Source of the DNA: Herbidospora sakaeratensis
GTDB lineage: Bacteria; Actinomycetota; Actinomycetes; Streptosporangiales; Streptosporangiaceae
NCBI RefSeq assembly: GCF_001570525.1
Contig: NZ_BBXC01000008.1
Coordinates: 310,001-374,000, forward strand
Length of the DNA: 64,000 nt
Reading direction: 5' to 3'
The position numbers were made by a program, and so were the translations under genes. Each line of letters starts with the position of its first letter. The first letter of the stretch is position 1. The notes below the pieces were generated by a model. The model was not told where the DNA came from. It saw nothing but the letters and a program-made list of their open reading frames with translations, and made no database searches. This document shows positions 1 through 64,000 of this stretch, one piece after another.

Positions 1-40
1 TCTCGATGGCGACCTTGCGAACCTCGATGGGGTCCGGCAT
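1..40 (-). CDS. 5' end of a gene, possibly a ring-opening amidohydrolase (barbiturase/cyanurate hydrolase type)
   Basis: Reading leftwards from 40, an ATG directly follows the TAG stop of the carbamate kinase, and GGGAGAG within the last kinase codons can serve as its ribosome binding site, so the two are translationally coupled. Only 13 residues (MPDPIEVRKVAIE) lie inside the window. From memory, Rhodococcus barbiturase begins M-P-E-A-I-E-V-R-K-V, and this is the only basis for the tentative family call. A ring-opening amidohydrolase next to carbamate kinase would fit a pathway that ends in carbamoyl phosphate. The gene continues beyond the left edge. Confidence 0.45.
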   Translation of the reverse strand, partial: MPDPIEVRKVAIE

Positions 41-961
41 CTAACTCTCCCGGTTAACCGTTGTACCGATATTTCCTGAAATGGCGGCGGCGATGTTGTC
101 CAGCGACGTGATCACCGACGTCGTGCCGCCCTCTTCCACAAAACGCAGCGCGGCCTCGACCTTCGGGCCCATGCTGCCGCTGGCGAAGTGCCCCTCGGCC
201 TGCAGCACCCGCATCTCCTTCGGCGTCACGTTCCCGATCGGGCGGGCCTCGGGGGTGCCGTATCCGGCGATGGCGTGCGGGACGTCGGTCGCGATGACCA
301 GGATGTCCGCCCCCACCGCCTGAGCCAGCGCACAGGCGGCGTGGTCCTTGTCGATCACCGCCTCGACGCCGTGGAGCCGGCCGTCGGCGTCGCGCACGAC
401 CGGCACTCCCCCGCCGCCGGCCGCGACGACCGTGTACCCGGCCTCCATCAGCGCCACGGCGGGGGCCGCGTCGAGGATCTCCACCGGCCGCGGCGAGGCC
501 ACCACCCGCCGCCAGCCGCGCTCGAACTCCCGCCAGGTCTGGCCGAGCGCCTGGAAACGCCGGGCCTCCACGACCGAGAAGTACTGCCCGATCGGCTTGA
601 CCGGGTCGCCGAAGGCGGGGTCGCCGGGGTCGACGAGGGTGCGGGTGACCACGGTCGCCGACGGGATCGGGTCGAGGGCGTTCATGATCAGGGCGCCCAG
701 GGTCCCCTGGGTCTGGGCGCCGCACCAGTCGAGCGGCACCGGGGGGACCACGTGGGCGGTGAGCTGGTTCTTCAGCAGGATGTTGCCGACCTGCGGGCCG
801 TTGCCGTGGGTGATCGCCACCCGGTGGCCCTGGCCGATCAGGTCGGCGACGTGGGTCATGGCGCGCTCGATCGCGCGCTTCTGGTCGGCCGGGGCGGCGG
901 AGCCGTCCGGCGCGGTCATCGCGTTGCCGCCGAGGGCGATCAGGACACGCTCACCCGTCAC
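41..961 (-). CDS. arcC: carbamate kinase
   Basis: A 306-residue cytosolic amino-acid kinase-fold enzyme of normal family length that interconverts carbamoyl phosphate plus ADP and carbamate plus ATP. Visible signatures are ALGGNAM near the N-terminus, THGNGPQVG (about residues 50-58), the glycine-rich AGGGGVPVV and VIDKDHAACALAQ followed by ILVIATDVP. The start is GTG at 961. It lies 76 bases after the C45 hydrolase gene on the same strand and its stop touches the next start, so the three form one operon. No arginine deiminase or ornithine carbamoyltransferase gene is nearby. A catabolic role paired with the oxamate carbamoyltransferase genes at 32-36 kb is an inference. Confidence 0.93.
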   Translation of the reverse strand: MTGERVLIALGGNAMTAPDGSAAPADQKRAIERAMTHVADLIGQGHRVAITHGNGPQVGNILLKNQLTAHVVPPVPLDWCGAQTQGTLGALIMNALDPIPSATVVTRTLVDPGDPAFGDPVKPIGQYFSVVEARRFQALGQTWREFERGWRRVVASPRPVEILDAAPAVALMEAGYTVVAAGGGGVPVVRDADGRLHGVEAVIDKDHAACALAQAVGADILVIATDVPHAIAGYGTPEARPIGNVTPKEMRVLQAEGHFASGSMGPKVEAALRFVEEGGTTSVITSLDNIAAAISGNIGTTVNRES

Positions 962-1037
962 ACGGCGAAACTATCCGCCGGTCATCTCCCCGGCATTGGC
1001 GACTCTCGCCGTCGAAGGTCATGACCCTGGGCAAGAT

Positions 1038-2129
1038 TCACCAAGTGCGCCGGCCGCACGGCCCGCCCTCGGTGGCCCGCACCTCGCCGTTCTTCAGGTC
1101 GAGCTCGACCGTCGCCAGCGTGATGTGGTCGTCGTCGTGGCCGGGCTCGGTGTGGTGGCAGACGCCGCCCGCGTGCCGGGCCATCACCTTGCGGACCGTG
1201 GTCGCGTCGGGCCGCGACGTGTGCCTGCGCAGGCCGCGCCGGAGCTGGTCGCGCCGGATCAGGGTGCCCGGGTGGAGGCGCGGATAGGGGTCGCTGGGCA
1301 CCACGCGGGGGTCGAGGAAGTGGTTGGTGTGGACCAGCATGCCGTCGTCCTCGGGAACGGTCCACCCGGGCCCGCCCGGGTGGAGTTCGCAGGTCACGGC
1401 CGCGTTTCCGGCGGGACCGTGGGCGACGAGGTTGAGCGAGGAGGAGGCGGTGACGGGGGCCGTGGTGAGGGTGTAGGCGGCCGAGGTGACCGAGTCGCAC
1501 TCGTCGAGGACGCGGCGGGCGGCCACGTGGACCGGCAGGCCGATCCCGTCGGCGCCGTCGTCGTCGTGGTGGAGGCGGGTGAACAGCAGGCCCAGGCCGC
1601 TGCGGTTGACGCCGATCTTGCCGACGACGCCGTATTCGGTGAGGGTCGTGGTCACCCGGCCGTCGGGGAACGGGATCGTCCAGACGAGCCAGCCGGCCGC
1701 CATCTGGCGCATCCAGTCCCACGTCTGCACCGCCACGGGCGGGGCGTCCTCGTCGTCGCCGAGCAGGACCACGGCCGAGCACTCGCTCTCCCGCACGCCG
1801 CCCAGGTAGGACAGGATCTCGGTCCGGGCGTTGATCGCGGCGAGGTCGGTCACGGGCAGGCGGGCGCCTTCCGCCATTCCCGTGATCTCTTCGGCGAGGT
1901 CGGGCGCCCACGCCTCGATCGCCTTCATCCCGAGCTTGCCGAGTTCGGTCAGATCGGGCTGCCGCCCCCCTGCCTTGTGCCGGAACACCTCGGTGTAAAT
2001 GGCGATGGTGCGGGCGATGTCGGCACTGTGTGCCTGCCCGAATTCATGGCCGCGGTCGAAGGGATCACTGACGGTAGAGGTATAGGCGCGGGTCACGGTA
2101 TTGAGCATCTCATTCGTGGATCGTTCCAT
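1038..2129 (-). CDS. C45-family acyltransferase/amidohydrolase (acyl-CoA:6-APA acyltransferase type)
   Basis: About 363 residues resembling the Ntn-hydrolase C45 family, in which a cysteine exposed by self-cleavage acts as nucleophile on amide bonds. Supporting blocks are FDRGHEFGQAHS near the N-terminus, NARTEIL, the ECSAVVLLG segment holding the candidate nucleophile Cys, VAVQTWDW, LTEYGVVGKIGVN and LVHTNHFLDP. The chosen start is ATG at 2129 with GGAG five to six bases upstream; a GTG further up would add 13 residues. Its substrate cannot be told from sequence. Being first in an operon with carbamate kinase suggests a role in amide nitrogen metabolism rather than antibiotic synthesis (inference). 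Confidence 0.82.
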   Translation of the reverse strand: MERSTNEMLNTVTRAYTSTVSDPFDRGHEFGQAHSADIARTIAIYTEVFRHKAGGRQPDLTELGKLGMKAIEAWAPDLAEEITGMAEGARLPVTDLAAINARTEILSYLGGVRESECSAVVLLGDDEDAPPVAVQTWDWMRQMAAGWLVWTIPFPDGRVTTTLTEYGVVGKIGVNRSGLGLLFTRLHHDDDGADGIGLPVHVAARRVLDECDSVTSAAYTLTTAPVTASSSLNLVAHGPAGNAAVTCELHPGGPGWTVPEDDGMLVHTNHFLDPRVVPSDPYPRLHPGTLIRRDQLRRGLRRHTSRPDATTVRKVMARHAGGVCHHTEPGHDDDHITLATVELDLKNGEVRATEGGPCGRRTW

Positions 2130-2293
2130 CTGGCTCCGAAATGTGATCCTCATCACCTGGGAGCCCACGGGTCTCGCCGTAATCTGCCCGGAATTCGACG
2201 AGTTAAATGCCCGATTTCTCCGTTACGGCTCCGCCTACCACACCCCCGGCCGCCGCCCCGGCGAGCGCCGGAATCCCGGCGCTCACCGGCCGC

Positions 2294-3433
2294 TCAGCCC
2301 AGCCGCCGCGACGTCAGCCGCCCGACCGCCTCGTCGATGACCTCGTCGCGTTTGCAGAACGCGAACCGCACGTAGTGACGCCCGACCTCGGCGTGGTCGT
2401 AGAAGACCTGCGTCGGGATCGCCACCACCCCGGCCAGCTCGGGCAGCCGCCGGGTCAGCTCCAGCCCGTCGGTCAGCCCCAGCGGCCGGATGTCGGTCTG
2501 CACGAAATAGGTCCCGGCCGTCTTCAGCACGCCGAACCCGGCCTCGGCCAGCCCCGCCGAGAGCCGGTCGCGCTTGGCCTGGAGCCGGTCGCGCAGGTCG
2601 CGGGCCCAGCCGCGCTCGTGGCGCAGCGCGTGGGCGACGGCCAGCTGCCAGGGCACGGCCGAGGTGAAGGTGAGGAACTGCTTGACCGCCGTCACCGCCG
2701 TGACCAGCTCGGGCGTGGAGCAGATCCACCCCGTCTTCCAGCCGGTCACCGAGAACGACTTCCCGGCGCTGGAGATCCGGACCGTGCGCTCGCGCATGCC
2801 GGGCAGGGTGGCCAGCGAGACGTGCTCGACGCCGTCGAAGGTCAGGTGCTCGTAGACCTCGTCGGTGATGGCGATCAGATCGTGGTCGCGGCAGAAGGCC
2901 GCGATGGTCTCGAGCTCGGCGGGCGTGAACACGGTGCCGGTCGGGTTGTGGGGCGAGTTGACGATGATCGCCCGGGTCCTGGACGTCGCGCGCAGGTCGG
3001 CCGGGTCGAAGGTGAAACGCCCGTCGACCGGGCGCAGCGGCACCGCCCTGCGAGTGCCCCCGGCCAGCGCGATGGCGGCCGGGTAGGAGTCGTAGTAGGG
3101 CTCGAAGACGATCACCTCGTCGCCCGGCTCGATCAGGGCCAGGACCGCCGCCGCGATGGCCTCGGTCGCCCCGACGGTGACCAGGATCTCGGTGTCGGGG
3201 TCGTAGGAGAGGCCCTGCGTCTCCTTGGCGTGCTCGGAGATCGCCTGGCGCAGCTCGGGCACGCCCAGGCCGGGGGCGTACTGGTTGCGGCCGCCCAGGA
3301 TCGCCCCGGTCGCCACGTCGAGCATCGCGGCGGGGCCGTCTTCGTCGGGGAAGCCCTGGCCCAGGTTGATGGCGCCGGTCCGGACGGCCAGCTCCGTCAT
3401 CTCGGCGAAAATCGTCGGGCCGAATTCCCTCAT
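2294..3433 (-). CDS. PLP-dependent class I/II aminotransferase (DapC/kynurenine aminotransferase-like)
   Basis: About 379 residues with the fold-type I aminotransferase layout: INLGQGFPDEDGP near the N-terminus, NQYAPGLGVPELRQAI, VGATEAIAAAVLALI, INSPHNPTG-type motif VNSPHNPTGTVF, ITDEVYEHL with the cofactor-binding Asp, and the Schiff-base lysine in SSAGKSFSVTGWK. C-terminal YVRFAFCK carries the substrate-carboxylate Arg. Proteins of this type are often annotated N-succinyldiaminopimelate aminotransferase; the exact substrate is not decidable here. The start ATG at 3433 (MREFGP) fits the family better than the GTG seven codons upstream. It is divergent from the DUF418 gene. Confidence 0.88.
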   Translation of the reverse strand: MREFGPTIFAEMTELAVRTGAINLGQGFPDEDGPAAMLDVATGAILGGRNQYAPGLGVPELRQAISEHAKETQGLSYDPDTEILVTVGATEAIAAAVLALIEPGDEVIVFEPYYDSYPAAIALAGGTRRAVPLRPVDGRFTFDPADLRATSRTRAIIVNSPHNPTGTVFTPAELETIAAFCRDHDLIAITDEVYEHLTFDGVEHVSLATLPGMRERTVRISSAGKSFSVTGWKTGWICSTPELVTAVTAVKQFLTFTSAVPWQLAVAHALRHERGWARDLRDRLQAKRDRLSAGLAEAGFGVLKTAGTYFVQTDIRPLGLTDGLELTRRLPELAGVVAIPTQVFYDHAEVGRHYVRFAFCKRDEVIDEAVGRLTSRRLG

Positions 3434-3470
3434 ACGTCCAACTAGCACCCGCACAATTTACTCTGTTCGC

Positions 3471-4361
3471 ATGGCGAGGATCCGGGAGCTCGACGCCCTG
3501 CGGGGGTTCGCGGTCTGCGGGATCATGCTCGTGAACACCTGGCAGCACGTCGACCCGCGCCCGGTGGAGGGCGCCGCGTTCATGGCGTTCGTCGAGGGCC
3601 GCTTCTATCCGATCTTCTCGTTCCTGTTCGGCGTGAGCTTCGCGCTGTTCCTGCGCTCCCACGACGACCGGCTGATCATGCTGCGGCGGCTGGCCGTGCT
3701 GGCCCTGTTCGGCGCCGGCCACTGGTGGCTGATGCCGGGCGAGGTGCTGCTCCCCTACGCCCTGCTCGGCGTGGGCGTGCTGCTGCCGGCGAGCTACCTG
3801 CCGAAGTGGCTCAACCCGGTGCTCGGCGTGGCCGTGCTGGGCTGGGCGGTGGTCCAGGCCAGCCCGTGGATCCTCATCGGCGGCCTGTTCCTGCTGGGCC
3901 TGGCCTGCGTCGACCACGGCGGGCCCAAACCGAGCCTGCTGGTGTTCTTCTGCAGCGTGGTCGCGCTGGGCGTCTTCTGGATGTACGGCGGCTTCCCGGC
4001 GGCGCTGGCCGGGGCGGCGGTCTACGCGTCGGGTTTCCTGCTGCTGAGCCCCCGGGTGTTCGAGCCGCTGGGGCGCATGGCGCTGACCAACTACGTGTCG
4101 AGCTCGTTCGTCATCATCGCGGCCCAGGCCGAGTCGTTCCGCGCGGTGGTCGTGGTCACGGTGGTGACGCTGGTCGTCCAGTGGTGGTTCTCGGCGTGGT
4201 GGCTCTCGCGGTTCCGCTACGGGCCCCTCGAATGGGTCTGGCGGTGCCTCACCTGGATGAAGGCGGTCCCTAACAGGCAGACTGTTGCGGGTGACCGTAG
4301 TAGCGCTGGGGCAGATCCCGATCGACCGCGAGCCGAAGAAGAACCTGGAAACCGTGCGTGA
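3471..4361 (+). CDS. DUF418-family polytopic membrane protein
   Basis: A 296-residue membrane protein beginning MARIRELDALRGFAVCGIMLVN, the hallmark start of DUF418/YeiB proteins (RxxxLDxLRGxAxxGIxxVN). Several hydrophobic helices follow, with FSFLFGVSFALFL, GVGVLLPASYL, GRMALTNYVSSSFV and FRYGPLEWVWRCLTW, the last two being typical C-terminal DUF418 blocks. The function of the family is unknown. It starts 37 bases from the divergent aminotransferase. The last 25 codons run past the usual family end and overlap the nitrilase gene by about 77 bases, so the C-terminal tail may be a by-product of the overlap. Confidence 0.85.
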   Translation: MARIRELDALRGFAVCGIMLVNTWQHVDPRPVEGAAFMAFVEGRFYPIFSFLFGVSFALFLRSHDDRLIMLRRLAVLALFGAGHWWLMPGEVLLPYALLGVGVLLPASYLPKWLNPVLGVAVLGWAVVQASPWILIGGLFLLGLACVDHGGPKPSLLVFFCSVVALGVFWMYGGFPAALAGAAVYASGFLLLSPRVFEPLGRMALTNYVSSSFVIIAAQAESFRAVVVVTVVTLVVQWWFSAWWLSRFRYGPLEWVWRCLTWMKAVPNRQTVAGDRSSAGADPDRPRAEEEPGNRA

Positions 4362-5073
4362 GGCGATGGCCTCGGTGGAGGCCGACCTCGTCGTCTTCCC
4401 GGAAGCCACGCTGAGCCGCTTCGGCCGCCACATCGGCGAGGTCGCCGAACCCCTCGACGGCCCCTTCGTCAACGGGCTGCGCCAGATCGCCCGGGAGAAC
4501 GGCACCGCCCTGATCGCGGGTGTCTGGGAGCCCGACGGCGGCCGCGTCGCCAACACCACGCTGGCCATCGACACCGGGGGGTCGATCAAGGGGACGTACC
4601 GGAAGATCCACCTGTTCGACTCCTTCGGCTCACGCGAGTCGGAGTTCGTCAGCCCCGGTTCCGAGCCGGTCGTCGCGGAGCTCGACGGGCTGCGCGTGGG
4701 CCTGGCGACCTGCTACGACGTGCGGTTCCCCGAACTGTTCCGCAAGCTGGTCGACCAGGGCGCCGACGTGTTCGCGGTGATCGCCGCCTGGGCCTCGGGG
4801 CCGCTCAAGGAAGACCACTGGACCACCATGGTCCGGGCCCGGGCGATCGAGAACACCACCTGGACCGTCGCGGTCGGCCAGCCCCCGCACAGCGACGGAT
4901 TCGGCGTCGGCCACAGCATGCTCGTCGACCCGATGGGCGTGGTGACCAGGGACCTCGGCCCGGCACCGGCGGTGGAGACGGCCTACATCGATCCCGGCCG
5001 ATCGGACGCGGTCCGGGCCGCGCTGCCGTCGCTGACACACCGGCGATTCACAATCGGGGACATTGCCGGGTGA
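4285..5073 (+). CDS. carbon-nitrogen hydrolase (nitrilase superfamily)
   Basis: A 262-residue cytosolic amidohydrolase with a complete Glu-Lys-Cys triad: FPEATLSRFG (Glu about 40), GTYRKIHLFD (Lys about 107) and ATCYDVRFPELF (Cys about 143). Length and the conserved SRESEFVSPG segment match the family of small amidases that includes omega-amidase and deaminated-glutathione amidase; which substrate is used is not clear. The start is TTG at 4285 (AGG seven bases upstream) or GTG at 4291. It overlaps the 3' end of the DUF418 gene. Confidence 0.9.
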   Translation: MRVTVVALGQIPIDREPKKNLETVREAMASVEADLVVFPEATLSRFGRHIGEVAEPLDGPFVNGLRQIARENGTALIAGVWEPDGGRVANTTLAIDTGGSIKGTYRKIHLFDSFGSRESEFVSPGSEPVVAELDGLRVGLATCYDVRFPELFRKLVDQGADVFAVIAAWASGPLKEDHWTTMVRARAIENTTWTVAVGQPPHSDGFGVGHSMLVDPMGVVTRDLGPAPAVETAYIDPGRSDAVRAALPSLTHRRFTIGDIAG

Positions 5074-5123
5074 ATCCCTCCTAAGGGGAGGTGAGGAAGT
5101 CAATCGCTCGTAAACTGTCCCCC

Positions 5124-5582
5124 ATGAGTGAGCCAGGGCAGAGCACACGCATGCAGAAGGTGATCCCACCGCGCCTGCTCGTGCCATACCTGGCCGGACG
5201 GCGCACCGTCATCTCCGGTTACGTCTACCGGGTGCAGGACTGCGAGCGGCTGACCACCCCCCGGGCGATCGTCGACGCGCTCGACCTCTCCTTCGAGGGG
5301 TCGGAGCTGGTCCCGGGCGTACCGGAGCTCTACATCCTGCGCTGGCTGGCGCGGGAGATCGACACCTACGTCGTTCCCTACGGCCCCCACATGGGCGGCG
5401 ACTGGAGCGATTCGCCCCCCTTCGCCGGAAACGGCTTCACCGCCTCGCGGGAGCACGTCGTGCCGCAGTTCCACACCATGCCCATGCCGATCCCGGCGGG
5501 CGCCGAGATCGTCCACCTCACCCGGCAGGGCGAGCGCCTGTTCGCGGCCTTCGACGGCCTCTCGTGGCGGCCAGCCGCATGA
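5124..5582 (+). CDS. hypothetical protein
   Basis: About 152 residues, not recognised. It is soluble, with no signal peptide, and includes the blocks LVPYLAGRRTVISGYVYRVQDC and a Pro/His-rich stretch HVVPQFHTMPMPIPAGAEIVHL. ATG at 5124 has no ribosome binding site, but TAAACT ends seven bases upstream, which is the spacing of a -10 element for a leaderless message. An alternative GTG at 5091 lies directly on the AAGGGGAG sequence. The stop overlaps the next start as ATGA, so the two unknown proteins are probably made together. Confidence 0.7.
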   Translation: MSEPGQSTRMQKVIPPRLLVPYLAGRRTVISGYVYRVQDCERLTTPRAIVDALDLSFEGSELVPGVPELYILRWLAREIDTYVVPYGPHMGGDWSDSPPFAGNGFTASREHVVPQFHTMPMPIPAGAEIVHLTRQGERLFAAFDGLSWRPAA

Positions 5583-5995
5583 GCGGCGACGTCGAACCGG
5601 TCGGCCTCGGGTTCATGGCGACCTACCGGGGCCGCAACTACCCGGCCGCCATCGGCCCCGGCGGCGACGACGTCGTGCTCTTCAGCGAGTCGGCCGAACC
5701 GGGCTTCGAACGGGGGCGGGGCTACCACCGCCTGGCCGTCACGACCAAGGAGCTCGACCAGCTCGTGCTGCTGCGCACCGTCGGCGAGTTCGGCGGCGAG
5801 CCCTGCCTCGTCCTCGACGAGGACGACGGCGAGGAGGGCGGCCTCCACATCGCCTACACGGGCCACAGCGGCATGAAGGCCGAGGCCCTGGGCTACTGGC
5901 TGGTCGACCACGGGGCCTACGAGGTCGTGGTGCCCCGGGAGGAGGTGCACTCGATCAGAGTCGAGCGCATCGCCATCCCGCTCACGTCGGGCTGA
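5579..5995 (+). CDS. hypothetical protein, coupled to the preceding gene
   Basis: 138 residues starting at the ATG of an ATGA overlap with the upstream stop. No family is recognised. It is acidic (DEDDGEEGG) and contains ATYRGRNYPAAIGPGGDDVVLFSE and repeated Val/Glu-rich strands, suggesting a small beta-rich protein. No membrane segment, cysteine pair or catalytic motif stands out. The 89-base gap to the convergent carboxyltransferase gene holds no other gene. Confidence 0.68.
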   Translation: MSGDVEPVGLGFMATYRGRNYPAAIGPGGDDVVLFSESAEPGFERGRGYHRLAVTTKELDQLVLLRTVGEFGGEPCLVLDEDDGEEGGLHIAYTGHSGMKAEALGYWLVDHGAYEVVVPREEVHSIRVERIAIPLTSG

Positions 5996-6084
5996 ACCGG
6001 CCTTCCACAGAGCCGGGTCGGCCGCATCGAAAACGTCGGACCCGGGTGGCACCATGAGCTCGACCCCGGGTGGGCGGGCCGGGC

Positions 6085-7584
6085 TCAGCCCGTCCCGACG
6101 GCCCGATAGCGGGCGATCCGGCGGTCGACGCGATCACCGGCCGGTTCGGCCAGGAGTGCGGCGATCTCCTCTTCCAGGGCGCGGGCGACCCTCTTCGTGA
6201 ACGCCGGCTGCTCGTAGACCGCGTCGGGGCACTCCGCGATGATCCGGTCGACGATGCCGTCCCGCTTCAGGTCGGCCGCCCGAACCCCCTGCGCCTGGGC
6301 GATCTCGGGGGCGAAGTCGACCGTGCGGTAGAGGATCGCCGAGGCGCCCTCCGGGGGCAGCGGCGACAACCAGGCGTGCTGGGCGGCCAGCACGCGGTCG
6401 GCGGGCAGCAGGGCCAGGGCCGCGCCGCCCGAGCCCTGGCCGAGCAGCAGGCAGACCGTCGGGGCGTCGAGCATGACCAGGTCGGCCAGCGATCGGGCGA
6501 TCTCGCCCGCCAGGCCGCCCTCCTCGGCCGCCTTCGACAACTCGGCTCCGGCCGTGTCGATGACGGTGACCAGGGGCAGGCCGAGTTCCTCGGCGAGTTT
6601 CATGCCGCGCCGGGCCACCCGCAGCCCGGCCGGGCCGATCTTCAGGCCCGCGCGCGCGCCGCGCCGGTCCTGGCCGAGCACCACCGCCGGGGCGCCGCCG
6701 AACCGGGCCAGGGCGAGCAGGAGGCCGGGGTCGCTCTCGCCCGCGCCGGTGCCGTTCAGCGGGGTGACGTCGGTGGCGGCCAGCTTCAGCAGGGTGCGGA
6801 CGCCGGGCCGGTCGTCGCGGCGGGAGCTGACGATGGCGTCCCAGGCCGGGACGTCGGTCCGGGGCTCGGGCTCGATCGTCGGCGTGAGCGGCGGCAGGTC
6901 CTTCGGCGCGCAGAGCACGCCGAGCGCCCGGATGGCGATCTCGCGCGCCTGCGCCGCCGGGACCACCGCGTCGACCAGTCCGTGGGCGAACAGGTTCTCC
7001 GATTCCTGCACACCCTTGGGGAAGCGGTAGCCGTACAGGGACTCGAAGACGCGCGGCCCCAGGAAGCCGATCATCGCGCCCGGCTCGGCGGCGGTGACGT
7101 GGCCCAACGACCCCCACGACGCGAACACGCCTCCGGTGGTCGGGTGGCGCAGGTAGACGACGTAGGGCAGTCCGGCCTCCTTGTGCGCCGTCACCGCGGC
7201 GGTGATCTTGACCATCTGGACGAACGCCAGCGCCCCCTCCTGCATCCGGGTGCCCCCGCTGGCGGGCGCGGCCAGCAGCGGCAGCCCTTCGGCGGTGGCG
7301 CGTTCGACGGCGGCGACCAGGCGTTCGGCCGCCGCGACGCCGATCGACCCGGCCAGGAACGAGAACTCCCCGGCGACCACGGCGACCCGGCGGCCGTCGA
7401 GCCGCCCCGAACCGGTGATCACCGACTCGTCGTAGCCGGACGCGGCGCGGGCGGCCGCCAGTTCGGCGGCGTAGTCGGAGCCGGGCGGGGCCGTCTGGAG
7501 CGGCGGCCGGTCCCAGGAGACCCACGAGCCGGGGTCGAGCACGACCTCGATCAGGGTGCGCGCGTCGGGTCTCTCGGGGCTCAC
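6085..7584 (-). CDS. acyl-CoA carboxylase carboxyltransferase, AccD-AccA type fusion
   Basis: A 499-residue carboxyltransferase that moves CO2 from carboxybiotin to an acyl-CoA. The N-terminal half is AccD-like (GTRMQEGALAF, ATTGGVFASWGSLGH-type HPTTGGVFAS, PGAMIGFLGPRV) and the C-terminal half AccA-like (GRRGMKLAEELGLPLVTVIDTAGAE, GQGSGGAALALLPADRV, PPEGASAILYR). The N-terminus lacks the four-cysteine zinc ribbon of bacterial AccD. GTG at 7584 is used, with GGGGAGAG upstream, and it overlaps the CoA-transferase stop as GTGA. No biotin carboxylase or carrier gene is in the window. Pairing with a CoA-transferase suggests a dedicated acyl-CoA route rather than bulk fatty-acid synthesis (inference). 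Confidence 0.88.
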   Translation of the reverse strand: MSPERPDARTLIEVVLDPGSWVSWDRPPLQTAPPGSDYAAELAAARAASGYDESVITGSGRLDGRRVAVVAGEFSFLAGSIGVAAAERLVAAVERATAEGLPLLAAPASGGTRMQEGALAFVQMVKITAAVTAHKEAGLPYVVYLRHPTTGGVFASWGSLGHVTAAEPGAMIGFLGPRVFESLYGYRFPKGVQESENLFAHGLVDAVVPAAQAREIAIRALGVLCAPKDLPPLTPTIEPEPRTDVPAWDAIVSSRRDDRPGVRTLLKLAATDVTPLNGTGAGESDPGLLLALARFGGAPAVVLGQDRRGARAGLKIGPAGLRVARRGMKLAEELGLPLVTVIDTAGAELSKAAEEGGLAGEIARSLADLVMLDAPTVCLLLGQGSGGAALALLPADRVLAAQHAWLSPLPPEGASAILYRTVDFAPEIAQAQGVRAADLKRDGIVDRIIAECPDAVYEQPAFTKRVARALEEEIAALLAEPAGDRVDRRIARYRAVGTG

Positions 7585-8729
7585 GTCGCCTCTCTCCCCG
7601 TGAGCCAGTCGACGACGGCCTCGTTGTCGGCGCCCAGCGCGGGCGGGGCGGTGTGCTCCCCGGCCGGGTGGTGGTCGAAGCGCAGCACCGGTCCGGGCAG
7701 CCCGATCGGGCCGAGGGCGGGGTGGTCGACCTCGATCAGCAGCCCCTGGGAGAGGGTCTGGTCCCAGGCGTAGACCTCGTCGACGGTGCGGATCGACCCG
7801 GCGGGCACCCCGGCCTCGGCGAGCCGGCCGAGCCAGTGGTCGCGGGTCTGGGTGGTGAGCGTCTTCTCCATCTCGGCGACGAGTTCGTCGCGGTGGGCGA
7901 AGCGGTCGCGGTTGGTGGCGTACTCGGACCGGTCGGGGTCGACGCCGAGCAGCGCGGCGACCTTGCGCCACTGGCCCTCGTTGCCGGCCGCGATCTGGAT
8001 CATGCCGTCGGAGCAGCGGAAGGCCCCGAAGGGCGCGATCGAGGAGTGGTGGTTGCCGTTGGCCTTCGGGACCTGGCCCGCGACCGTCCACTGGGTGCCG
8101 TGGTAGGCGTGCACCCCGACGACCGAGGCCAGCAGCGAGGTGCGCACCACGCCGCCCTTCCCGGTGCGCTCGCGCTCGTAGAGCGCGGCGGCGACGCCGT
8201 AGGCGCCGTGGATGCCGGCCAGCAGGTCGGCGATCGACGGCCCGGCCCGGTGGGGCTGCCCGGGCGGCCCGGTGATCGACATCAGCCCCGCCTCGCCCTG
8301 GGCGATCTGGTCGTAGCCGGGACGTCCGGCCTCGGGCCCGTCGTGCCCGAACCCGGTGATCGACAACACGACCGTGCGCGGGTTGAGCTCGGCGATCGTG
8401 TCGGTGGAGAACCCGAGCCGGGCCAGCACGCCGGTCCGGAAGTTCTCGATCAGCACGTCGGCCTGCCGGATCAGCCGGGTCAGCAGTTCCTTGCCGCCCG
8501 GGTCCTTGAGGTCGAGCGTGATCGACCGTTTGTTGCGGTTGGCCGACAGGAAGTAGGTCGACACGTCGCCCACGAAGGGCGGCCCCCACCCGCGCGACTC
8601 GTCCCCGCCCTGCGGATGCTCGACCTTGATCACGTAGGCCCCCAAGTCACCGAGCAGCTGGGCCGCGTGGGGGCCGGCCAGCGCCCGGGACAGGTCGAGC
8701 ACCACGACACCGGTCAGGGGTCCCTGCAC
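7581..8729 (-). CDS. CaiB/BaiF family (class III) CoA-transferase
   Basis: 382 residues, the usual length, matching class III CoA-transferases: VVLDLSRALAGPHAAQLLGDLGA, VIKVEHPQGGDESRGW, FLSANRNKRSITLDL, DVLIENFRTGVLARLG and GRPGYDQIAQGEAG, where Asp about 140 is the expected catalytic residue. It shuttles CoA between carboxylic acids. GTG at 8729 follows GGAGGACGATC, a strong ribosome binding site. The gene is translationally coupled to the downstream carboxyltransferase, so its CoA-ester product may be the substrate of that enzyme (inference). The substrate is unknown. Confidence 0.92.
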   Translation of the reverse strand: MQGPLTGVVVLDLSRALAGPHAAQLLGDLGAYVIKVEHPQGGDESRGWGPPFVGDVSTYFLSANRNKRSITLDLKDPGGKELLTRLIRQADVLIENFRTGVLARLGFSTDTIAELNPRTVVLSITGFGHDGPEAGRPGYDQIAQGEAGLMSITGPPGQPHRAGPSIADLLAGIHGAYGVAAALYERERTGKGGVVRTSLLASVVGVHAYHGTQWTVAGQVPKANGNHHSSIAPFGAFRCSDGMIQIAAGNEGQWRKVAALLGVDPDRSEYATNRDRFAHRDELVAEMEKTLTTQTRDHWLGRLAEAGVPAGSIRTVDEVYAWDQTLSQGLLIEVDHPALGPIGLPGPVLRFDHHPAGEHTAPPALGADNEAVVDWLTGREAT

Positions 8730-8798
8730 GATCGTCCTCCGATTTCGATGGGGAGCCCGCAGGCTACCCGTACCAACGGGGGCTGGCACGATCGGGGC

Positions 8799-9353
8799 AT
8801 GCCGACCATCGCCGACCTGGCCGCCCGGATCGCCCTGCTGGAGCCGTCGTGCGGCCCGGCCCGGCTGGTGGCCGTCGACGGCCCGGGAGGCTCCGGCAAG
8901 ACGACCTTCGCCGGCCTGCTCTCCGGGGCCCTGGACGGCGCACCCGTGGTGCACAGCGACGACTTCCCCATCCCCTGGGACCAGGGCCCCGAATCCTGGT
9001 TCTCGCATCTCACCCGAGACGTGCTCGAACCATTGCGAAGTGGCGCGAAAGCCTCTTTTCTCCGGTACGACTGGCGTCGTGGCGTTTATGCCGAACGGGT
9101 CGAGGTGCCACCCGTGGCAGTGGTCATCGTCGAGGGCGTCAGCGTGGCACGGGCGGAGTGCCCGGCGGCGCTGCGCGTGTGGGTGGAGGTCCCCCGGGAG
9201 GTCCGGCAGGCCCGCGTCCTGGCCAGGGACGGCGCCGGCCACGCCGACGACTGGGTGACGTGGACCGCCGCCGAAGACGCCTGGTTCGCCCGGCACCCGG
9301 TCACCGCCGACGCCCACGTGGACGGGGTCACCTTCGAGGTCGTCTGGCCGTAG
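8799..9353 (+). CDS. P-loop nucleoside/uridine kinase-like protein
   Basis: 184 residues with a Walker A motif GPGGSGKTTFA (about residues 29-39) and an HSDDFPIPWDQ block where uridine kinases carry the base-binding Asp. RVWVEVPREVRQARVLARDG resembles the lid Arg region. This is the pattern of small actinobacterial proteins annotated as uridine kinase family; the true phosphate acceptor is unproven. It is divergent from the CoA-transferase gene and is followed after nine bases by the DUF1707 gene. Confidence 0.8.
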   Translation: MPTIADLAARIALLEPSCGPARLVAVDGPGGSGKTTFAGLLSGALDGAPVVHSDDFPIPWDQGPESWFSHLTRDVLEPLRSGAKASFLRYDWRRGVYAERVEVPPVAVVIVEGVSVARAECPAALRVWVEVPREVRQARVLARDGAGHADDWVTWTAAEDAWFARHPVTADAHVDGVTFEVVWP

Positions 9354-9362
9354 GTTGATGGA

Positions 9363-9911
9363 ATGGACCCCGAAGCCCGCGCCTCCGACCAGGACCGGGA
9401 ATCGACCGTCGCCCACCTCAAGACGGCCTACGCAGACGGCCGCCTCGCCCCGGGGGAGATGGAACAGCGCGTCGAACGCGCCCTGACCGCCGTCTCCCAC
9501 GGCGACCTGGCCGCCCTCACCGCCGACCTGCCCGAACGCCCGGGCGAGACGGTGACCATCCGCACGAAGTCGAGCCGGATCGTCCGCAAGGGCGCCTGGC
9601 GGGTCCCCCGGACGTTGCGGGTGGAGGCCGAATACGCCCACCCCCACTTCGACCTGTCGGAGGCGGTGATCGACCACGCTCAGGTCGACGTCGACCTCGA
9701 CCTCGCCTACGGCAGCGCCACGATCATCCTCCCGACGGGGGCGACGGCCGACGCCGACGGCGTGCAGACGGAGTGGGGCGGGGTCTTCTCCAAGGTCCCG
9801 GGCACCCCCGTGCCAGACCGCCCGCACGTCCGAGTGACGGGCCGCTTGGGCTACGGGAGACTGCGCATCCGCTACCGGACCACGGGACGCTTCCGCTGGT
9901 TCGGCAACTGA
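9363..9911 (+). CDS. DUF1707 domain protein
   Basis: 182 residues. The N-terminal 55 residues form a DUF1707 (SHOCT-like) helical module: STVAHLKTAYADGRLAPGEMEQRVERALTA-type pattern with GDLAALTADLPE. The remainder is beta-rich with DLSEAVIDHAQVDVDLDLAYGSATIILP, similar to the LiaF-like C-terminal domain of such proteins. The ATG at 9363 lies nine bases after the kinase gene. The molecular role of DUF1707 proteins is not established. A second member of the family is at 57.4-58.1 kb. Confidence 0.85.
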   Translation: MDPEARASDQDRESTVAHLKTAYADGRLAPGEMEQRVERALTAVSHGDLAALTADLPERPGETVTIRTKSSRIVRKGAWRVPRTLRVEAEYAHPHFDLSEAVIDHAQVDVDLDLAYGSATIILPTGATADADGVQTEWGGVFSKVPGTPVPDRPHVRVTGRLGYGRLRIRYRTTGRFRWFGN

Positions 9912-10050
9912 ACGCGGGCATGGGATCTGATGCGAGGCCGAGCGTATCGTGGAGGCATGGAGCATCAAATGGTCCGCCATGTCTAGAAACGCCGATGCCA
10001 ATTCTGGCGTAATTCAGACCGACGGCCATATCCACGCCATACTCCTTGTC

Positions 10051-10458
10051 ATGCGTGCCCCCAAACGCAAGCGCCCGCTGCTCCGCAGCCTTCAAACATC
10101 ATCAGAGGGCGTGTCACTCGCCAAGGTCGCCCAGCGAAGCACGTACGTTGGGAGCGCCGAACACAAATCGTTCCCCTCGTTTGCCGGGCATCCCCGGCTG
10201 AGATCGGATGCGAGTAAGTGCGACCCCAAATTCACTGATCTCGCCGAGATCACGACATTTCTGCAGCTCGCGATCGCCGCCGGAAACGTGGGCACTCACT
10301 GGGAAGGCGATTTTCCGCGCTACGTCTGGCACGTCATCGATGGCGTAATATACGAGGCCAGGTTGGTCAATCAGGAGCTCGGCCAATACAAGGGCTATCC
10401 GCTCCGCCACGGTGAGCACCCCGAGCATCTGAACGAGGTAGGGGAGAAGCTCGAATGA
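10051..10458 (+). CDS. hypothetical protein of a two-gene accessory module
   Basis: About 135 residues if started at ATG 10051 (MRAPKRKRPLL); an upstream GTG at 9949 would add 34 less convincing residues. The N-terminus is strongly basic. The C-terminal half has YVWHVIDGVIYEARLVN and GQYKGYPLRHGEHPE, a compact alpha/beta-looking block. No family was recognised. The stop overlaps the next start as ATGA. Base composition is clearly less GC-rich than both flanks. Its small, basic character and pairing with an ImmA/IrrE-like partner recall toxin-antitoxin or defence cassettes, but that is inference. Confidence 0.65.
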   Translation: MRAPKRKRPLLRSLQTSSEGVSLAKVAQRSTYVGSAEHKSFPSFAGHPRLRSDASKCDPKFTDLAEITTFLQLAIAAGNVGTHWEGDFPRYVWHVIDGVIYEARLVNQELGQYKGYPLRHGEHPEHLNEVGEKLE

Positions 10459-11765
10459 CGGCAACTCTCGATCTTGGTATTCGCTGGGACTGGGAACCTG
10501 CCCCCTCCGTGAGAGCAGCCGAACTCAAGGCGACGTGGGCGCGCATCGAGATCAGCGTCGGGCCAGACCACGTGACCCTGGTCGAAGACCATGCGACCGG
10601 CGCCTCCAGAAGGTCGATCTACTGCCCGCTCTATCCATTGGCCGAATGGATCGCCTACAACTGGTGGTTCATTCAGGCTGACGCACGACTGGCCCGGAAC
10701 ATTGCCGTAAGCCGCCCCGAGAAATTTACCTCCCGCGCTTTCTTCCGACATTCGATGCGAGGTAGTGGCGACGGATTTCTCTGGCCGAACCTCATCATCA
10801 TTCCCGAAGGCGCCGGCAAGCGACTGCTGTGGTATCGCGACCGTGGAGGTACGACCGCGCAGAGTCCGATCCGCTTTCTGGCCGAAGGTGAAGCGACCCT
10901 GGACGGCGAGCAGGTCAACCAGGAGCTCTCTCGCGTTGTCTCCGCCGTGCTGACCAGGCTGAGAGAACAGGGCGTCACCGGGACTCCGCTGGAGAAGGAG
11001 TGGGAGTCGATCGAAGAGACCTCGCCGGACGAGGCGGCATACTGCAGGGCCGCCGCCAGGCTCGGCCTCGACCCCTATTCGGAGGCCGAACCCTACGAAG
11101 ATCTCATCATCGAGGCGGCCGACCGGCTTCAGGGACATCTACTCGGCGACTTCTATGACGCGGTTGAACCTGACCGAATGAACGACGCCCTGATCTGGCT
11201 GACGCAGGCGCAGTCGACCATCGAAAAGATCACTGGCCCGGCCGACGCGGTGTCTCTCCGTGCCGACCTCGGCCCCCTTGACGATTTCCCCGGCGACCGA
11301 GCTTGGGAGATCGGATGGAAGCAGGCCCGCGCGGTGCGTCGATCGCTTGGACTCGACGACACCGACCTGTTCCTGACCACAAGGTTTGTCACGAATGTCA
11401 GCGGAACCGCTGTCGATCCGGGCCTGCGTGCGGTCGGCGGCGCGCGAGCAGGGTCCGGCCCGGTCGCGGTCATCCGTTCAGGACTCGAAACGGCCTCCCG
11501 GCGATTCACCCTGGCGCGGGCGTTGTGGCACTTCTTGAATGAATCGGACTCGCTTTTCCTGATCACCAACGCTCACACCGATCGGCAACGCATGGAGCGA
11601 GCCTTCGCGACCGAACTTCTGGCGCCCGCCAAAGGGATCGCCGAGATGCTCGGCCGTTCCCCCGATTCGGTCGTCTTGGACGACATCGAAGAATTGGCCA
11701 GCCGATTCCAGGTTTCACCATCTGTGATCAAACACCAGCTGGAGAACCAGGTCATCGGACCATGA
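10455..11765 (+). CDS. ImmA/IrrE-like protein with a degenerate metal-binding motif
   Basis: 436 residues. The C-terminal 110 residues follow the ImmA/IrrE metallopeptidase plan: RRFTLARALWHFLNE (about 348-362) stands where the family has RFTLAHELGHLL, RMERAFATELLAP matches the E..AN.FAAELLMP block, and IEELASRFQVSPSVIKHQLEN matches the closing helix-turn-helix-like segment. The HEXXH zinc motif has become R-A-L-W-H, so proteolysis is unlikely. The N-terminal 330 residues are not recognised and include Trp-rich EWIAYNWWFIQ. It is coupled to the upstream unknown gene and its end overlaps a GNAT pseudogene by 14 bases. A regulator or antitoxin role is possible. Confidence 0.72.
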   Translation: MTATLDLGIRWDWEPAPSVRAAELKATWARIEISVGPDHVTLVEDHATGASRRSIYCPLYPLAEWIAYNWWFIQADARLARNIAVSRPEKFTSRAFFRHSMRGSGDGFLWPNLIIIPEGAGKRLLWYRDRGGTTAQSPIRFLAEGEATLDGEQVNQELSRVVSAVLTRLREQGVTGTPLEKEWESIEETSPDEAAYCRAAARLGLDPYSEAEPYEDLIIEAADRLQGHLLGDFYDAVEPDRMNDALIWLTQAQSTIEKITGPADAVSLRADLGPLDDFPGDRAWEIGWKQARAVRRSLGLDDTDLFLTTRFVTNVSGTAVDPGLRAVGGARAGSGPVAVIRSGLETASRRFTLARALWHFLNESDSLFLITNAHTDRQRMERAFATELLAPAKGIAEMLGRSPDSVVLDDIEELASRFQVSPSVIKHQLENQVIGP

Positions 11766-12211
11766 GGCCGGGCGTCAGCCCGGACTGCGCCAGTAGGCGA
11801 GGTGTCCGCTCGCACTGGACCACGTGTGGCTCCAACTCGTCTTGGGGCCAGATCTGCAGCAGGTTGACCTCGTTGGCGGCGTCATCCATGCCGTGGGCGC
11901 GTGACAGCGCAGCCGATACGCACCCCGATCGGGCTGGCGGCGAGTGGGGCTGCTCCGCAGGACGTTCAGCCGGACCGTGACACCGTCGTGGTCGAAGCGC
12001 TCCAGGAGCCAGGTCAGCACGGCCCTGCCGAGGCCCCTGCCCTGGTGGCCGGGGTCGACGTGGAAGTGTTCCAGCCAGGCGTCCCGGTCGGGCGCAGGGC
12101 GACGCAGCGGACGCGGTGGGCGTCGCGGCGGCCGAGGCGTTCGAGGTCCGGTCTCAGAACGACGGCGCGGAGTTCGGCCACGGTTTCAACGTCCTCGGGA
12201 AGGGTGATCAC
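11752..12211 (-). pseudogene. GNAT acetyltransferase pseudogene
   Basis: Starts with GTG in a GTGA overlap with the hyuB stop. The first frame reads VITLPEDVETVAEL to LGRRDAHRVR and then jumps directly to CVALRP, missing roughly 30 residues expected in such proteins. A +1 shift is then needed to read AWLEHFHVDPGHQGRGLG, the acetyl-CoA binding motif, up to VRLNVLRSSP. A further shift is needed to read RAHGMDDAANEVNLLQIWPQ to the stop near 11752. Two frameshifts and a deletion make this a decayed gene. Its end abuts the low-GC two-gene module. Confidence 0.85.
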
Positions 12212-14028
12212 GGGCGCACGTCGACCTCCGCGTGGGGCAGGCCGCCCGACAACTTCGGGAAGCCCGGCCCCCGGTCGAAGAACGCCTCCTGCGGCATCCG
12301 CGACTCCGCCCGCAGCGCCTCCGTGGCCGCCTCGTCCACCTCCAGCCCCTCCGAGAACACCACCCCGTAGTCCTCCCGCGCCGCCTCCAGCGACACCTTC
12401 CCGTCGCGCACGTCCTCGGCGACCCGGGACGGCTCCCGGTCGAATGGGGAACCCCACCCGCCGCCGCCCGTCGTCCGCACCCGGACGATCTCGCCCTCCC
12501 GTACCGGGAAGTCGTCGACCAGGCCCTCCATCTCGACGCCGTCGACCGTCACCACGAACGGGCGGCCCGCACGGCCGCCGTTGACGCCCCAGCAGCTGAG
12601 GATCGAGCGGTCGGCGATGCTCATGAACGACGCGTCGCGGAGCAGGCGGATGTGCTTGTCGTAGCCCAGGCCGCCCCGGTAGCGGCCGGGGCCGCCGCTG
12701 TCGACGGCCAGGCCCAGGCGTTCGACCCGCAGCGGCCAGCGGGCCTCGGCGAACTCCACCGGGATGTTGCGGGAGTCGGGGACCACGTGGATGGTGTCCT
12801 CGCCGTCGGCGTACCAGCGGCCGCCCGAGCCTCCGCCGAGGACCTCGCGCATCAGGTAGTCGTTGCCGGCCGCGTCGTGGCCGTAGACGCCGGTGTAGCG
12901 GATGGTCTCCTGGTCGGCGGGCATGCGGCCGCCGGTGGCCTTGGCCAGCACGCCGGCCAGCACGCCCAGCAGGCGCAGGATGACGAAGGTGCGGGCGTTG
13001 GTCGGGGCCGGGAAGACGGGCGTGAGCAGGGTGCCCTTCTCCGGGAAGACCATCTTGATCAGGGGCACCACGCCCTCGTTGACGTCGAGTTCGGCCATGC
13101 GCTCGGGGGTGTCGGCCAGGTTCCGCAGGATCGGGGCCAGCCACTTCTTCAGGAACACCCCGTCGGCGTAGTCGCCCGCGTGGTTGATGGGGCCCTTGGC
13201 CTGCGGTGAGGTGCCGGTGAAGTCGATCACCAGCGGCTCGGGGGCGGCGTGGTCGACGGTCAGGGTGATGCGCTGGGCGTGCAGGCGGGGTTCGTCGACG
13301 CCGTCGTGTTCGGCGTAGTCCTCCCAGACGTGCACGCCCTCGGGGATCTTGGCCAGGAGCTCGCGGCGGAAGGTCTCGGTCGTCTTGGCCAGGATCGCGT
13401 CGAAGCACGCCTCGACGGCCGCGCGGCCGTAGCGGTCGAAGAGCTCGCCGAGCCTCCTCGCGCCCATCAGGCAGGCCGAGCACTCCGCGTCGAGGTCGCC
13501 GGCCAGGGAGTCGGGCATGCGGGAGTTGCGCGTCATGATCCGCAGGGCGGCGTCGTTGGGCACGCCCCGGTCCCAGAGCCGGATCGGGGGCACCATCAGG
13601 CCCTCCTCGAACACGCTCCGCGCCCCCGAGGGCATCGAGCCGGGGCAGGCGCCGCCGATGTCGTCGTGGTGGCCGAACGCCTGCACGAACGCCACCACCT
13701 GCCCGTCGTGGAAGACCGGCACGGTCACGCACAGGTCGGGCAGGTGGCCGATGCCGCCCTCCGACAGGTAGACGTCGTTGTGGAAGAAGACGTCGCCCGG
13801 GTTCATCGTCTCGATCGGGAAGTCGCGCACGATCGGCTGCACCAGGGCGCTGTAGGAGCGCCCGGTCAGCTTGCGCAGCCGGACGTCGTGGATGCCGGCC
13901 CGGAAGTCGTGCGCGTCGCGGATCATGGGCGAGCGGGCGGTGCGGGCGATGGCGGTCTCCACCTCCATCTCGACCGACGCCAGGGTGCCCTCGACGATCT
14001 CGATCAGGATCGGGTCAGCCAAGCTCAC
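12208..14028 (-). CDS. hyuB: hydantoinase B / oxoprolinase-family subunit
   Basis: 606 residues, full length for HyuB. Family blocks are ARSPMIRDAHDFRAGI, QPIVRDFPIETMNPGDVFFHNDVY, GHLPDLCVTVPVF, FVQAFGHHDDIGG and the glycine-rich C-terminus VRTTGGGGWGSPFDREP. With HyuA it forms an ATP-dependent enzyme that opens hydantoin, N-methylhydantoin or 5-oxoproline rings; acetone carboxylase subunits are related. GTG at 14028 has a very good GGAGGT ribosome binding site and overlaps the hyuA stop by 14 bases. A GNAT pseudogene trails the operon. The actual substrate is unknown. Confidence 0.92.
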   Translation of the reverse strand: MSLADPILIEIVEGTLASVEMEVETAIARTARSPMIRDAHDFRAGIHDVRLRKLTGRSYSALVQPIVRDFPIETMNPGDVFFHNDVYLSEGGIGHLPDLCVTVPVFHDGQVVAFVQAFGHHDDIGGACPGSMPSGARSVFEEGLMVPPIRLWDRGVPNDAALRIMTRNSRMPDSLAGDLDAECSACLMGARRLGELFDRYGRAAVEACFDAILAKTTETFRRELLAKIPEGVHVWEDYAEHDGVDEPRLHAQRITLTVDHAAPEPLVIDFTGTSPQAKGPINHAGDYADGVFLKKWLAPILRNLADTPERMAELDVNEGVVPLIKMVFPEKGTLLTPVFPAPTNARTFVILRLLGVLAGVLAKATGGRMPADQETIRYTGVYGHDAAGNDYLMREVLGGGSGGRWYADGEDTIHVVPDSRNIPVEFAEARWPLRVERLGLAVDSGGPGRYRGGLGYDKHIRLLRDASFMSIADRSILSCWGVNGGRAGRPFVVTVDGVEMEGLVDDFPVREGEIVRVRTTGGGGWGSPFDREPSRVAEDVRDGKVSLEAAREDYGVVFSEGLEVDEAATEALRAESRMPQEAFFDRGPGFPKLSGGLPHAEVDVRP

Positions 14029-16033
14029 GGCGCACCTCCAGGTTGCCGTAGTCGTCCATGGTCGCGGTGAAGCCGGGGTGGACCGGGAGCGTGGAGCCGT
14101 ACTCCTCGATGACCGCCGGACCGGGCACGACGGCTCCGGCGCCCAGGTCGCGGCGGCGGTAGATCACCGTGCGGGCCCAGCCGTCGAAGTGCACGTCGCG
14201 GGTGCAGATCGGGGTGGGCTCCTCGAACTGCGCGGGGCGGCGGGCCAGCGCCGGGCGGGTGATCGGGCCGACCCCGCTGACGCGCAGGTTGACCCATTCG
14301 ACGGCGTGGCGGGGGTCGTCGCGGTAGCCGTAGCCGTAGAGCCTCTGGTGGGCCTCGTGGAAGCGGGCCTCCACGTCGCCGTCGGCGGGCACCCGCACCT
14401 CGTAGGCCTGGCCGTAGTAGCGCAGGTCGGCGGTGCGGACGTAGACGTGGTCGGTGAAGCCTTCCCGGTCCAAGGCGAGAGCGGCCTGGGCCTCCAGATC
14501 CCGGAAGACCGCCTCGATCTCGTCGGGATCGGGGGCGGTCGTCACGTGAGTGCGGACGTAGTCGTTCTTCACGTCCACCGTGAGCAGGCCGAAGGCCGAC
14601 ACGTTGCCCGGGTCGGGCGGCACGATCGCGCTCTTCAGGCCCAGCACGTCGAGGAGGCGGCAGACCAGCAGCGGGCCGGAGCCGCCGAAGGCGACCATCG
14701 GGAAGTCGCGCACGTCGAGGCCGCGCTTCACGGTGATCTGGCGGATCGCGTTCGACTGGTTGAAGGCGCTGATCTCCAGGATGCCGGTGGCGCAGCGCTC
14801 GGGGGTGAGGCCGAGCTTGGCGGCCAGGCCCTCGATCCCGGCCCGCGCCGCCGCCGCGTCGAGCGGGATCTCGCCGCCCAGCAGGTGGGGCGGGACCCGG
14901 CCGAGGAACACGTGGGCGTCGGTCACGGTGACCTCGGTGCCGCCCTTGCCGTAGCAGATCGGGCCCGGGTCGGCCCCCGCCGAGCGGGGGCCGACCTTCA
15001 GGGTCCCCTCGGGCGAGATCCACGCCACCGAACCGCCGCCCGCCCCGACGGTGACGATGTCGATCATGGGGATCTTGCAGGGGTAACGCCCGATGGAGCC
15101 CTCCGTGGTCTGGGAGGGCTCCCCGTCGACGATGACGGCGACGTCGGTGCTGGTGCCGCCGCCGTCCAGGGTGATCACGCTCGGGTGCCCGGCCGTGCCG
15201 GCGATCAGGGCCGCGCCGAGCGCGCCCGCCGCCGGGCCGGACAGGACGGTGGTGATGGGCTGGTTGACGACCTCGGCCGCCGACAACACCCCGCCGTTGC
15301 TCTTCATCACCGAGAAGCCGCGGCCGAGCCGCTCGGACAGGTTGCCGATGTACGTCCGCATGATCGGCTTCACCGCGGCGTCGACCAGCGTGGTGACCGA
15401 GCGCTCGTATTCGCGGTACTCCCGGAGCACGTCGCTCGACAGGGACACCACGGCCTCGGGGTGCTCGCGGGCCAGCACGTCGCGCATGAGGCGTTCGTGC
15501 GCGGGGTTGGCGTACGCGTGCAGGAAGCACACCCCGATCGCGGTGACGCCCTGGTCGCGGAGCCCGCGCGCGGCCTCGGCGGCGGCCGCCTCGTCGAACG
15601 GCCGGACCTCCGCGCCGGTGTGGTCGAGGCGGCCGGGCACGGTCCGCACCCGGTGCACCGGGACGATCCGGGGCGGCTTCACCCAGAAGTAGGAGTTGCC
15701 GTAGCCGTCCGGGACGCTCTGGCGGGCGATCTCCAGGATGAACTCGAAGCCCTCTGTGGTGACGAAGCCCAGATGGTCCGACCGGTCGGGACGGTCTTCC
15801 AGGAGCTGGTTGGTGGCCACCGTGGTGCCGTGGACCAGCGCCGAGACGCTCGCCAGGTCGACCCCGCCGCCGTGGAGCTCCAACACCTTCGCGACGCCCG
15901 CCAGGAACCCGTCGGCCGGATTCGACGGCGTCGACGGGGTCTTGGTCGTCACGATCTGCCCGGTGCGCTCGTCGACGAGCACCACGTCGGTGAACGTGCC
16001 ACCCGTGTCGACACCGATTCGGACGCTGTACAT
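14015..16033 (-). CDS. hyuA: hydantoinase A / oxoprolinase-family subunit
   Basis: 672 residues with the HyuA N-terminal RIGVDTGGTFTDVVLVDE phosphate-binding start, ALVHGTTVATNQLLE, the FSVMKSNGGVLSAAEV block, TVLSGPAAGALGAALIAG, ITLDGGGTSTDVAVI and GSVAWISPEGTLKVGPRSAGADPGP-type acid/Gly-rich motifs, and the C-terminal GYGYRDDPRHAVEWVNLRV. It supplies the ATP-using part of the ring-opening enzyme made with HyuB. It heads a hyuA-hyuB pair with a 14-base overlap. Strong hairpins lie in the 196 bases between it and the upstream frnE-like gene. Confidence 0.93.
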   Translation of the reverse strand: MYSVRIGVDTGGTFTDVVLVDERTGQIVTTKTPSTPSNPADGFLAGVAKVLELHGGGVDLASVSALVHGTTVATNQLLEDRPDRSDHLGFVTTEGFEFILEIARQSVPDGYGNSYFWVKPPRIVPVHRVRTVPGRLDHTGAEVRPFDEAAAAEAARGLRDQGVTAIGVCFLHAYANPAHERLMRDVLAREHPEAVVSLSSDVLREYREYERSVTTLVDAAVKPIMRTYIGNLSERLGRGFSVMKSNGGVLSAAEVVNQPITTVLSGPAAGALGAALIAGTAGHPSVITLDGGGTSTDVAVIVDGEPSQTTEGSIGRYPCKIPMIDIVTVGAGGGSVAWISPEGTLKVGPRSAGADPGPICYGKGGTEVTVTDAHVFLGRVPPHLLGGEIPLDAAAARAGIEGLAAKLGLTPERCATGILEISAFNQSNAIRQITVKRGLDVRDFPMVAFGGSGPLLVCRLLDVLGLKSAIVPPDPGNVSAFGLLTVDVKNDYVRTHVTTAPDPDEIEAVFRDLEAQAALALDREGFTDHVYVRTADLRYYGQAYEVRVPADGDVEARFHEAHQRLYGYGYRDDPRHAVEWVNLRVSGVGPITRPALARRPAQFEEPTPICTRDVHFDGWARTVIYRRRDLGAGAVVPGPAVIEEYGSTLPVHPGFTATMDDYGNLEVRRELG

Positions 16034-16111
16034 GCCCCGTTTCTACCGACCTGCCCGACGTGGGGAATCAGCGGGTTGTGCCGAAGAATCCCAAAATACT
16101 CGTCACAGCCT

Positions 16112-16203
16112 GCCCGGCCGGGTCGTGAACCCCGACCTGGCCGGGCTCGTGTGACCCCAGGTCAGCCCGGCTTTCCGCTCCATTCAAAGACCTGAGCCGG
16201 GCT
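16112..16203. terminator. two strong hairpins between frnE-like gene and hyuA
   Basis: The first hairpin (16112-16146) pairs GCCCGGCC with GGCCGGGC and, inside it, GGTCG with CGACC around a seven-base loop, giving a nearly continuous 14-bp stem. The second region has AGCCCGGCT (16164-16172) complementary to AGCCGGGCT (16195-16203), and CAGGTC (16158-16163) complementary to GACCTG (16189-16194). The latter two pairings interlock and so exclude each other or form a pseudoknot. No T-run is present, which is normal for actinobacterial terminators. They probably end frnE transcription ahead of hyuAB. Confidence 0.55.
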
Positions 16204-16229
16204 CGGATACGGTCGGACCCAAACGGTGT

Positions 16230-16874
16230 TCAGATGAGGCAGTAGCCGTCGGCGCACGCGTCGCCCCGGGGAACCGACAGCGGCTCGCGCTGCTCGACCT
16301 CCCGCAGCGCCCCGACCAGCACGTCGACGGGCTGGGCGCCGGAGACGGCGTACTTGTCCTCGAACAGGAACAGCGGCACACCCGAGATGCCGAGCTCGCG
16401 GGCCCGGTCGAGGTCGGCCTTGACCTCCGGGGCGCCTTCGCCGGTGTCGTCCACCCCCACCTCGGCGGCGAGCTTGGCCAGCACGGCGGCGTCGCCGACG
16501 TCGAGGCCGTCGGTGAAGTGGGCCCGGAACAGGCGGTCGGCCATCTCGGGGGCCCGGCCGTCGCGCTGGGCCAGCCAGATCAGCCGGTGGGCCTCGGCGG
16601 TGTTGGCCCCGATGGCCTGGTCGTACTTGAGGTCGAGACCGTCCTCGGCCGCGACGCCGACCACCCGGTCGATCATCTGGAGGGCCTGCCCGCCGAACCT
16701 GCGCTCCAGCCAGGCCGTGAGCGGGGTGCCGTCGCTGACGGCGTCGGGAGACAGCTGGAACGGCCGGTAGGCGACCTGAACGGGCTTGCCATAGGCGCGG
16801 ACGGCCGCGCGGAACCGCGTGTGCCCGATGTAACACCACGGGCAGACGACGTCGGAAAAGATCTCAACCTTCAC
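16230..16874 (-). CDS. FrnE-like DsbA-family thiol oxidoreductase
   Basis: 214 residues with EIFSDVVCPWCYIG, the CPWC redox site at Cys11/Cys14 using the GTG start at 16874, and GISGVPLFLFEDKYAVSGAQP containing the cis-Pro loop. The length and the C-terminal C-x4-C (CADGYC) match FrnE, a cytoplasmic DsbA-fold disulfide oxidoreductase studied in Deinococcus. There is no signal peptide. The track start would be TTG, but GTG four codons later has AAGGG twelve bases upstream. It is monocistronic, 39 bases from the next gene. Confidence 0.88.
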   Translation of the reverse strand: MKVEIFSDVVCPWCYIGHTRFRAAVRAYGKPVQVAYRPFQLSPDAVSDGTPLTAWLERRFGGQALQMIDRVVGVAAEDGLDLKYDQAIGANTAEAHRLIWLAQRDGRAPEMADRLFRAHFTDGLDVGDAAVLAKLAAEVGVDDTGEGAPEVKADLDRARELGISGVPLFLFEDKYAVSGAQPVDVLVGALREVEQREPLSVPRGDACADGYCLI

Positions 16875-16913
16875 ATGGCTGTGCAACCCTTACGGCCCGC
16901 ACCCGAATTCCCG

Positions 16914-17810
16914 TCAACGTGCCAGATCGTGCAGCCGTTCGGTCAGCTGGTCGTGGTGGCCGTCGACCAGCGCCGACACCGCGCGCCACCAGGCGAACCA
17001 CTCGGCGCTGCGCCACATCCAGTCGAGGCGCTCCACGGCCGCCACGACGTCGCCGACGGTCTGCCAGGCGGGCCCGGTCTCCTCGGTGGTGGCGCCGTGG
17101 CGGATCGTCCACTCGCGCAGCACATGACCGGTCTTCGGGTCGATCTCGGTGTCGTACGGGCTGGGCTCCTCCCCCGGCAGCGGGTGCGGCCCGAGGCCGG
17201 CGGCGACGCCCCACGACCACTGGGCCTCGGCCGGGCGGGCGTAGCGGAGGGAGTTGAAGTCGAGGTTGGTGCCGAGTTCGTCGTCGAGGCGGCGCACCAC
17301 GACGGCGTCGAGCCGGCCGCCCGCGTCGAACGAGACGACCAGCTTGGCCCCGGCCTTCGCGCCGGGGGGAACCGCGACCCGGTCCTCGGCCTGCCAGGAG
17401 TTGAGGTCGGCGGTGCCGACGGGCGCGCCCCACAGGGTGTCGGCGACGTCGTCGGAGACCCACGCGGCCAGCGTCTCGAGGACGGTCAGGTCACCCCACG
17501 GCTCAACCGGCTGCGCCTTCACCAGCGCCTCTTCCGGGGCGGGCAGCTTCCCGTCGCGGCTGACGGTCCACCAACCGCCGCCGAGCTCATCGGTCCCGAC
17601 GAGGAGCGCGGCGACGGCCGCCAGTTCGGCTGAGCGCCGAGTCAGTGGGGCGAGACGGACCAGGTCCGCCACGCGGCGGGTGCGTTCGCGGCCGAGCACG
17701 GCCTGCGCCTCCCTCAGGAGGGTGGCCGCCGTTGGACGGTCCTCTCCCAGCAGGTCGGTGGTCAGCCGTCGTGCCTCTGCCCGAGCGTCCTCCGCGTGCG
17801 ACTCCCGCAT
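16914..17810 (-). CDS. hypothetical protein
   Basis: 298 residues of unknown family. It is soluble, with Trp-rich segments GGGWWTVSRDG, WSWGVAAGLG and DWMWRSAEWFAWWRAVSAL, and a helical N-terminus rich in Ala, Arg and Glu. No catalytic motif or transmembrane segment is apparent. Start ATG at 17810 is clear. The next upstream gene (coxG-like) on the same strand ends 33 bases away, so the two may be co-transcribed. Confidence 0.72.
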   Translation of the reverse strand: MRESHAEDARAEARRLTTDLLGEDRPTAATLLREAQAVLGRERTRRVADLVRLAPLTRRSAELAAVAALLVGTDELGGGWWTVSRDGKLPAPEEALVKAQPVEPWGDLTVLETLAAWVSDDVADTLWGAPVGTADLNSWQAEDRVAVPPGAKAGAKLVVSFDAGGRLDAVVVRRLDDELGTNLDFNSLRYARPAEAQWSWGVAAGLGPHPLPGEEPSPYDTEIDPKTGHVLREWTIRHGATTEETGPAWQTVGDVVAAVERLDWMWRSAEWFAWWRAVSALVDGHHDQLTERLHDLAR

Positions 17811-17843
17811 GCGGACAAGTTACGCCCAAAGATCGCCCGATCG

Positions 17844-18494
17844 CTAGCGTTTCCCGGCACGACCGAGAAGCCAGCCGATGACGGCACTTCCCAGGGCGAT
17901 TCCGGCGCCCATCCCGAAAGCGGCCAGAAGCGGCCACGCGCGCGGCCCCCGGTCACGTCCGCCCCTGGTCGCCGGGGTCTCGGCACGGGTGAAGACGGCC
18001 GCCTCCCCCACCGGCTGCCCCTCGACGAGGACCGGCGCGCCAGGGAAGATCGCGGGCACCGCGAGGATGTCCTTCTCCACGGCGGTGAAGAACTCCCCCG
18101 CCATCTTCTTGGCGACCGAGGTGAGCATGCGCTGCCCGACCCCGCCGACCATCCCGCCGACGACGGCGTCGGCGTCGTAGTCGATCCGGGTGCCGCCGTC
18201 CTCCTCGGTGAGCCGCACCCGCACGGTCGCGTCGACCGTGCCGGGCGCCCCCTGCCCGCGCGCCTTCAGCACGAAGGCCTCGGGCTCCTCGGGGTCGGTG
18301 AGCGCGACCTGCCCCTGGTAGATCCCCTTGATGGACGCCACCCCCGCCGAGACGGTCATGGTGTAGACGTCGCTCCCGACCGCCTCCAGGCGCTGGCAGC
18401 CGGGGATGGTGCGCACCAGCACGGCCGGATCCTGCAGAGCGTCCCAGACCTTCGACCGTTCCGCCCCGATCAGGGCACTGCCGACGACCTTCAC
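17844..18494 (-). CDS. CoxG-like SRPBCC protein with C-terminal membrane anchor
   Basis: 216 residues. The N-terminal 145 residues match the CoxG/carbon-monoxide-dehydrogenase subunit G family: VWDALQDPAVLVRTIPGCQRLE, YQGQVALTDPEEPEAFVLKARGQGAPG, DYDADAVVGGMVGGVGQRML. A Gly/Arg linker leads to one hydrophobic helix WPLLAAFGMGAGIALGSAVIG. CoxG proteins help recruit or mature molybdenum hydroxylases at the membrane. A xanthine-dehydrogenase operon lies only 7 kb away, so it could serve that enzyme (inference). GTG at 18494 has GGGAGG at good spacing; the GTG two codons earlier sits on the ribosome binding site. Confidence 0.85.
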   Translation of the reverse strand: MKVVGSALIGAERSKVWDALQDPAVLVRTIPGCQRLEAVGSDVYTMTVSAGVASIKGIYQGQVALTDPEEPEAFVLKARGQGAPGTVDATVRVRLTEEDGGTRIDYDADAVVGGMVGGVGQRMLTSVAKKMAGEFFTAVEKDILAVPAIFPGAPVLVEGQPVGEAAVFTRAETPATRGGRDRGPRAWPLLAAFGMGAGIALGSAVIGWLLGRAGKR

Positions 18495-18610
18495 GGCCAC
18501 CTCCCTCGGTTGCCGAGCACACTAGAGAATCCAGGCGACCGGCGAGTACGGCAACATCTGCCGCCCGGAGGCCCCGGCGCCGTGCAGATGTTCACAGCGT
18601 AGACCGGACG

Positions 18611-19591
18611 TCACGGAGTGAGGACGATCCGCCCGGCCAGGTCGCGGCTCCGCATGCGCTCGTGCGCGGTGGCGGCCTCCTCGAACGGCAGGATCTCGAT
18701 CCCGACGTCGCCGAGCCCGGCGGCCACGACCTCCAGGGCGGCGTCGAGGGCGGGCCGCACCACCTCCGGATGGGCGGGCAGGTACGCGCCCGCGTTGAAG
18801 CCGGCCACGGTGACGCCGCCCAGCCACAACCGGTTGGTGTCGACCTGGTGGTTCCAGTCGCCACTGGCGTTGCCCGCCACGATCACCCGCCCGCCGGGCC
18901 GCACCAGCGAAAGGCTCCGGGTGCGGACCTCCCCGCCGACGGCGTCGACCACCACATCGAACCTCTCGTCGCCGAGCGCGTCCGGCAGTTCCGCGGAGTC
19001 GACGATCAGGTCGTAGGGCAACGTGGTCGCGGCCGCGTGCGGGAGCCTTCCGGTCCGGACGGTACCGACGACCCGGGCGGCGCCCAGCCGGCGCGCCATG
19101 CCGGGGAACGCGGCCGCGAAGCCGCCGAGCGCCCCGTGCACCAGCACGCTCTCGCCCTCCGCCAGGTGGGCCACGCCGGTGAGCGCGGCGTAGGCCATCG
19201 CGGCGTTCGGGACGACCGCGACCGCCAGGGCGGGGGCGATGCCGTGGCGTTCGGTCGAGGCGACGAGCGCGGCGTCGGCGACGTAGACCGCGGCGTAGCC
19301 CCCGGCGCCCGTGGCGGACATGGAGACGACCCGCTCCCCCACGGCGAACCCGGTGACGCCCGCGCCGAGGGCGCGCACCGTGCCCGCGACCTCCAGCCCG
19401 GGCACGAACGGCGGTCGCGGCAGGCCCGGACGGTCGCGGTAGAGGCCCTGCCGGAGGAACAGGTCGACCAGCCCGACCGCCGAATGGGTGACGTCGATCG
19501 TGAGCTGCCCCGGACCCGGCTCCGGGTCGGGCAGTTCGGTGATCGACAGGACGCTCGGGTCCCCGAACGCGGTGGCGTGGACGGCTTTCAC
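18611..19591 (-). CDS. zinc-independent quinone oxidoreductase (MDR superfamily)
   Basis: 326 residues of the NADPH:quinone oxidoreductase branch of medium-chain dehydrogenases: MKAVHATAFGDPSVLSI start, PFVPGLEVAGTVRALGAGVTGF, VGERVVSM, the nucleotide-binding region ESVLVHGALGGFAAAFPG, VDAVGGEVRTRSLSLVRPGGRVIV and ending in LAGRIVLTP. Cysteines and histidines of zinc-binding alcohol dehydrogenases are absent. GTG at 19591 follows AGAGG. It is divergent from a TetR regulator, with two operator copies in the 87-base gap, so it is almost certainly the regulated target. Confidence 0.92.
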   Translation of the reverse strand: MKAVHATAFGDPSVLSITELPDPEPGPGQLTIDVTHSAVGLVDLFLRQGLYRDRPGLPRPPFVPGLEVAGTVRALGAGVTGFAVGERVVSMSATGAGGYAAVYVADAALVASTERHGIAPALAVAVVPNAAMAYAALTGVAHLAEGESVLVHGALGGFAAAFPGMARRLGAARVVGTVRTGRLPHAAATTLPYDLIVDSAELPDALGDERFDVVVDAVGGEVRTRSLSLVRPGGRVIVAGNASGDWNHQVDTNRLWLGGVTVAGFNAGAYLPAHPEVVRPALDAALEVVAAGLGDVGIEILPFEEAATAHERMRSRDLAGRIVLTP

Positions 19592-19614
19592 GTGGTGTCG
19601 CCTCTTTCGCAGAC

Positions 19615-19669
19615 TTAACGCACCCAACGATGCGTTAAATCGATGATAACGCACCCCACGATGCGCTAA
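19615..19669. promoter_or_regulatory. two TetR-type operators between oxidoreductase and tetR
   Basis: Two 24-bp copies lie 31 bp apart. Copy 1 (19615-19638) is TTAACGCA N8 TGCGTTAA, a perfect 8-bp inverted repeat. Copy 2 (19646-19669) is ATAACGCA N8 TGCGCTAA, matching except at the ends. Even the spacer is conserved (CCCAACGA against CCCCACGA). Dyads of this length in a divergent TetR intergenic region are the usual binding sites of a TetR dimer. They cover the likely promoters of both genes and so would give autoregulation. Confidence 0.85.
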
Positions 19670-19678
19670 GCTCGCCGC

Positions 19679-20326
19679 ATGCGTCAGAGGGCCCGGTCGG
19701 CCGGGGACAAGGAACGCCGCGCCGAGGAACTCCTGAACGCGGCCGAGGCGCTCGCCCACGACCTGGGCGGGGTCCGCCACGTCACCCTGGCCGCGGTCAC
19801 CGAACGGGCCGGCCTGCACCGGACCGGCGTGCGCCGCTACTACGCCGGCAAGGAACAACTGCTGCTGGAGCTGGCCGAGCGCGGCTGGGCCCGGTGGCGC
19901 GACGCCGTCGAGCAGGAGGTCGCCGGCCGCACCGGCCTGAGCCCCGCCGAGATCGCCGCCGTCGTCAGCCGGACGCTCACCTCGCTCCCACTGTTCTGCG
20001 ACCTGCTGACCCACGCCACCCTGCACCTCGAGGGCGACGCCGACATCGAGAGCGCCCGGCGCTACAAGACCGCCGCCTTCGCCGCCCACGACGGCATCGC
20101 GGCCGCCCTGGTGAGGGCGGGCGACCTGACGGCCGAGCAGATCGGGCAGTTGCTGACCGTGGCGGTCCTGCTCGCCGCGGGCCTCTGGCAGTCGTCCCAC
20201 CCGACCCCGACCCTCGCCGCGCTCTACGAGCAGGTGCCGTCGTGGGGTCACGTGGCCCTCGAATTCGGCCCACGGCTCGACCGCCTCCTCGGCACCTTCG
20301 CCGCCGGTCTCACCACCCGGAGCTAG
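19679..20326 (+). CDS. TetR-family transcriptional repressor
   Basis: 215 residues. The N-terminal helix-turn-helix is visible in ELLNAAEALAHDLGGVRHVTLAAVTERAGLHRTGVRRYYAGKEQLLLEL spread over residues 15-62, with the recognition helix TGVRRYYAGKEQL. The C-terminal region is a helical ligand-binding domain. It is divergent from the quinone oxidoreductase gene, and the two dyads in between are its presumed operators. Ligand unknown, perhaps a reactive electrophile or quinone (inference). ATG at 19679 lies ten bases after operator 2. Confidence 0.92.
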   Translation: MRQRARSAGDKERRAEELLNAAEALAHDLGGVRHVTLAAVTERAGLHRTGVRRYYAGKEQLLLELAERGWARWRDAVEQEVAGRTGLSPAEIAAVVSRTLTSLPLFCDLLTHATLHLEGDADIESARRYKTAAFAAHDGIAAALVRAGDLTAEQIGQLLTVAVLLAAGLWQSSHPTPTLAALYEQVPSWGHVALEFGPRLDRLLGTFAAGLTTRS

Positions 20327-20337
20327 GATTGCGCGTC

Positions 20338-21168
20338 ATGCGCCGGGCCGTCACGATCACCCTCTCGGCCCTCGCGCTGAGCGCCTGTTCGACGCCCGGG
20401 GCCGCTCCCCCGCCGCCGCCCGTCGTCCCGCCGGCCGCCTCGCCGGCCGCCTCGCCGTCGCCCTCTCCCTCGCCGTCGCCCACGCCCAGCGGGTTGCCGG
20501 CCCCGGGTGAGGTCGCCCGCATGAAGCGCGACGGGTTCCCCGTCGTCAGCAGCGTGCCGACCAAGCGGAAGGTCGTCTTCCTCACCATCGACGACGGCTG
20601 GGAGCAGGACCCCGGGTTCGCGCGCATCGTCCGCGAGCGCGGGATCCCGATCACCGTCTTCCCGACCCGCGACGCCGTCGAGGCCAAGGGCGGCCAGGAG
20701 GGCGGGCCGGGCTGGACGTACATCGGGGCGGGCGGCTGGCCCTACTTCAGGGACCTGGGCGTGCCGATCGAGAACCACACGCTCACCCACCCCGACCTGC
20801 GCACCCTCGGCCCCGACGCGCAGCGGGCGGAGATCTGCGGCGCGGCGAAGGCGATCGAGCGGCACGTCGGCCGGGCGCCGGAGTTGTTCCGGCCGCCCTT
20901 CGGCTCGTGGAACGCCGCCACGCTGACCGCCGCCGAGAAGTGCGGCATGCGCGCGATGGTCCTGTGGACGGCCTCGGTGCAGACCGACGCGCGGATCGCG
21001 TACCAGACCCCCGACAAGCGGCTCCATCCGGGCGACATCCTGCTGCTGCACTTCCGGCCGCCGCTGGCGAAGGACTTCGCCCGGCTGCTGCGGAAGATCG
21101 ACAAGCGCGGGTTCTCGATCGGCGACCTGGGCGCCTACCTGGACGACCTGCTCCCCGCCCCCTCCTGA
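20338..21168 (+). CDS. polysaccharide deacetylase lipoprotein (NodB domain)
   Basis: 276 residues. The signal peptide ends in a lipobox LSAC with Cys17 as lipidation site, followed by a Pro/Ser-rich linker (about residues 20-58) suited to the cell surface. The NodB homology domain carries TIDDGW (catalytic and metal Asp), ENHTLTHPD (metal His pair), RPPFGSWN and ILLLHF. It would remove acetyl groups from a cell-wall polymer outside the membrane. It begins 12 bases after the tetR stop, so it may be transcribed from the tetR promoter. Confidence 0.9.
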   Translation: MRRAVTITLSALALSACSTPGAAPPPPPVVPPAASPAASPSPSPSPSPTPSGLPAPGEVARMKRDGFPVVSSVPTKRKVVFLTIDDGWEQDPGFARIVRERGIPITVFPTRDAVEAKGGQEGGPGWTYIGAGGWPYFRDLGVPIENHTLTHPDLRTLGPDAQRAEICGAAKAIERHVGRAPELFRPPFGSWNAATLTAAEKCGMRAMVLWTASVQTDARIAYQTPDKRLHPGDILLLHFRPPLAKDFARLLRKIDKRGFSIGDLGAYLDDLLPAPS

Positions 21169-21172
21169 GCCC

Positions 21173-21739
21173 TCATTCGCCGGCCATGCGGAAGGCGCCC
21201 TGTTCCAGGCGGTCGAGGAGGCGCCGGGTCCAGGCGGCGCGGCTGTCGGCGGTGTGCAGCCACAGTTCGATGACGGCGCCGGTCGGGCCCCATTCGTCCA
21301 GGTCGGAGTCGGGCGGGAGGTGGCCGGTGATCGCGGCGCGCCAGTCGGCCATCGCGCGGGCCCGGCGGCGGAGCAGCTCGACGGCCTCGGCCCGGGGCAG
21401 GTCGTCGACGAAGCCGACGGCCGCGGCGAGCAGGTCGAGGCGCGGATCGCGGCTGGAGAGGGCCGTGCGGAGCAGGGTGAGGTAGGCGTCGTCACCCTCA
21501 GGGGTGATCTCGTACTCCATCCGGGGCGGGCCCCCGGCCTCGCTGGGGCTGGTCTCGTGGGCGCGCAGCAGGCCCTGCTCGCTCATGGCCTTCAGCGCGT
21601 GGTAGATCGACCCGGGGGTCGCGTTCGACCATTCGTGCGCGCCCCACGACTCCAGGTCGGCGCGCACCTTGTAGCCGTGGGCGCGGCCGTGCCGCCGGAC
21701 CGCGCCGAGGACGAGCAGCCGGACCGCGGACACGATCAC
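21173..21739 (-). CDS. PadR-family transcriptional regulator
   Basis: 188 residues. The N-terminal winged helix has RLLVLGAVRRHGRAHGYKVRADLESWG, the PadR signature GSIYHALKAMSEQGLL (about residues 40-56) and YEITPEGDDAYLTLLR; the C-terminal half is a helical dimerisation domain. Its GTG overlaps the stop of the VOC gene as GTGA, so regulator and enzyme are made together. The palindrome just upstream of the VOC gene is a plausible autoregulatory operator. Confidence 0.9.
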   Translation of the reverse strand: MIVSAVRLLVLGAVRRHGRAHGYKVRADLESWGAHEWSNATPGSIYHALKAMSEQGLLRAHETSPSEAGGPPRMEYEITPEGDDAYLTLLRTALSSRDPRLDLLAAAVGFVDDLPRAEAVELLRRRARAMADWRAAITGHLPPDSDLDEWGPTGAVIELWLHTADSRAAWTRRLLDRLEQGAFRMAGE

Positions 21740-22425
21740 CCCTGCCCGGCCAGGTCGTCGAGGGCCGCGCGCTGGGCCTCGGAGAGGGGCAGCGCCAGCG
21801 CCCGGTCCAGGCACTCCCGGGCGCGGGCCTGGTCGCCGGTGCGCACCGCGAGTTCGGCGCGGTAGGTCAGCGCCTCCACCAGGTCGGCCGCCGGGGCGGT
21901 GTCCTGGTCGCGCAGGAGCGCGGCGTCGAGGATGCGGGCCGCCTGCTCGTCGTTGCCGTGGGAGTCGCCCATGACGACCGCGCTGCGCAGGCTCCTGGCC
22001 AGGGTGCCCGAGGGCTCGTCGGGGGCCTGTTCGGGCGCGCCGGCCGTGATCCTGATCCAGTTGCCGCCGGGGTCGACCACCGAGAACCCCGTCACGCCGT
22101 CGGCGTTCTTCCGGCTGCGCGGCCGGGTCATCCGCGGGATCCCGGCCACCAGCACCTTGCCGTACGCCGCCCGCATGCCCGCCGCGAAGGCCGCGTGCAG
22201 CGCCGCGATGTCGGGCACCAGCACCACGCAGGTCCCGTAGGAGTCCTCCGGCTTGAAGTCGGGCATGCCGAAGAAGCCCAGGTGCAGGTCGTCCCGCCGC
22301 AACGCGACGTAGGGGTTGGGCCGGACCTGCCGGTAGGTCCGGACGAAGCCCAGCGCCAGGTAGAACTCCTCGATCTCGTCGATCGATCCGCACGGCAACA
22401 GCGGCACGGTCTTCTCTCCGGCCAT
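21736..22425 (-). CDS. VOC (glyoxalase/bleomycin-resistance) protein with helical C-terminal extension
   Basis: 229 residues. Residues 1-115 form a VOC-like domain: TVPLLPCGSIDEIEEFYLALGFV, NPYVALRRDDLHLGFFG, VVLVPDIAALHAAF and GFSVVDPGGNWIRIT. The remaining 110 residues look like a TPR-type helical tail (RILDAALLRDQD, ALTYRAELAVRTGDQARARECLDRAL). The function is likely drug or metabolite binding. ATG at 22425 has GGAGGCGAG just upstream; the longer GTG start is rejected because it lies before that site. It is cotranscribed with padR. Confidence 0.85.
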   Translation of the reverse strand: MAGEKTVPLLPCGSIDEIEEFYLALGFVRTYRQVRPNPYVALRRDDLHLGFFGMPDFKPEDSYGTCVVLVPDIAALHAAFAAGMRAAYGKVLVAGIPRMTRPRSRKNADGVTGFSVVDPGGNWIRITAGAPEQAPDEPSGTLARSLRSAVVMGDSHGNDEQAARILDAALLRDQDTAPAADLVEALTYRAELAVRTGDQARARECLDRALALPLSEAQRAALDDLAGQG

Positions 22426-22438
22426 CTCGCCTCCTCCA

Positions 22439-22456
22439 CTAATCAAATTTGACTAG
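22439..22456. promoter_or_regulatory. AT-rich palindrome, likely PadR operator
   Basis: CTAATCAAATTTGACTAG is an 18-bp near-perfect palindrome with a perfect TCAAATTTGA core. It is strikingly AT-rich for this genome and sits 14 bases upstream of the VOC ATG, immediately behind its ribosome binding site. It is thus placed over the transcription start of the VOC-padR pair. This is the position and composition expected for a PadR autorepression site. Confidence 0.7.
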
Positions 22457-22720
22457 CAGCCTAGGGCATCTCACCCGCGCGGTGTACCCCCCGATCAGCC
22501 TCCCGGCGGACGCCCGCGGGCCCGCCGGTGCGGGACATTCGGTGGCAGCGGAAATCCCGTGCGGACAGGGCGCTCGTCCCTGTCGGCCGGGACACCCGGC
22601 GCGGCATTCTCGGTACCGCAACGGGGGTTGTGCGCACCGGGATCCGGGGGTTGGGAGAGCTCCGGATCCCGGTCGGCCACGCATGTGACGAAGATCGCAG
22701 CAGACACCGGAGGTTGAGCT
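22457..22720. other. intergenic stretch upstream of cydA without a recognised gene
   Basis: This 264-base stretch separates the VOC-padR promoter from the cydA dyad array. Both strands lack a convincing reading frame with a ribosome binding site. GTGCGCAC within it is a perfect 8-bp palindrome but too common a type to call. It may hold a distal part of the cydAB control region. Confidence 0.5.
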
Positions 22721-22763
22721 CTACAAGCTGTAGTACTACTTGAAGTAGCACTACGCCCCGTAG
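22721..22763 (+). promoter_or_regulatory. three tandem CTAC-N5-GTAG dyads upstream of cydA
   Basis: Three 13-bp dyads, CTACAAGCTGTAG (22721-22733), CTACTTGAAGTAG (22736-22748) and CTACGCCCCGTAG (22751-22763), are spaced by exactly two bases (period 15 bp). The outer CTAC/GTAG arms are identical in all three while the centres differ. They end 22 bases before the cydA ATG, just upstream of its GGAGGGGG ribosome binding site. The layout suggests cooperative binding of a regulator over the promoter or 5' end of cydAB. It does not resemble the Rex operator. Confidence 0.75.
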
Positions 22764-22785
22764 AGCATCCGGAGGGGGACCGACC

Positions 22786-24216
22786 ATGGACGCTTTGGAC
22801 CTGGCACGGTGGCAGTTCGGGGTGACCACCGTCTACCACTTTCTTTTCGTACCGCTGACCATCGGGCTGGGCGTGTTCGTCGCCGGCCTGCAGACCGCCT
22901 GGTATCGCACCGGCAAAGAGCACTACCTGACGCTGACGAAGTTCTTCGGCAAGCTGTTCCTGATCAACTTCGCGATGGGCGTGGTCACCGGGATCGTGCA
23001 GGAGTTCCAGTTCGGCATGAACTGGAGCGAGTACTCGATCTTCGTCGGCGACGTCTTCGGGGCGCCGCTGGCCCTCGAGGCGCTGCTGGCGTTCTTCCTG
23101 GAGTCGACGTTCCTCGGCTTGTGGATCTTCGGCTGGGACAAGCTGCCCAAGAAGCTCCACCTGGCCACGATCTGGGCGGCGGTCATCGGGTCGAACCTGT
23201 CGGCCTACTTCATCCTGGCCGCGAACGCGTGGATGAAGCACCCGGTCGGCTACGAGGTGGTCGACGGCAAGGCCCGGATGACCGACCTGTGGGCGGTGCT
23301 GACCAACTCGACCGCGCTCGCGCAGGTGCCCCACGTGGTGGCCGGGTCGTTCGTGGTGGCGGGCGGGTTCGTGCTGGCGGTGGCGGGTTACCGGATCCTG
23401 CGGGAGCGCAACGCCACCGGGCTGATCCCCCGCAGGAAGGACTTCGCCGACGTCACCGCGCCGATGCGCCGCGAGGTGGACATGTGGCGGGCGGCGCTGC
23501 GCGGCGCGCTGGTGATGACCGCGATCGCGGGGGCGATCGTCGCGCTGACCGGGGACATGTCGGGGCAGCTGCTGCACACGCAGCAGCCGATGAAGCTGGC
23601 CGCCGCCGAGGGGCTGCGGCACGACACCGCCGGGGCGCCGTTCTCGCCGGTGCCGGGGATCGAGATCCCCAACATGCTGAGCCTGCTGTCGGCGCACGAC
23701 CCGAACGCCGTCGTCCAGGGAATCGACGACATCCAGCAGCGCCTGGTCGCCCAGTTCGGCCCCGGCGACTACGTGCCGAACCTGCCGATCGTCTACCTCT
23801 CCTTCCGGGTGATGATCGTGTTCGGCCTGGCCACCGTGGGGCTGGCCTTCCTCGGGCTCTTCCTGACCCGCGGCCGGGGCCGCCGCGCCCGCCCGGTGCC
23901 GACCTGGTTCGCCCGGCTCTGCGTGCTCGCGCTGCCGCTGCCGATCGCCGCGATCATCTCCGGATGGCTGCTGAGCGAGATCGGCCGCCAGCCCTGGACC
24001 GTCCAGGGCGAGCTGCTCACCGCGGCGAGCGTGTCGCCGGGCGTGAGCCTGACCGAGGTCGCGATCTCGCTGGGCCTGTTCACCCTCGTGTACGGCGTCC
24101 TCACGGTCGCCGAGGCGATCCTGCTGATCCGGCACGTCAAGGCGGGCCCCGACGAGCCGATGCCGGCCGTGGTGTCCGACGACACCGAACGCCGCGTCCC
24201 GACCCTGATGTACTGA
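22786..24216 (+). CDS. cydA: cytochrome bd ubiquinol oxidase subunit I
   Basis: 476 residues, the short-Q-loop length. It starts MDALDLARWQFGVTTVYHF with the haem-ligand His, followed by NFAMGVVTGIVQEFQFG, EALLAFFLESTFLGLW with the conserved Glu residues, the quinol region and the GRQPW motif in SEIGRQPWTVQGELL. It oxidises menaquinol/ubiquinol and reduces O2 in the membrane together with CydB, working at low oxygen. The ribosome binding site GGAGGGGG is strong. It is followed by cydB after eleven bases. No cydCD genes are in the window. Likely regulated through the triple dyad upstream. Confidence 0.97.
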   Translation: MDALDLARWQFGVTTVYHFLFVPLTIGLGVFVAGLQTAWYRTGKEHYLTLTKFFGKLFLINFAMGVVTGIVQEFQFGMNWSEYSIFVGDVFGAPLALEALLAFFLESTFLGLWIFGWDKLPKKLHLATIWAAVIGSNLSAYFILAANAWMKHPVGYEVVDGKARMTDLWAVLTNSTALAQVPHVVAGSFVVAGGFVLAVAGYRILRERNATGLIPRRKDFADVTAPMRREVDMWRAALRGALVMTAIAGAIVALTGDMSGQLLHTQQPMKLAAAEGLRHDTAGAPFSPVPGIEIPNMLSLLSAHDPNAVVQGIDDIQQRLVAQFGPGDYVPNLPIVYLSFRVMIVFGLATVGLAFLGLFLTRGRGRRARPVPTWFARLCVLALPLPIAAIISGWLLSEIGRQPWTVQGELLTAASVSPGVSLTEVAISLGLFTLVYGVLTVAEAILLIRHVKAGPDEPMPAVVSDDTERRVPTLMY

Positions 24217-24226
24217 GGTGCCCGAC

Positions 24227-25135
24227 ATGACCACGTTCTGGTTCATCGTGATCGCCTTCCTCTGGACCGGCTACTTCGTCCTGGAGGGCTTCGACTTCGG
24301 GGTCGGCGCGCTGATGCCGGTCCTGGCCCGCGGCGAGGCCGAGCGCCGCCAGGTGCTGCGGACCATCGGCCCGGTCTGGGACGGCAACGAGGTGTGGCTG
24401 ATCACCGCGATCGGCGCCATGTTCGCCGCCTTCCCCGCCTGGTACGCCGGCTTCCTCAGCCAGTTCTACCTGGCGGCCGTCATGGTCGTCCTGGCGCTGA
24501 TCGTGCGCGGCGTGGGGCTCGAATGGCGCGGCAAGGTGCGCGCCAGGGAGACCCCGCTGGTGGACGCCGCGATCGTCACCGGCAGCGTGCTGCCCGCCTT
24601 CCTGTGGGGGGCGATCTTCGGCAACGTGCTGTTCGCCTCGGCGTTCGCGACCGTCATGGGCGGCCTGCTGTCGCTGGGCCTGGCGCTGGTGCACGGCGCG
24701 GTGTTCGTCGCGCTGAAGACCAAGGGCCCGGTCAGGGCCCGCGCCCGGGAGCTCGCCTGGGTGGCCGGCGTGGTGCTCGTGCCGGTGGTGGCCTTCGCCC
24801 TGTGGCGGCTGGACGCCTGGCCGGCGTACGTCGCCATGGCGACGTACGCGGCCGGGGTGGCGCTCGTCTGGGGCGGGCGCGAGGGGTGGGCGTTCGCGTG
24901 CACGGCGGTCACGATCGTGGCGACCACCGCCGCGACGTTCCTCGCGCTGCACCCCGAGCCCCTGCCGGGGCTCACGGTCGAGTCGGCCGCCTCGGCCCCC
25001 TACACGCTCACGATCCTCACGTGGATCGGCCTCATCGCGCTCCCCGGGGTCATCGCCTACCAGGCGTGGACCTACTGGGTGTTCCGCAGGAGGCTGACCG
25101 CTCCGGAGGTCCTGCTGGAGTCGCGCAGCGCGTAG
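24227..25135 (+). CDS. cydB: cytochrome bd ubiquinol oxidase subunit II
   Basis: 302 residues with YFVLEGFDFGVGALMPVL, the CydB hallmark GPVWDGNEVWLITAIGAMFAAFP, several transmembrane helices and the C-terminal AYQAWTYWVFRRRL. The ATG at 24227 is preferred because GAGG lies eight bases upstream; the GTG three codons earlier overlaps that site. It is the partner of cydA in the same operon. The last 64 bases overlap the 3' end of the convergent molybdenum-hydroxylase gene. Confidence 0.96.
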   Translation: MTTFWFIVIAFLWTGYFVLEGFDFGVGALMPVLARGEAERRQVLRTIGPVWDGNEVWLITAIGAMFAAFPAWYAGFLSQFYLAAVMVVLALIVRGVGLEWRGKVRARETPLVDAAIVTGSVLPAFLWGAIFGNVLFASAFATVMGGLLSLGLALVHGAVFVALKTKGPVRARARELAWVAGVVLVPVVAFALWRLDAWPAYVAMATYAAGVALVWGGREGWAFACTAVTIVATTAATFLALHPEPLPGLTVESAASAPYTLTILTWIGLIALPGVIAYQAWTYWVFRRRLTAPEVLLESRSA

Positions 25136-27495
25136 AGGTCGGACGGGGAGATCGGCATCTTGTCGATGACGATCCGCTCGGCGTCCTCGACCGCGCCCGC
25201 GATGACCGCGGAGACCGGGATGACCCCGGCCTCGCCGGCCCCCTTGATGCCCAGGGGGTTGAGCGGGGACGGGGTCTCCAAATGGTCGGTCTCGATCGTC
25301 GGGATCTCGGTGACGTAGGGCATCAGGAAGTCCATGAACGAGGCGTTGAGCAGCTGGCCGTACTCGTCGTAGACCATCTTCTCGTAGAGCGCCCCGCCGA
25401 CGCCCTGGGCGACGCCGCCGTGGATCTGCCCCTCGACCAGCATCGGGTTGATCATCTTGCCGCAGTCGTGGACGACGGCGTACCGGAGGATCCTGATCTC
25501 GGCGGTGTCGGGGTCGGTCTCGACGATGGCGGCGTGCATGCCCGACGCGAAGGTCGAGCGCACCGGCGAGTAGTAGTCCTTGCCCTCCAGGCCCGGCTCC
25601 TGGCCCTCGGCCACCGGGGGTTTCTCCATGCTGCCGCCGGTGGCGAACTGGGTGGCCCGCTTGGCCTCCTCGTCGAAGGCGTACCGGAGCGGGTTGGAGA
25701 GCACCGCGACGGTGGCGAGCGGGATCGAGGCGCTGGGGGCGCCCACGACGTGCACCATGCCGTCGGTGATCTCCAGGTCGGCCGGGTCGGCCTCCAGCGC
25801 GTCGGCCGCGATCTGCAGCGCCTTCTCCTTGACCTTCCGGCACGCCAGGGCGATGGCGTTGCCGCTCATCACGGCGGCCCGGGAGGCGAACGTGCCGACG
25901 GCGTAGCCGAACCGCCGGGTGTCGCCGGTGACGACCGACACCTTCTCGATCGGCACGCCGAGCTCGGTCGCGGCGATCTGGGCGAACACCGTCTCGTGGC
26001 CCTGCCCCTGGGAGGTGAGCCCGGTGGAGACGTGCACCCGCCCGTCGGAGGTCACTTGGACGTGGCCGCCCTCGTAGGGCCCGACGCCCGTTCCCTCGAC
26101 GTAGCAGCCGACCCCGATGCCGATCCGCCTGCCTTCCGCGGCGGCCTCGGCCTGCAGCGCGGGGAAGTCGTCCCAGCCGATCAGGTCCTTCAGCTTGCGC
26201 AGCGACTCGGGGTAGTCGCCGCTGTCGTAGATCAGCGGGCGGCCGTCCTGAAAGATCATCTGCTGGTCGTAGGGGAACTCGTCGGGCTGGATGAAGTTCA
26301 CGGCCCGCACGTCGGTCCGGTCCTTGCCGAGGTACTGGGCGATCTTGTCCATCGTGCGCTCCATGCAGAACACGCCCTGCGGGCGCCCGGCCCCCCGGTA
26401 GGGGGTGACCTGCACGGTGTTGGTGTAGACGGAGAAGAACTCGACCCGGTAGGAGCCGATCTTGTACGGCCCCAGCAGCTGCGTCGAGGTGATGATCGGC
26501 ACGATGATGCCGTAGGGCGTGTAGGCGCCGTGGTCGTGCAGGATCTCGACGTCGAGCCCGAGGACGCGGCCCTCGTCGTCGAACCCCACCGTGACGTGCT
26601 GCACCTGGGCCCGCTCGTGGGCCGAGGAGACGAAGTGCTCCCGCCGGTCCTCGGTCCACTTGACCTCGCGGTTCAGCAGCCGGGCCGCCCACGGGACCAG
26701 GATCTCCTCCGGCCACGGGTGCACGATCTTCACCCCGAACCCGCCGCCGACGTCGGGCGCGATGACCTCGACCTTCGGCAGGGGCAGCCCGAGCTTGGCC
26801 GCGATGGCCATGCGCACGCTCGTGGACGTCTGGGTGGAGCTGTAGACGCGCAGGGAACGGTCGTCGGCGTCCCAGCGGGCGTACACCCCCTTGCCCTCCA
26901 TCGGCATGCACGCCGAGCGCTCGATGTCGAGCCGGAACGTCAGCGTGTGGGGCGCGGCGGCGATGACGTCGCGGGTGGCGCGGCCGTCGCGGTGGGCGAC
27001 CTCCTGCACCAGGTGGGCCCCGACGTTGCCCGGCACGTCGTCGTGGACCAGGTTGGGCCCCTCGACGGCGTTCTCCAGCCCGACGACCGGCTTCAGGAAC
27101 TCGTAGGAGACCTGGATCCGCTCGCAGACGTCCTCGGCGACGTACCGGTCGGTCGCGACGACCATGACGATCGGCTCGCCGACGTGCCGCACGACGTCCT
27201 TGGCCAGGCAGTAGGCGGTGCGCCCGTGGGTCAGCGCCGGGTGGGGGATCAGCAGCGGCAGCGGCTCCCGCACGCCCTCGGGCAGGTCCTCCCACGTGTA
27301 GATCGCGACCAGGCCCTCGACGTCGATCGCGTCGTCGACGTCGATGCCGGTGATGCGGGCGTGCGCGTGCGGCGACCGGACGAACGCCACGGCCAGCGCG
27401 CCCGCGCCCAGGTCGTCGAGGTAGCGGCCGTTCCCGGCGACCAGCCGGGCGTCCTCCCTGCGGCGGACCGGCTCGCCGAACAGCTTGGTCGTCAC
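25072..27495 (-). CDS. xanthine dehydrogenase-family molybdenum-binding subunit
   Basis: 807 residues of the molybdopterin-binding large subunit family. Visible are RREDARLVAGNGRYLDD, FVRSPHAHARI, VIAPDVGGGFGVK, the active-site loop PYRGAGRP (near residue 365, the form typical of form II/xanthine-type rather than the CSFR loop of true CO dehydrogenase), YVEGTGVGPYEGG, QGQGHETVFAQI and GIKGAGEAG (near 752) with the catalytic Glu. It hydroxylates a purine or related heterocycle. The start is GTG at 27495 in a GTGA overlap. It is last in permease-FAD-FeS-Mo order. Xanthine as substrate is inferred from the neighbouring permease and PucR. Confidence 0.9.
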   Translation of the reverse strand: MTTKLFGEPVRRREDARLVAGNGRYLDDLGAGALAVAFVRSPHAHARITGIDVDDAIDVEGLVAIYTWEDLPEGVREPLPLLIPHPALTHGRTAYCLAKDVVRHVGEPIVMVVATDRYVAEDVCERIQVSYEFLKPVVGLENAVEGPNLVHDDVPGNVGAHLVQEVAHRDGRATRDVIAAAPHTLTFRLDIERSACMPMEGKGVYARWDADDRSLRVYSSTQTSTSVRMAIAAKLGLPLPKVEVIAPDVGGGFGVKIVHPWPEEILVPWAARLLNREVKWTEDRREHFVSSAHERAQVQHVTVGFDDEGRVLGLDVEILHDHGAYTPYGIIVPIITSTQLLGPYKIGSYRVEFFSVYTNTVQVTPYRGAGRPQGVFCMERTMDKIAQYLGKDRTDVRAVNFIQPDEFPYDQQMIFQDGRPLIYDSGDYPESLRKLKDLIGWDDFPALQAEAAAEGRRIGIGVGCYVEGTGVGPYEGGHVQVTSDGRVHVSTGLTSQGQGHETVFAQIAATELGVPIEKVSVVTGDTRRFGYAVGTFASRAAVMSGNAIALACRKVKEKALQIAADALEADPADLEITDGMVHVVGAPSASIPLATVAVLSNPLRYAFDEEAKRATQFATGGSMEKPPVAEGQEPGLEGKDYYSPVRSTFASGMHAAIVETDPDTAEIRILRYAVVHDCGKMINPMLVEGQIHGGVAQGVGGALYEKMVYDEYGQLLNASFMDFLMPYVTEIPTIETDHLETPSPLNPLGIKGAGEAGVIPVSAVIAGAVEDAERIVIDKMPISPSDLYALRDSSRTSGAVSLLRNTQ

Positions 27496-27968
27496 GGGCC
27501 CTCCTCGGCCATCAGCTCGGCGGCGCGGTGCACCGACTTCACGATGTTCTGGTAGCCCGTGCACCGGCACAGGTTGCCCGCCACCGCCTCGATCGCCTCG
27601 TCGTCGGCGGGCGCGGGGTTCTCCCGCAGGAACGCGGTCACCGTCGTCAGGAACCCGGGCGTGCAGAACCCGCACTGGAGGCCGTGGCACTCGGCGAAGG
27701 CCCGCTGCACCGGCGACAACCGGTCGCCGTCGGCCAGCCCCTCGACCGTGGTGACCTCGTGCCCGGCGACCGACGCCGCGAAGGTCAGGCAGGCCCGCAC
27801 CGGCCGCCCGTCGAGCAGCACCGTGCAGGCCCCGCAGACCCCGTGCTCGCACCCGACGTGGGTGCCGGTCAGCCCGAGGTCGTGGCGGAGGAAGTCGCTC
27901 AGCAGCCGCCGCGCGGGCACCCGCGCGTGCCGCGGCACCCCGTTCACGATCAACGTCACGTCATGCAT
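27492..27968 (-). CDS. xanthine dehydrogenase-family [2Fe-2S] subunit
   Basis: 158 residues with both iron-sulfur sites: the plant-type ferredoxin set Cys40, Cys45, Cys48 and Cys60 in GCEHGVCGACTVLLDG, and the helical domain set Cys99, Cys102, Cys134, Cys136 in LQCGFCTPG and NLCRCTGYQNI. It passes electrons from the molybdenum centre to FAD. It overlaps the FAD subunit gene by eight bases and the large-subunit gene by four, so the three subunits are made in coupled translation. Confidence 0.95.
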   Translation of the reverse strand: MHDVTLIVNGVPRHARVPARRLLSDFLRHDLGLTGTHVGCEHGVCGACTVLLDGRPVRACLTFAASVAGHEVTTVEGLADGDRLSPVQRAFAECHGLQCGFCTPGFLTTVTAFLRENPAPADDEAIEAVAGNLCRCTGYQNIVKSVHRAAELMAEEGP

Positions 27969-28773
27969 CGGCGGCCTCCTTCAGCGCCCGGGCGGCCAGC
28001 ACCCCGGTCAGGTGCCGCCGGTAGTCGGCGGTGGCGTGGATGTCGGCCTCCGGCTCGATCCGCTCCTGTACGAGTTCCGCCGCCCGCGTCCAGTCGCCCT
28101 CGGCCTCGGTGACGTCGACGACCACGGGCACCGCCCCGACGCTCAGGCAGGCGACCCGGGCGTGGCCGGGCGCGACCAGCGCCGCGACCCCCGCCATGGC
28201 GTAGTCGCCGTGCCGCCGCGCCACCTCGACGATCGCGGTCCCGCCCTCGGCGGACGGGAAGAACGCCGACACGGCCAGCTCCCCGGTGCGCAACGACGAC
28301 TCCATCGGCCCGGTGAAGAACTCGGCGGCCGGGATGTCGCGTTCCCCGCCGGCCCCGCGCACCCGCACCGACCCGCCGAGCAGCGCCAGCACGGCCGGCA
28401 TCTCGGCGGCCGGGTCGGCGTGCACGATGCTCCCCACGGTGGTGCCCCGGTTGCGGACCGCCGGGTGGGCCACCAGCCGCAGCGCCCGCCGCACGAGGGG
28501 CTGCGCCGCGAACGCGGTCTCGCTGGCCTCGACCTCGGCGTGCCGGGCCAGCGCGCCGACCCGGACTCCCCCGGCCTCGGCGGTGATCTCGCCGAGCCCG
28601 GCCACGTGGTTGATGTCGACCAGCTGGCCGGGCGCGGCCAGCCGCATGTTCATGAGCGGGATGAGGCTCTGGCCCCCGGCCAGCACCTTCCCGTCGGCTC
28701 CCGCCGCGGTGAGGGCCTCGACGGCCTCGGCCACCGTGGCGGGAGCGTGGTAGACGAACGAAGGAGGCTTCAC
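27961..28773 (-). CDS. xanthine dehydrogenase-family FAD-binding subunit
   Basis: 270 residues, the usual length for the medium subunit. The FAD-binding blocks are VLAGGQSLIPLMNMRLA (about residues 30-46) and RGTTVGSIVHADPAAEMPA (about 108-127). C-terminal CLSVGAVPVVV and LTGVLAARAL follow the family. The GTG start directly follows the TAA stop of the permease gene with no spacer, a tight operon arrangement. Confidence 0.94.
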   Translation of the reverse strand: MKPPSFVYHAPATVAEAVEALTAAGADGKVLAGGQSLIPLMNMRLAAPGQLVDINHVAGLGEITAEAGGVRVGALARHAEVEASETAFAAQPLVRRALRLVAHPAVRNRGTTVGSIVHADPAAEMPAVLALLGGSVRVRGAGGERDIPAAEFFTGPMESSLRTGELAVSAFFPSAEGGTAIVEVARRHGDYAMAGVAALVAPGHARVACLSVGAVPVVVDVTEAEGDWTRAAELVQERIEPEADIHATADYRRHLTGVLAARALKEAADA

Positions 28774-30093
28774 TTAAACCGTTCTACTCCCCGACAGGGC
28801 TCGAAGCAGGTGGTATCCGCCCAGGACGACCACCGTGCCCAGGGCGATGCCGCCGAGGTCGAAGCCCTCGACGATCTGCATGTTGACCGGGCCGATGGCC
28901 AGGATGATGCCCGCGCCGATCGGGACCATGTTGACCGGATCGGCGAAGTCGACCCGGTTCTCGATCCAGATCTTGGCGCCGAGGAGGCCGATCATGCCGT
29001 ACAGGATGACGGTGACGCCACCGAGCACGCCGCCCGGGATCGCGTAGACGAGCGCGCCGAACTTGGGCACCAGGCCCAGCAGGATCGCGATGACGGCGGC
29101 GATGTAGTAGGCCAGCGTGGAGTAGACGCGGGTGGCGGCCATGACGCCGATGTTCTCCGCGTAGGTGGTGGTGGGCGAGCCGCCCACGGCCGAGGTGACC
29201 ACCGTGGCGACGCCGTCGCCGATGATGGCCTTGCCCATGACCGGGTCGACGTCGGCGCCGGTCATCTCGCCGACGGCCTTGACGTGGCCGATGTTCTCGG
29301 CGATGAGAGCGATGACCGCCGGGAGCACCACGATGATGGCCGAGAGCTTGAAGTCGGGCGCGTGGAAGTTCGGCAGGCCGAACCAGGCCGCCTGCTCCAC
29401 GCCGCCGAAGTCGACCCGGAAGTGACTGGTGACCTCGCCGGCGCCCGTGGGGGCGGTGATCTGGCCGAAGACCCGGTCGGCGACCCACGAGAGCACGAAA
29501 CCGGCGACGAGGCCGATCAGGATGCCGAGCCGGCCGACGAAGCCGCGGAACAGGGCGATGATCACGAAGGTGACGAGCATCGTGATGAGGGCGATCCACT
29601 GGTCCTGCGGCCAGTAGATGTCGGCCACGACGTAGGCCAGGCCGAAGCCGATGAGCATGACGACCGCGCCGGTCACGACCGGCGGGAAGATCCGGTTGAT
29701 GACCCCTATGCCGAGGAAGTGGATGACCACGCCGCACAACGCGAGCACGACGCCCGCCACCAGGATCGCGCCCGTGATCGTGGCCGGGCTGCCGCCCTCG
29801 GCGGTGATCGCGGCCGCGCCGCCGACGAACGACGCCGACGTGCCGAGGTAGCTGGGGATCTTCCCGTTCACGATGAGCAGGAAGATGATCGTCGCGACGC
29901 CGCTCATCATCACCGCGACGTTGGGGTCGAGCCCCATCACCACCGGGAAGACGAACGTGGCGCCGAACATCGCGATGACGTGCTGGGCGCCGAACCCGAC
30001 CATGCGCGGCCACGACAACCGCTCGTCGGGCTTGACGACCTCGCCGGGGGCGAGCGTGCCCTTTTCTCCGTGTACCTTCCACCCGAAAGCCAT
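28774..30093 (-). CDS. uracil/xanthine permease (NCS2 family)
   Basis: 439 residues and about 12-14 membrane helices. NCS2 signatures are GFGAQHVIAMFGATFVFP in the first helix, AENIGHVKAVGEMTG, and ENIGVMAATRV, which fits the nucleobase transporter signature [QEP]NxGxxxxT[RKG]. It imports a purine or pyrimidine base with protons. ATG at 30093 follows AAAGGGG. It is the first gene of the xanthine dehydrogenase operon, which argues for a purine substrate. PucR, next door, is the likely regulator. Confidence 0.93.
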   Translation of the reverse strand: MAFGWKVHGEKGTLAPGEVVKPDERLSWPRMVGFGAQHVIAMFGATFVFPVVMGLDPNVAVMMSGVATIIFLLIVNGKIPSYLGTSASFVGGAAAITAEGGSPATITGAILVAGVVLALCGVVIHFLGIGVINRIFPPVVTGAVVMLIGFGLAYVVADIYWPQDQWIALITMLVTFVIIALFRGFVGRLGILIGLVAGFVLSWVADRVFGQITAPTGAGEVTSHFRVDFGGVEQAAWFGLPNFHAPDFKLSAIIVVLPAVIALIAENIGHVKAVGEMTGADVDPVMGKAIIGDGVATVVTSAVGGSPTTTYAENIGVMAATRVYSTLAYYIAAVIAILLGLVPKFGALVYAIPGGVLGGVTVILYGMIGLLGAKIWIENRVDFADPVNMVPIGAGIILAIGPVNMQIVEGFDLGGIALGTVVVLGGYHLLRALSGSRTV

Positions 30094-30189
30094 GTGAGCC
30101 CCTTTGCAACGGGCCGACACCTGGTGGCCACCCCGCAGGCATCCCAGCGCGGCAAAACATTCAGCAGCCCTTCTACCTGGGCTGTTGCG

Positions 30190-30235
30190 GGCACATTAGG
30201 CCCGTGATCTCTGTAGCACACGGGCAGCATGTGCC
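30190..30235. terminator. interrupted hairpin between pucR remnant and permease
   Basis: GGCACAT (30190-30196) pairs with ATGTGCC (30229-30235) and GCCCGTG (30200-30206) with CACGGGC (30219-30225). This gives 14 base pairs interrupted by a symmetric three-base internal loop, with a 12-base apical loop. It lies about 100 bases upstream of the permease ATG and just after the decayed pucR tail on the same strand. It may terminate pucR transcripts or act as a dyad operator of the purine operon. Confidence 0.5.
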
Positions 30236-30247
30236 AAACAACCGACC

Positions 30248-30359
30248 TCAGATGCCGCGCATGTTGAGGACATGGAGCGCCAGCGTCAGATTGAGACGCA
30301 GGTGGGCGTCCTCGGTGAAGTTGCCGACCAGGCGTTCGAGGTTGCCCAATAGACGGGCG
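30248..30359 (-). pseudogene. decayed second copy of the pucR 3' end
   Basis: Directly after the pucR stop the sequence repeats the end of pucR with a period of 112 bp. On the minus strand it still reads GNLERLVGNFTEDAHLRLNL, continues as LTLALHVLNMRGI and ends in TGA at 30248-30250. Pairwise differences to the intact copy are few (about nine in 95 bases) and mostly at third codon positions. The copy therefore drifted under coding constraint before being truncated. It is the last 32-odd codons of a paralogue or an old tandem duplicate. Confidence 0.85.
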
Positions 30360-31970
30360 CTAGATACCCCGCATGTTGAGGACATGGAGCGCCAGCGTCA
30401 GATTGAGGCGCAGGTGGGCGTCTTCGGTGAAGTTGCCGAGCAGGCGCTCGAGTTTCCCGATGCGGTAGCGCAGGGTGTTGTAGTGGAAGTGCAGCCGCCG
30501 GGCGGTCTCGGCCACGTTGAGGTTGGTCTCCAGCAGGACGTGGAGGGTGCGGCGCAGGTCGGCGTTCTCGGCGTCGTCGTCGCCGGCCAGCGCGCCCAGG
30601 GTCTCGCGGACGAAGGCGTGCAGTTCGGCGGTGTCGTTGACGAGCGACAGCAGGCGGTAGACCCCAAGTTGGTCGAAGTGCGCGACCGCGCCGTTGCCGT
30701 GGAGCTGGCGGCCCACCCGGGCGGCCTTGAGCGCCTGGGCGTAGGCGTCGGCGAGCCCCTCGGCGCCGGAGGCGATCCGGCTCATGCCGGTGGAGAAGGT
30801 GCACTCGGCGAAGGCGGCCTGCGCGGCGGTGGCGAGCCGGGCGGTGTCGGCCCCGGCCCCGACGATGACGACGACCTCGTGGGAGAACCCGGCGACCGCG
30901 CCGCGCGGGTCGTGGCGGCGGACGGCGGCCTGCCAGACGGCCAGCAGCCGGTCCTGCGCGGTGCGCTCGTCGCTCTCGGGGTCGAGTTCGGCGACCATGA
31001 CGCTGACGGGGCGCTCCAGGTCCCAGCCGAACGCCTTGGCACGTTCGGCGATGCGCCCGCCGCCCCGGCCGGTGAGCACGTCGCGCAGGAAGTCGGCGCG
31101 GTACTTGCTCTCGACGGCGTTGACCGCCTCCTGCTTGGTGATGACGAGCGCGGCGACGGTCGCGGCCCGCTCCAGGATCCGGATGTCGCTCTCGCGCAGC
31201 GTGCCGGCCTGGCTGAAGGCGACGATGCGGCCGTGGTGGTGGCCCCCGGCCACGATCGGCACGACGGCGTAGTGGCCGTCGGCCCGCACCATCGGCTCGG
31301 GCTGGTCGCGCCCCGGCCCGCTGATCATGTACGCGTCGCGCAACATCGCCACCTGCTCGGAGCCCCCGGCGGCGGCCAGGGTCGCGCCCGAGACGTCCAT
31401 GGCGGCGACGGCGACCTCCAGCAGCCCGGCCACCTCGGCGGTCACCTCGCGCATGCCGCCGCCCGCGAGCACGATCTGGACGAGGCCCCGGTGGGCGTCC
31501 TCGGCGCGGGCGAGGATGGCGGCCTGCCGGTTGAGGATGTCGGTGAGCACCTGGTTGAGGATGTCGTCGAACCCAACGTCGTTCGGCAGGATGATCAGCG
31601 GGAAGCCCAGCCGGTCGGCCTGCTCGATCATCTCGGCGGGCAGTTCGTCGAGGTATCGGCCCAGCTTGATGGCGAGGGCCGACAGGCCGCGTTCGTCAAG
31701 ATCCGCCACAAGGCGGCCCAGCGACTGGGGAGTGTTCCTGAGCGGGTAACCGGTCGTGAGCAGCAGTTCGTTGGGCTTCACCCACGCCAGGATGTCGGGC
31801 ACCTCCATGACGTTGAGGCGCTGGACGATGCGGTCGAGCCCGGTCTTCCCGGCGATGAGCCGCGCCCCGGCGAGGGTGGAGACTCCCAGGACCTCTCCGA
31901 CCGTCACCCCGTGGATGATCGTTCCGGTGCTGGCGAGCCGCATGGCGGGTGCAGCGGGATCCGTCGACAT
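30360..31970 (-). CDS. pucR: PucR-family transcriptional regulator
   Basis: 536 residues. The order of domains is the N-terminal PucR sensor domain (about residues 20-140: VTVGEVLGVSTLAGARLIAG, LLLTTGYPLRN), a GAF-like middle, a CdaR/GGDEF-like region, and the C-terminal helix-turn-helix LLETNLNVAETARRLHFHYNTLRYRI. PucR proteins control purine catabolism in response to late intermediates such as allantoin or ureidoglycolate. It lies between the permease/xanthine dehydrogenase operon and the divergent oxamate carbamoyltransferase-type genes, so it probably governs both sides. Its last 95 bases are duplicated downstream. Confidence 0.93.
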   Translation of the reverse strand: MSTDPAAPAMRLASTGTIIHGVTVGEVLGVSTLAGARLIAGKTGLDRIVQRLNVMEVPDILAWVKPNELLLTTGYPLRNTPQSLGRLVADLDERGLSALAIKLGRYLDELPAEMIEQADRLGFPLIILPNDVGFDDILNQVLTDILNRQAAILARAEDAHRGLVQIVLAGGGMREVTAEVAGLLEVAVAAMDVSGATLAAAGGSEQVAMLRDAYMISGPGRDQPEPMVRADGHYAVVPIVAGGHHHGRIVAFSQAGTLRESDIRILERAATVAALVITKQEAVNAVESKYRADFLRDVLTGRGGGRIAERAKAFGWDLERPVSVMVAELDPESDERTAQDRLLAVWQAAVRRHDPRGAVAGFSHEVVVIVGAGADTARLATAAQAAFAECTFSTGMSRIASGAEGLADAYAQALKAARVGRQLHGNGAVAHFDQLGVYRLLSLVNDTAELHAFVRETLGALAGDDDAENADLRRTLHVLLETNLNVAETARRLHFHYNTLRYRIGKLERLLGNFTEDAHLRLNLTLALHVLNMRGI

Positions 31971-32135
31971 GGTGCGCTCCGGGGGGATTTGAACGTTCTC
32001 CGCAAATTGTGCCTGACTGGGCGACTGTCAGGAAGAGCCAAGCATTTGGCCGACTGTTGGCAGATTTCCCCGTACGGACCCCGGGGGTCGCGTTCTAGCG
32101 TCCCTTCTAATGGGGGTTCGGATGAGGGAGGACTC
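31971..32135. promoter_or_regulatory. divergent pucR / DUF2877 control region with two inverted repeats
   Basis: The 165-base gap contains CCTGAC N9 GTCAGG (32012-32032), and five bases further GCCAA GCAT TTGGC (32037-32050). A related CCGACTGT element occurs in both the first spacer region and at about 32051. They sit where the two divergent promoters must lie and are candidate PucR sites. GGGAGGAC just before 32136 is the ribosome binding site of the DUF2877 gene. Confidence 0.45.
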
Positions 32136-33038
32136 GTGGCTGTAGGTACACGCCCTCGAAGCCGCCGCCCGGTGCAGACGGCGCAGCCCGAGGTCACGTA
32201 CCTGTCCGGGGCCGCCGCCACCAGTCTCCGGCCGCTTCTGGAGGCCCCGCGCCGCCCCGCCCGGGTGCTGGCCGCCTTCCCCTTGGCGGTCTACCTGGAG
32301 GTGCGGACCGAGACCGAGCCGCGAGTGCTCGCTCTGGTGACGGGTGAGGCCACCCGGCTGCCCAACGCCGTTGTGCTGACCGGCTCGCTGGAGGGCTTCT
32401 CGGCCGGCGACGACGCCTGGGTCGGCGACGGGGTCGTCGAGGCCGGCGGCCGGGCCGTGCGGGTCCGCCGCTGGTGGGACCCCGCCCCGCCGCTGGGTCC
32501 CGTCTCCGGCACGGCCCTCGCCAGGACCCTCCCCGTCCTCCACGACATCTGCCTCTCCTCCCCCCGGCAGCCCGGCCTGGAGAGCGGCGGCGCGTCCGCG
32601 TTGTTGTCGGCCGGCTGCCACCGGGGCTCGCTCGTCGACGCGATCACCGCGGCCGAGCAGCTCATGGGCCTGGGGCCGGGCCTGACGCCGAGCGGCGACG
32701 ACATGCTGGCCGGGCTCCTGGTCACCCTGCGCTCCGTCGGCACGGCGGCCGGGGTCGGCCGGGCCGTGTGGCTGGCCGACTGGCTGGCCGCCGCGGTGAC
32801 CTTCGACGCCCGCACCCGGACCACCCCGATCTCCGCGACGCTGCTGCACTGCGCGGCGCGCGGCGAGGCGGGCCTGGAGACCCTCGCGGTGCTGCGCGGC
32901 CTCACCGGCCGGCAGCCGCTGGAACCGGCGGCGCACCGCCTGCTCCGGCTGGGGCACACCTCGGGCGCCGACCTGGCGTGGGGCATCAGGACGGGAGTGT
33001 CGGCCGTCCTCGGACTTGGTGAGAGGGACGCTGAGTGA
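32136..33038 (+). CDS. DUF2877 protein, putative oxamate carbamoyltransferase subunit (AllH/YlbF-like)
   Basis: 300 residues starting GTG at 32136 with GAGGGAGGAC in front. DUF2877 blocks are AAFPLAVYLEV, LTGSLEGFSAGDDAWVGDG, the signature GLGPGLTPSGDDMLAGLLVTLR (about residues 180-201) and TTPISATLLHCAARGEA. The protein is the third component, besides FdrA and DUF1116, of the oxamate carbamoyltransferase described in Escherichia coli (allFGH), which converts oxalurate plus phosphate to oxamate and carbamoyl phosphate. It overlaps the next gene by GTGA. It is divergent from pucR. Confidence 0.85.
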   Translation: MAVGTRPRSRRPVQTAQPEVTYLSGAAATSLRPLLEAPRRPARVLAAFPLAVYLEVRTETEPRVLALVTGEATRLPNAVVLTGSLEGFSAGDDAWVGDGVVEAGGRAVRVRRWWDPAPPLGPVSGTALARTLPVLHDICLSSPRQPGLESGGASALLSAGCHRGSLVDAITAAEQLMGLGPGLTPSGDDMLAGLLVTLRSVGTAAGVGRAVWLADWLAAAVTFDARTRTTPISATLLHCAARGEAGLETLAVLRGLTGRQPLEPAAHRLLRLGHTSGADLAWGIRTGVSAVLGLGERDAE

Positions 33039-35929
33039 ACCTGGTGGAGATCCGTCCGGGGGTCTATCACGACTCGGTCAGCCTGATGCGGGTCAGCCAG
33101 GCGCTGACCGGCCGCCCGGGGGTCGAACTGGCGATCGTGGCGATGGCGACGGCCCTGAACGTCGAACTCGCCGCCGACGCGGGCTTCGACGTCCCGGCCG
33201 CGACGGCCGGCGACCTGCTGGTCGCGATCCGGGCGACGACGGACGCCGAGCTCCACGACGCCGCGGCCGACCTGGAACGGCAGTTGTCGGCCCGGGCCGA
33301 GACGCGCGGCCGCGAGGAGGCCCTCCCCCGCACGATCCGGGCCGCCACGCGCCTGGCCGACCCGTCGGCGGTCGTGCTGGTCAGCGTGCCGGGCGAGCAC
33401 GCCTTCACCGAGGCGATGGAGGCGGTCGACGCCGGCCACTCCGTGATGATCTTCAGCGACAACGTGCCGGTGGCGCGCGAAGTGACGCTCAAGGACCTCG
33501 CCCGCGAGCGCGGCGTGCTGGTCATGGGCCCCGACTGCGGCACCGCCGTCGTCGGCGGCGCGGGCCTGGGCTTCGCCAACGTGGTCCGCCCCGGCGCGGT
33601 CGGCGTGGTCGCCGCCTCCGGGACCGGCGCGCAGCAGCTCACCACCCTGCTCGACCTGGCCGGGGTCGGCGTCAGCCACGTGCTCGGCGTCGGCGGCCGC
33701 GACCTGGGCGCCGAGGTCGGCGGCCGGTCCGCCCTCCAGGCCCTGGACGCCCTGATCGCCGACCCCGCGACCGAACTGGTCGTCGTGGTCTCCAAGCCCC
33801 CGGACCCCGGCGTGGCGGCCCGCCTGGGCGAGGCGATCGCCAAGAGCCCCAAGCCCGTCATCACGGCCCTGCTCGGCGAGGGGCAGCCCGACCTCACCGC
33901 GGCGGCCGAATCGGTGCTGCGCGCCGTCGGCGCCGCGATCCCGGTCTGGCCCAGCTGGCCCGGCAACACCGAACCCGGCGGCGGCCCCCTGCGCGGCCTC
34001 TACTCGGGCGGCACCCTCTGCACCGAGGCCCGCCTGATCGCCGGCACGGGCGACTTCACCGACTTCGGCGACGACGAGTACACCGTGGGCCGCGCCCACC
34101 CCATGATCGACCCCGCCCTCCGCCTGGAGGCCCTCGACGCGGTGACCGAGGGCGTCGTGCTCCTGGACGTCGTCCTGGGCCACGGCTCCGACCCCGACCC
34201 GGCCGCCTCCCTGTCGGCCGCCGTCGCCGCCGCGAAGTCGCGCGGCGTGTCCGTCGTGGTCGCCCTGGTCGGCACGGAGGGCGACCCCCAGAACCTCCAG
34301 GCCCAGGCGGCCCGCCTGTTCGAATCGGGCGCCGAGGTCTACACCTCGAACGCCGAAGCGGCGAGGAGAGCGGCGGTCCTGGCGGGCATGCCCGCCTCAG
34401 AACCCCGCCCGGCCACCCGGCCCAAGCCCAACGCAGGCGAAACCAGCGCGGCCGGGACCGGTGCGGCCGGGAGCGGCGCGGCCTTGAACGGCGGCGGAGC
34501 CGAGGCGCCTGGAGAGGCGGCAGCCTCTCAGGGCGGGTGGGCGGGCCATCCTCTGGCCATGCTCTCGGCGGAGCCCTCGGTCATCTCGGTGGGCGCGTCG
34601 ATCCTGGCCGAGGCGCTCGACCAGCAGGCCGTGGTGCACACGTCCGTCGACTGGCGGCCTCCCGTCCAGGGGATGGCCGCCGACCTGGCGGCCGTCATGG
34701 CCGATCCGCGGCGGAAGGCGGCCAACGAGAAGGCCGTGGGCCGGATGCTCAGCGCGCGGCCGCATCTCGTGGGGGTCAGGCGGGCCGGAGACGTCCTGGA
34801 CCTCCCGAAGGGGACCTTCTTCCACGCCGGGCCGCCCATCGAGTGGGAACGGGCCTCCGGGCCCATGCGGGGCGCGCTCATCGGCGGGATGTTGTTCGAG
34901 GGGCTCGCCGCCGACGCCGAGGAGGCCGAGCGGAAGCTCGCGGGGGGCGAGGTCACGCTCGACTCCTGTCACCACCACCGGACCGTCGGGCCCATGGCGG
35001 GCGTCGTGTCCCCGTCCATGTGGATGCTGGAGGTGCACGACGCCGAGAACGGCGGCACCGCCTACTGCTCGCTCAACGAGGGGCTGGGCAAGGTGCTCCG
35101 CTACGGCGCCTACGGGCCCGAGGTGATCGAGCGGCTGCGGTGGATGGGCGAGGTCCTGGGCCCGGCGCTGGCCGAGGTCATGAAGGTCACCGGCCCGCTC
35201 GACCTGCGCAACCTGATCGCGCAGGCCCTCCAGATGGGCGACGAGCTGCACAACCGCAACCGGGCCGCCACCTCTCTCATGGTCAGGGAGCTCGCCCCGG
35301 CCATCGTCGACGCCGTCCCGAACCGGGCCGCCGAGATCCTCCGGTTCGTCAACGGCAACGACCACTTCTTCCTCAACGCCGGCATGGCCGCCGCCAAGGT
35401 CGCCGCCGACGCGGCGCGGAACGTCGAGGGCTCCTCGATGGTCGTGGCGATGGCCCGCAACGGCACCGACTTCGGCATCCAGGTCTCCGGCCTCGGCGAC
35501 CGCTGGTTCACCGGCCCGGCGGGCGTGCCCGACGGCCTCTATCTGGGCGCCTACGGCCCCGATGACGCCAACCCCGACATCGGCGACTCGACCATCACCG
35601 AGACCGTCGGCCTGGGCGGCTTCTCGATGGCCGCCGCGCCGGCGATCGTCCGGTTCGTGGGCGGCGACGTCGCCGACGCGGTCGCCGCCACCACCGCCAT
35701 GTACGAGATCACTCTCGCCGAGCACCCCGTTTACCAGATCCCGGGTCTCGGGTTCCGCGGCACGCCCGCCGGTATCGATGTCACACTGGTCACGCGGACC
35801 TCGGTGCTGCCGGTAGTCAATACGGGTATCGCCGGGCGCGTCGCCGGAACAGGGCAGGTCGGAGCGGGTCTGGTGAGTCCCCCGATGGAGGCTTTCACCG
35901 CCGCGCTGGCCGCTTTGGCCCGGGTTTAA
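33035..35929 (+). CDS. fdrA: FdrA-DUF1116 fusion, putative oxamate carbamoyltransferase
   Basis: 964 residues. Residues about 1-455 are FdrA-like (EIRPGVYHDSVSLMRVSQ, VMGPDCGTAVVGGAGLGFANVVRPG, AASGTGAQQL, YSGGTLCTEARLIAG). About 455-508 is an Ala/Gly/Pro linker of low complexity. About 510-964 is DUF1116/YlbE-like (PSVISVGASILAEALDQQ, CHHHRTVGPMAGVVSPSMW, RNRAATSLMVREL, GNDHFFLNAGMAAAKVAADAA). In Escherichia coli these are separate proteins, AllF and AllG. The fusion fixes their 1:1 ratio. Its partner DUF2877 overlaps it by four bases and the carbamate kinase is at the left window edge. The enzymatic role is by homology only. Confidence 0.86.
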   Translation: MNLVEIRPGVYHDSVSLMRVSQALTGRPGVELAIVAMATALNVELAADAGFDVPAATAGDLLVAIRATTDAELHDAAADLERQLSARAETRGREEALPRTIRAATRLADPSAVVLVSVPGEHAFTEAMEAVDAGHSVMIFSDNVPVAREVTLKDLARERGVLVMGPDCGTAVVGGAGLGFANVVRPGAVGVVAASGTGAQQLTTLLDLAGVGVSHVLGVGGRDLGAEVGGRSALQALDALIADPATELVVVVSKPPDPGVAARLGEAIAKSPKPVITALLGEGQPDLTAAAESVLRAVGAAIPVWPSWPGNTEPGGGPLRGLYSGGTLCTEARLIAGTGDFTDFGDDEYTVGRAHPMIDPALRLEALDAVTEGVVLLDVVLGHGSDPDPAASLSAAVAAAKSRGVSVVVALVGTEGDPQNLQAQAARLFESGAEVYTSNAEAARRAAVLAGMPASEPRPATRPKPNAGETSAAGTGAAGSGAALNGGGAEAPGEAAASQGGWAGHPLAMLSAEPSVISVGASILAEALDQQAVVHTSVDWRPPVQGMAADLAAVMADPRRKAANEKAVGRMLSARPHLVGVRRAGDVLDLPKGTFFHAGPPIEWERASGPMRGALIGGMLFEGLAADAEEAERKLAGGEVTLDSCHHHRTVGPMAGVVSPSMWMLEVHDAENGGTAYCSLNEGLGKVLRYGAYGPEVIERLRWMGEVLGPALAEVMKVTGPLDLRNLIAQALQMGDELHNRNRAATSLMVRELAPAIVDAVPNRAAEILRFVNGNDHFFLNAGMAAAKVAADAARNVEGSSMVVAMARNGTDFGIQVSGLGDRWFTGPAGVPDGLYLGAYGPDDANPDIGDSTITETVGLGGFSMAAAPAIVRFVGGDVADAVAATTAMYEITLAEHPVYQIPGLGFRGTPAGIDVTLVTRTSVLPVVNTGIAGRVAGTGQVGAGLVSPPMEAFTAALAALARV

Positions 35930-36030
35930 TTCCCTTTGACCCTGGTTTGACCCTAATATCGGTGGCCAACCTCAGAAAATCGCGCGGGTATCTCGCGCGG
36001 CCCGGACGAGGAGAATTGGGGACCCCGCCT

Positions 36031-38037
36031 ATGACGACCGATCGCCTGCTCGGTATGGTCCCCGATGGTCAGGGCGGGACGCCCGAGGGGCAGGGCAGGC
36101 TCGTCGGCCGCCGCTACCGGCTCTTGTCGCCGGTCGGCCGTGGCGGCATGGGAATGGTGTGGCACGCCCACGACGTGCTGCTCGACCGCGACGTCGCGGT
36201 CAAGGAGCTGATCCTCCCCTACGGCCTCGACCAGCAGGGCCGCCAGACCGCCCACACGCGCATGCTCCGCGAGGCCCGTTCGGCCGCGCGGCTGAGCCAC
36301 CCGGGCATCGTGACCGTCCACGACGTCGTCGAGGAGGACGGCCGCCCCTGGATCGTGATGGAGCTGGTCCGGGCCTGGTCGCTGGAGCAGGCGGTGCGCC
36401 AGAGCGGGCCGCTGCCGGTCGTCCAGGCCGCCGAGATCGGCATAAGGGTGCTCGACGCGCTGCGCCACGCGCACGCCGCCGGCATCCTCCACCGCGACGT
36501 CAAGCCGGGCAACGTGCTGCTGACGGCCGACCGCGTGGTCCTCACCGACTTCGGCATCGCCGCCATCGAGGGCGACGTGTCGATCACCCACCCCGGCCTG
36601 CTGATGGGCTCCCCGGCGTACATCCCGCCGGAGCGGCTCCAGGGCCGCCCGATCACGTTCGCGGCCGACCTGTGGTCGTTCGGCGCCACCCTCTACGCGG
36701 CGGTGGAGGGCCGGCCCCCGTACGAGGGCCCCGACGCCGTCGCCGTGCTGGGCGCGGTGCTGACCCAGGAGCCCAACCGCCCCGGGCGGGCGGGCGCGCT
36801 GATGGGCGTCATCGAGGGCCTGCTGCGCAAGAACCCGGCCGACCGGCTGCCCGCCGCGCAGGTGTCCGACATGCTCGAGCACGTGCTGCGCCAGCACGGT
36901 CTCGGCGTGCGCCCGACCGCCCCGCCGCAGAGCCCGGCGCAGGCCGCGCCGCAGGGCCCGGCCACGCCCTCCCCCGCGCCGACCCCCGCCGACCAGACCC
37001 CGGTTCAGATGCTGCCGCCACTCGACCCGCCCTCCGGACCGATGCCCTCGCGCATCATCGAGACCCCGTCGGGTCCGGTCCGGGTGCCGTACGACCCCAA
37101 CAGCCCTTCGGGCGGCTACCCGATGGGCGCCGCCAAGCCCGACCCGATGAGCAGCCCGACCGGCGACCTCTCCTCGACGGGCGGCGTGTCGTTCTTCGCG
37201 CCGATCACCCCGTCGAAGCCCGGTGGCCCGAGCCGTCCGGCCCCCGCCGTCGCTGCGCAGACCCCGGGCGGCTGGCCGATGCCCGACCAGAAGGACCTGC
37301 CCGAGTTCGGCGACCTGGGCAAGGACACCCGCGCCGGGAAGTCGTTCGACGGGCCGGCTGAGAAGGCCCCCGAGCGCAGGCCCGCCGCGCCTCGGCCCTC
37401 GCGCCGCCGCAAGGAGCCCGACGACGAGCGCGGCAGCCGCAGCAGCCTGCTCGCGGTGGTCGCGGCCATCGCCGTGATCGCGGTCGTGGTGCTGGTGTTG
37501 TTGATCATGGTACCGGGCGACGACGCGCCCGCCGACCCGCGCAACCAGGCGGTGGCGACCGGCCCCGCCGACGGCGGCGCCGACGTGCCGGCCGTGCCCG
37601 CGACACCCGAGGGCGAGCTGCCCGAGGGGTTCCGCAACCACACCGTCGGCAACGTCACGGTCGCCGTCCCCGACACCTGGAAGGTCGCCGCGCAGGACGG
37701 CGCGGTCGTGCTGACCGGCCCGAAGGACAGCGGGCAGAGCGGCCTGATCGAGGAGATCCCCGACGGCGGCCTCGACGCCCTGAAGACGGCCGAGGGCAAG
37801 GCGTCGTTCGAGGAGTACACCCAGTTGCAGCTGGCCGAGGTGGAGTACCGCTGGCCGGCCGCCGAATGGGAGTACACCCACCGCGACGCCGCGAACGTGA
37901 CCGTGCACACGGCCGTCCGCTACGTCACGGTCGACGGCCGCTCCTACGCGATCACCTTCACCGCGCCCGACTACGACTGGACCGAGAGCGCCGCGAGCGT
38001 GCGCGCGACCCTGTGGAACTCCTTCACCCCGGCATAA
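36031..38037 (+). CDS. membrane-anchored Ser/Thr protein kinase
   Basis: 668 residues. The kinase domain (about residues 28-300) has the glycine loop VGRGGMGMVW, VAVKE with Lys58, HRDVKPGN with Asp156, DFGIAAIEG, MGSPAYIPPER and WSFGATLYAAVEGRPPY, all intact. A Pro/Ser-rich juxtamembrane linker (about 310-465) leads to one transmembrane helix at about 470-495. An extracellular domain of about 170 residues (FRNHTVGNVTVAVPDTWKV, YVTVDGRSYAITFTAPDYDW) resembles a small secreted lipoprotein-type fold. ATG at 36031 is preferred over the upstream GTG. It starts 101 bases after fdrA. Confidence 0.93.
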   Translation: MTTDRLLGMVPDGQGGTPEGQGRLVGRRYRLLSPVGRGGMGMVWHAHDVLLDRDVAVKELILPYGLDQQGRQTAHTRMLREARSAARLSHPGIVTVHDVVEEDGRPWIVMELVRAWSLEQAVRQSGPLPVVQAAEIGIRVLDALRHAHAAGILHRDVKPGNVLLTADRVVLTDFGIAAIEGDVSITHPGLLMGSPAYIPPERLQGRPITFAADLWSFGATLYAAVEGRPPYEGPDAVAVLGAVLTQEPNRPGRAGALMGVIEGLLRKNPADRLPAAQVSDMLEHVLRQHGLGVRPTAPPQSPAQAAPQGPATPSPAPTPADQTPVQMLPPLDPPSGPMPSRIIETPSGPVRVPYDPNSPSGGYPMGAAKPDPMSSPTGDLSSTGGVSFFAPITPSKPGGPSRPAPAVAAQTPGGWPMPDQKDLPEFGDLGKDTRAGKSFDGPAEKAPERRPAAPRPSRRRKEPDDERGSRSSLLAVVAAIAVIAVVVLVLLIMVPGDDAPADPRNQAVATGPADGGADVPAVPATPEGELPEGFRNHTVGNVTVAVPDTWKVAAQDGAVVLTGPKDSGQSGLIEEIPDGGLDALKTAEGKASFEEYTQLQLAEVEYRWPAAEWEYTHRDAANVTVHTAVRYVTVDGRSYAITFTAPDYDWTESAASVRATLWNSFTPA

Positions 38038-38080
38038 AACCCGCTTTTTACGCTGTCATGAGCCATGCCAGACTTCGCTC

Positions 38081-39340
38081 ATGACAGCGATCCCCCTCAC
38101 GTCCCACCAGAAGGTGCAACGCCGGACTCTCGGAGTGCTCTCCCTGGTGCAGATCGTGTCGGGGATGGGCATCGCCGTGGTGCTCGCGCTGAGCTCCCTC
38201 ATGGTGTACGACCTCTCGGGCTCCGAGGCGATCAGCGGCCTGGCCGGCACCGCCACGGTGCTGGGCACCGCGTTGATGGCGCTCCCGGCGGCCAGGGCGG
38301 CCGACGGCGGCGGCCGTAGAGCGGGGCTGTCGCTCGCCTACGGAGCCGCGTTCCTCGGCTGCCTGGCGGCGGTGGCGTCGATGGAGCTGGGATCGTGGCC
38401 GCTGCTGCTGCTCTCGCTGATCCTCATCGGGGCGGGCAGCGCCGGAAACCTGTCGGCCCGCTACGCGGCCACCGACCTGGCCCCACCGGGCCGCACCGCC
38501 CGCCACCTGTCGCTCGTCGTCTGGGCGGCCACGATCGGCAGCGTCGCGGGCCCCAACCTGGCCGACCCGGCCGACGCGCTCGGCGTCGAGCTGGGGCTGG
38601 CGCCCACGGCCGGCCCGTTCGCGCTGGCCGCGACCGCGTTCGCGGTCTCCCTGCTGGTGATCAACGCGGGGCTGCGGCCCGACCCCCTGCTGCTGGCCCG
38701 GCAGGCCCGCGCGGTGCCGGTCGCCCGGCGGCGGCAGCCGCTGCGTGAGGCGGTGGCGACGGTGCGGGCCACCCCGGCGGCCCGGATCGGGCTGCTGACG
38801 ATCGCGGCCGGGCACACCGCGATGGTGTCGGTGATGTCGATGACGCCCGTCCACCTCGCGCACGGGCACGCCGAGATCTCGGTCATCGGGATGGTGCTGA
38901 GCCTGCACATCGCCGGCATGTTCATGTTCTCGCCGCTGGTGGGCTGGGCCGCCGACCGGCTCGGCCGGGCCGTGGTCGCGACCGCCGGGATGGGCATCCT
39001 GGTGGCCGCCGGGCTGCTGGCCGCGTTCGGCGGGCACAACGTGCCGGTGATCACGGCGGGCCTGATCCTGCTCGGCCTGGGCTGGTCGTGCTCCCTGGTC
39101 GCGGGGTCGGCGATGCTGACCGAGGCGGTCGACCTGGAGCGCCGCCCGGCCGTGCAGGGCCTCTCCGACCTGACGATGAACGTGTGCGGGGCCGCCGGCG
39201 CGCTGCTGGCCGGCGCGATCGTCGGCACGATCTCCTACCTGGCCCTCGGCCTGATCACGGCGGCGCTGACCGGGCTGACCGGGGTGGTCATTTGGCGTCG
39301 GCGTAGCACCGCACCGGCGTCGCGCCCATCGGGAACCTGA
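38081..39340 (+). CDS. MFS transporter
   Basis: 419 residues, about 12 membrane helices. Typical major-facilitator loops are GTATVLGTALMALPAARAADGGGRR between helices 2 and 3 and GWAADRLGRAVVATAG in the second half. The conserved ERRPAVQGLSDLTMNVCGAAGALL also fits drug-exporter-like members found in actinobacteria. The substrate is unknown. ATG at 38081. Its 3' end overlaps the convergent DNA polymerase gene by 53 bases. Confidence 0.88.
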   Translation: MTAIPLTSHQKVQRRTLGVLSLVQIVSGMGIAVVLALSSLMVYDLSGSEAISGLAGTATVLGTALMALPAARAADGGGRRAGLSLAYGAAFLGCLAAVASMELGSWPLLLLSLILIGAGSAGNLSARYAATDLAPPGRTARHLSLVVWAATIGSVAGPNLADPADALGVELGLAPTAGPFALAATAFAVSLLVINAGLRPDPLLLARQARAVPVARRRQPLREAVATVRATPAARIGLLTIAAGHTAMVSVMSMTPVHLAHGHAEISVIGMVLSLHIAGMFMFSPLVGWAADRLGRAVVATAGMGILVAAGLLAAFGGHNVPVITAGLILLGLGWSCSLVAGSAMLTEAVDLERRPAVQGLSDLTMNVCGAAGALLAGAIVGTISYLALGLITAALTGLTGVVIWRRRSTAPASRPSGT

Positions 39341-40883
39341 CCGGGGTCGCGCCGAACAGCAGGCGGGTCGCCTCCTCGGCGCTGGCCGCGATGGCGGCGG
39401 CCACCTCTCCGGCCTGGTCTTCGGGGCAGTGCACCATGACCTCGTCGTGCTGGAAGAACACCAGCCGCGCCGCGCCGGTCAGCCGCCCGCGCAACACGGC
39501 CATCAGGGTGAGCGCCCACTCGGCGGCGGTGGCCTGGACGACGAAGTTGCGGGTGAACCGCCCCCGGTCGCGGGCCGCGCGGCCCCCGTCGGGCCCGGAG
39601 ACCACCGCCCGCCAGCGGTCGGACGGCGGCGGGCTGGTGCGGCCCAGCCACGAGCGCACCACGCGGCCCTCCTCCCCGGCCCGCGCGGCGTCTTCGACGA
39701 AGGCGTAGGCCTGGGGGAAGCGGGAGCGCATCACGGCCAGCAGTTTGGGGGCGTCGCCGCTGGTGCCGCCGTACATGGCCGACAGCATGGCGATCTTGGC
39801 GGTGTCGCGCTGGCCGCCGAACGCCTGGGCCAGCGCGGCGTAGAGGTCGATCTCGCCGGCGGCGCGGGCCAGCCCCCGGTCGCCGGCCATCGCGGCCAGC
39901 ACCCGCGGTTCGAGCTGGGCGGCGTCGGCGACCACGAGCGTCCACCCGTCGTCGGCGACCACCGCCTTCCGCATCACCTTCGGGATCTGCAGCGCCCCTC
40001 CCCCGCTGGTCGCCCACCGCCCGCTGACCACGCCGCCGACGACGTACTCGGTCCGCAGCCGGTCGTCGCGCACCCACTGGTCGGCCCACGCCCACCCGTG
40101 GGCGCTGAACAACCGCGCCAGCTCCTTGTACGCCAGCAGCGGCGCCACCCCCGGGTGGTCGACCTGCTTCAGCACGTGGGACCGGGTGGACGGCACCTCG
40201 ACCCCGGCCGCCTTGAACGCCTTCACGAGCTGCTGCGGCGAGTCGGGGTTGACCGCCCGCCCGAACGCCGCCGCCACCTGGTCGGCGAGCGCCTGGAGCC
40301 GGGCGGGCCGCATGCCGTGGGCGGGCCGGGGCCCGAGCAAGTCGGTCAGCAGCGCCTCGTGGACCGACTCGCGCCAGGGCATGCCCTCGTGGCGCATCTC
40401 GGCGGCGACCAGCCCGCCGGCCGACTCGGCCGCCACCAGCAGCCGGAACCGCCCGGGTTCGGGCAGCGCCGCGATGCGGGCGGCCTGCGCGGCGGCCACC
40501 TCGTCGACGAGCGCGGCCCCCGGCTCGGCCGGCGCGGGCGCGGGGTCGAACAGCGACCCCTGGGCGGCCTCGGGGGTCTCGTGGCGGTCTTCGGGCACCG
40601 GCAGGCCGTGGAGCCGCGCGTGGGCGGCCTCGGCCGACCGGGGTTCGCCGTAGCGGCCCTCGGCGGCCAGCAGCAGGTTCTCGGTCAGCGCGACGTCGTG
40701 GCAGCGGCCCACCCGCACGCCCCGGGCCAGCAGCCCCGGGTAGATCCGCCGCGTGTCGGCCCACACCCACCGGGGCGCCTCCCGCGCCTCGACCTCGGCC
40801 ACCGCCGCCGGAAGGTCGGCCACCGGGCCTCCGGGCAGCAGCTCACCACTGCCGTCTTTCAGCCCGGAGACCACCACTTGCAC
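39288..40883 (-). CDS. stand-alone family-A DNA polymerase (3'-5' exonuclease/polymerase-like)
   Basis: 531 residues. The C-terminal half follows DNA polymerase I: GRWATSGGGALQIPKVMRKAVV, motif A VVADAAQLEPRVLA, motif B RDTAKIAMLSAMYGG and motif C FFQHDEVMVHCPED. Catalytic Asp of motifs A and C and Lys of motif B are kept. Motif B has Leu-Ser where polymerase I has Phe-Gly. The N-terminal 200 residues are in the place of the exonuclease domain but its acidic motifs are not obvious. There is no 5' nuclease domain. Such proteins occur besides the true polA in actinobacteria; their role, perhaps repair, is not settled. Confidence 0.85.
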   Translation of the reverse strand: MQVVVSGLKDGSGELLPGGPVADLPAAVAEVEAREAPRWVWADTRRIYPGLLARGVRVGRCHDVALTENLLLAAEGRYGEPRSAEAAHARLHGLPVPEDRHETPEAAQGSLFDPAPAPAEPGAALVDEVAAAQAARIAALPEPGRFRLLVAAESAGGLVAAEMRHEGMPWRESVHEALLTDLLGPRPAHGMRPARLQALADQVAAAFGRAVNPDSPQQLVKAFKAAGVEVPSTRSHVLKQVDHPGVAPLLAYKELARLFSAHGWAWADQWVRDDRLRTEYVVGGVVSGRWATSGGGALQIPKVMRKAVVADDGWTLVVADAAQLEPRVLAAMAGDRGLARAAGEIDLYAALAQAFGGQRDTAKIAMLSAMYGGTSGDAPKLLAVMRSRFPQAYAFVEDAARAGEEGRVVRSWLGRTSPPPSDRWRAVVSGPDGGRAARDRGRFTRNFVVQATAAEWALTLMAVLRGRLTGAARLVFFQHDEVMVHCPEDQAGEVAAAIAASAEEATRLLFGATPVRFPMGATPVRCYADAK

Positions 40884-41051
40884 GGTTCCACCCTGCCAGG
40901 CCCCACCGACAGTTCGTCGTCTGCCAGGCGGGCCCGGCGCCGGAGGACGGCCGGAGGTCGGGCGGGAGCCGTAAAGGAAGCCGGCATGAGCGGGACCTAA
41001 GCGGCCGAGCGGACCGGAGCCGAGCGGACCCCGGAAACGGAACCACCCGGT

Positions 41052-42563
41052 TCAGGCCAGCGGGATGATCACTTCGTCCTCGACCGGGGGTTCGAGCTCC
41101 TGGGCCAGGCACCCCGTCGCGGCGAAGCAGCGGATGCGCAGTTCGGTCGGGGTGACCGAGACGTGCAGGAAGCTCTTGAAGAACGGCGGGGTGTCCCAGT
41201 CGGTCAGCTCGGAGATCCAGCGGTGGAAGAAGCGGCCGACCGGCAGGTGGAAGGGCATCGGCCAGCCGCCGAGGAACCGGGCCGCCCACTTCATCCGGGC
41301 GGTGATCTTGACGGGCGGGGTGTCGCGGACCGGCTCGTTGCCGATCTGCCGCGACATCAGCGCCACGGCCTCCTCGGGCGTCAGGTAGAGCCACTTCATC
41401 CGCAGCTTGCGCGAGTAGAGCAGGCTGTAGAACGACAATGAGTCGCCGCGCAGCGGATAGCAGCGGAAGTCGTCTTCGTGCACCTTGTCGACGCGCGGGA
41501 TCGTGTGGGTGGCGTGCATGAACGCGCCGCCGCCGCCCGAGACGAGGTACTGGATCACCCGCCCGTCGACGTCGACCGGGAAGCGCTGGTAGTTGTGCAC
41601 GTCGCCGCCGATCGCCGCGACGTAGTTGCAGGCCGGGTCGCGCACGATCTCGTCGACGGTGCCGCCGCCCTCGATCGGGCAGGGTTTGTAGTCGTTGCGC
41701 ACGTAGATCGGCTTGCCGGTGATGAGCACCTTGGGCCGGGTGTCGGCCGACGAGACGTGGCGCAGCCACTCGCCCTGCTCGCGGTCGAGCGAGCCGGTGA
41801 TGCCGGTGTCGATGCCGACCAGCACGAGTTCGCCGAGGTCGAGCACCCAGTAGGGGGCCGGCTGCCGGGCCTCCTGGGTGGGCCTGCCGCGCATCTTCCA
41901 CGCCTCGGCCAGCGCGGCCTCGTCGATCGCCTCGGGCTTCTTCCAGAGCAGGCCGCGCAGCCCCGCCGGGGAGAGCCGGAAGCCCTCGCGCTCGACCTTG
42001 AGCGGCTTGGCGCCGCAGAAGACCCGCATGAAGCCGCCCAGGCCGTCGTACCAGTCGTGGTTGCCGGGGATGGCGTAGATGGGGGCGTCGTAGTCCTTGA
42101 ACGGGCGGAAGAACTTGTCGCAGTAGTCGCTCGCGGCGCCCGTGGGGTAGATCACGTCGCTGGCGATGACCGCGAAGTCGGTCGCGCCGCCCACCTTCAG
42201 CAGGCCGGGGACGACGGCGTACTGGGAGGCGTCGCCCTCGCCGGTGTCGCCGATCACGACGAACGAGTACTCCGGGCCCATCAGGCGGGTCATCCGGAAG
42301 TCGGGCTCGGCGCCGTTCTCCCGCATGGACGCCACCCAGCGGCGGCGCACCTCCGCCGACGGATCGCCGAACAACCCGGCGAGGATCTCGTTGCGCGACC
42401 GCCACAGGGTCTTCGGGTGCAACCACGTGAAGGTGTTCTTGTTGGGGCGCAGCGCCTGGAAGGTCCCGATCTCCTGGCAGTGCCACCCGGCGCCGTGTTC
42501 GGAGACCCGGGAGGAGACCTGCTTCCCGCGCGCGGCCGCAGCCTCGACGCCGATGTCCGCCAT
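41052..42563 (-). CDS. metallophosphoesterase (calcineurin-like)
   Basis: 503 residues. Metal-binding motifs are FVVIGDTGEGD, IASDVIYPTG, YAIPGNHDWYDGLGG and AAIGGDVHNYQRF with YLVSGGGGAFMHATH, in the order of calcineurin-like phosphoesterases. It is larger than the common size and has an N-terminal 90-residue extension with Trp/Arg-rich TFTWLHPKTLWRSRNE. There is no signal peptide. ATG at 42563 lies 20 bases after the stop of the upstream flavoprotein gene, so they form an operon. The substrate is unknown; a link to glycerol-phosphate metabolism is possible by neighbourhood. Confidence 0.85.
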   Translation of the reverse strand: MADIGVEAAAARGKQVSSRVSEHGAGWHCQEIGTFQALRPNKNTFTWLHPKTLWRSRNEILAGLFGDPSAEVRRRWVASMRENGAEPDFRMTRLMGPEYSFVVIGDTGEGDASQYAVVPGLLKVGGATDFAVIASDVIYPTGAASDYCDKFFRPFKDYDAPIYAIPGNHDWYDGLGGFMRVFCGAKPLKVEREGFRLSPAGLRGLLWKKPEAIDEAALAEAWKMRGRPTQEARQPAPYWVLDLGELVLVGIDTGITGSLDREQGEWLRHVSSADTRPKVLITGKPIYVRNDYKPCPIEGGGTVDEIVRDPACNYVAAIGGDVHNYQRFPVDVDGRVIQYLVSGGGGAFMHATHTIPRVDKVHEDDFRCYPLRGDSLSFYSLLYSRKLRMKWLYLTPEEAVALMSRQIGNEPVRDTPPVKITARMKWAARFLGGWPMPFHLPVGRFFHRWISELTDWDTPPFFKSFLHVSVTPTELRIRCFAATGCLAQELEPPVEDEVIIPLA

Positions 42564-42583
42564 ACGGTCAATCTTGCTCGGTT

Positions 42584-44113
42584 TCAGGGGACGAGGACAC
42601 CGGGGTTGAGAATCCCCATCGGATCGAGACTTTTCTTGATCGCCCGCATGACGCCGACGCCCACCGGGCCGATCTCGGTGGCGTAGGCGGCGCGGTGGTC
42701 GCGGCCCACCCCGTGGTGGTGCGAGATGGTGCCCCCGGCCAGCCCGATCGCCTCCGACGCCTTGGCCTTGGCGGCCTCCCAGCGGGCCAGCGGGTCGTCT
42801 CCGGCGGCGGTGACGACGGTGAAGTAGAGCGACGCGCCGGTCTCGTAGAGGTGGGAGACGTGGCACATCACGATCAGCCGGCCGAGCGAGGCCTCCAGGG
42901 CGAGCCTCACGGCCTCGTAGAGGCGGGGCAGCACCGACCAGTGGGCGGCGGTCTCCAGCGTCTCCACGGTCGCCCCGGCGGCGATGAGCGCGTCGCGCAG
43001 GTAGGGGCCGCCGAACCGGCCCTCGGCCCAGCGCTCGGCGGGCTCGGCGCCCAGGTGCTCGGCGTCGGCGAACCGCGGCGGCTCGTCCTCTTCCCAGCCC
43101 ACCACCATCAGGCAGCCGGAACCGCCGCCGATCATGGTCTCGGTCTCGTCGGACAGGCGCAGCACCGCCGGCAGCCGCCGCTCCTGGGCCAGGACGCGCA
43201 TCGCGTCGCGCCCGGCCGCGAACGACGGGAACCGCCAGGCGTCCCAGCCGCGCCGCGCGGGCAGCCGGCGCACCCGCAGCCGCATCGAGGTGATCACCCC
43301 GAACGCGCCTTCGGAGCCCAGCACGACGTGCCGCAGGTCGGGCCCGGCGGCCGAGCGCGGCGCCCGGCCAAGCTCCCAGTCGCCGACCGGCGTGGCCACG
43401 GTCAGGCCCTCGACCATGTCGTCGAACCGCCCGTAGCCGGCCGACGCCTGCCCCGACGAGCGGGCGGCGGCGAACCCGCCGAGGGTGGCGTACTCGAACG
43501 ACTGGGGGAAGTGCCCCAGCGTCAGCCCCCGGGCGTTGAGCAGTTCCTCGGCCTGCGGCCCGCGCAGCCCCGGCTGGAGCTCGGCCAGCATCGACTCCTC
43601 GTCGACCGAGATCAGCTTGTCGAGCCGCCGCAGGTCGAGCGCGACCGACCCGGAGTAGCCGTCCCACTCGCAGGTGACCCCGCCGACGACGGACGTCCCT
43701 CCCCCGAAGGGCACCACCGAGACCATCTCGTCGCCGCACAACCGCAGCACCTCGGAGATCTGGTGGTGGGAGCCCGGCAGCACGACGATGTCGGGGGCGT
43801 CGTCGGCGTCTCCCATGCGCATCTTCAGCAGGTCTGGCGTGGATTTGCCCCGCGTGTGGCGAATCCGGGCATCGGCGTCGGTACGCACGTTCTCTGCGCC
43901 TACGATGGTCCGGAGCGAGTCCAGCACGAAGGGTGACAGACCGGTCGCGGGGAGCCGGACCTCCCCGAACCCCGCCGGTTCCTCGGTGGGCGGCGTGACG
44001 CCCAGCGCCTCCGCGAGCAGCTCCAGCACTTCGGGAGCGAGCCCGGTCGCCCTGTCGGGGTCACCCCAGCCCGACCAGAGCATGGGCTGCACGGGGGTAC
44101 GCGGAGTCTCCAC
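42584..44113 (-). CDS. FAD-linked oxidase, alkyl-dihydroxyacetonephosphate synthase-like
   Basis: 509 residues of the VAO/PCMH flavoprotein family. FAD-binding blocks are VVPFGGGTSVVGGVTCEWDG, GFAAARSSGQASAGYGRFDDMV and VLGSEGAFGVITSMRLRVRR; the C-terminus has GGTISHHHGVGRDHRAAY and GILNPGVLVP, the active-site His cluster and ending typical of alkyl-DHAP synthases. GTG at 44113 has GAGAGG ten bases upstream. It is divergent from glpD, 60 bases away, suggesting joint control of dihydroxyacetone-phosphate/glycerol-phosphate enzymes. Whether ether lipid is the product is unknown. Confidence 0.88.
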   Translation of the reverse strand: METPRTPVQPMLWSGWGDPDRATGLAPEVLELLAEALGVTPPTEEPAGFGEVRLPATGLSPFVLDSLRTIVGAENVRTDADARIRHTRGKSTPDLLKMRMGDADDAPDIVVLPGSHHQISEVLRLCGDEMVSVVPFGGGTSVVGGVTCEWDGYSGSVALDLRRLDKLISVDEESMLAELQPGLRGPQAEELLNARGLTLGHFPQSFEYATLGGFAAARSSGQASAGYGRFDDMVEGLTVATPVGDWELGRAPRSAAGPDLRHVVLGSEGAFGVITSMRLRVRRLPARRGWDAWRFPSFAAGRDAMRVLAQERRLPAVLRLSDETETMIGGGSGCLMVVGWEEDEPPRFADAEHLGAEPAERWAEGRFGGPYLRDALIAAGATVETLETAAHWSVLPRLYEAVRLALEASLGRLIVMCHVSHLYETGASLYFTVVTAAGDDPLARWEAAKAKASEAIGLAGGTISHHHGVGRDHRAAYATEIGPVGVGVMRAIKKSLDPMGILNPGVLVP

Positions 44114-44173
44114 AGGATGCCGGCCTCTCGATAGGTTACCCAAGGGTAGTGCCCGTCCCGATCAAGGAACCGC

Positions 44174-45676
44174 ATGGAGTCTTCCCTCAACGCGGCCCGC
44201 CGCGCCCGTGATCTCGACGACGCGCGCGAGGAGGTCGCCGACCTCCTCGTCGTGGGCCTGGGCGCCACCGGGGCGGGGGTGGCGCTCGACGCGGCCGCCC
44301 GCGGGTTGTCGGTGGTCGCGATCGACGCCCACGACCTGGCGTTCGGGACCTCCCGCTGGAGTTCCAAGCTCATCCACGGCGGGCTGCGCTACCTCGCGTC
44401 CGGCCAGATCGGGCTGGCCAGGGAGAGCGCCGCCGAGCGCCACGTGCTGATCCGGCACACCGCCCCCCACCTGGTGAAGGCGCAGCCCTATCTGCTGCCG
44501 CTGACCCCCGGCGTCTCGGCGGCGACGGCCCGGAAGCTGATGACCGGCTACCGGCTGGGCGACCTGCTGCGCGCCGCCGCGGGCACCCCGAAGAAGCTGA
44601 TCCCGGGCCCGGCCCGGCTGGGCGCGGCCGAGGCGCTCGACCTGGTCCCGGCGCTGGCCGCCGACGGGCTGCGGGGCGCGCTGCGGTCCTACGACGGCCG
44701 GGTGGTCGACGACGCCCGGCTGGTGGTCGCGCTGGCCCGCACCGCCGCCGGGCACGGCGCGCGGGTGCTGACCCGCTGCCGGGCGCTGGGCCTGGCCGGC
44801 GACGGCGCCGAGGCGCGCGACGAACTGACCGGTGAAACCTTCACGATCAGGGCCAAGGCGGTGGTGAACGCCACGGGCGTGTGGGCGGGCCTGCTCGCCC
44901 CCGAGATCACCCTGCGGCCCTCACGTGGCACCCACCTGGTGCTGCGCGAGGGCGTGCTGGGGCCGCTGCGGGCCGGGCTGCACGTGCCGATCCCGGGCGA
45001 GTCGAGCCGGTTCCTGCTGGTGCTGCCGCAGAGCGACGGCCACGTCCTGGTGGGGCTGACCGACGAGCCGGTCGAGGGGCCGGTGCCCGACGTGGCCGAC
45101 GTGCCCGAGAGCGACGTGGAGTTCCTGCTGGCCACGCTCAACGGCGTGCTGGGCGTCCCGGTGACCCGCGACCAGGTCGCGGGCGCCCACGCCGGGCTGC
45201 GCCCGCTGCTGGACACCGGCTCCGGGCGCGGCACCGCCGACCTGTCGCGCCGCCACGCGGTGCTGCGGGGCCGGGACGGCGTCGTGACCGTCGTCGGCGG
45301 CAAGCTCACGACCTACCGCCGCATGGCCGAGGACGCGGTCGACGCGGCCTGCCCGCACGCCCGGCGCAGCACCACCGCGCGGCTCCCGCTGGTCGGCGCC
45401 GCCACCCGCGGCATCCGGGCCCCGTGGCGGCTGATCGAGCGCTACGGCGCGGAGGCCGAGGACATCACCGCCCTCATCGAGTCGAACCGGGCGCTCGGCG
45501 CGAGGGTCCTGCCGGGCGAGCCGACGACATGGGCCGAGCTCCTCTGGGCAGTACGCCACGAGGGCGCCCTCGACGAGGACGACCTGCTCGACCGGCGTAC
45601 CAGGATCGGGCTCATCGCGGAAGACCGCCGGACGGCGCTGAAAGTCGCACGGCACGTTCTGTCACTTCAGCCCTGA
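44174..45676 (+). CDS. glpD: aerobic glycerol-3-phosphate dehydrogenase
   Basis: 500 residues. The FAD dinucleotide fold begins DLLVVGLGATGAGVALDAAARGLSVV (about residues 22-47); then DLAFGTSRWSSKLIHGGLRYLA, VVNATGVWAG, LTDEPVEGPVPD, AGLRPLL and VTVVGGKLTTYRRMAEDAVD are the family signatures. It oxidises glycerol-3-phosphate to dihydroxyacetone phosphate at the membrane face, passing electrons to quinone. ATG at 44174 with AAGGAA upstream. It is divergent from the alkyl-DHAP-synthase-like gene. Confidence 0.95.
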   Translation: MESSLNAARRARDLDDAREEVADLLVVGLGATGAGVALDAAARGLSVVAIDAHDLAFGTSRWSSKLIHGGLRYLASGQIGLARESAAERHVLIRHTAPHLVKAQPYLLPLTPGVSAATARKLMTGYRLGDLLRAAAGTPKKLIPGPARLGAAEALDLVPALAADGLRGALRSYDGRVVDDARLVVALARTAAGHGARVLTRCRALGLAGDGAEARDELTGETFTIRAKAVVNATGVWAGLLAPEITLRPSRGTHLVLREGVLGPLRAGLHVPIPGESSRFLLVLPQSDGHVLVGLTDEPVEGPVPDVADVPESDVEFLLATLNGVLGVPVTRDQVAGAHAGLRPLLDTGSGRGTADLSRRHAVLRGRDGVVTVVGGKLTTYRRMAEDAVDAACPHARRSTTARLPLVGAATRGIRAPWRLIERYGAEAEDITALIESNRALGARVLPGEPTTWAELLWAVRHEGALDEDDLLDRRTRIGLIAEDRRTALKVARHVLSLQP

Positions 45677-45680
45677 ACGT

Positions 45681-45713
45681 TTGACACCATCGTCTAAGGT
45701 TAGGATTACCTAA
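45681..45713 (+). promoter_or_regulatory. promoter with DtxR/IdeR-type iron box
   Basis: TAAGGTTAGGATTACCTAA (45695-45713) agrees at 16 of 19 positions with the iron box TTAGGTTAGGCTAACCTAA. Extended by two bases it forms the inverted repeat GGTTAGG ATTA CCTAACC. A perfect TTGACA -35 element lies at 45681-45686, so the box covers the spacer and -10 region. Iron-loaded DtxR/IdeR bound here would block transcription of the following gene. Confidence 0.82.
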
Positions 45714-45744
45714 CCGAAGATGATCACGAGGACGGAACGGGCAC

Positions 45745-46653
45745 ATGAGCAAGGGTTGCGACCACGCGGCGGGCTTGCACACCGGCGACGCGCCGGTGCT
45801 CGCCAGCGCCACGGTCGGCGCCCGCCGGTGGCTGCTCATCGAGCACAACGGCCCCTGGGCCGCGTACCTGCCCGAATGCCGCCTTCCGCAGAGCGTGCTG
45901 GCCCTCATCGACCGCGCCACCGCCCTCGGCATCCGTTCGCAGCTCATCCGCCGCCCCGACCGCGAGACCACGCCGGGCCCCGGTGCGCTGCACGTTTTCG
46001 TCGGATCGTCCACGGGGAGTGACCCCTGGCTGGCAGAGGCCTGGCTCGACCACCCCGACGATCTTGACCTGGGCGCACTTGTGGACGGAGCGCTTCCGGA
46101 GTCCTGCATACTTGTCAGTGAGCCGGTATTTCTGGTCTGCACGCACGCCAAGCGCAACGCGTGCTGCGCCCGCTTTGGTCTCCCGATCGCGAGATCACTA
46201 TCCCGGAAACACCCCGGGAATGTGTGGGAAACCACACATGTTGGCGGCGATCGATACGCCGCCAACCTCGTGTGCTTGCCACACGGGCTTTACTACGGCA
46301 GCATGTCTGAGGCTGCCGCGATCGCGGCGGCACACGCCTACCGTGACGGCAAGATCGTTCTTGACCGTTTCCGGGGGCGCGCGGGTCTCCCTGAGCCATC
46401 GCAAGCCGCCGAGCATTTTGTCCGGTCACACACGGGCGAGCTCTCGGTCGGCGGAGTGGCCGTGGAATCCTCCCGGTCGGAAGGTGACTCCACCGTGTGC
46501 GTTGTGCAAACCAACGCGCGTGGTGGAACGTCCCGTTTTCGGGTAGTGGTCGAGCCTTCGGTGTTCGCGGCACCGTGCGGTCTCGCCTGCGCCGAAGAGA
46601 TCACGACCTACAGGTTGGCCGAGCTCAAGCAGCTCACCCCGGCTTTGACCTGA
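45745..46653 (+). CDS. sucraseferredoxin-like thioredoxin-fold iron-sulfur protein
   Basis: 302 residues of the sucraseferredoxin-like family (thioredoxin-fold 2Fe-2S): an N-terminal GARRWLLIEHNGPW block, VFLVCTHAKRNACCARFG with the cysteine cluster, WETTHVGGDRYAANLVCLPHGLYYG, and a C-terminal region with CGLACAEEITTY. Members often act as ferredoxin-like or ferric-siderophore reductase components. The iron box directly upstream implies induction by iron starvation, which supports a role in iron release. Its codon and base composition becomes less GC-rich after about 46080. Confidence 0.85.
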   Translation: MSKGCDHAAGLHTGDAPVLASATVGARRWLLIEHNGPWAAYLPECRLPQSVLALIDRATALGIRSQLIRRPDRETTPGPGALHVFVGSSTGSDPWLAEAWLDHPDDLDLGALVDGALPESCILVSEPVFLVCTHAKRNACCARFGLPIARSLSRKHPGNVWETTHVGGDRYAANLVCLPHGLYYGSMSEAAAIAAAHAYRDGKIVLDRFRGRAGLPEPSQAAEHFVRSHTGELSVGGVAVESSRSEGDSTVCVVQTNARGGTSRFRVVVEPSVFAAPCGLACAEEITTYRLAELKQLTPALT

Positions 46654-46770
46654 GGCTTCGCAAGAAGCCGGGAACACCACGGACGCTCCTCGCGTTGCAA
46701 AAGAGGAACCCATAAGCGTCCATTGCGGCACAAACACTGAAATACCTCTTCTCACCAAAGGTGGTTTCTC

Positions 46771-47085
46771 ATGTCTCAGGTACGTCGGCAGCTCGCCCGC
46801 CCCCGCCCCAGTTGGGGTTGGCAGGATGATGCCGCGTGCCGGGGAGAGGACCTTGTGCTGTTCTTCGGCCCTGACGGGGAGCGCCAGCCTGAGCGCGACA
46901 TCCGCGAGCGGAAGGCGAAGGCGATCTGCGCCGGTTGCCCGGTCCGCGCGGAGTGTCTTGACTACGCGCTTTCCCGCCCTGAGAAGTACGGCACCTGGGG
47001 TGGCCTGAACGAGGACGAGCGCGCCTCCGAGCGTCGCCGTCGGATGCGGCGCGCCGCGAGCGCCGGCATCAGCGCCGTCGCCTAG
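46771..47085 (+). CDS. WhiB-like (Wbl) iron-sulfur regulator
   Basis: 104 residues with the four cluster cysteines: Cys23 in AACRGED, then Cys53, Cys56 and Cys62 in ICAGCPVRAECLDYAL, followed by the GTWGGLNEDER turn and a basic tail ERRRRMRRA. These features define Wbl proteins, actinobacteria-specific redox/NO-sensing partners of sigma factor. There is no AT-hook, so it is not WhiB7. The ribosome binding site AAAGGTGG is strong. It stands alone between the sucraseferredoxin gene and the convergent orphan cydB. Confidence 0.95.
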   Translation: MSQVRRQLARPRPSWGWQDDAACRGEDLVLFFGPDGERQPERDIRERKAKAICAGCPVRAECLDYALSRPEKYGTWGGLNEDERASERRRRMRRAASAGISAVA

Positions 47086-47121
47086 CACCACCCTCCCCGG
47101 CATTTCGCCAATCCTCCCTGG

Positions 47122-48066
47122 TCAGTGGCTTGCTGGGATGTTCCGCACACCGATGCGGCGGCGGAACACCCAGTAGGTCCACGACAGGAACACGACCGCG
47201 ACCCACGTCATGATCTGCACGGTCTTCGACGTGGACGCGGCGTTTTCTGTGTCCGGCCCGTTCTCCGAACCGGCCGTCGACGGCAGCACCTCGGGATAGA
47301 GGGCCGCGAACAGGCTGATCGTGGCCGCCCCGATCGCGGCGGCCGAGCCGAGGAAGGCCCAGCACTCCCGGCCGAAGAAGTTGGCCGCCATCCCCGCGCC
47401 CCATGCCCCGATCGCGGCCACCGTGAGCAGAACACCTGCGAACGACCCTTCCATGGCCTGTGCCCAGGTCAGGAATGCGATGACCAGAACCGCCGCGACC
47501 ACCCCGCTTTTCTCCGCGACGCCCTTCGCCTTCCGGCGAATCCTCCCCCGCGTCCTCAGCGCCAGGAACACCGCGCCGTGCGTGCCGAAAAGGGCCGTCG
47601 TCGTCAATCCGCCGAGTAGCACGAACGGGTGCAGCAGATCCCGGAATTCCGGCTTCTCGTCCAGGGCGATTCCGCGCACGACGGCGGCGAACATTACGCC
47701 CCACAGGAACGCGAGAACCAGCGAACTCCAGAAAAGGCAGCGGTCCCACTTTTTCCCGGGATGTTCGCCCCGGTAGACCAAGGCCACCCCGCGCACGATG
47801 AGCGCGAGCAGAATCACCAAGAAGCCGTCGGCCAGGGTGGCGCACCACTCGGGGAAGGCGGCGAACACCACGCCCCCGGCGGCGATGAGCCAGACCCCGT
47901 TGCCGCCCCACACGGGCTTGATCGTGCCGACCATCACCTGGCGTTCCCGCTCCTCCTTCGGCAGGTACGCCAGCAGCACCCCCACCCCGAGGTCGCAGCC
48001 CTCCCGGACGAAACAGCCCGTGAAGAGCACGGCCACGGCGGCGAACCAGATGTCGTCGAGCGTCAC
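47122..48066 (-). CDS. divergent cytochrome bd subunit II (orphan CydB paralogue)
   Basis: 314 residues, clearly homologous to CydB over its length: CFVREGCDLGVGVLLAYL, KPVWGGNGVWLIAAGGVVFAAFPEW and C-terminal LSWTYWVFRRRIG. In the hallmark WDGNEVWL the Asp and the Glu have both become Gly, and FVLEGFDFGVG has become FVREGCDLGVG, so quinol or haem functions may be lost. GTG at 48066 overlaps the stop of the 25-codon cydA remnant as GTGA. No subunit I gene remains beside it. It may be a decaying gene or a repurposed membrane protein. Confidence 0.88.
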   Translation of the reverse strand: MTLDDIWFAAVAVLFTGCFVREGCDLGVGVLLAYLPKEERERQVMVGTIKPVWGGNGVWLIAAGGVVFAAFPEWCATLADGFLVILLALIVRGVALVYRGEHPGKKWDRCLFWSSLVLAFLWGVMFAAVVRGIALDEKPEFRDLLHPFVLLGGLTTTALFGTHGAVFLALRTRGRIRRKAKGVAEKSGVVAAVLVIAFLTWAQAMEGSFAGVLLTVAAIGAWGAGMAANFFGRECWAFLGSAAAIGAATISLFAALYPEVLPSTAGSENGPDTENAASTSKTVQIMTWVAVVFLSWTYWVFRRRIGVRNIPASH

Positions 48067-48140
48067 GGCGTCCTCTCAGCGGGCCGGGCCGGCTGCGTGG
48101 GGATGCCGAACCGCCACCGGGCCAGGTCACCGACGTCCAT
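48063..48140 (-). pseudogene. internally deleted cydA remnant
   Basis: A 25-codon frame begins MDVGDLARWRFGI, matching the intact CydA N-terminus at 22786 (MDALDLARWQFGV) at 9 of 13 positions. It then runs straight into PTQPARPAERTP and stops. The stop overlaps the GTG of the orphan cydB as GTGA, the spacing of a genuine cydA-cydB junction. The simplest reading is an in-frame deletion of almost the whole cydA, leaving only the two ends. It may persist as a short coupled leader that feeds ribosomes into the cydB-like gene. Confidence 0.8.
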
Positions 48141-48164
48141 TCAGTCACCGTAAGTGAGCGTTGG

Positions 48165-48791
48165 TCACACGGAGCGGAGGCACGCCCGGGTTTCGTCGTC
48201 GGTGAGCTGCTCGAACCGTTCGTACCAGCCGCCGACGGAACCGAAGTCCTCGGGCGCCATGACCGCGATCACCTCGTCGGCCTCGTTTTCGAGTGATCTG
48301 ACCGCCGCCGCGGCGCCCACCGGGACGGCCAGGGTGACCCGGCGCGGGTGCTGCGCCCGTATCGCCCGCAGGGCGGCGCGGGCCGTGCCGCCGGTGGCCA
48401 GGCCGTCGTCGACCACGATCACGTCGCGTCCGCGCAGGTCGGGAGGGGGCCGGCCGTCGCGGTAGGCGTCGACCCGGCGGGCCAGCTCGGCGCGTTCGGC
48501 CGCCACGACGTCGTCGAGGTCGCTCTCGTGGTAGCCGGTCCGGCGCAACATCGCCCGGTCGAAGACCGGTTCGCCGCCCTCGGCGATGGCGCCCAGGCCC
48601 AACTCGGGCTGGAGGGGGTGCCCGAGCTTGCGGGTCACCAGGACGTCGAGCGGCACCCCGAGCGCCCGGGCGACCACGGCGCCGACGGCCACCCCGCCGC
48701 GCGGCAGGGCGAGCACGATGTCGGCGGGCGTGCCCGCCAGCGCCTCCGCGAGGAGGGCGCCGGCGGTCGTGCGGTCCGGGAAGGAGTCCAC
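48165..48791 (-). CDS. phosphoribosyltransferase-family protein
   Basis: 208 residues from GTG at 48791 (VDSFPDRTTAGALLAEAL, the family's usual first block, with TAGGA upstream); an earlier GTG at 48809 is possible. The PRPP-binding motif VIVVDDGLATGGTA (about residues 122-135) is intact. VLALPRGGVAVGAVVA and VLVTRKLGHPLQPELGLGAIAEGG are typical of the stand-alone phosphoribosyltransferases of unknown substrate common in actinobacteria. It follows rsgA closely, in one operon. Confidence 0.87.
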   Translation of the reverse strand: MDSFPDRTTAGALLAEALAGTPADIVLALPRGGVAVGAVVARALGVPLDVLVTRKLGHPLQPELGLGAIAEGGEPVFDRAMLRRTGYHESDLDDVVAAERAELARRVDAYRDGRPPPDLRGRDVIVVDDGLATGGTARAALRAIRAQHPRRVTLAVPVGAAAAVRSLENEADEVIAVMAPEDFGSVGGWYERFEQLTDDETRACLRSV

Positions 48792-48813
48792 CTTCCGGGT
48801 CCTACCCACCCGG

Positions 48814-49914
48814 TCAGGGACGGCTGCGGCCCCGCATGCCCTTGTGGATGATTTTCCACTTCCGGGTCTCCTCGGCCTGGAGCCGGGCGTCGCTGCGCCG
48901 CGCCATCCAGGCCGCCTCGCGCTGGAGCTTGCGCCAGCTCTCCAGCCGCCGTTCGGGCAACTCGCCGCTCTCCAGCGCCGCCATGACCGCGCAGCCCGGC
49001 TCCGACTCGTGGGAGCAGTCGCCGAAGCGGCACTGTCCGGCCAGGTCCTCGATCTCGGAGAAGACCCGGTCGACGCCGTCGGACATGTCGTACAGGCCGA
49101 CCCGCCGGATGCCCGGGGTGTCGATGACGATGCCGCCGCCGGGCAGCGGGATCAGCTCCCGGTGCACGGTGGTGTGGCGGCCCCGGCCGTCGCCGGCCCT
49201 GACCTGCTGGGTCTCCATGACCTCGCCGCCCGCGAGGGCGTTGACGAGGCTCGACTTGCCCGCGCCCGAGGCGCCCAGGATCACGGCGGTCCGGGAGCCC
49301 ATCAGGTAGGAGCGCACGGCGTCGACCCCGTCGCCGGTGAACGACGAGACGGCGTGCACGTCGACGCCCGGCGCGGCGTTCCCGACGTCGGCCAGGAGGT
49401 CGTCGAGGCCCTGGTCGAAGAGGTCGGCCTTGGTGATGACGACGACGGGCGTGCCGCCGCTCTCCCAGGCCAGCGCGGTCAGCCGCTCGATGCGGCCGAG
49501 GTCGGCGAAGTCGGTCGCGTGCATGGCCGGTTCGGCCACGAACACGACGTCGACGTTGGCGGCCAGCACCTGGCCCTGCCCGTCGCCCGACAACCCGCCC
49601 CGCGAGTCGCGGGAGACCCCGCCCCGGACGAACGCGGTCGCCCTGGGCAGCACCTCGTCGAGTTCGTGCCGGCCCTCGGCGAGCAGCCGCAGCGCCACCC
49701 AGTCGCCCACGCAGGGCAGCCGGGTGGGGTCGGCGGCGGATTCACGGCGCACGCGGGCGCCGTAGTGGGCCTGGATCTGGCCCTGTTCGGTGATGACCTC
49801 GGCGGCGCCGCGGTGCACCCGGGAGACCCGGCCCGGGATGGTGTCCGCGGGGAGGGTACGGGTGTCGTCCCAGCCGAGGAGAGAAAGATCGAAAACGAGA
49901 GGATCGAAGAACAC
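48814..49914 (-). CDS. rsgA: ribosome small-subunit-dependent GTPase A
   Basis: 366 residues. The circularly permuted GTPase order is visible: G4 VITKADLF before G1 GASGAGKSSLVNAL and G3 VIDTPGIRR. An N-terminal OB-fold region (ARVRRESAADPTRLPCVGDWVALRL) and a C-terminal zinc cluster CRFGDCSHESEPGC complete the RsgA plan. It checks late 30S maturation. Start is GTG at 49914. A 17-codon frame with a strong ribosome binding site lies 41 bases upstream. Confidence 0.95.
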   Translation of the reverse strand: MFFDPLVFDLSLLGWDDTRTLPADTIPGRVSRVHRGAAEVITEQGQIQAHYGARVRRESAADPTRLPCVGDWVALRLLAEGRHELDEVLPRATAFVRGGVSRDSRGGLSGDGQGQVLAANVDVVFVAEPAMHATDFADLGRIERLTALAWESGGTPVVVITKADLFDQGLDDLLADVGNAAPGVDVHAVSSFTGDGVDAVRSYLMGSRTAVILGASGAGKSSLVNALAGGEVMETQQVRAGDGRGRHTTVHRELIPLPGGGIVIDTPGIRRVGLYDMSDGVDRVFSEIEDLAGQCRFGDCSHESEPGCAVMAALESGELPERRLESWRKLQREAAWMARRSDARLQAEETRKWKIIHKGMRGRSRP

Positions 49915-49955
49915 TTCGGGTGAAACCCTTCAGGATGGAACAGGCCCCGCGTACG

Positions 49956-50009
49956 TCAGCGGGCGGCCCGGAGGTTGATGGACGGCATGCTCAAGAGAAA
50001 GACCCGCAT
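49956..50009 (-). CDS. 17-residue short open reading frame, possible leader peptide
   Basis: ATG at 50009 is preceded by GGGAGG at ten bases, a strong ribosome binding site. The frame reads MRVFLLSMPSINLRAAR and stops 41 bases before rsgA. Its opening resembles the MRVxLLSxRHIDL pattern of actinobacterial putative leader peptides, another of which lies upstream of the sulfite reductase at 52.6 kb. It is too short for statistical support. The rest of 49915-50164 shows no other gene. Confidence 0.5.
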   Translation of the reverse strand: MRVFLLSMPSINLRAAR

Positions 50010-50164
50010 GTTGTCGCCACCTCCCTGAAGGAAAGAACCGGTCGTTCCGGCCTCGCAGCACGATACGCACCCCCGGACGCCCCCCGCAACGGGATTTCCC
50101 CCCGCCGCGGGCCCGCCTTCCCCGGAACCCTGCGCGTCACCCATATCCCCACATACCCGGATAC

Positions 50165-50204
50165 GCGAAAGCCCCGGTCACCGTGCGGAGACCGGGGCTT
50201 TCGC
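50165..50204. terminator. perfect 15-bp hairpin downstream of glyA
   Basis: GCGAAAGCCCCGGTC (50165-50179) and GACCGGGGCTTTCGC (50190-50204) are exact reverse complements around a ten-base loop. On the glyA strand the hairpin lies 12 bases beyond the stop codon and its 3' arm ends in GGGGCTTTCGC. This is a confident factor-independent terminator, usable from either side, insulating glyA from the rsgA operon. Confidence 0.9.
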
Positions 50205-50216
50205 GCCGAAACGGGA

Positions 50217-51482
<1,266 letters not shown>

Positions 51483-51510
51483 TGAGCGCCTTCCTCGGAA
51501 CTCGACGACA

Positions 51511-51590
51511 GCGTCGACCCAGGCGCACGGCCGACGCGGTTTCCGCTCCCCGGTGGTGACCCACCTCATAGCGCCAGTAGCGAGAACCCC
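51511..51590 (-). ncRNA. ZTP (pfl) riboswitch upstream of glyA
   Basis: On the minus strand the leader contains CTACTGGCGC, then GGTGGGTCACCACCGGGGAG with its hairpin GGTGG/CCACC, GCGGAAACCGC, and CCGTGCGCCTGGGTCGACG. The order ACTGGCG, GUGG-ACCACCGGGGAGCG and CGCCUGGGC is the conserved core of the ZTP/ZMP (pfl) riboswitch, for which glyA is a known target gene. Binding of the folate-stress signal ZTP would raise glyA expression. The conserved end lies about 28 bases before the ATG, so control of ribosome access is possible. Confidence 0.88.
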
Positions 51591-51603
51591 ACCTTATCGG
51601 CTG

Positions 51604-52572
51604 TCAGTGCTGCCGGGTGTTACCCGCGAGCGGCCACAGGCGGTCGACCTCGGCGTTGAGGGTGGCCCCGATCAGCACCGCGAGGGCGGTGATGTAGAGC
51701 CAGAGCAGCACCGCGATCGGCGCGGCCAGCGAGCCGTAGATGGACAGCGGGTCGAACCAGGCGGCCAGCACCTCGCGCAGCACGGCCGCGCAGATGATCC
51801 AGATCACCAGGGCCAGCAGCGCGCCGGGCACCTCGCGCCACCACCGGGTCCGCATCGGCACGCTCACGTGGTAGAGCAGCGTGAGCATCAGCACCGAGCC
51901 GGCCACCACCACCGGCCAGTAGAAGATCGAGATGAGCGGTTCGTAGTCGGGCAGGGCGGTGGCCAGCAGGGACGGCCCGACCACCAGGATCGGCATGACG
52001 ACCAGGCCGATCAGCAGGGCCGCGAGGTAGAGGCCGAAGCTGAAGATCCGGGTGCGGATGATGCCGCGGGTCTCGCCCATGCCGTAGGCGATGGAGATCA
52101 GGTCGACGTACACGAAGAGGGCGCGGGAGCCCGACCACAACGAGAGCAGGAAGCCGACCGAGATCAGCGAGACCTCGCCGCCGTTGAAGACGTTGTCGAT
52201 CAGCGGCTCGACCACCCGCTGGACCGCGTCGGGGGTGAACAGCAGGTCGGCGTGCTCGATCACCGACGTCTTGATGTCGGCGATCGTGTCGGGGCCGAGC
52301 AGCCCGGCGAGGTGACCGAGGACACCCAGGAGCCCGAGCACGAACGGCGGCAGCGACAGCAGGGCGAAGAACGCCGCCTCGCCCGCCAGGCCGGTGACCC
52401 GGTAGTTGACCCCGGCCATCGTCGTGGCCTTGACCAGCGCCCAGAAGCCGCTGCCGACGAAGCGCTCCATGCCCGCGCGGGCGCGCGCCATGCCGGCGCG
52501 GGACTGGTGCCCGAACCAGTGGCGGCGGGACCGGCGCCGGGGCGCGTTCGCTGAGGTCATCGGCGTTAACAT
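51604..52572 (-). CDS. YihY/UPF0761-family membrane protein
   Basis: 322 residues with about six membrane helices. The family blocks are GLAGEAAFFALLSLPPFVLGLLG, LLSLWSGSRALFVYVDLISIAYG, VPGALLALVIWIICA and YGSLAAPIAVLLWLYITALAVLIGATLNAE, the last being the classical YihY C-terminal motif. Older databases call this ribonuclease BN or BrkB, without good evidence. A basic N-terminus precedes the first helix. It is divergent from the sulfite-reductase leader; ATG at 52572 or 52560. Confidence 0.9.
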   Translation of the reverse strand: MLTPMTSANAPRRRSRRHWFGHQSRAGMARARAGMERFVGSGFWALVKATTMAGVNYRVTGLAGEAAFFALLSLPPFVLGLLGVLGHLAGLLGPDTIADIKTSVIEHADLLFTPDAVQRVVEPLIDNVFNGGEVSLISVGFLLSLWSGSRALFVYVDLISIAYGMGETRGIIRTRIFSFGLYLAALLIGLVVMPILVVGPSLLATALPDYEPLISIFYWPVVVAGSVLMLTLLYHVSVPMRTRWWREVPGALLALVIWIICAAVLREVLAAWFDPLSIYGSLAAPIAVLLWLYITALAVLIGATLNAEVDRLWPLAGNTRQH

Positions 52573-52590
52573 TACGTGTCTCGCGAAGGG

Positions 52591-52605
52591 GTCCACACTG
52601 TGGAC
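52591..52605. promoter_or_regulatory. 15-bp palindrome in the yihY / sulfite reductase divergent region
   Basis: GTCCACACTGTGGAC is a perfect inverted repeat of seven bases around one. It lies 42 bases upstream of the leader-peptide ATG, just before the -35 region, and close to the yihY start. It is a candidate operator for sulfur-responsive control of the cys operon, though no regulator gene is beside it. Confidence 0.5.
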
Positions 52606-52611
52606 GCAAAC

Positions 52612-52640
52612 TTGGACATCAAGTACCCGCAAGGTATTGT
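52612..52640 (+). promoter_or_regulatory. likely promoter of a leaderless cys-operon transcript
   Basis: TTGGAC and TATTGT are separated by exactly 17 bases, and TATTGT ends seven bases before the ATG of the leader peptide at 52648. This spacing places the transcription start at or next to the ATG, as in the common leaderless messages of actinobacteria. The leader peptide itself has no ribosome binding site, which agrees with this reading. Confidence 0.55.
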
Positions 52641-52647
52641 TACGGAC

Positions 52648-52731
52648 ATGCCAGTGGACCCGATGCTCGTCGTGCGCCGTCACGTCGACCTTCAGCGCGT
52701 CCGCAGCGCCATCTGTATCGACGCCCGTTGA
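52648..52731 (+). CDS. putative leader peptide of the sulfite reductase operon
   Basis: 27 codons reading MPVDPMLVVRRHVDLQRV and then RSAICIDAR before TGA. The RRHVDLxRVxSAxC core is that of the short 'putative leader peptide' proteins found upstream of sulfite reductase and cysteine genes in actinobacteria. One Cys codon lies near its end. 120 bases separate it from sir; they contain GCCCCTT/AAGGGC arms and a run of six T (about 52777-52782), so translation of the peptide may control read-through. Control by cysteine supply is inferred. Confidence 0.82.
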   Translation: MPVDPMLVVRRHVDLQRVRSAICIDAR

Positions 52732-52851
52732 TCGCCGCCCCTTCTTTCTGTTAAGGGCGCGTGACAGGCGTCTTTTTTCATGCCCCCGCACTCAGCGCCG
52801 AGGCGGGAGGAAAAGCCTGGACGCGCGCGACCACCACTGGAAAGGTCCCGC

Positions 52852-54534
52852 ATGAGCACCCCGGCCCGCCCGGCGAACCGCCACCACAAGCGCCCTCGCG
52901 GCGAAGGTCAGTGGGCTCTCGGCTATCGCGAGCCCCTGAACAAGAACGAGGAGAACAAGAAGAACGACGACGGGCTCAACGTCCGTCAGCGGATCATCGA
53001 CATCTACTCCAAGCGCGGCTTCGACTCGATCGACCCCGCCGACCTGCGCGGACGCATGCGCTGGTACGGCCTCTACACGCAGCGCAAGCCCGGGATCGAC
53101 GGCGGCAAGACCGCGATCCTGGAGCCCGAGGAGCTCGACGACCGCTACTTCATGCTCCGCATCCGCATCGACGGCGGCCAGCTCGACCTCAACCAGCTGC
53201 GGGTGATCGCGGGCATCTCCAACGACTTCGGCCGGGGCACCGCCGACATCACCGACCGGCAGAACGTCCAGCTGCACTGGGTCGAGATCGAGTCGGTCCC
53301 GGAGATCTGGGAGCGCCTCGAAGCGGTCGGCCTGTCCACGACCGAGGCGTGCGGCGACACCCCGCGCGTGATCCTTGGTTGCCCCCTGGCGGGCGTCGAC
53401 GCCGACGAGGTGATCGACGGGCGCGAGCAGATCCGCGAGGTGTACGACCGGTTCATCGGCGACAAGGCGTTCTCCAACCTGCCCCGCAAGTTCAAGTCGG
53501 CGATCAGCGGCTGCGGCGCCCACTGCACCGTCCACGAGATCAACGACGTGGCGTTCGTGGGCGTGGTGAACGAGGCCGGCGAGGCCGGGTTCGACGTCTG
53601 GGTGGGCGGCGGCCTGTCGACCAACCCGATGATCGGCAAGCGGCTCGGCGCGTTCGTCCGCCCCGACCAGGTGGGCGACGTCTACGGCGGCGTCATCGGC
53701 ATCTTCCGCGACTACGGCTACCGGCGGCTGCGCCACCGGGCCCGCATCAAGTTCCTGGTGAACGACTGGGGCGCCGAGAAGTTCCGGCAGATCCTCCAGG
53801 ACGAGTACCTCGGCCACGCCCTGCCCGACGGCCCCGCCCCCGAGCTGGCCGACGAGACCCGGCGCGACCACGTCGGCGTCCGCCGCCAGAAGGACGGAAA
53901 GTTCTACGTCGGCTTCGCGCCCAAGGTCGGCCGGGTCGACGGCGACACCCTGGCGAAGATCGCCGACCTGGCCGAGGCCCACGGGTCGAACCGGGTCGCG
54001 ATGACGGTCGAGCAGAAGATGGTCGTGCTCGACGTGCCGGAAGACCGGGTCGAGTCGCTGGTCGACGGGCTCGACGCGATCGGCCTGAAGGTGCGCCCCT
54101 CGACGTTCCGGCGGCAGACGATGGCCTGCACCGGCATCGAGTACTGCAAGCTCGCGATCGTCGAGACCAAGGCGACCGCGACGACGCTGATCCACGAGCT
54201 GGAGAACCGGCTGCCCGACTTCGAGCACCCGCTCACGATCAACGTGAACGGCTGCCCGAACTCCTGCGCCCGCATCCAGGTCGCCGACATCGGCCTCAAG
54301 GGCCAGCTCGTCGTCAACGAGGCGGGCGAGCAGGTCGAGGGCTTCCAGATCCACCTGGGCGGCTCCCTGGGCGCCACCCCGGGCTTCGGCCGCAAGGTCC
54401 GCGGCCTGAAGAGCACCGCCGAAGACCTGCCCGACTACGTCGAGCGGGTGGCCTCCAACTACGCCAAGCAGCGCAGCGACGACGAGTCGTTCGCGGCCTG
54501 GGTGCAGCGGGCCGACGAGGCTGATCTCAAGTGA
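52852..54534 (+). CDS. sir: ferredoxin-dependent sulfite (nitrite/sulfite) reductase
   Basis: 560 residues with two siroheme-ferredoxin-like repeats: GISNDFGRGTADITDRQNVQLHW and CGAHCTVHEINDVAFVGVV in the first half, and the 4Fe-4S/siroheme cysteines MACTGIEYC (about residues 426 and 432) and NGCPNSCAR (about 468 and 472) in the second. It reduces sulfite to sulfide with six electrons from ferredoxin. ATG at 52852 follows GGAAAGG. It is first in the sir-zinc ribbon-cysH-chelatase operon; presence of cysH favours sulfite over nitrite. Confidence 0.95.
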   Translation: MSTPARPANRHHKRPRGEGQWALGYREPLNKNEENKKNDDGLNVRQRIIDIYSKRGFDSIDPADLRGRMRWYGLYTQRKPGIDGGKTAILEPEELDDRYFMLRIRIDGGQLDLNQLRVIAGISNDFGRGTADITDRQNVQLHWVEIESVPEIWERLEAVGLSTTEACGDTPRVILGCPLAGVDADEVIDGREQIREVYDRFIGDKAFSNLPRKFKSAISGCGAHCTVHEINDVAFVGVVNEAGEAGFDVWVGGGLSTNPMIGKRLGAFVRPDQVGDVYGGVIGIFRDYGYRRLRHRARIKFLVNDWGAEKFRQILQDEYLGHALPDGPAPELADETRRDHVGVRRQKDGKFYVGFAPKVGRVDGDTLAKIADLAEAHGSNRVAMTVEQKMVVLDVPEDRVESLVDGLDAIGLKVRPSTFRRQTMACTGIEYCKLAIVETKATATTLIHELENRLPDFEHPLTINVNGCPNSCARIQVADIGLKGQLVVNEAGEQVEGFQIHLGGSLGATPGFGRKVRGLKSTAEDLPDYVERVASNYAKQRSDDESFAAWVQRADEADLK

Positions 54535-54683
54535 GCGAGCGGGCCGCTCCGTACTACTGCCCGTACTGCGGTGAAGAAGATCTCGAACCGTACGTCTCCG
54601 AAGAGGAGCCCTACGGCTGGTACTGCCGGAGCTGCGCCCGGGCCTTCCGGGTGAAGTTCCTGGGGATAGGCGTTCGATCGTGA
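54531..54683 (+). CDS. small zinc-ribbon protein within the cys operon
   Basis: A 50-residue frame, GTG in a GTGA overlap with sir and ending at 54683. It carries YYCPYCGEEDLEPYV and, 19 residues on, WYCRSCARAF, i.e. two CxxC knuckles forming a zinc ribbon, then a basic tail. No enzymatic domain. Its invariable coupling between sulfite reductase and APS reductase here suggests a helper role in the pathway, unproven. It is easily missed by gene finders because of its size. Confidence 0.8.
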   Translation: MSERAAPYYCPYCGEEDLEPYVSEEEPYGWYCRSCARAFRVKFLGIGVRS

Positions 54684-54703
54684 CCCCCCGTGAGGAGAGC
54701 GTG

Positions 54704-55432
54704 ATGACCCTGGTGGACATCGAGGTTGAGCTAGAGCGCCGGCGCGGCGTGCTCGACCTCCAGAGCATCGTCGAGTCGGCGGCCGAGTTCCTCGAGGACG
54801 CCCCCGCCCGAGAGATCATCCGCTGGGCGGCGGCGACCTTCGGCGACCGCATGTGTCTCACCTCCTCGATGTCCGACGCGCTGCTGATCGACCTGGTGAG
54901 CCGGGTCAAGCCGGGCGTCGACGTGCTGTTCATCGACACCGGCTACCACTTCGCCGAGACGATCGGCACCCGCGACGCGGTCGAGGCCGTCTACGACGTC
55001 AACCTGATCAACATCACCCCGTCGCGGACCGTCGCCGAGCAGGACCGCGACCTCGGGCCGCGCCTCCACGGCCGCAACCCCGACCTGTGCTGCTTCCTGC
55101 GCAAGGTCGAGCCGCTGAACCGGGCGCTGGAGCCCTACCTGGCGTGGATCTCCGGCATCCGCCGCGACGAGTCGCCGACCCGGACCAGCACGAAGGTCGT
55201 CGAGTGGGACGCCAAGCGCCAGATGGTCAAGGTCAACCCGATCGCGCGGTGGACCCAGGAGGACGTCGACAACTACATCGCCGACAACGGGGTCCTGATC
55301 AACCCGCTCCACTACGACAACTACCCCTCGATCGGCTGCGCCCCCTGCACCCGCAGGGTCGCCGACGGCGAAGACGCGCGGTCGGGCCGCTGGGCCGGAC
55401 TGGGCAAGATCGAGTGCGGTATCCACCTTTGA
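54704..55432 (+). CDS. cysH: assimilatory adenylyl-sulfate (APS/PAPS) reductase
   Basis: 242 residues. The iron-sulfur pattern Cys129-Cys130 (LCCFLRK) and Cys212/Cys215 (GCAPCTR) marks the APS-reductasing type that binds a 4Fe-4S cluster, and KIECGIHL supplies the catalytic Cys238. FIDTGYHFAET and WISGIRRDESPTR are substrate-binding blocks. It reduces activated sulfate to sulfite, the substrate of sir. ATG at 54704 follows GGAGAG; a GTG at 54680 in GTGA overlap with the zinc-ribbon gene is also possible. No sulfurylase or transporter is in the window. Confidence 0.94.
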   Translation: MTLVDIEVELERRRGVLDLQSIVESAAEFLEDAPAREIIRWAAATFGDRMCLTSSMSDALLIDLVSRVKPGVDVLFIDTGYHFAETIGTRDAVEAVYDVNLINITPSRTVAEQDRDLGPRLHGRNPDLCCFLRKVEPLNRALEPYLAWISGIRRDESPTRTSTKVVEWDAKRQMVKVNPIARWTQEDVDNYIADNGVLINPLHYDNYPSIGCAPCTRRVADGEDARSGRWAGLGKIECGIHL

Positions 55433-55437
55433 TCCCC

Positions 55438-56175
55438 ATGGTGGCCGTGGCGCACGGGTCCCGCGACCCGCGCGCCGCCGCCGTGGCCGAGGCCCTGCTC
55501 CACCGGGTACGCCTGGCGCGTCCCGGCCTGGACGTGCGGGTCAGCTACCTCGACCACGTGCGACCGGCGCTGACCGAGGCGCTGGCCCCGCTCGCCGAGG
55601 CGGTCGTGGTGCCGCTGCTGCTGACGGCGGCCTACCACAGCAAGGTCGACATCCCGGGCGCGCTGGCCGGGGTCGGCGCCCGGGTCGAGGTCAGCCCCAC
55701 GCTGGGCCCCGACCCGCTGCTGACGGCCGCCCTGGAACGCCGCCTGGCCGAGGCCGGGGCCGTCGTGGGCGACCCCGAGACGGCGGTCGTCCTGGTGTCG
55801 GCCGGGTCGAGCGACGCCTCGGCCAACTCGACGGTCCGCACGATCGCCCGCGAGTGGGCCCGCGCGCGGCCGTGGTGGGCGGTCACGACGGCGTTCGCCA
55901 GCGCCTCGGGCCCCCGTCCGGCGGAGGCGGTGGCGATGGTGCGCGCGGCGGGGGCGCCCCGCGTGGTGGTCGCCCCCTACCTGCTGGCGCCCGGCTTCTT
56001 CGCCGACAAGGTGGCCAGGGAGACCCTGGCGGCCGGCGCCGACCTGGTCGCCGACAGCCTCGGACCGGCGCCGGAACTGGTCCGGATCGTGCTCGACCGC
56101 TACGACGCGGCCGCGGCTCAGTCGACGTCGCAGCGGACCGGCTTGAGCGTCTCCTGCGTTCCGTCGGGGCGCTGA
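55438..56175 (+). CDS. sirohydrochlorin ferrochelatase/CbiX-like protein
   Basis: 245 residues with two CbiX halves: MVAVAHGSRDPRAAAVAEAL with the catalytic His near residue 6, VPLLLTAAYHSKVDIPGAL with the second His, and the later VVVAPYLLAPGFFADKVARE. It inserts iron into sirohydrochlorin to form siroheme, the cofactor of the sulfite reductase two genes upstream. It begins six bases after cysH. Its last 58 bases overlap the convergent anti-sigma-like gene. Confidence 0.9.
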   Translation: MVAVAHGSRDPRAAAVAEALLHRVRLARPGLDVRVSYLDHVRPALTEALAPLAEAVVVPLLLTAAYHSKVDIPGALAGVGARVEVSPTLGPDPLLTAALERRLAEAGAVVGDPETAVVLVSAGSSDASANSTVRTIAREWARARPWWAVTTAFASASGPRPAEAVAMVRAAGAPRVVVAPYLLAPGFFADKVARETLAAGADLVADSLGPAPELVRIVLDRYDAAAAQSTSQRTGLSVSCVPSGR

Positions 56176-56801
56176 AGCACGAGGGGCTGCGCGCAGTCGG
56201 CGGGCGGGCTGTAGACGCCGGGGTAGCGGTAGACGTGCACCATGACGCCCATCCGGTAGTCCTTGGCCTCCTCCGCGCGGGCCAGCAGTTCCTCCTCGGT
56301 GAGCAGGCCCCCCTCGTCGTAGGGGAAGGCGCGGACCCGCACGTCGACCATGCCGTCGTCGCCGGTGGGGCGGTCGGCGACGGCGTGGTCGTCGTAGGTC
56401 AGCGCGGTCACCGGCCCGCACGGGCCCTGGGCGACCAGCCTGCCCTCGATCCACAAGCCCGCGTGCGCGGCGAACCCGGGGCAGTTCACGTAGATCTGCA
56501 CCGGGCCCTCGCTCCCCGGGTAGAACAGTCCGTCGAGGATGCCGGGCGTGGCCACCGACCGCTCGGCCAGCATGTAGACGGTCTGCGGGGCCGGGGCCCG
56601 CTGGGCCATGGTGACGTCCGGGTCTCCGGGTCTCTCCATCGGCAGCAGCACGAACCCGGCGGCCACCACGGCGGTCGCGGCGGCGGTGGCCAGGGCGGCG
56701 CGGCCCCGCCTGATCCGCCCGGCCCGCCGGTCGATCTCCCGCAGGGAGATCCGGTGGGTGGGGGCGTTGAAGGTGTCGTCCTCGAAAAGCTCGCGGATCA
56801 T
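56118..56801 (-). CDS. single-pass membrane protein, likely partner/anti-sigma of the SigE-type sigma factor
   Basis: 227 residues. An N-terminal cytoplasmic part of about 35 residues (FEDDTFNAPTHRISLREIDRRAGRI) precedes one helix, ALATAAATAVVAAGFVLLP, and an extracytoplasmic domain with four cysteines. It overlaps the sigma gene as ATGA, the classical order of sigma factor and anti-sigma. No zinc-binding HxxxCxxC motif is present. The outer domain is not recognised. Its 3' end overlaps the chelatase gene. Confidence 0.75.
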   Translation of the reverse strand: MIRELFEDDTFNAPTHRISLREIDRRAGRIRRGRAALATAAATAVVAAGFVLLPMERPGDPDVTMAQRAPAPQTVYMLAERSVATPGILDGLFYPGSEGPVQIYVNCPGFAAHAGLWIEGRLVAQGPCGPVTALTYDDHAVADRPTGDDGMVDVRVRAFPYDEGGLLTEEELLARAEEAKDYRMGVMVHVYRYPGVYSPPADCAQPLVLQRPDGTQETLKPVRCDVD

Positions 56802-57286
56802 CGCCTGCTCCAGTCCATGGCGGGGTCGACGCGCAGTTTCGCCAGGGCGCGACTGGCCTGGCTCCGGACGGTGACCTCCGAGCAGCCGAGGATCGCGGCG
56901 ATCTCGGGGTCGGAGAGGTCCTCGAAGTAGCGCAGCACCAGCACCGCCCGCATGCCCGGCGGCAGCCCCGCCAGGGCGACCCGCAGCACGTCGCGGTCGT
57001 CGGCGGAGCGCTCGCCGTCGGGCGCCGCCGACTCGGGCAGCTCGCCCGTGGGCACCTCGCGCCGCCACATGCGGCGCCACCACGAATTGTGGGTGTTGAC
57101 GAGGATGCGGTAGACGTACGCGTCGGGGTTGTCGCCGATCCGCCGCCAGGCGAGCCACGCCTTGGCGAGCGCGGTCTGCGTCAGGTCCTCGGCTGTGGCC
57201 CAGTCGCGGCACAACAGGTAGGCGGTGCGCAGCAACCGGGACGACCGCTGCTCGACGTACCGCTCGAAGTCGGCGCGGTCGCGCAT
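56798..57286 (-). CDS. SigE-family ECF RNA polymerase sigma factor
   Basis: 162 residues. Region 2 is DFERYVEQRSSRLLRTAYLLCRDWATAEDLTQTALAKAWLAW in pieces, with the SigE-family hallmark DAYVYRILVNTHNSWWRRMWRRE; region 4 is LPPGMRAVLVLRYFEDLSDPEIAAILGCSEVTVRSQASRALAKL. This subfamily (SigE of Streptomyces type) is abundant in actinobacteria and answers envelope stress. It is coupled to the membrane protein downstream. ATG at 57286. Confidence 0.93.
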   Translation of the reverse strand: MRDRADFERYVEQRSSRLLRTAYLLCRDWATAEDLTQTALAKAWLAWRRIGDNPDAYVYRILVNTHNSWWRRMWRREVPTGELPESAAPDGERSADDRDVLRVALAGLPPGMRAVLVLRYFEDLSDPEIAAILGCSEVTVRSQASRALAKLRVDPAMDWSRR

Positions 57287-57362
57287 GTCGGGGTCCTCAC
57301 CGTCGGAGAAATCATGTCACCGACGATGACGCGGCGGCACCGGCGATCCGTTGCACCGGCCC

Positions 57363-58106
57363 TCAGCGTTCTTTGTGCCGCCGCAGGGAGTCGTTGACCA
57401 TGCGGTTGGCGTCGCGGATCGAGTCGTTCACCGCCTGGTTGACCGCCTGGTTGATCGCGCCGTGCATGGAGCCGTGGCCGAGGCCGCGGCGGTTGAGCCA
57501 CCACTCGGTCCAGGCCAGGGCGTTGCGCCGGATGGGCTGGGCGTGGGAGTCGCCGAGGATCTTGATGTCGCCCATGACGACGTAGCCGCGGATCCGGACG
57601 ATCGGGGCGTGCTGGCCGGGCGGGGCCTCGACCACCTTGACCTTCTTGTCGCCCATGATCGTCACCCCGCTGAGCTGCACGTCGACGCCGTCGGGGACGA
57701 TGATCTTGATGTCGCCCATCACGCAGGTCGCCACGATGTCGATCTCGTTGGAGCGCACCTCGGCCTCGCGCAGGTCGATGGTCACGTCGCCCATGACGGC
57801 CACCGCGCCGATCTCGTTGTCGACCCGCCACTTGCCCTTGCGCTTGGTGTCGCCCATCACGGCGACGAACCACTGGCGGGCCTTGCCCGGCGGCTTCGCG
57901 GGGGTGTACGCGGGAGCGGCCGCGCCGCCGGGGAGGTCGGCTGTCAGCTGGGCCAGCTCGCCCTGCGTCTGGGCCAGGTAGGCGGCCTCGGTGCGGTCGG
58001 TGAGTTCGGCGAGCGTCAGCCGGCCTTCGGTGGAGGCGACCCGCAGGCGCTCGACGACGGCCTCGCGCTCGCTGTCGGACGCGCGCATGCCGGCTGGTTC
58101 GGTCAT
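57363..58106 (-). CDS. DUF1707 protein with five-fold VMGD beta repeats
   Basis: 247 residues. Residues 8-60 are a DUF1707 module (RASDSEREAVVERLRVAST, GRLTLAELTDRTEAAY, GELAQLTADLPG). From about 80 to 190 the motif [VI]MGD recurs five times (AVMGDTKRK, AVMGDVTID, CVMGDIKII, TIMGDKKVK, VVMGDIKIL) at intervals of 18-27 residues, as in a right-handed beta-helix/LiaF-like domain. The tail is rich in Asn and Arg (INQAVNQAVNDSIRDANRMVND). It lies just upstream of, and in the same direction as, the SigE-type sigma gene. Envelope-stress role inferred. Confidence 0.85.
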   Translation of the reverse strand: MTEPAGMRASDSEREAVVERLRVASTEGRLTLAELTDRTEAAYLAQTQGELAQLTADLPGGAAAPAYTPAKPPGKARQWFVAVMGDTKRKGKWRVDNEIGAVAVMGDVTIDLREAEVRSNEIDIVATCVMGDIKIIVPDGVDVQLSGVTIMGDKKVKVVEAPPGQHAPIVRIRGYVVMGDIKILGDSHAQPIRRNALAWTEWWLNRRGLGHGSMHGAINQAVNQAVNDSIRDANRMVNDSLRRHKER

Positions 58107-58161
58107 GGCTACGAATCTAGCCCTCCGGGAGCTCCCGCTCGATCCTCCCTGGGGACGATTC

Positions 58162-58788
58162 CTACCTCACCCTGGCCCTCATCCTGGCCCGCACCCGCAC
58201 CGCCACGAAGACCGCCACGGCGACGGCGCACACCGCGATCACCCCGTTGGTGAGCCAGCCCGAGTAGCGCTGGACGACCTCCCAGTTCTCCCCGAGGAGG
58301 TAGCCCGCCAGCACGAAGACGGAGTTCCAGATGAGGCTGCCCAGCGCGGTGAGCAGGGTGAACACCCCGATCGGCATGCGCTCGACCCCGGCCGGGATCG
58401 AGATGAGGCTGCGGAAGACCGGGATCATCCGGCCGAAGAAGACGGTCTTGCGCCCGTGGCGGGCGAACCAGTCCTCCGACTTCTCGATGTCGGCGGCGGT
58501 GACGAACGGGACTCGGGCCAGCAGGGCGACGGTGCGGTCACGGCCGAGGAGGGCGCCCAGGCCGTACAGGACCAGAGCACCCGCGACCGAACCGGCCGTG
58601 GTCCAGGCGATGGCGGCGACCAGGCTCATGTTCCCCTGGCTGGCGGTGAACCCGGCGAGCGGCAGGATGAGCTCGCTCGGGATCGGGGGCGCCAGGTTCT
58701 CGATCGCGGTGGCCAGCCCCGCGCCGGGCGCGCCCAGGGTCTCCATCAGACCGACGACCCAACCGGCGATTCCGTCTAGTTTCTCCAT
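58162..58788 (-). CDS. DedA-family membrane protein
   Basis: 208 residues with four to five membrane helices. DedA signatures are ENLAPPIPSELILPLAGFTASQG (about residues 29-51), the re-entrant helix motif, and GRMIPVFRSLISIPAGVERMP with the conserved Arg-x3-Pro and FxGRxxP features. DedA proteins flip or recycle lipid carriers, including undecaprenyl phosphate and phosphatidylethanolamine. ATG at 58788. It is divergent from the ankyrin gene and 56 bases upstream of the DUF1707 gene on the same strand. Confidence 0.92.
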   Translation of the reverse strand: MEKLDGIAGWVVGLMETLGAPGAGLATAIENLAPPIPSELILPLAGFTASQGNMSLVAAIAWTTAGSVAGALVLYGLGALLGRDRTVALLARVPFVTAADIEKSEDWFARHGRKTVFFGRMIPVFRSLISIPAGVERMPIGVFTLLTALGSLIWNSVFVLAGYLLGENWEVVQRYSGWLTNGVIAVCAVAVAVFVAVRVRARMRARVR

Positions 58789-58910
58789 GGCGATCACGGT
58801 AGGGAGATCCTTCCGGCCGGTTGAGCCGGAAAGCCACCGTTTCGACCGGGGGACAGCCTCACCCCGCCAGCCCACAAACTGGACATATCACCATAAAGTA
58901 CCCTGGAGAG

Positions 58911-60296
58911 GTGACGATCAGTGAGCTGATGCTCGCCGTGGCGCACGACGACCTGGAGCGCGCCCGCGAGGCGCTGCGGCGCGAACCCGACCTGAACCGC
59001 GGCCGCGGCACCCTGCCGCTCTACCGCGCGGCCCAGCGGGGCAACGCCGCGATGGTGACGCTGCTGCTCGAACACGGCGCCGACCCGAACCAGGCCTCCC
59101 ACGGCGAAGAGGAGGGCCTGCCCCTGTGCGCGGCGGCCTCCTGGAACCACGAGGAGGCGCTCCGCGCCCTGCTGGAGGGCGGCGCCGACCCCGACCTGAT
59201 CGAGTGCGACGAGTGGACCCCGCTGATGTGGACGGCCACCCTCGGCCACCTGGAGAGCGCCGACCTGCTGCTCGACTTCGGCGCCGACCCCGACCTGTGC
59301 TCGCCGCTGGTCGCCGCCGCCCGGTTCGGGGCCTACGGAGTGGTGTGGAGCCTGCTCGAACACGGCGCCACTCCTCTGTACGAGGCCCTGGAGGTCGCCC
59401 GCGCCCTCGCCACCCGCGACCTGACCGAGCTGGTCGACGGTTGCGACCCCCCGGCCGAGGTGTCACTGGCGGCCGACGGCACCACCCTGGTCTCCACGCC
59501 CTCCCCCGAGGGCGCCGAGGTCTCCCAGCGCGGCCACGCGGCCATCGCGACCCTCCTGGAGGACGCCCTCGGCGAGCGCCCGCCGGTCGAGGAGCTGATG
59601 CGGCGCGCGGTGCCCTACCGCGACGTCGACGAGGACGGGGAGACCTGGTGGGCGGCCGTGCACGCCATTCAGCGCCGCGCCGACGACGAGACCTTCGCCT
59701 CGGCGGTCGCCCTGGTCGGCCGCGACGACCCGATGGAGCGCGACTTCGGCGTGGACGTGCTGTCGCAGTTCGGCTTCACCGCCGGCACCCGCCCCTACCT
59801 CGACCGCACCCTGCCGGTCCTGCGCGACCTGGCCGAACACGAGCAGGACCCGCGCGTGATCGACTCGATCCTGCGCGCCCTGGGCCAGCAGGGCGACCCC
59901 CGGGTGCTGCCCGACGTGCTGGCGCTGATCGACCGCCCGGGCCGGGTGCACACCGTGCGCGACCCGGTCGCCCTGTCGGCCGTGCTGCCGGGCGAGGACA
60001 AGGACGGCCTGGCGGCGCTGATCACCCTCTCGCGCGACCCGTCGGCCGACGTGCGCGATTACGCGACCTTCGGCCTCGCGGCCCTGGACGCCGACGGCGA
60101 CGACCTCCGCTCGGCCCTCGCCGCCCGGCTGACCGACCCCGACCTGGTCACCGCGGCGGAGGCGACGCGCGGCCTGGCGATCCGGGGAGACGACCGGGCG
60201 GTGCGGGGGGTGCACCGGGTGTTGTCGGAGAGCGCGGACGTCTACGCGCGCGACGTGGTCCTGCAGGCGGCCGGCACGCTGGGCCTGGACCTGTGA
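58911..60296 (+). CDS. ankyrin-repeat plus HEAT-repeat protein
   Basis: 461 residues. The N-terminal 150 residues form ankyrin repeats (TLPLYRAAQRGNAAMVTLLLEHGADPN, LLEGGADPDLIECDEWTPLMWTATLGHLESADLLLDFGADPD in pieces). The C-terminal half has HEAT-like repeats with RDPSADVRDYATFGLAALD and DPRVIDSILRALGQQGDPRVL. Both are protein-interaction scaffolds; no enzymatic domain is seen. GTG at 58911 sits directly on GGAGAG, so ATG at 58929 is an alternative. TAAAGT upstream could be the -10. It is divergent from dedA. Confidence 0.88.
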   Translation: MTISELMLAVAHDDLERAREALRREPDLNRGRGTLPLYRAAQRGNAAMVTLLLEHGADPNQASHGEEEGLPLCAAASWNHEEALRALLEGGADPDLIECDEWTPLMWTATLGHLESADLLLDFGADPDLCSPLVAAARFGAYGVVWSLLEHGATPLYEALEVARALATRDLTELVDGCDPPAEVSLAADGTTLVSTPSPEGAEVSQRGHAAIATLLEDALGERPPVEELMRRAVPYRDVDEDGETWWAAVHAIQRRADDETFASAVALVGRDDPMERDFGVDVLSQFGFTAGTRPYLDRTLPVLRDLAEHEQDPRVIDSILRALGQQGDPRVLPDVLALIDRPGRVHTVRDPVALSAVLPGEDKDGLAALITLSRDPSADVRDYATFGLAALDADGDDLRSALAARLTDPDLVTAAEATRGLAIRGDDRAVRGVHRVLSESADVYARDVVLQAAGTLGLDL

Positions 60297-60300
60297 GAGC

Positions 60301-61188
60301 TCACGGCCCCGACAACGCGGGGGCCGCCGCCCTCAGGTCGGCCGCCAGGGCCTGGTCGCCCTCGGCCTCCCAGGTGTAGCCGGCTCCCCGCCCGCCCAGC
60401 ACGAAGCAGTATTCGGCCGCGTCGGCCCGGAGCGTGAGGGCGACCTGCTGGCCCCCGTACCCGGAAGCGGGCCGCCCCGGAGCCAGGGGAAGGTGCCAGT
60501 CTCCTCCCCCGTCGCCGGTCAGGGTCAGCCGGATCGACCGGTCGCCCAGGTCGAGGCCGCTCAGCAGGGCCGTGGCCGGCAGCAGGCGGGCGCACAGGTC
60601 GGCCATCGGGTGGAGTTCCTCCGCCGTCGGCTTCGGGAGGTGCAGGCCCTCGGACACGGCGGTGTCGTGGGTGTGGATCCACGTCTCCAGGGCGCGGCCG
60701 AGGAGCTGGTCGCCGACGGGCAGGGGCAGGCCGCCCGGGGTGATCATCCGGGCCGGGTCGGCGCCCGACAGGGCGTGGCAGAGGGCGTCGGCCTGGTCGC
60801 GCCACGACCGGCGGGTCTCCAGCAGGGAGCGGGAACGTTCGTGGTCGTGGACGGCGGCCGTGCGGGCCATGGGCTCGTCGTCGGTGATCGGGGGGCCGTG
60901 GACGGGCGCGCCGACGGCCGCGGCGACCAGGCCGTCCTTGGCCATCAGGTGGCCCAGGAGCTCCTGGAGGTTCCAGCCTTCGACGATCTCCACGTCCCAC
61001 GCGGTCGCCGAGGCGAAGACGGCGTCCATGGCGGCCACCCGGCCCGCGTAGGGGCGGGCCCACGCGACACAGGTCGCGGCGGGGCGGCGGCGGGCGGCGG
61101 CCGTGGCGAGCAGGCGGGCGCGCCCTCCCGACGGCGGGGCGACGGGGGCCTCGTCGAGCAGGTCGAGGTAGAGGCGGTCGAGGCTCAC
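60301..61188 (-). CDS. mycothiol-dependent maleylpyruvate isomerase-fold protein coupled to a sigma factor
   Basis: 295 residues. An N-terminal segment (residues 1-45, LDRLYLDLLDEAPVAPPSGGRARLLATAAARR) precedes an MDMPI/DinB-type helical domain: FASATAWDVEIVEGWNLQELLGHLMAKDGLV, LETWIHTHDTAVSEGL with metal-type His residues, then a SCP-like beta domain RLTLTGDGGGDWHLPL. Its start overlaps the ECF sigma stop as GTGA or ATGA, the slot of an anti-sigma. No transmembrane helix or ZAS zinc motif is present. It may sense thiol or metal state for the sigma factor (inference). Confidence 0.8.
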   Translation of the reverse strand: MSLDRLYLDLLDEAPVAPPSGGRARLLATAAARRRPAATCVAWARPYAGRVAAMDAVFASATAWDVEIVEGWNLQELLGHLMAKDGLVAAAVGAPVHGPPITDDEPMARTAAVHDHERSRSLLETRRSWRDQADALCHALSGADPARMITPGGLPLPVGDQLLGRALETWIHTHDTAVSEGLHLPKPTAEELHPMADLCARLLPATALLSGLDLGDRSIRLTLTGDGGGDWHLPLAPGRPASGYGGQQVALTLRADAAEYCFVLGGRGAGYTWEAEGDQALAADLRAAAPALSGP

Positions 61189-61721
61189 AGCGCCTCCTCG
61201 TTCAGCGTCTCGGCCAGGCGGCGCAGGGCCAGCCGGATGCGGGACTTGGCGGTCCCCTCCGGTACGCCGATCTCCACCGCCACCTCGCGATAGGTGCGGC
61301 CGCCGTAGTAGGCCAGCTCTACCACCTGGCGCAGGGCGTCGGGCAAGCCTGCCACCGCCTCCCTGACCCGTTTGATCTCGTCGGCGGCCACGACGCCCTC
61401 TTCGAGGTCGTGGGGGCGTTCGAACAGGCGGGGGGCCAGGGCGCCGACGCGGCGGCGCTCCTCCGACCTGACGTGGTCGACCGAGCGCCGGTGGGCGACG
61501 GTCGCCAGGAAGGTGCGCAGGCTGCCGCGGGCGGGGTCGAAGCCCAGCGGCCGCTCCCAGAAGGCGGCGAAGACCTCCTGGGTGATGTCCTCGGCGGCGA
61601 CCCGGTCGCGGGTCACCCGCAGCGCCAGGCCGTAGAGCAGGGCGGAGAAGCGGTCGTACAGCTCGCCCAGCGCGGATTCGTCGCCGCTCACGACCCGGCG
61701 GTGGAACAGGTGGTCGTCCAC
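61185..61721 (-). CDS. ECF RNA polymerase sigma factor
   Basis: 178 residues from GTG at 61721, which has GGGGGAG five bases upstream; an upstream ATG at 61751 is less likely. Region 2: ALGELYDRFSALLYGLALRVTRDRVAAEDITQEVFAAFWERP; region 4: LPDALRQVVELAYYGGRTYREVAVEIGVPEGTAKSRIRLALRRLAE, quoted as separate blocks. The SigK/SigL-like pattern is typical of sigmas with co-encoded anti-sigmas, and the overlapping downstream gene occupies that position. Confidence 0.93.
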   Translation of the reverse strand: MDDHLFHRRVVSGDESALGELYDRFSALLYGLALRVTRDRVAAEDITQEVFAAFWERPLGFDPARGSLRTFLATVAHRRSVDHVRSEERRRVGALAPRLFERPHDLEEGVVAADEIKRVREAVAGLPDALRQVVELAYYGGRTYREVAVEIGVPEGTAKSRIRLALRRLAETLNEEAL

Positions 61722-61776
61722 GGCGGCTCCCCCACTCGTCGACCCGAGCATCGCATTATTCGCCCGGGATGGTCAG

Positions 61777-63387
61777 ATGGATGACATGAGCCATGAAGTC
61801 ATGAACCAGGTGCCGCCGCTGTCCGGTCACGACGTGGCGGCCGACCCGGCGCTGGCGGCGGCGCTGGCCCGGGAGGGCGCCGACTGGGCCGAGGGCGAGT
61901 TGCGGCAGCTGGGCATGCTGGCGGGCACCGCGAAGGCGCAGGAGTGGGGGCGGCTGGCCAACGAGCACGAGCCGATCCTGCGCACGCACGACCGCTACGG
62001 CCACCGGATCGACGAGGTGGAGTTCCACCCGGCGTGGCACGAGCTGATGACCGTCGCCGTGGAGCACGGGCTGCACGCCGCGCCCTGGACGATGGCCCGG
62101 CCGGGCGCCCACGTGGCGCGGGCGGCCAAGTTCTACGTGTGGTCGCAGGTCGAGGCGGGCCACGGCTGCCCGATCTCGATGACGTACGCCTCGGTGGCCG
62201 CGCTGCGGCACGCCCCGGCGCTGGCGGGCGAGTGGGAGGCGGCGCTCGCCTCCCGTACCTACGACCCCGGCCTGCGCCCCCTGGCCGACAAGCGCGGGGT
62301 GCTCGCCGGGATGGCCATGACCGAGAAGCAGGGCGGCAGCGACGTCCGGGCGAACCTGACGGCCGCCGAGCCGCTCGGCGACGGGACCTATGCCCTGACC
62401 GGCCACAAGTGGTTCAACTCCGCGCCGATGTGCGACGTGTTCCTGGTGCTGGCCCAGGCGCCGGGCGGGCTCTCCTGCTTCCTGCTCCCCCGGGTGCTGC
62501 CCGACGGGACCCGCAACGCCATCAGGCTCATGCGGCTGAAGGACAAGCTCGGCAACCGGTCGAACGCCTCGGCCGAGGTCGAGTACGACCACGCGGTCGC
62601 CTGGCTGGTCGGCGAGGAGGGGCGCGGGGTCCGGACGATCATCGAGATGGTCAACATGACCCGGCTTGACTGCGTGATCGGCTCGGCGGCGGGCATGCGG
62701 CTGGGGCTGACCCAGGCCGTCCACCACGCCCGGCACCGCACGGCCTTCGGCCGGCTCCTGATCGACCAGCCGCTGATGCGCAACGTGCTGGCCGACCTGG
62801 CGCTGGAGTCCGAGGCGGCCACGGTGCTGATGATGCGCCTCGCCGGGGCCACCGACCGGGCCGTCGCCGGCCAGGCGCACGAGGGGCTGTTCCGGCGGGT
62901 GGCCCTGGCGGCCGGGAAGTACTGGGTCTGCAAACGCGCCGCCGGGCACGCCGCCGAGGCGCTCGAGTGCCTGGGCGGCAACGGCTACGTCGAGGAGTCG
63001 GGCCTGCCACGGCTGTTCCGCGAGTCGCCCCTGAACGGCATCTGGGAGGGCTCGGGCAACGTCGCCGCGCTCGACCTGACGCGGGCCCTCACCCGCGAGC
63101 CCGAGGCCGCCGAGGCGTTCTTCACCGAGGTCGAGCTCGCCACCGACCCGCGCGTGTCCGAATCGGTGAGCCGGGTGCGCAAGACCCTGGCCCACGCCAC
63201 CGAGGCCGACGCGCGGCGGCTCGCCGAGGAGATGGCGCTGGTGCTGCAGGCGTCGCTGCTGATCAGGTTCGCCCCGGCGAGCGTGGCCGACGCGTTCTGC
63301 GCCTCGCGGCTCGGCGGCGGCTCGGGCCGCGCCTACGGCGCCCTCGGGCCCGGCCCGGACCTCGACGCGATCCTGGCCCGGATCTGA
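61777..63387 (+). CDS. AidB-like acyl-CoA dehydrogenase
   Basis: 536 residues, the length of AidB rather than the 380-400 of common acyl-CoA dehydrogenases. Blocks are EWGRLANEHEPILRTHDRYGHRIDEVEFHP, CPISMTYASVAALRHAP, AMTEKQGGSDVRANLTAAEP, LTGHKWFNSAPMCDVFLVLAQ, HHARHRTAFGRLLIDQPLMRNVLADL and ECLGGNGYVEESGLPRLFRESPLNGIWEGSGNV, quoted in part. AidB is a flavoprotein induced by alkylation in enterobacteria and binds DNA there. ATG at 61777; it is divergent from the ECF sigma factor, which might control it. Confidence 0.92.
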   Translation: MDDMSHEVMNQVPPLSGHDVAADPALAAALAREGADWAEGELRQLGMLAGTAKAQEWGRLANEHEPILRTHDRYGHRIDEVEFHPAWHELMTVAVEHGLHAAPWTMARPGAHVARAAKFYVWSQVEAGHGCPISMTYASVAALRHAPALAGEWEAALASRTYDPGLRPLADKRGVLAGMAMTEKQGGSDVRANLTAAEPLGDGTYALTGHKWFNSAPMCDVFLVLAQAPGGLSCFLLPRVLPDGTRNAIRLMRLKDKLGNRSNASAEVEYDHAVAWLVGEEGRGVRTIIEMVNMTRLDCVIGSAAGMRLGLTQAVHHARHRTAFGRLLIDQPLMRNVLADLALESEAATVLMMRLAGATDRAVAGQAHEGLFRRVALAAGKYWVCKRAAGHAAEALECLGGNGYVEESGLPRLFRESPLNGIWEGSGNVAALDLTRALTREPEAAEAFFTEVELATDPRVSESVSRVRKTLAHATEADARRLAEEMALVLQASLLIRFAPASVADAFCASRLGGGSGRAYGALGPGPDLDAILARI

Positions 63388-63470
63388 GTCACCCGACCGC
63401 TACGCCCCGGAAACACGGAGGAAACGGCCCGGCGCTCTCATGAAGGGGACTCACCGGAGGGTGAGGCGCA

Positions 63471-63557
63471 CCTAGGGTTCCGCTCGGGTTCCGAGGCTGG
63501 TCCGAGAGGTGCAGGCGGCCGTCAGGCCGTTCCACGGCGGGAGAAAAGCCCGGGAGA
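63471..63557 (+). ncRNA. guanidine-I (ykkC) riboswitch
   Basis: The leader contains CTAGGGTTCCG, then CGGGTTCCGAGGCTGGTCCG with AGAGGTGCA, a GGCGGCC/GGCCGTT arm and GGGAGAAAAGCCCGGGAG, all in the order and spacing of the ykkC/guanidine-I consensus. Guanidinium binding allows expression of the gene behind it. The element begins 84 bases after the aidB-like stop and ends 54 bases before the agmatinase-family GTG, with a terminator-like hairpin in between. Confidence 0.93.
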
Positions 63558-63573
63558 CAGTCACGTGTCGGCT

Positions 63574-63594
63574 GCCTCCCGACGTGAGGCTTTT
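63574..63594 (+). terminator. riboswitch-linked terminator hairpin
   Basis: GCCTC (63574-63578) and GAGGC (63586-63590) flank a seven-base loop and are followed by TTTT. An overlapping GTCGG/CCGAC pairing competes with the first arm. This is the layout of an expression platform: without guanidinium the terminator forms, with it the upstream alternative pairing is favoured (mechanism inferred). Confidence 0.65.
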
Positions 63595-63611
63595 CCCGAA
63601 AAGGAGTGCCC

Positions 63612-64000
63612 GTGGGACACCTCCACGACAACTACGGCCCCGAGGCCCGGTCGGCCGTCGAGCGCGAGGCCGCGCTGCCCACCACCATGCACCGGCGCGA
63701 GATCGAGCGCGGCCTGGAACTCGGCCTCCAAGGGGCCGACTCGATCGTCGACCGGACCATCCCCACCTTCTCCCGGGGCGAGCTGCCGCACTTCGCCGGC
63801 ATCAACACCTTCCTCAAGGCCCCGTACGTCGAGGACGTGCGCAAATGCGGCGACTACGACGTGGCGGTGATCGGCGCGCCCTTCGACGGCGGCACCACCT
63901 ACCGGTCGGGCACCCGGTTCGGCCCCCAGGGCATCCGTAAGATCAGCGCCCTCTACGGCCCCTACAGCTTCGAGCTCGGCGTCGACCTGCGGGAGTCGAT
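63612..64000 (+). CDS. agmatinase/ureohydrolase-family protein, probable guanidine hydrolase (5' part)
   Basis: The first 129 residues of a ureohydrolase-family protein run off the right edge. VAVIGAPFDGGTTYRSGTRFGPQGIRKIS is the family's first signature and FAGINTFLKAPYVEDV the usual preceding block. The metal-binding His and Asp residues lie beyond the window. GTG at 63612 has AAGGAG six bases upstream. The guanidine-I riboswitch in front makes guanidine, not agmatine, the most likely substrate, releasing urea and ammonia, as found for riboswitch-linked ureohydrolases. Nickel-insertion helper genes could follow outside the window. Confidence 0.85.
   Translation, partial: MGHLHDNYGPEARSAVEREAALPTTMHRREIERGLELGLQGADSIVDRTIPTFSRGELPHFAGINTFLKAPYVEDVRKCGDYDVAVIGAPFDGGTTYRSGTRFGPQGIRKISALYGPYSFELGVDLRES

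Follow-up and report, generated by a model that had tools for sequence, protein, structure and literature searches.

The window, a stretch of 64,000 nucleotides from the soil actinomycete Herbidospora sakaeratensis, carries on its forward strand an allH gene followed by a single gene that joins counterparts of Escherichia coli allF and allG. Genes for a molybdenum hydroxylase, a nucleobase permease and a PucR-family regulator lie to the left, and a carbamate kinase gene and the start of a barbiturase gene occupy the left edge (Table 1).

Table 1. Features of the window, with the basis or proposed role of each.
Feature	Coordinates	Strand	Remarks
Barbiturase gene, 5' end	1..40	-	365 aa; remainder left of the window, same contig
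Carbamate kinase	41..961	-	NCBIfam; abuts barbiturase gene
Carbon-nitrogen hydrolase	4285..5073	+	Candidate malonamate amidase
Acyl-CoA carboxyltransferase-like protein	6085..7584	-	Candidate for malonyl-CoA handling
CoA-transferase family III	7581..8729 (start uncertain)	-	Candidate for malonate activation
HyuB (hydantoinase/oxoprolinase B)	12208..14028	-	
HyuA (hydantoinase/oxoprolinase A)	14015..16033	-	Possible alternative ureide-cleaving enzyme; in other such loci
CoxG-like protein	17844..18500	-	Also in other loci of the kind
Mo-hydroxylase large subunit	25072..27495	-	NF040766 CODH_aero_grp5 family; candidate uracil dehydrogenase
Mo-hydroxylase [2Fe-2S] subunit	27492..27968	-	Pfam
Mo-hydroxylase FAD subunit	27961..28773	-	Pfam
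NCS2 nucleobase permease	28774..30120	-	Best NCBIfam match RutG (pyrimidine), below cut-off
PucR-family regulator	30360..31970	-	Pfam; divergent from allH
allH (DUF2877)	32136..33038	+	300 aa; 4-base overlap with fusion (GTGA)
allF-allG fusion	33035..35929	+	964 aa, GTG start, open throughout; Pfam, structure prediction, PDB matches
Parts of the fusion	residues ~1-452, ~452-506, ~506-964		FdrA/SCS-alpha-like half; Ala/Gly/Pro linker; DUF1116/AllG half

An earlier note on this DNA had described a fusion of FdrA and DUF1116 through an Ala/Gly linker, overlapped by a DUF2877 gene, and each element of that description held. In the fused product, Pfam places CoA_binding at residues 187-275 and Ligase_CoA at 322-448, and PF00549 scores 80 bits; the NCBIfam FdrA model NF004760 reaches 371.9 bits, under its cut-off of 433. 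Within residues 510-964, which the note had assigned to DUF1116, AllG (PF06545) matches 640-852 with 325 bits (cut-off 27). The two halves match PDB entries 3DMY (FdrA) and 3CLQ (DUF1116). Between them, the linker contains 15 alanines, 12 glycines and 7 prolines in 55 residues, and the predicted monomer structure has pLDDT values below 50 at residues 460-503. The allH stop codon (33036-33038) shares four bases with the start of the fusion, and the AllH product matches PF11392 with 91.5 bits (cut-off 25) and no PDB fold at E ≤ 0.001. The domains that mark the AllFGH carbamoyltransferase family are therefore all present at the locus.

Each of the seven Herbidospora genomes seen has the fusion, and six named species carry it as one frame (loci L121-L125 and L132), so it is not a sequencing or assembly artefact; the spacing between the same two anchor motifs varies from 42 to 101 residues among them. 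As the earlier note had advised, we also looked at how widespread the arrangement is: AllF and AllG are joined at 14 of the best 80 matching loci, among them those of two spirochaete MAGs and one Propionibacteriales MAG, and such fusion has arisen several times outside Herbidospora. The long AllG frames at L119 and L120 are not further cases, since Pfam shows AllG alone in both. A disordered linker would keep AllF and AllG in equal numbers. Nevertheless, fusion seems dispensable, because close relatives encode the two proteins separately. For structural work, the fused protein offers a fixed 1:1 form of AllF and AllG.

In an alignment that includes E. coli, 55 AllF and 56 AllG columns are identical among columns at least 90% filled, and the invariant columns of the AllFGH family are also present in the window's protein, whose own sequence is part of that alignment. 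AllH shares its motifs as well (GLGPGLTPSGDD and GHTSGAD at the locus, GKGPGLTPSHDD and GHTSGAD in E. coli). Around the position of the active-site phosphohistidine of SucD (His246 of the mature E. coli protein), there is no histidine in the nine AllF rows viewed of 33, in a gappy part of the alignment. Although AllF resembles SCS-alpha, we rejected CoA ligation as its main function because AllFGH of E. coli acts as a carbamoyltransferase (PMC11326118). This oxamic transcarbamylase consists of the same three protein families, with carbamate kinase as partner, and is the only member with a reported assay; it uses oxamate and oxalurate, though its Km for oxamate is 36.9 mM, and is described as lacking similarity to known transcarbamylases (Kim & Kim 2024, PMC11326118). 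The Herbidospora system differs in its fused AllF-AllG, its gene order H-FG, its separate AllG clade and its neighbours, which are barbiturase, Mo-hydroxylase and NCS2 permease where E. coli has AllC/D/E.

Those neighbours bear on the substrate. The earlier note had seen in the locus a compact oxamate carbamoyltransferase for oxalurate, which would place it in allantoin (purine) catabolism, and the supporting genes are partly there: PucR lies beside allH, and the protein at 41-961 is indeed a carbamate kinase (subfamily NF009007, 277.6 against a cut-off of 266; the arcC equivalog TIGR00746, at 328.5, stays below 358.25). In two genomes of the same phylum (L117 and L118), an AllFG fusion even lies next to AllD and carbamate kinase. 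However, oxalurate formation from allantoin needs ureidoglycolate dehydrogenase (AllD), and a search of the H. sakaeratensis genome with the AllD model TIGR03175 found no match at E ≤ 1e-3. The uricase, allantoinase and allantoicase genes are on another contig, away from AllFGH, and that purine set ends in allantoicase. The oxalurate reading is therefore not supported, and we consider it very unlikely.

By family cut-offs, the adjacent Mo-hydroxylase is not the xanthine dehydrogenase that the earlier note had named. The xanthine dehydrogenase models score far under their cut-offs (XdhA 387 against 780; xanthine_xdhB 254 against 849.5; pucD 279 against 784), and the large subunit instead matches CODH_aero_grp5 (NF040766) with 1499.5 against 950, the sole match above cut-off among the 13 NCBIfam matches listed. 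This score places the large subunit in the aerobic CO dehydrogenase group 5 family by sequence.

A different substrate is suggested by the gene next to carbamate kinase. It begins at an ATG immediately after the stop codon of carbamate kinase, and the gene (308943-310040 of the contig) encodes a PF09663 protein that scores 584.1 bits against the solved Rhodococcus barbiturase 5HWE and 320.3 against the best cyanuric acid hydrolase. Peat et al. (PMC3758960) give a barbiturase-type signature of Asn, His, Lys, Val and either Ser or Ala, at positions 195, 321, 325, 345 and 346 of AtzD respectively, and the protein has N-H-K-V-A at these five positions. As a counter-sign, the NCBIfam CyanAcHdlAtzD model is also above its cut-off (462.7 against 360). 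At one position, PMC4051656 names glutamine and PMC3758960 asparagine, by the text of each; the two are taken to be one site, where 5HWE has Asn. Glycine, which the published Ser/Ala does not cover, occupies the fifth position in 11 of 65 barbiturase-type loci.

We then compared genomes drawn evenly from the family (150) and the phylum (396), as raw counts that take no account of phylogeny. In the family sample, 94 genomes have PF09663 and 90 have AllG scoring over 290 bits; 89 genomes carry both and 55 neither (uncorrected for phylogeny). Admitting all AllG scores leaves both at 89, with seven AllG-only genomes; PF09663 is in none of the six whose only AllG is low-scoring. An orthologue of the Mo large subunit (>1400 bits) is in 92 of the 94 PF09663 genomes, and all 92 carriers have PF09663. 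Counting against the link, AllG and PF09663 lie on different contigs in 29 of the 89. Among the five family genomes with PF09663 and no AllG (G489, G494, G440, G488, G463), G489 has a contig break with AllF at the contig end (L262), G494 keeps PucR and AllH (L269), and the stretches read of G440 and G488 (L258-L260) hold no AllFGH. G442 has AllG (299.6 bits) and no PF09663, and its AllG falls outside the barbiturase-linked clade (L287).

In the phylum sample, AllG is present in 49 genomes, PF09663 in 27 and both in 22. Signatures were read in 36 of the 94 family PF09663 genomes and in 18 of the 27 from the phylum (14 of 22 with AllG, 4 of 5 without; the others are G075, G086, G097, G108, G299, G326, G353, G370 and G192). 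Four of the five PF09663-only phylum genomes, the four with a signature read, have non-barbiturase signatures. PF09663 accompanies AllG of the window's type, whereas AllD exceeds its cut-off in 2 of the 396 genomes, both without PF09663; on the other side, 5 of the 22 genomes with both genes have AllD-family matches, all below it. Other families have runs with amidase, CoxG, MoLMS, AllG-F-H, ArcC, NCS2 and Bar (L102, L105, L106 and L114, the last also with an AllB-like amidohydrolase of 33% identity), and L109 has the same set minus amidase and CoxG within its stretch.

The AllG phylogeny divides along the same line. In a quick tree without bootstrap (68 rows, 12 labelled 'unknown'; L279 dropped for coverage), all 28 Bar-labelled rows fall in one clade (SH-aLRT 96) that includes the window's AllG, and E. 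coli AllG lies in another with two AllD-linked rows (SH-aLRT 100). The label 'BAR' means PF09663 in the genome (or Embleya), and that of L121 was assumed from its genus; the 'noBar' rows L281, L282 and L285 represent additional copies of AllG, in genomes (G496, G479) that have PF09663 elsewhere. Barbiturase-linked AllG also differs beside invariant residues, for example at Q733, N740, N775, H777 and Q816, in a comparison of 24 rows, seven of them loci without a checked barbiturase.

Thus, of the earlier proposal, the fusion, the DUF2877 pairing, the relation to AllFGH and the tie to carbamate kinase stand, but the substrate and pathway do not. From the genes and their distribution, we predict that the AllFG fusion and AllH probably act in oxidative pyrimidine catabolism, as a carbamoyltransferase that works by phosphorolysis. 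Uracil would enter through the NCS2 permease and be converted to barbiturate by the Mo-hydroxylase, and barbiturase would open the ring to give ureidomalonate (H2N-CO-NH-CO-CH2-COO-), a compound one CH2 longer than oxalurate. AllFG-AllH would then convert ureidomalonate and phosphate to malonamate and carbamoyl phosphate, from which carbamate kinase, with ADP, would yield ATP, CO2 and NH3. Amidase and CoA-transferase may dispose of malonamate and malonate; their nearest models, both below cut-off, are deaminated glutathione amidase and succinate--glutarate CoA-transferase, respectively. This suggests that nitrogen and ATP are harvested from a uracil product, via barbiturate, rather than from a purine product. 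To our knowledge, no gene has been assigned to uracil dehydrogenase against which the Mo-hydroxylase could be compared, and a search for one in the open-licence PMC literature matched on pyrimidine chemistry only. None of the matches listed from that literature pairs barbiturase or ureidomalonate with AllFGH.

The described oxidative pyrimidine pathway has the same kind of barbiturase (PMC3758960, PMC4051656), and Herbidospora likewise has a Mo-hydroxylase and a nucleobase permease in place. As outlined in PMC3758960, it ends in a ureidomalonase that releases malonic acid and urea by hydrolysis, a step that a putative phosphorolytic AllFG-H with carbamate kinase would replace here. AllFG-H might itself be the missing hydrolase, forming urea and malonate while carbamate kinase serves another role: the genomic evidence for ureidomalonate is the same, and hydrolysis is the described reaction. 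We find this highly improbable, as E. coli AllFGH is reported to be a carbamoyl transferase/phosphorolase (PMC11326118) and carbamate kinase keeps close to barbiturase. In loci with both (Bar >400 bits), the two genes share a strand in 51 of 51 and lie less than 500 bases apart in 46 of 51, that is, in 38 of 43 genomes. Given the tie of AllFGH to carbamate kinase, carbamoyl phosphate and ATP are likely the products of the system. Against a shared pathway, 36 kb separate the Bar-ArcC pair of Herbidospora from the fusion, and the pair is on the opposite strand.

HyuA/HyuB, found in the same clusters, could instead cleave ureidomalonate and leave AllFGH another ureide of the same catabolic network. 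Locus L260 fits such a division, with Bar, CoA-transferase, HyuAB and Mo-hydroxylase in a genome (G488) where no AllG was found. The nearly one-to-one co-occurrence of AllG and PF09663 in the family sample makes this very improbable, as does one enterobacterial plasmid region where a PF09663 ring-opener accompanies AllFGH and arcC with no HyuAB in its possibly incomplete gene table.

If the phosphorolytic pyrimidine reading is correct, the locus supplies genes for two oxidative pyrimidine steps, barbiturate formation and ureidomalonate cleavage, the first catalysed by a Mo-hydroxylase that family models call a CO dehydrogenase. A carbamoyltransferase with genes known since 2024 (PMC11326118) would also gain a second physiological substrate, and the presence of DUF1116/FdrA/DUF2877 genes in genomes without AllD would be accounted for. 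Nor would every AllFGH locus then merit the name 'oxamate carbamoyltransferase'. Nitrifier allFGHK genes near biuret/triuret genes likewise lie outside allantoin operons and lack known upstream purine genes; the excerpted text mentions no barbiturase or Mo-hydroxylase, and its authors assign oxalurate (PMC12625717). Ureidoglycine carbamoyltransferase of Rubrobacter xylanophilus, described as another catabolic ureide phosphorolase encoded beside a carbamate kinase gene (PMC4016543), is of the ATCase-like group, from which AllFGH differs in its reported lack of similarity to known transcarbamylases (PMC11326118).

Plasmids pRHBSTW-00342_2 of Citrobacter freundii and pSR8 of Aminobacter sp. SR38 combine, as here, a PF09663 ring-opener with FdrA, DUF1116, DUF2877 and carbamate kinase. 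Their ring-opener is of the cyanuric-acid-hydrolase type (RTRGG), AllF and AllG are separate genes, and the stretches viewed list no Mo-hydroxylase, unlike Herbidospora. We give an even chance to a broader reading, in which AllFGH enzymes as a class would cleave acyl-ureas by phosphorolysis (H2N-CO-NH-CO-X-COO- + Pi to carbamoyl phosphate + H2N-CO-X-COO-). X would be absent in the AllD-linked branch (oxalurate), CH2 in the barbiturase-linked branch of the window (ureidomalonate) and NH in the cyanuric-acid-hydrolase-linked branch of the plasmids (1-carboxybiuret). The barbiturase branch would thereby hold a full oxidative uracil gene set, with the CODH-group-5 Mo-hydroxylase as uracil/thymine dehydrogenase.

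The carbamate kinase gene at the left edge of the window has a barbiturase-like neighbor. The window covers positions 310001-374000 of contig C8 in the 8.6-Mb Herbidospora assembly, and a search of this genome for the barbiturase family PF09663 returned one copy, at C8 308952-310025 on the minus strand, just outside the left window edge. The protein scores 584 bits against barbiturase 5HWE versus 320 against the best cyanuric acid hydrolase. It also has N-H-K-V-A at the five barbiturase-like specificity positions defined by Peat et al. (PMC3758960, section 12). The NCBIfam CyanAcHdlAtzD model is likewise above its cut-off, so an automatic name for this gene would mislead. Among 73 PF09663-matching loci, 65 (51 distinct genomes) contain N-H-K-V-(A/S/G), five the hydrolase-type signature RTRGG and two a third kind; one is truncated. 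Carbamate kinase and barbiturase are co-directional in all 51 loci holding both, with a gap of less than 500 bases in 46 (38 of 43 genomes). A penicillin-acyltransferase-like gene and an aminotransferase gene also adjoin the carbamate kinase, and the aminotransferase is found again near the barbiturase-carbamate kinase pair in other genera.

Features in and next to the window
Feature	Coordinates	Strand	Remarks
AllF-AllG fusion	window 33035-35929		964 residues; CoA_binding and Ligase_CoA (FdrA/AllF half), AllG/PF06545 at 325 bits
AllH (PF11392)	window 32136-33038		5' of the fusion; four-base overlap GTGA
Barbiturase, full ORF	C8 308943-310040	minus	first base directly after the carbamate kinase stop
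HyuA/HyuB	window 12208-16033		nearest models caprolactamase subunits, below cut-off
Penicillin-acyltransferase-like protein (PF03417)	window 1038-2168
Aminotransferase	window 2294-3454

An earlier note on this DNA had assigned the AllFGH-like proteins to oxalurate derived from purines. That substrate is not supported: at E ≤ 1e-3, the model for AllD (ureidoglycolate dehydrogenase) matched no protein in the window's genome, whereas the same search at that threshold has matches in B. subtilis and C. glutamicum, and contig C27 carries a run of OHCU decarboxylase, HIU hydrolase, uricase, two Mo-hydroxylase subunits, amidohydrolase, glycerate kinase, allantoinase and allantoicase. This purine run has no need of AllFGH. 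Nor is the molybdenum hydroxylase in the window the xanthine dehydrogenase it had been called; it resembles CODH group 5 (1499.5 bits; the model's cut-off is 950), and the xanthine dehydrogenase models fall far under their own cut-offs. The permease is of the NCS2 family, with RutG as its best NCBIfam model, below cut-off.

Ureidomalonate, the product of barbiturase, is oxalurate with one CH2 added between the carbonyl and the carboxylate. We consider it quite likely that the window's AllFG-H serves oxidative pyrimidine catabolism and cleaves ureidomalonate phosphorolytically. If it works like E. coli AllFGH (PMC11326118), the complex would convert ureidomalonate to malonamate and carbamoyl phosphate, from which the adjacent carbamate kinase could make ATP. 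The described pathway ends, in the sections of PMC3758960 that cover it, with hydrolysis to malonic acid and urea; a phosphorolytic version would therefore be a variant. The pathway outranks the gene fusion in importance.

The same genes occur together in other families of the phylum. Four loci (L102, L105, L106 and L114) contain amidase, CoxG, the large, medium and small Mo-hydroxylase subunits, AllG-AllF-AllH, carbamate kinase, NCS2 and barbiturase in a single stretch, all in the same orientation and interspersed with some unlabelled genes; L114 additionally has a divergent second NCS2 match and an AllB-like amidohydrolase (33% identity). HyuA is present in three of these four runs. In Embleya (Streptomycetaceae), about 35 kb hold HyuA, HyuB, CoA-transferase, carboxyltransferase, carbamate kinase, barbiturase, C-N hydrolase, CoxG, the three Mo-hydroxylase subunits, NCS2, PucR, AllH, AllF and AllG, names assigned mostly by eye from N-termini because the record is unannotated there. 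In the window's genome, this set is dispersed over 36 kb inside and adjoining the window. HyuA/HyuB is the main competitor of AllFG-H for the ureidomalonate step. The pair is seen again in barbiturase clusters (L260, L266 and L290).

When predicted genes from the window and 140 other stretches, several of which share one genome, were clustered, the Mo-hydroxylase large subunit appeared in 115 loci, PucR in 115 (a cluster that includes some antisense frames) and NCS2 in 103; another cluster, of 12 loci, resembled the AtzD/barbiturase family.

Barbiturase and AllG also co-occur across genomes. Within a family sample of 150, PF09663 was found in 94 genomes and AllG in 96 at any score or 90 above 290 bits; 89 have both and 55 neither. 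An orthologue of the Mo-hydroxylase large subunit (>1400 bits) is present in 92 of the 150, and all 92 have PF09663; one of the two PF09663 genomes without it, G445, has a partial match near a contig start. AllG and PF09663 share a contig in 60 of the 89 genomes, at a median separation of 36 kb. Stretches were inspected for four of the five PF09663-only genomes (G463 was left out): AllF lies at a contig end in G489 (L262), PucR and AllH are retained in G494 (L269), and AllFGH was not found in the stretches inspected of G440 and G488. The sole AllG-only genome, G442, has an AllG (L287) outside the barbiturase-linked clade. In G535 (L280), the AllG match is limited to profile positions 1-197 of 215, searches for PF09663 and the Mo-hydroxylase orthologue found neither, and AllH, NCS2 and PucR remain; the whole pathway therefore looks to be in decay. 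Among 396 genomes of the phylum, 49 have AllG, 27 PF09663 and 22 both, the last spanning seven family codes; the specificity residues were read in 18 of the 27.

In a tree of 68 AllG proteins, a single clade (38 rows, SH-aLRT 96) takes in all 28 barbiturase-linked rows (27 labelled by search, L121 by assumption), the rest being nine unlabelled rows and the AllG of G535. E. coli AllG and two AllD-linked rows form a separate clade (SH-aLRT 100), and two rows linked to cyanuric acid hydrolase occupy a third region. Twenty-five columns separate 24 window-clade rows (at least 93% one residue) from three AllD-linked rows. Several adjoin family-invariant residues, such as N740 between H739 and R741, and H777 by F778. 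Where the window's protein has Q733, N740, N775, H777 and Q816, candidate specificity residues, the AllD-linked rows show T, Q, T, Q and R. Since three AllD rows are few, we regard these differences in the alignment as leads.

The fusion of FdrA and DUF1116 described in the earlier note was confirmed, as a single frame in which Pfam finds both domain sets, and all seven Herbidospora genomes seen carry it. Its best segment is 88-92% identical to those of Herbidospora species, the nearest named loci. The predicted structure (mean pLDDT 83.5, pTM 0.81) has two confident halves, one matching FdrA of E. coli (PDB 3DMY) and the other a DUF1116 protein of Enterococcus (PDB 3CLQ), joined by a linker at residues 460-503 with pLDDT below 50. 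Between two constant anchors, the linker varies from 42 to 101 residues across six Herbidospora species, and one is a repeated AAEPT tract. AllH is predicted with a mean pLDDT of 85, and comparing its fold with the PDB gave no match at E ≤ 0.001.

One-frame AllF and AllG occur in 14 of the 80 best loci of the species collection: six Herbidospora species, five Acrocarpospora species and one MAG each of Propionibacteriales, Treponema and Gracilinema. The two spirochaete fusions, of Treponema and Gracilinema (L182 and L190), have carbamate kinase and Mo-hydroxylase subunits nearby. Another 60 stretches were fetched, of which 55 contain AllG and 10 a fusion, including G452, G446 and the AllD-linked G380 and G388; six of the 10 are species already among the first set's named loci. 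In most other Streptosporangiaceae loci, AllH, AllF and AllG follow one another in this order as separate frames, and the "fused" label requires at least four changes on the AllG tree. Given these separate occurrences, the split genes in relatives and the variable linker, the fusion is a genuine and recurrent feature whose functional effect is probably mild.

AllD exceeds its cut-off in two of the 396 phylum genomes, exactly those with an AllFG fusion beside AllD; matches under the cut-off occur in 61, including five of the 22 with AllG and PF09663. In these two loci (L117 and L118, of G380 and G388), a genuine fusion, confirmed with Pfam, adjoins AllD and carbamate kinase. The "compact oxamate carbamoyltransferase" of the earlier note probably exists there rather than in the window.

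Two plasmid regions, one each from Citrobacter freundii and Aminobacter, combine a ring-opener of the cyanuric-acid-hydrolase type with FdrA, DUF1116, DUF2877 and carbamate kinase, and nitrifier genomes have allFGHK next to biuret and triuret genes, according to the portion of PMC12625717 on these clusters. Together these arrangements point to AllFGH as a family active on several acyl-ureas. On the Aminobacter plasmid (sp. SR38 pSR8, 4579-18391), the cyanuric acid hydrolase gene sits between DUF1116 and carbamate kinase and adjoins a BMP/ABC transporter and DUF2877; its product is identical to PDB 5T13 over 370 residues. The Citrobacter unit (pRHBSTW-00342_2, 8704-18783) comprises the ring-opener gene, an NCS2 transporter, DUF2877, FdrA, DUF1116, carbamate kinase and a LysR-type gene, flanked by two IS26 copies. 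Searches of the plasmid collection gave 132 records with a match to the PF09663 protein of the window's genome and 193 with a match to AllG; on many of the Enterobacteriaceae plasmids listed, a few kb separate the two, judged from coordinates, with annotation viewed for the Citrobacter region.
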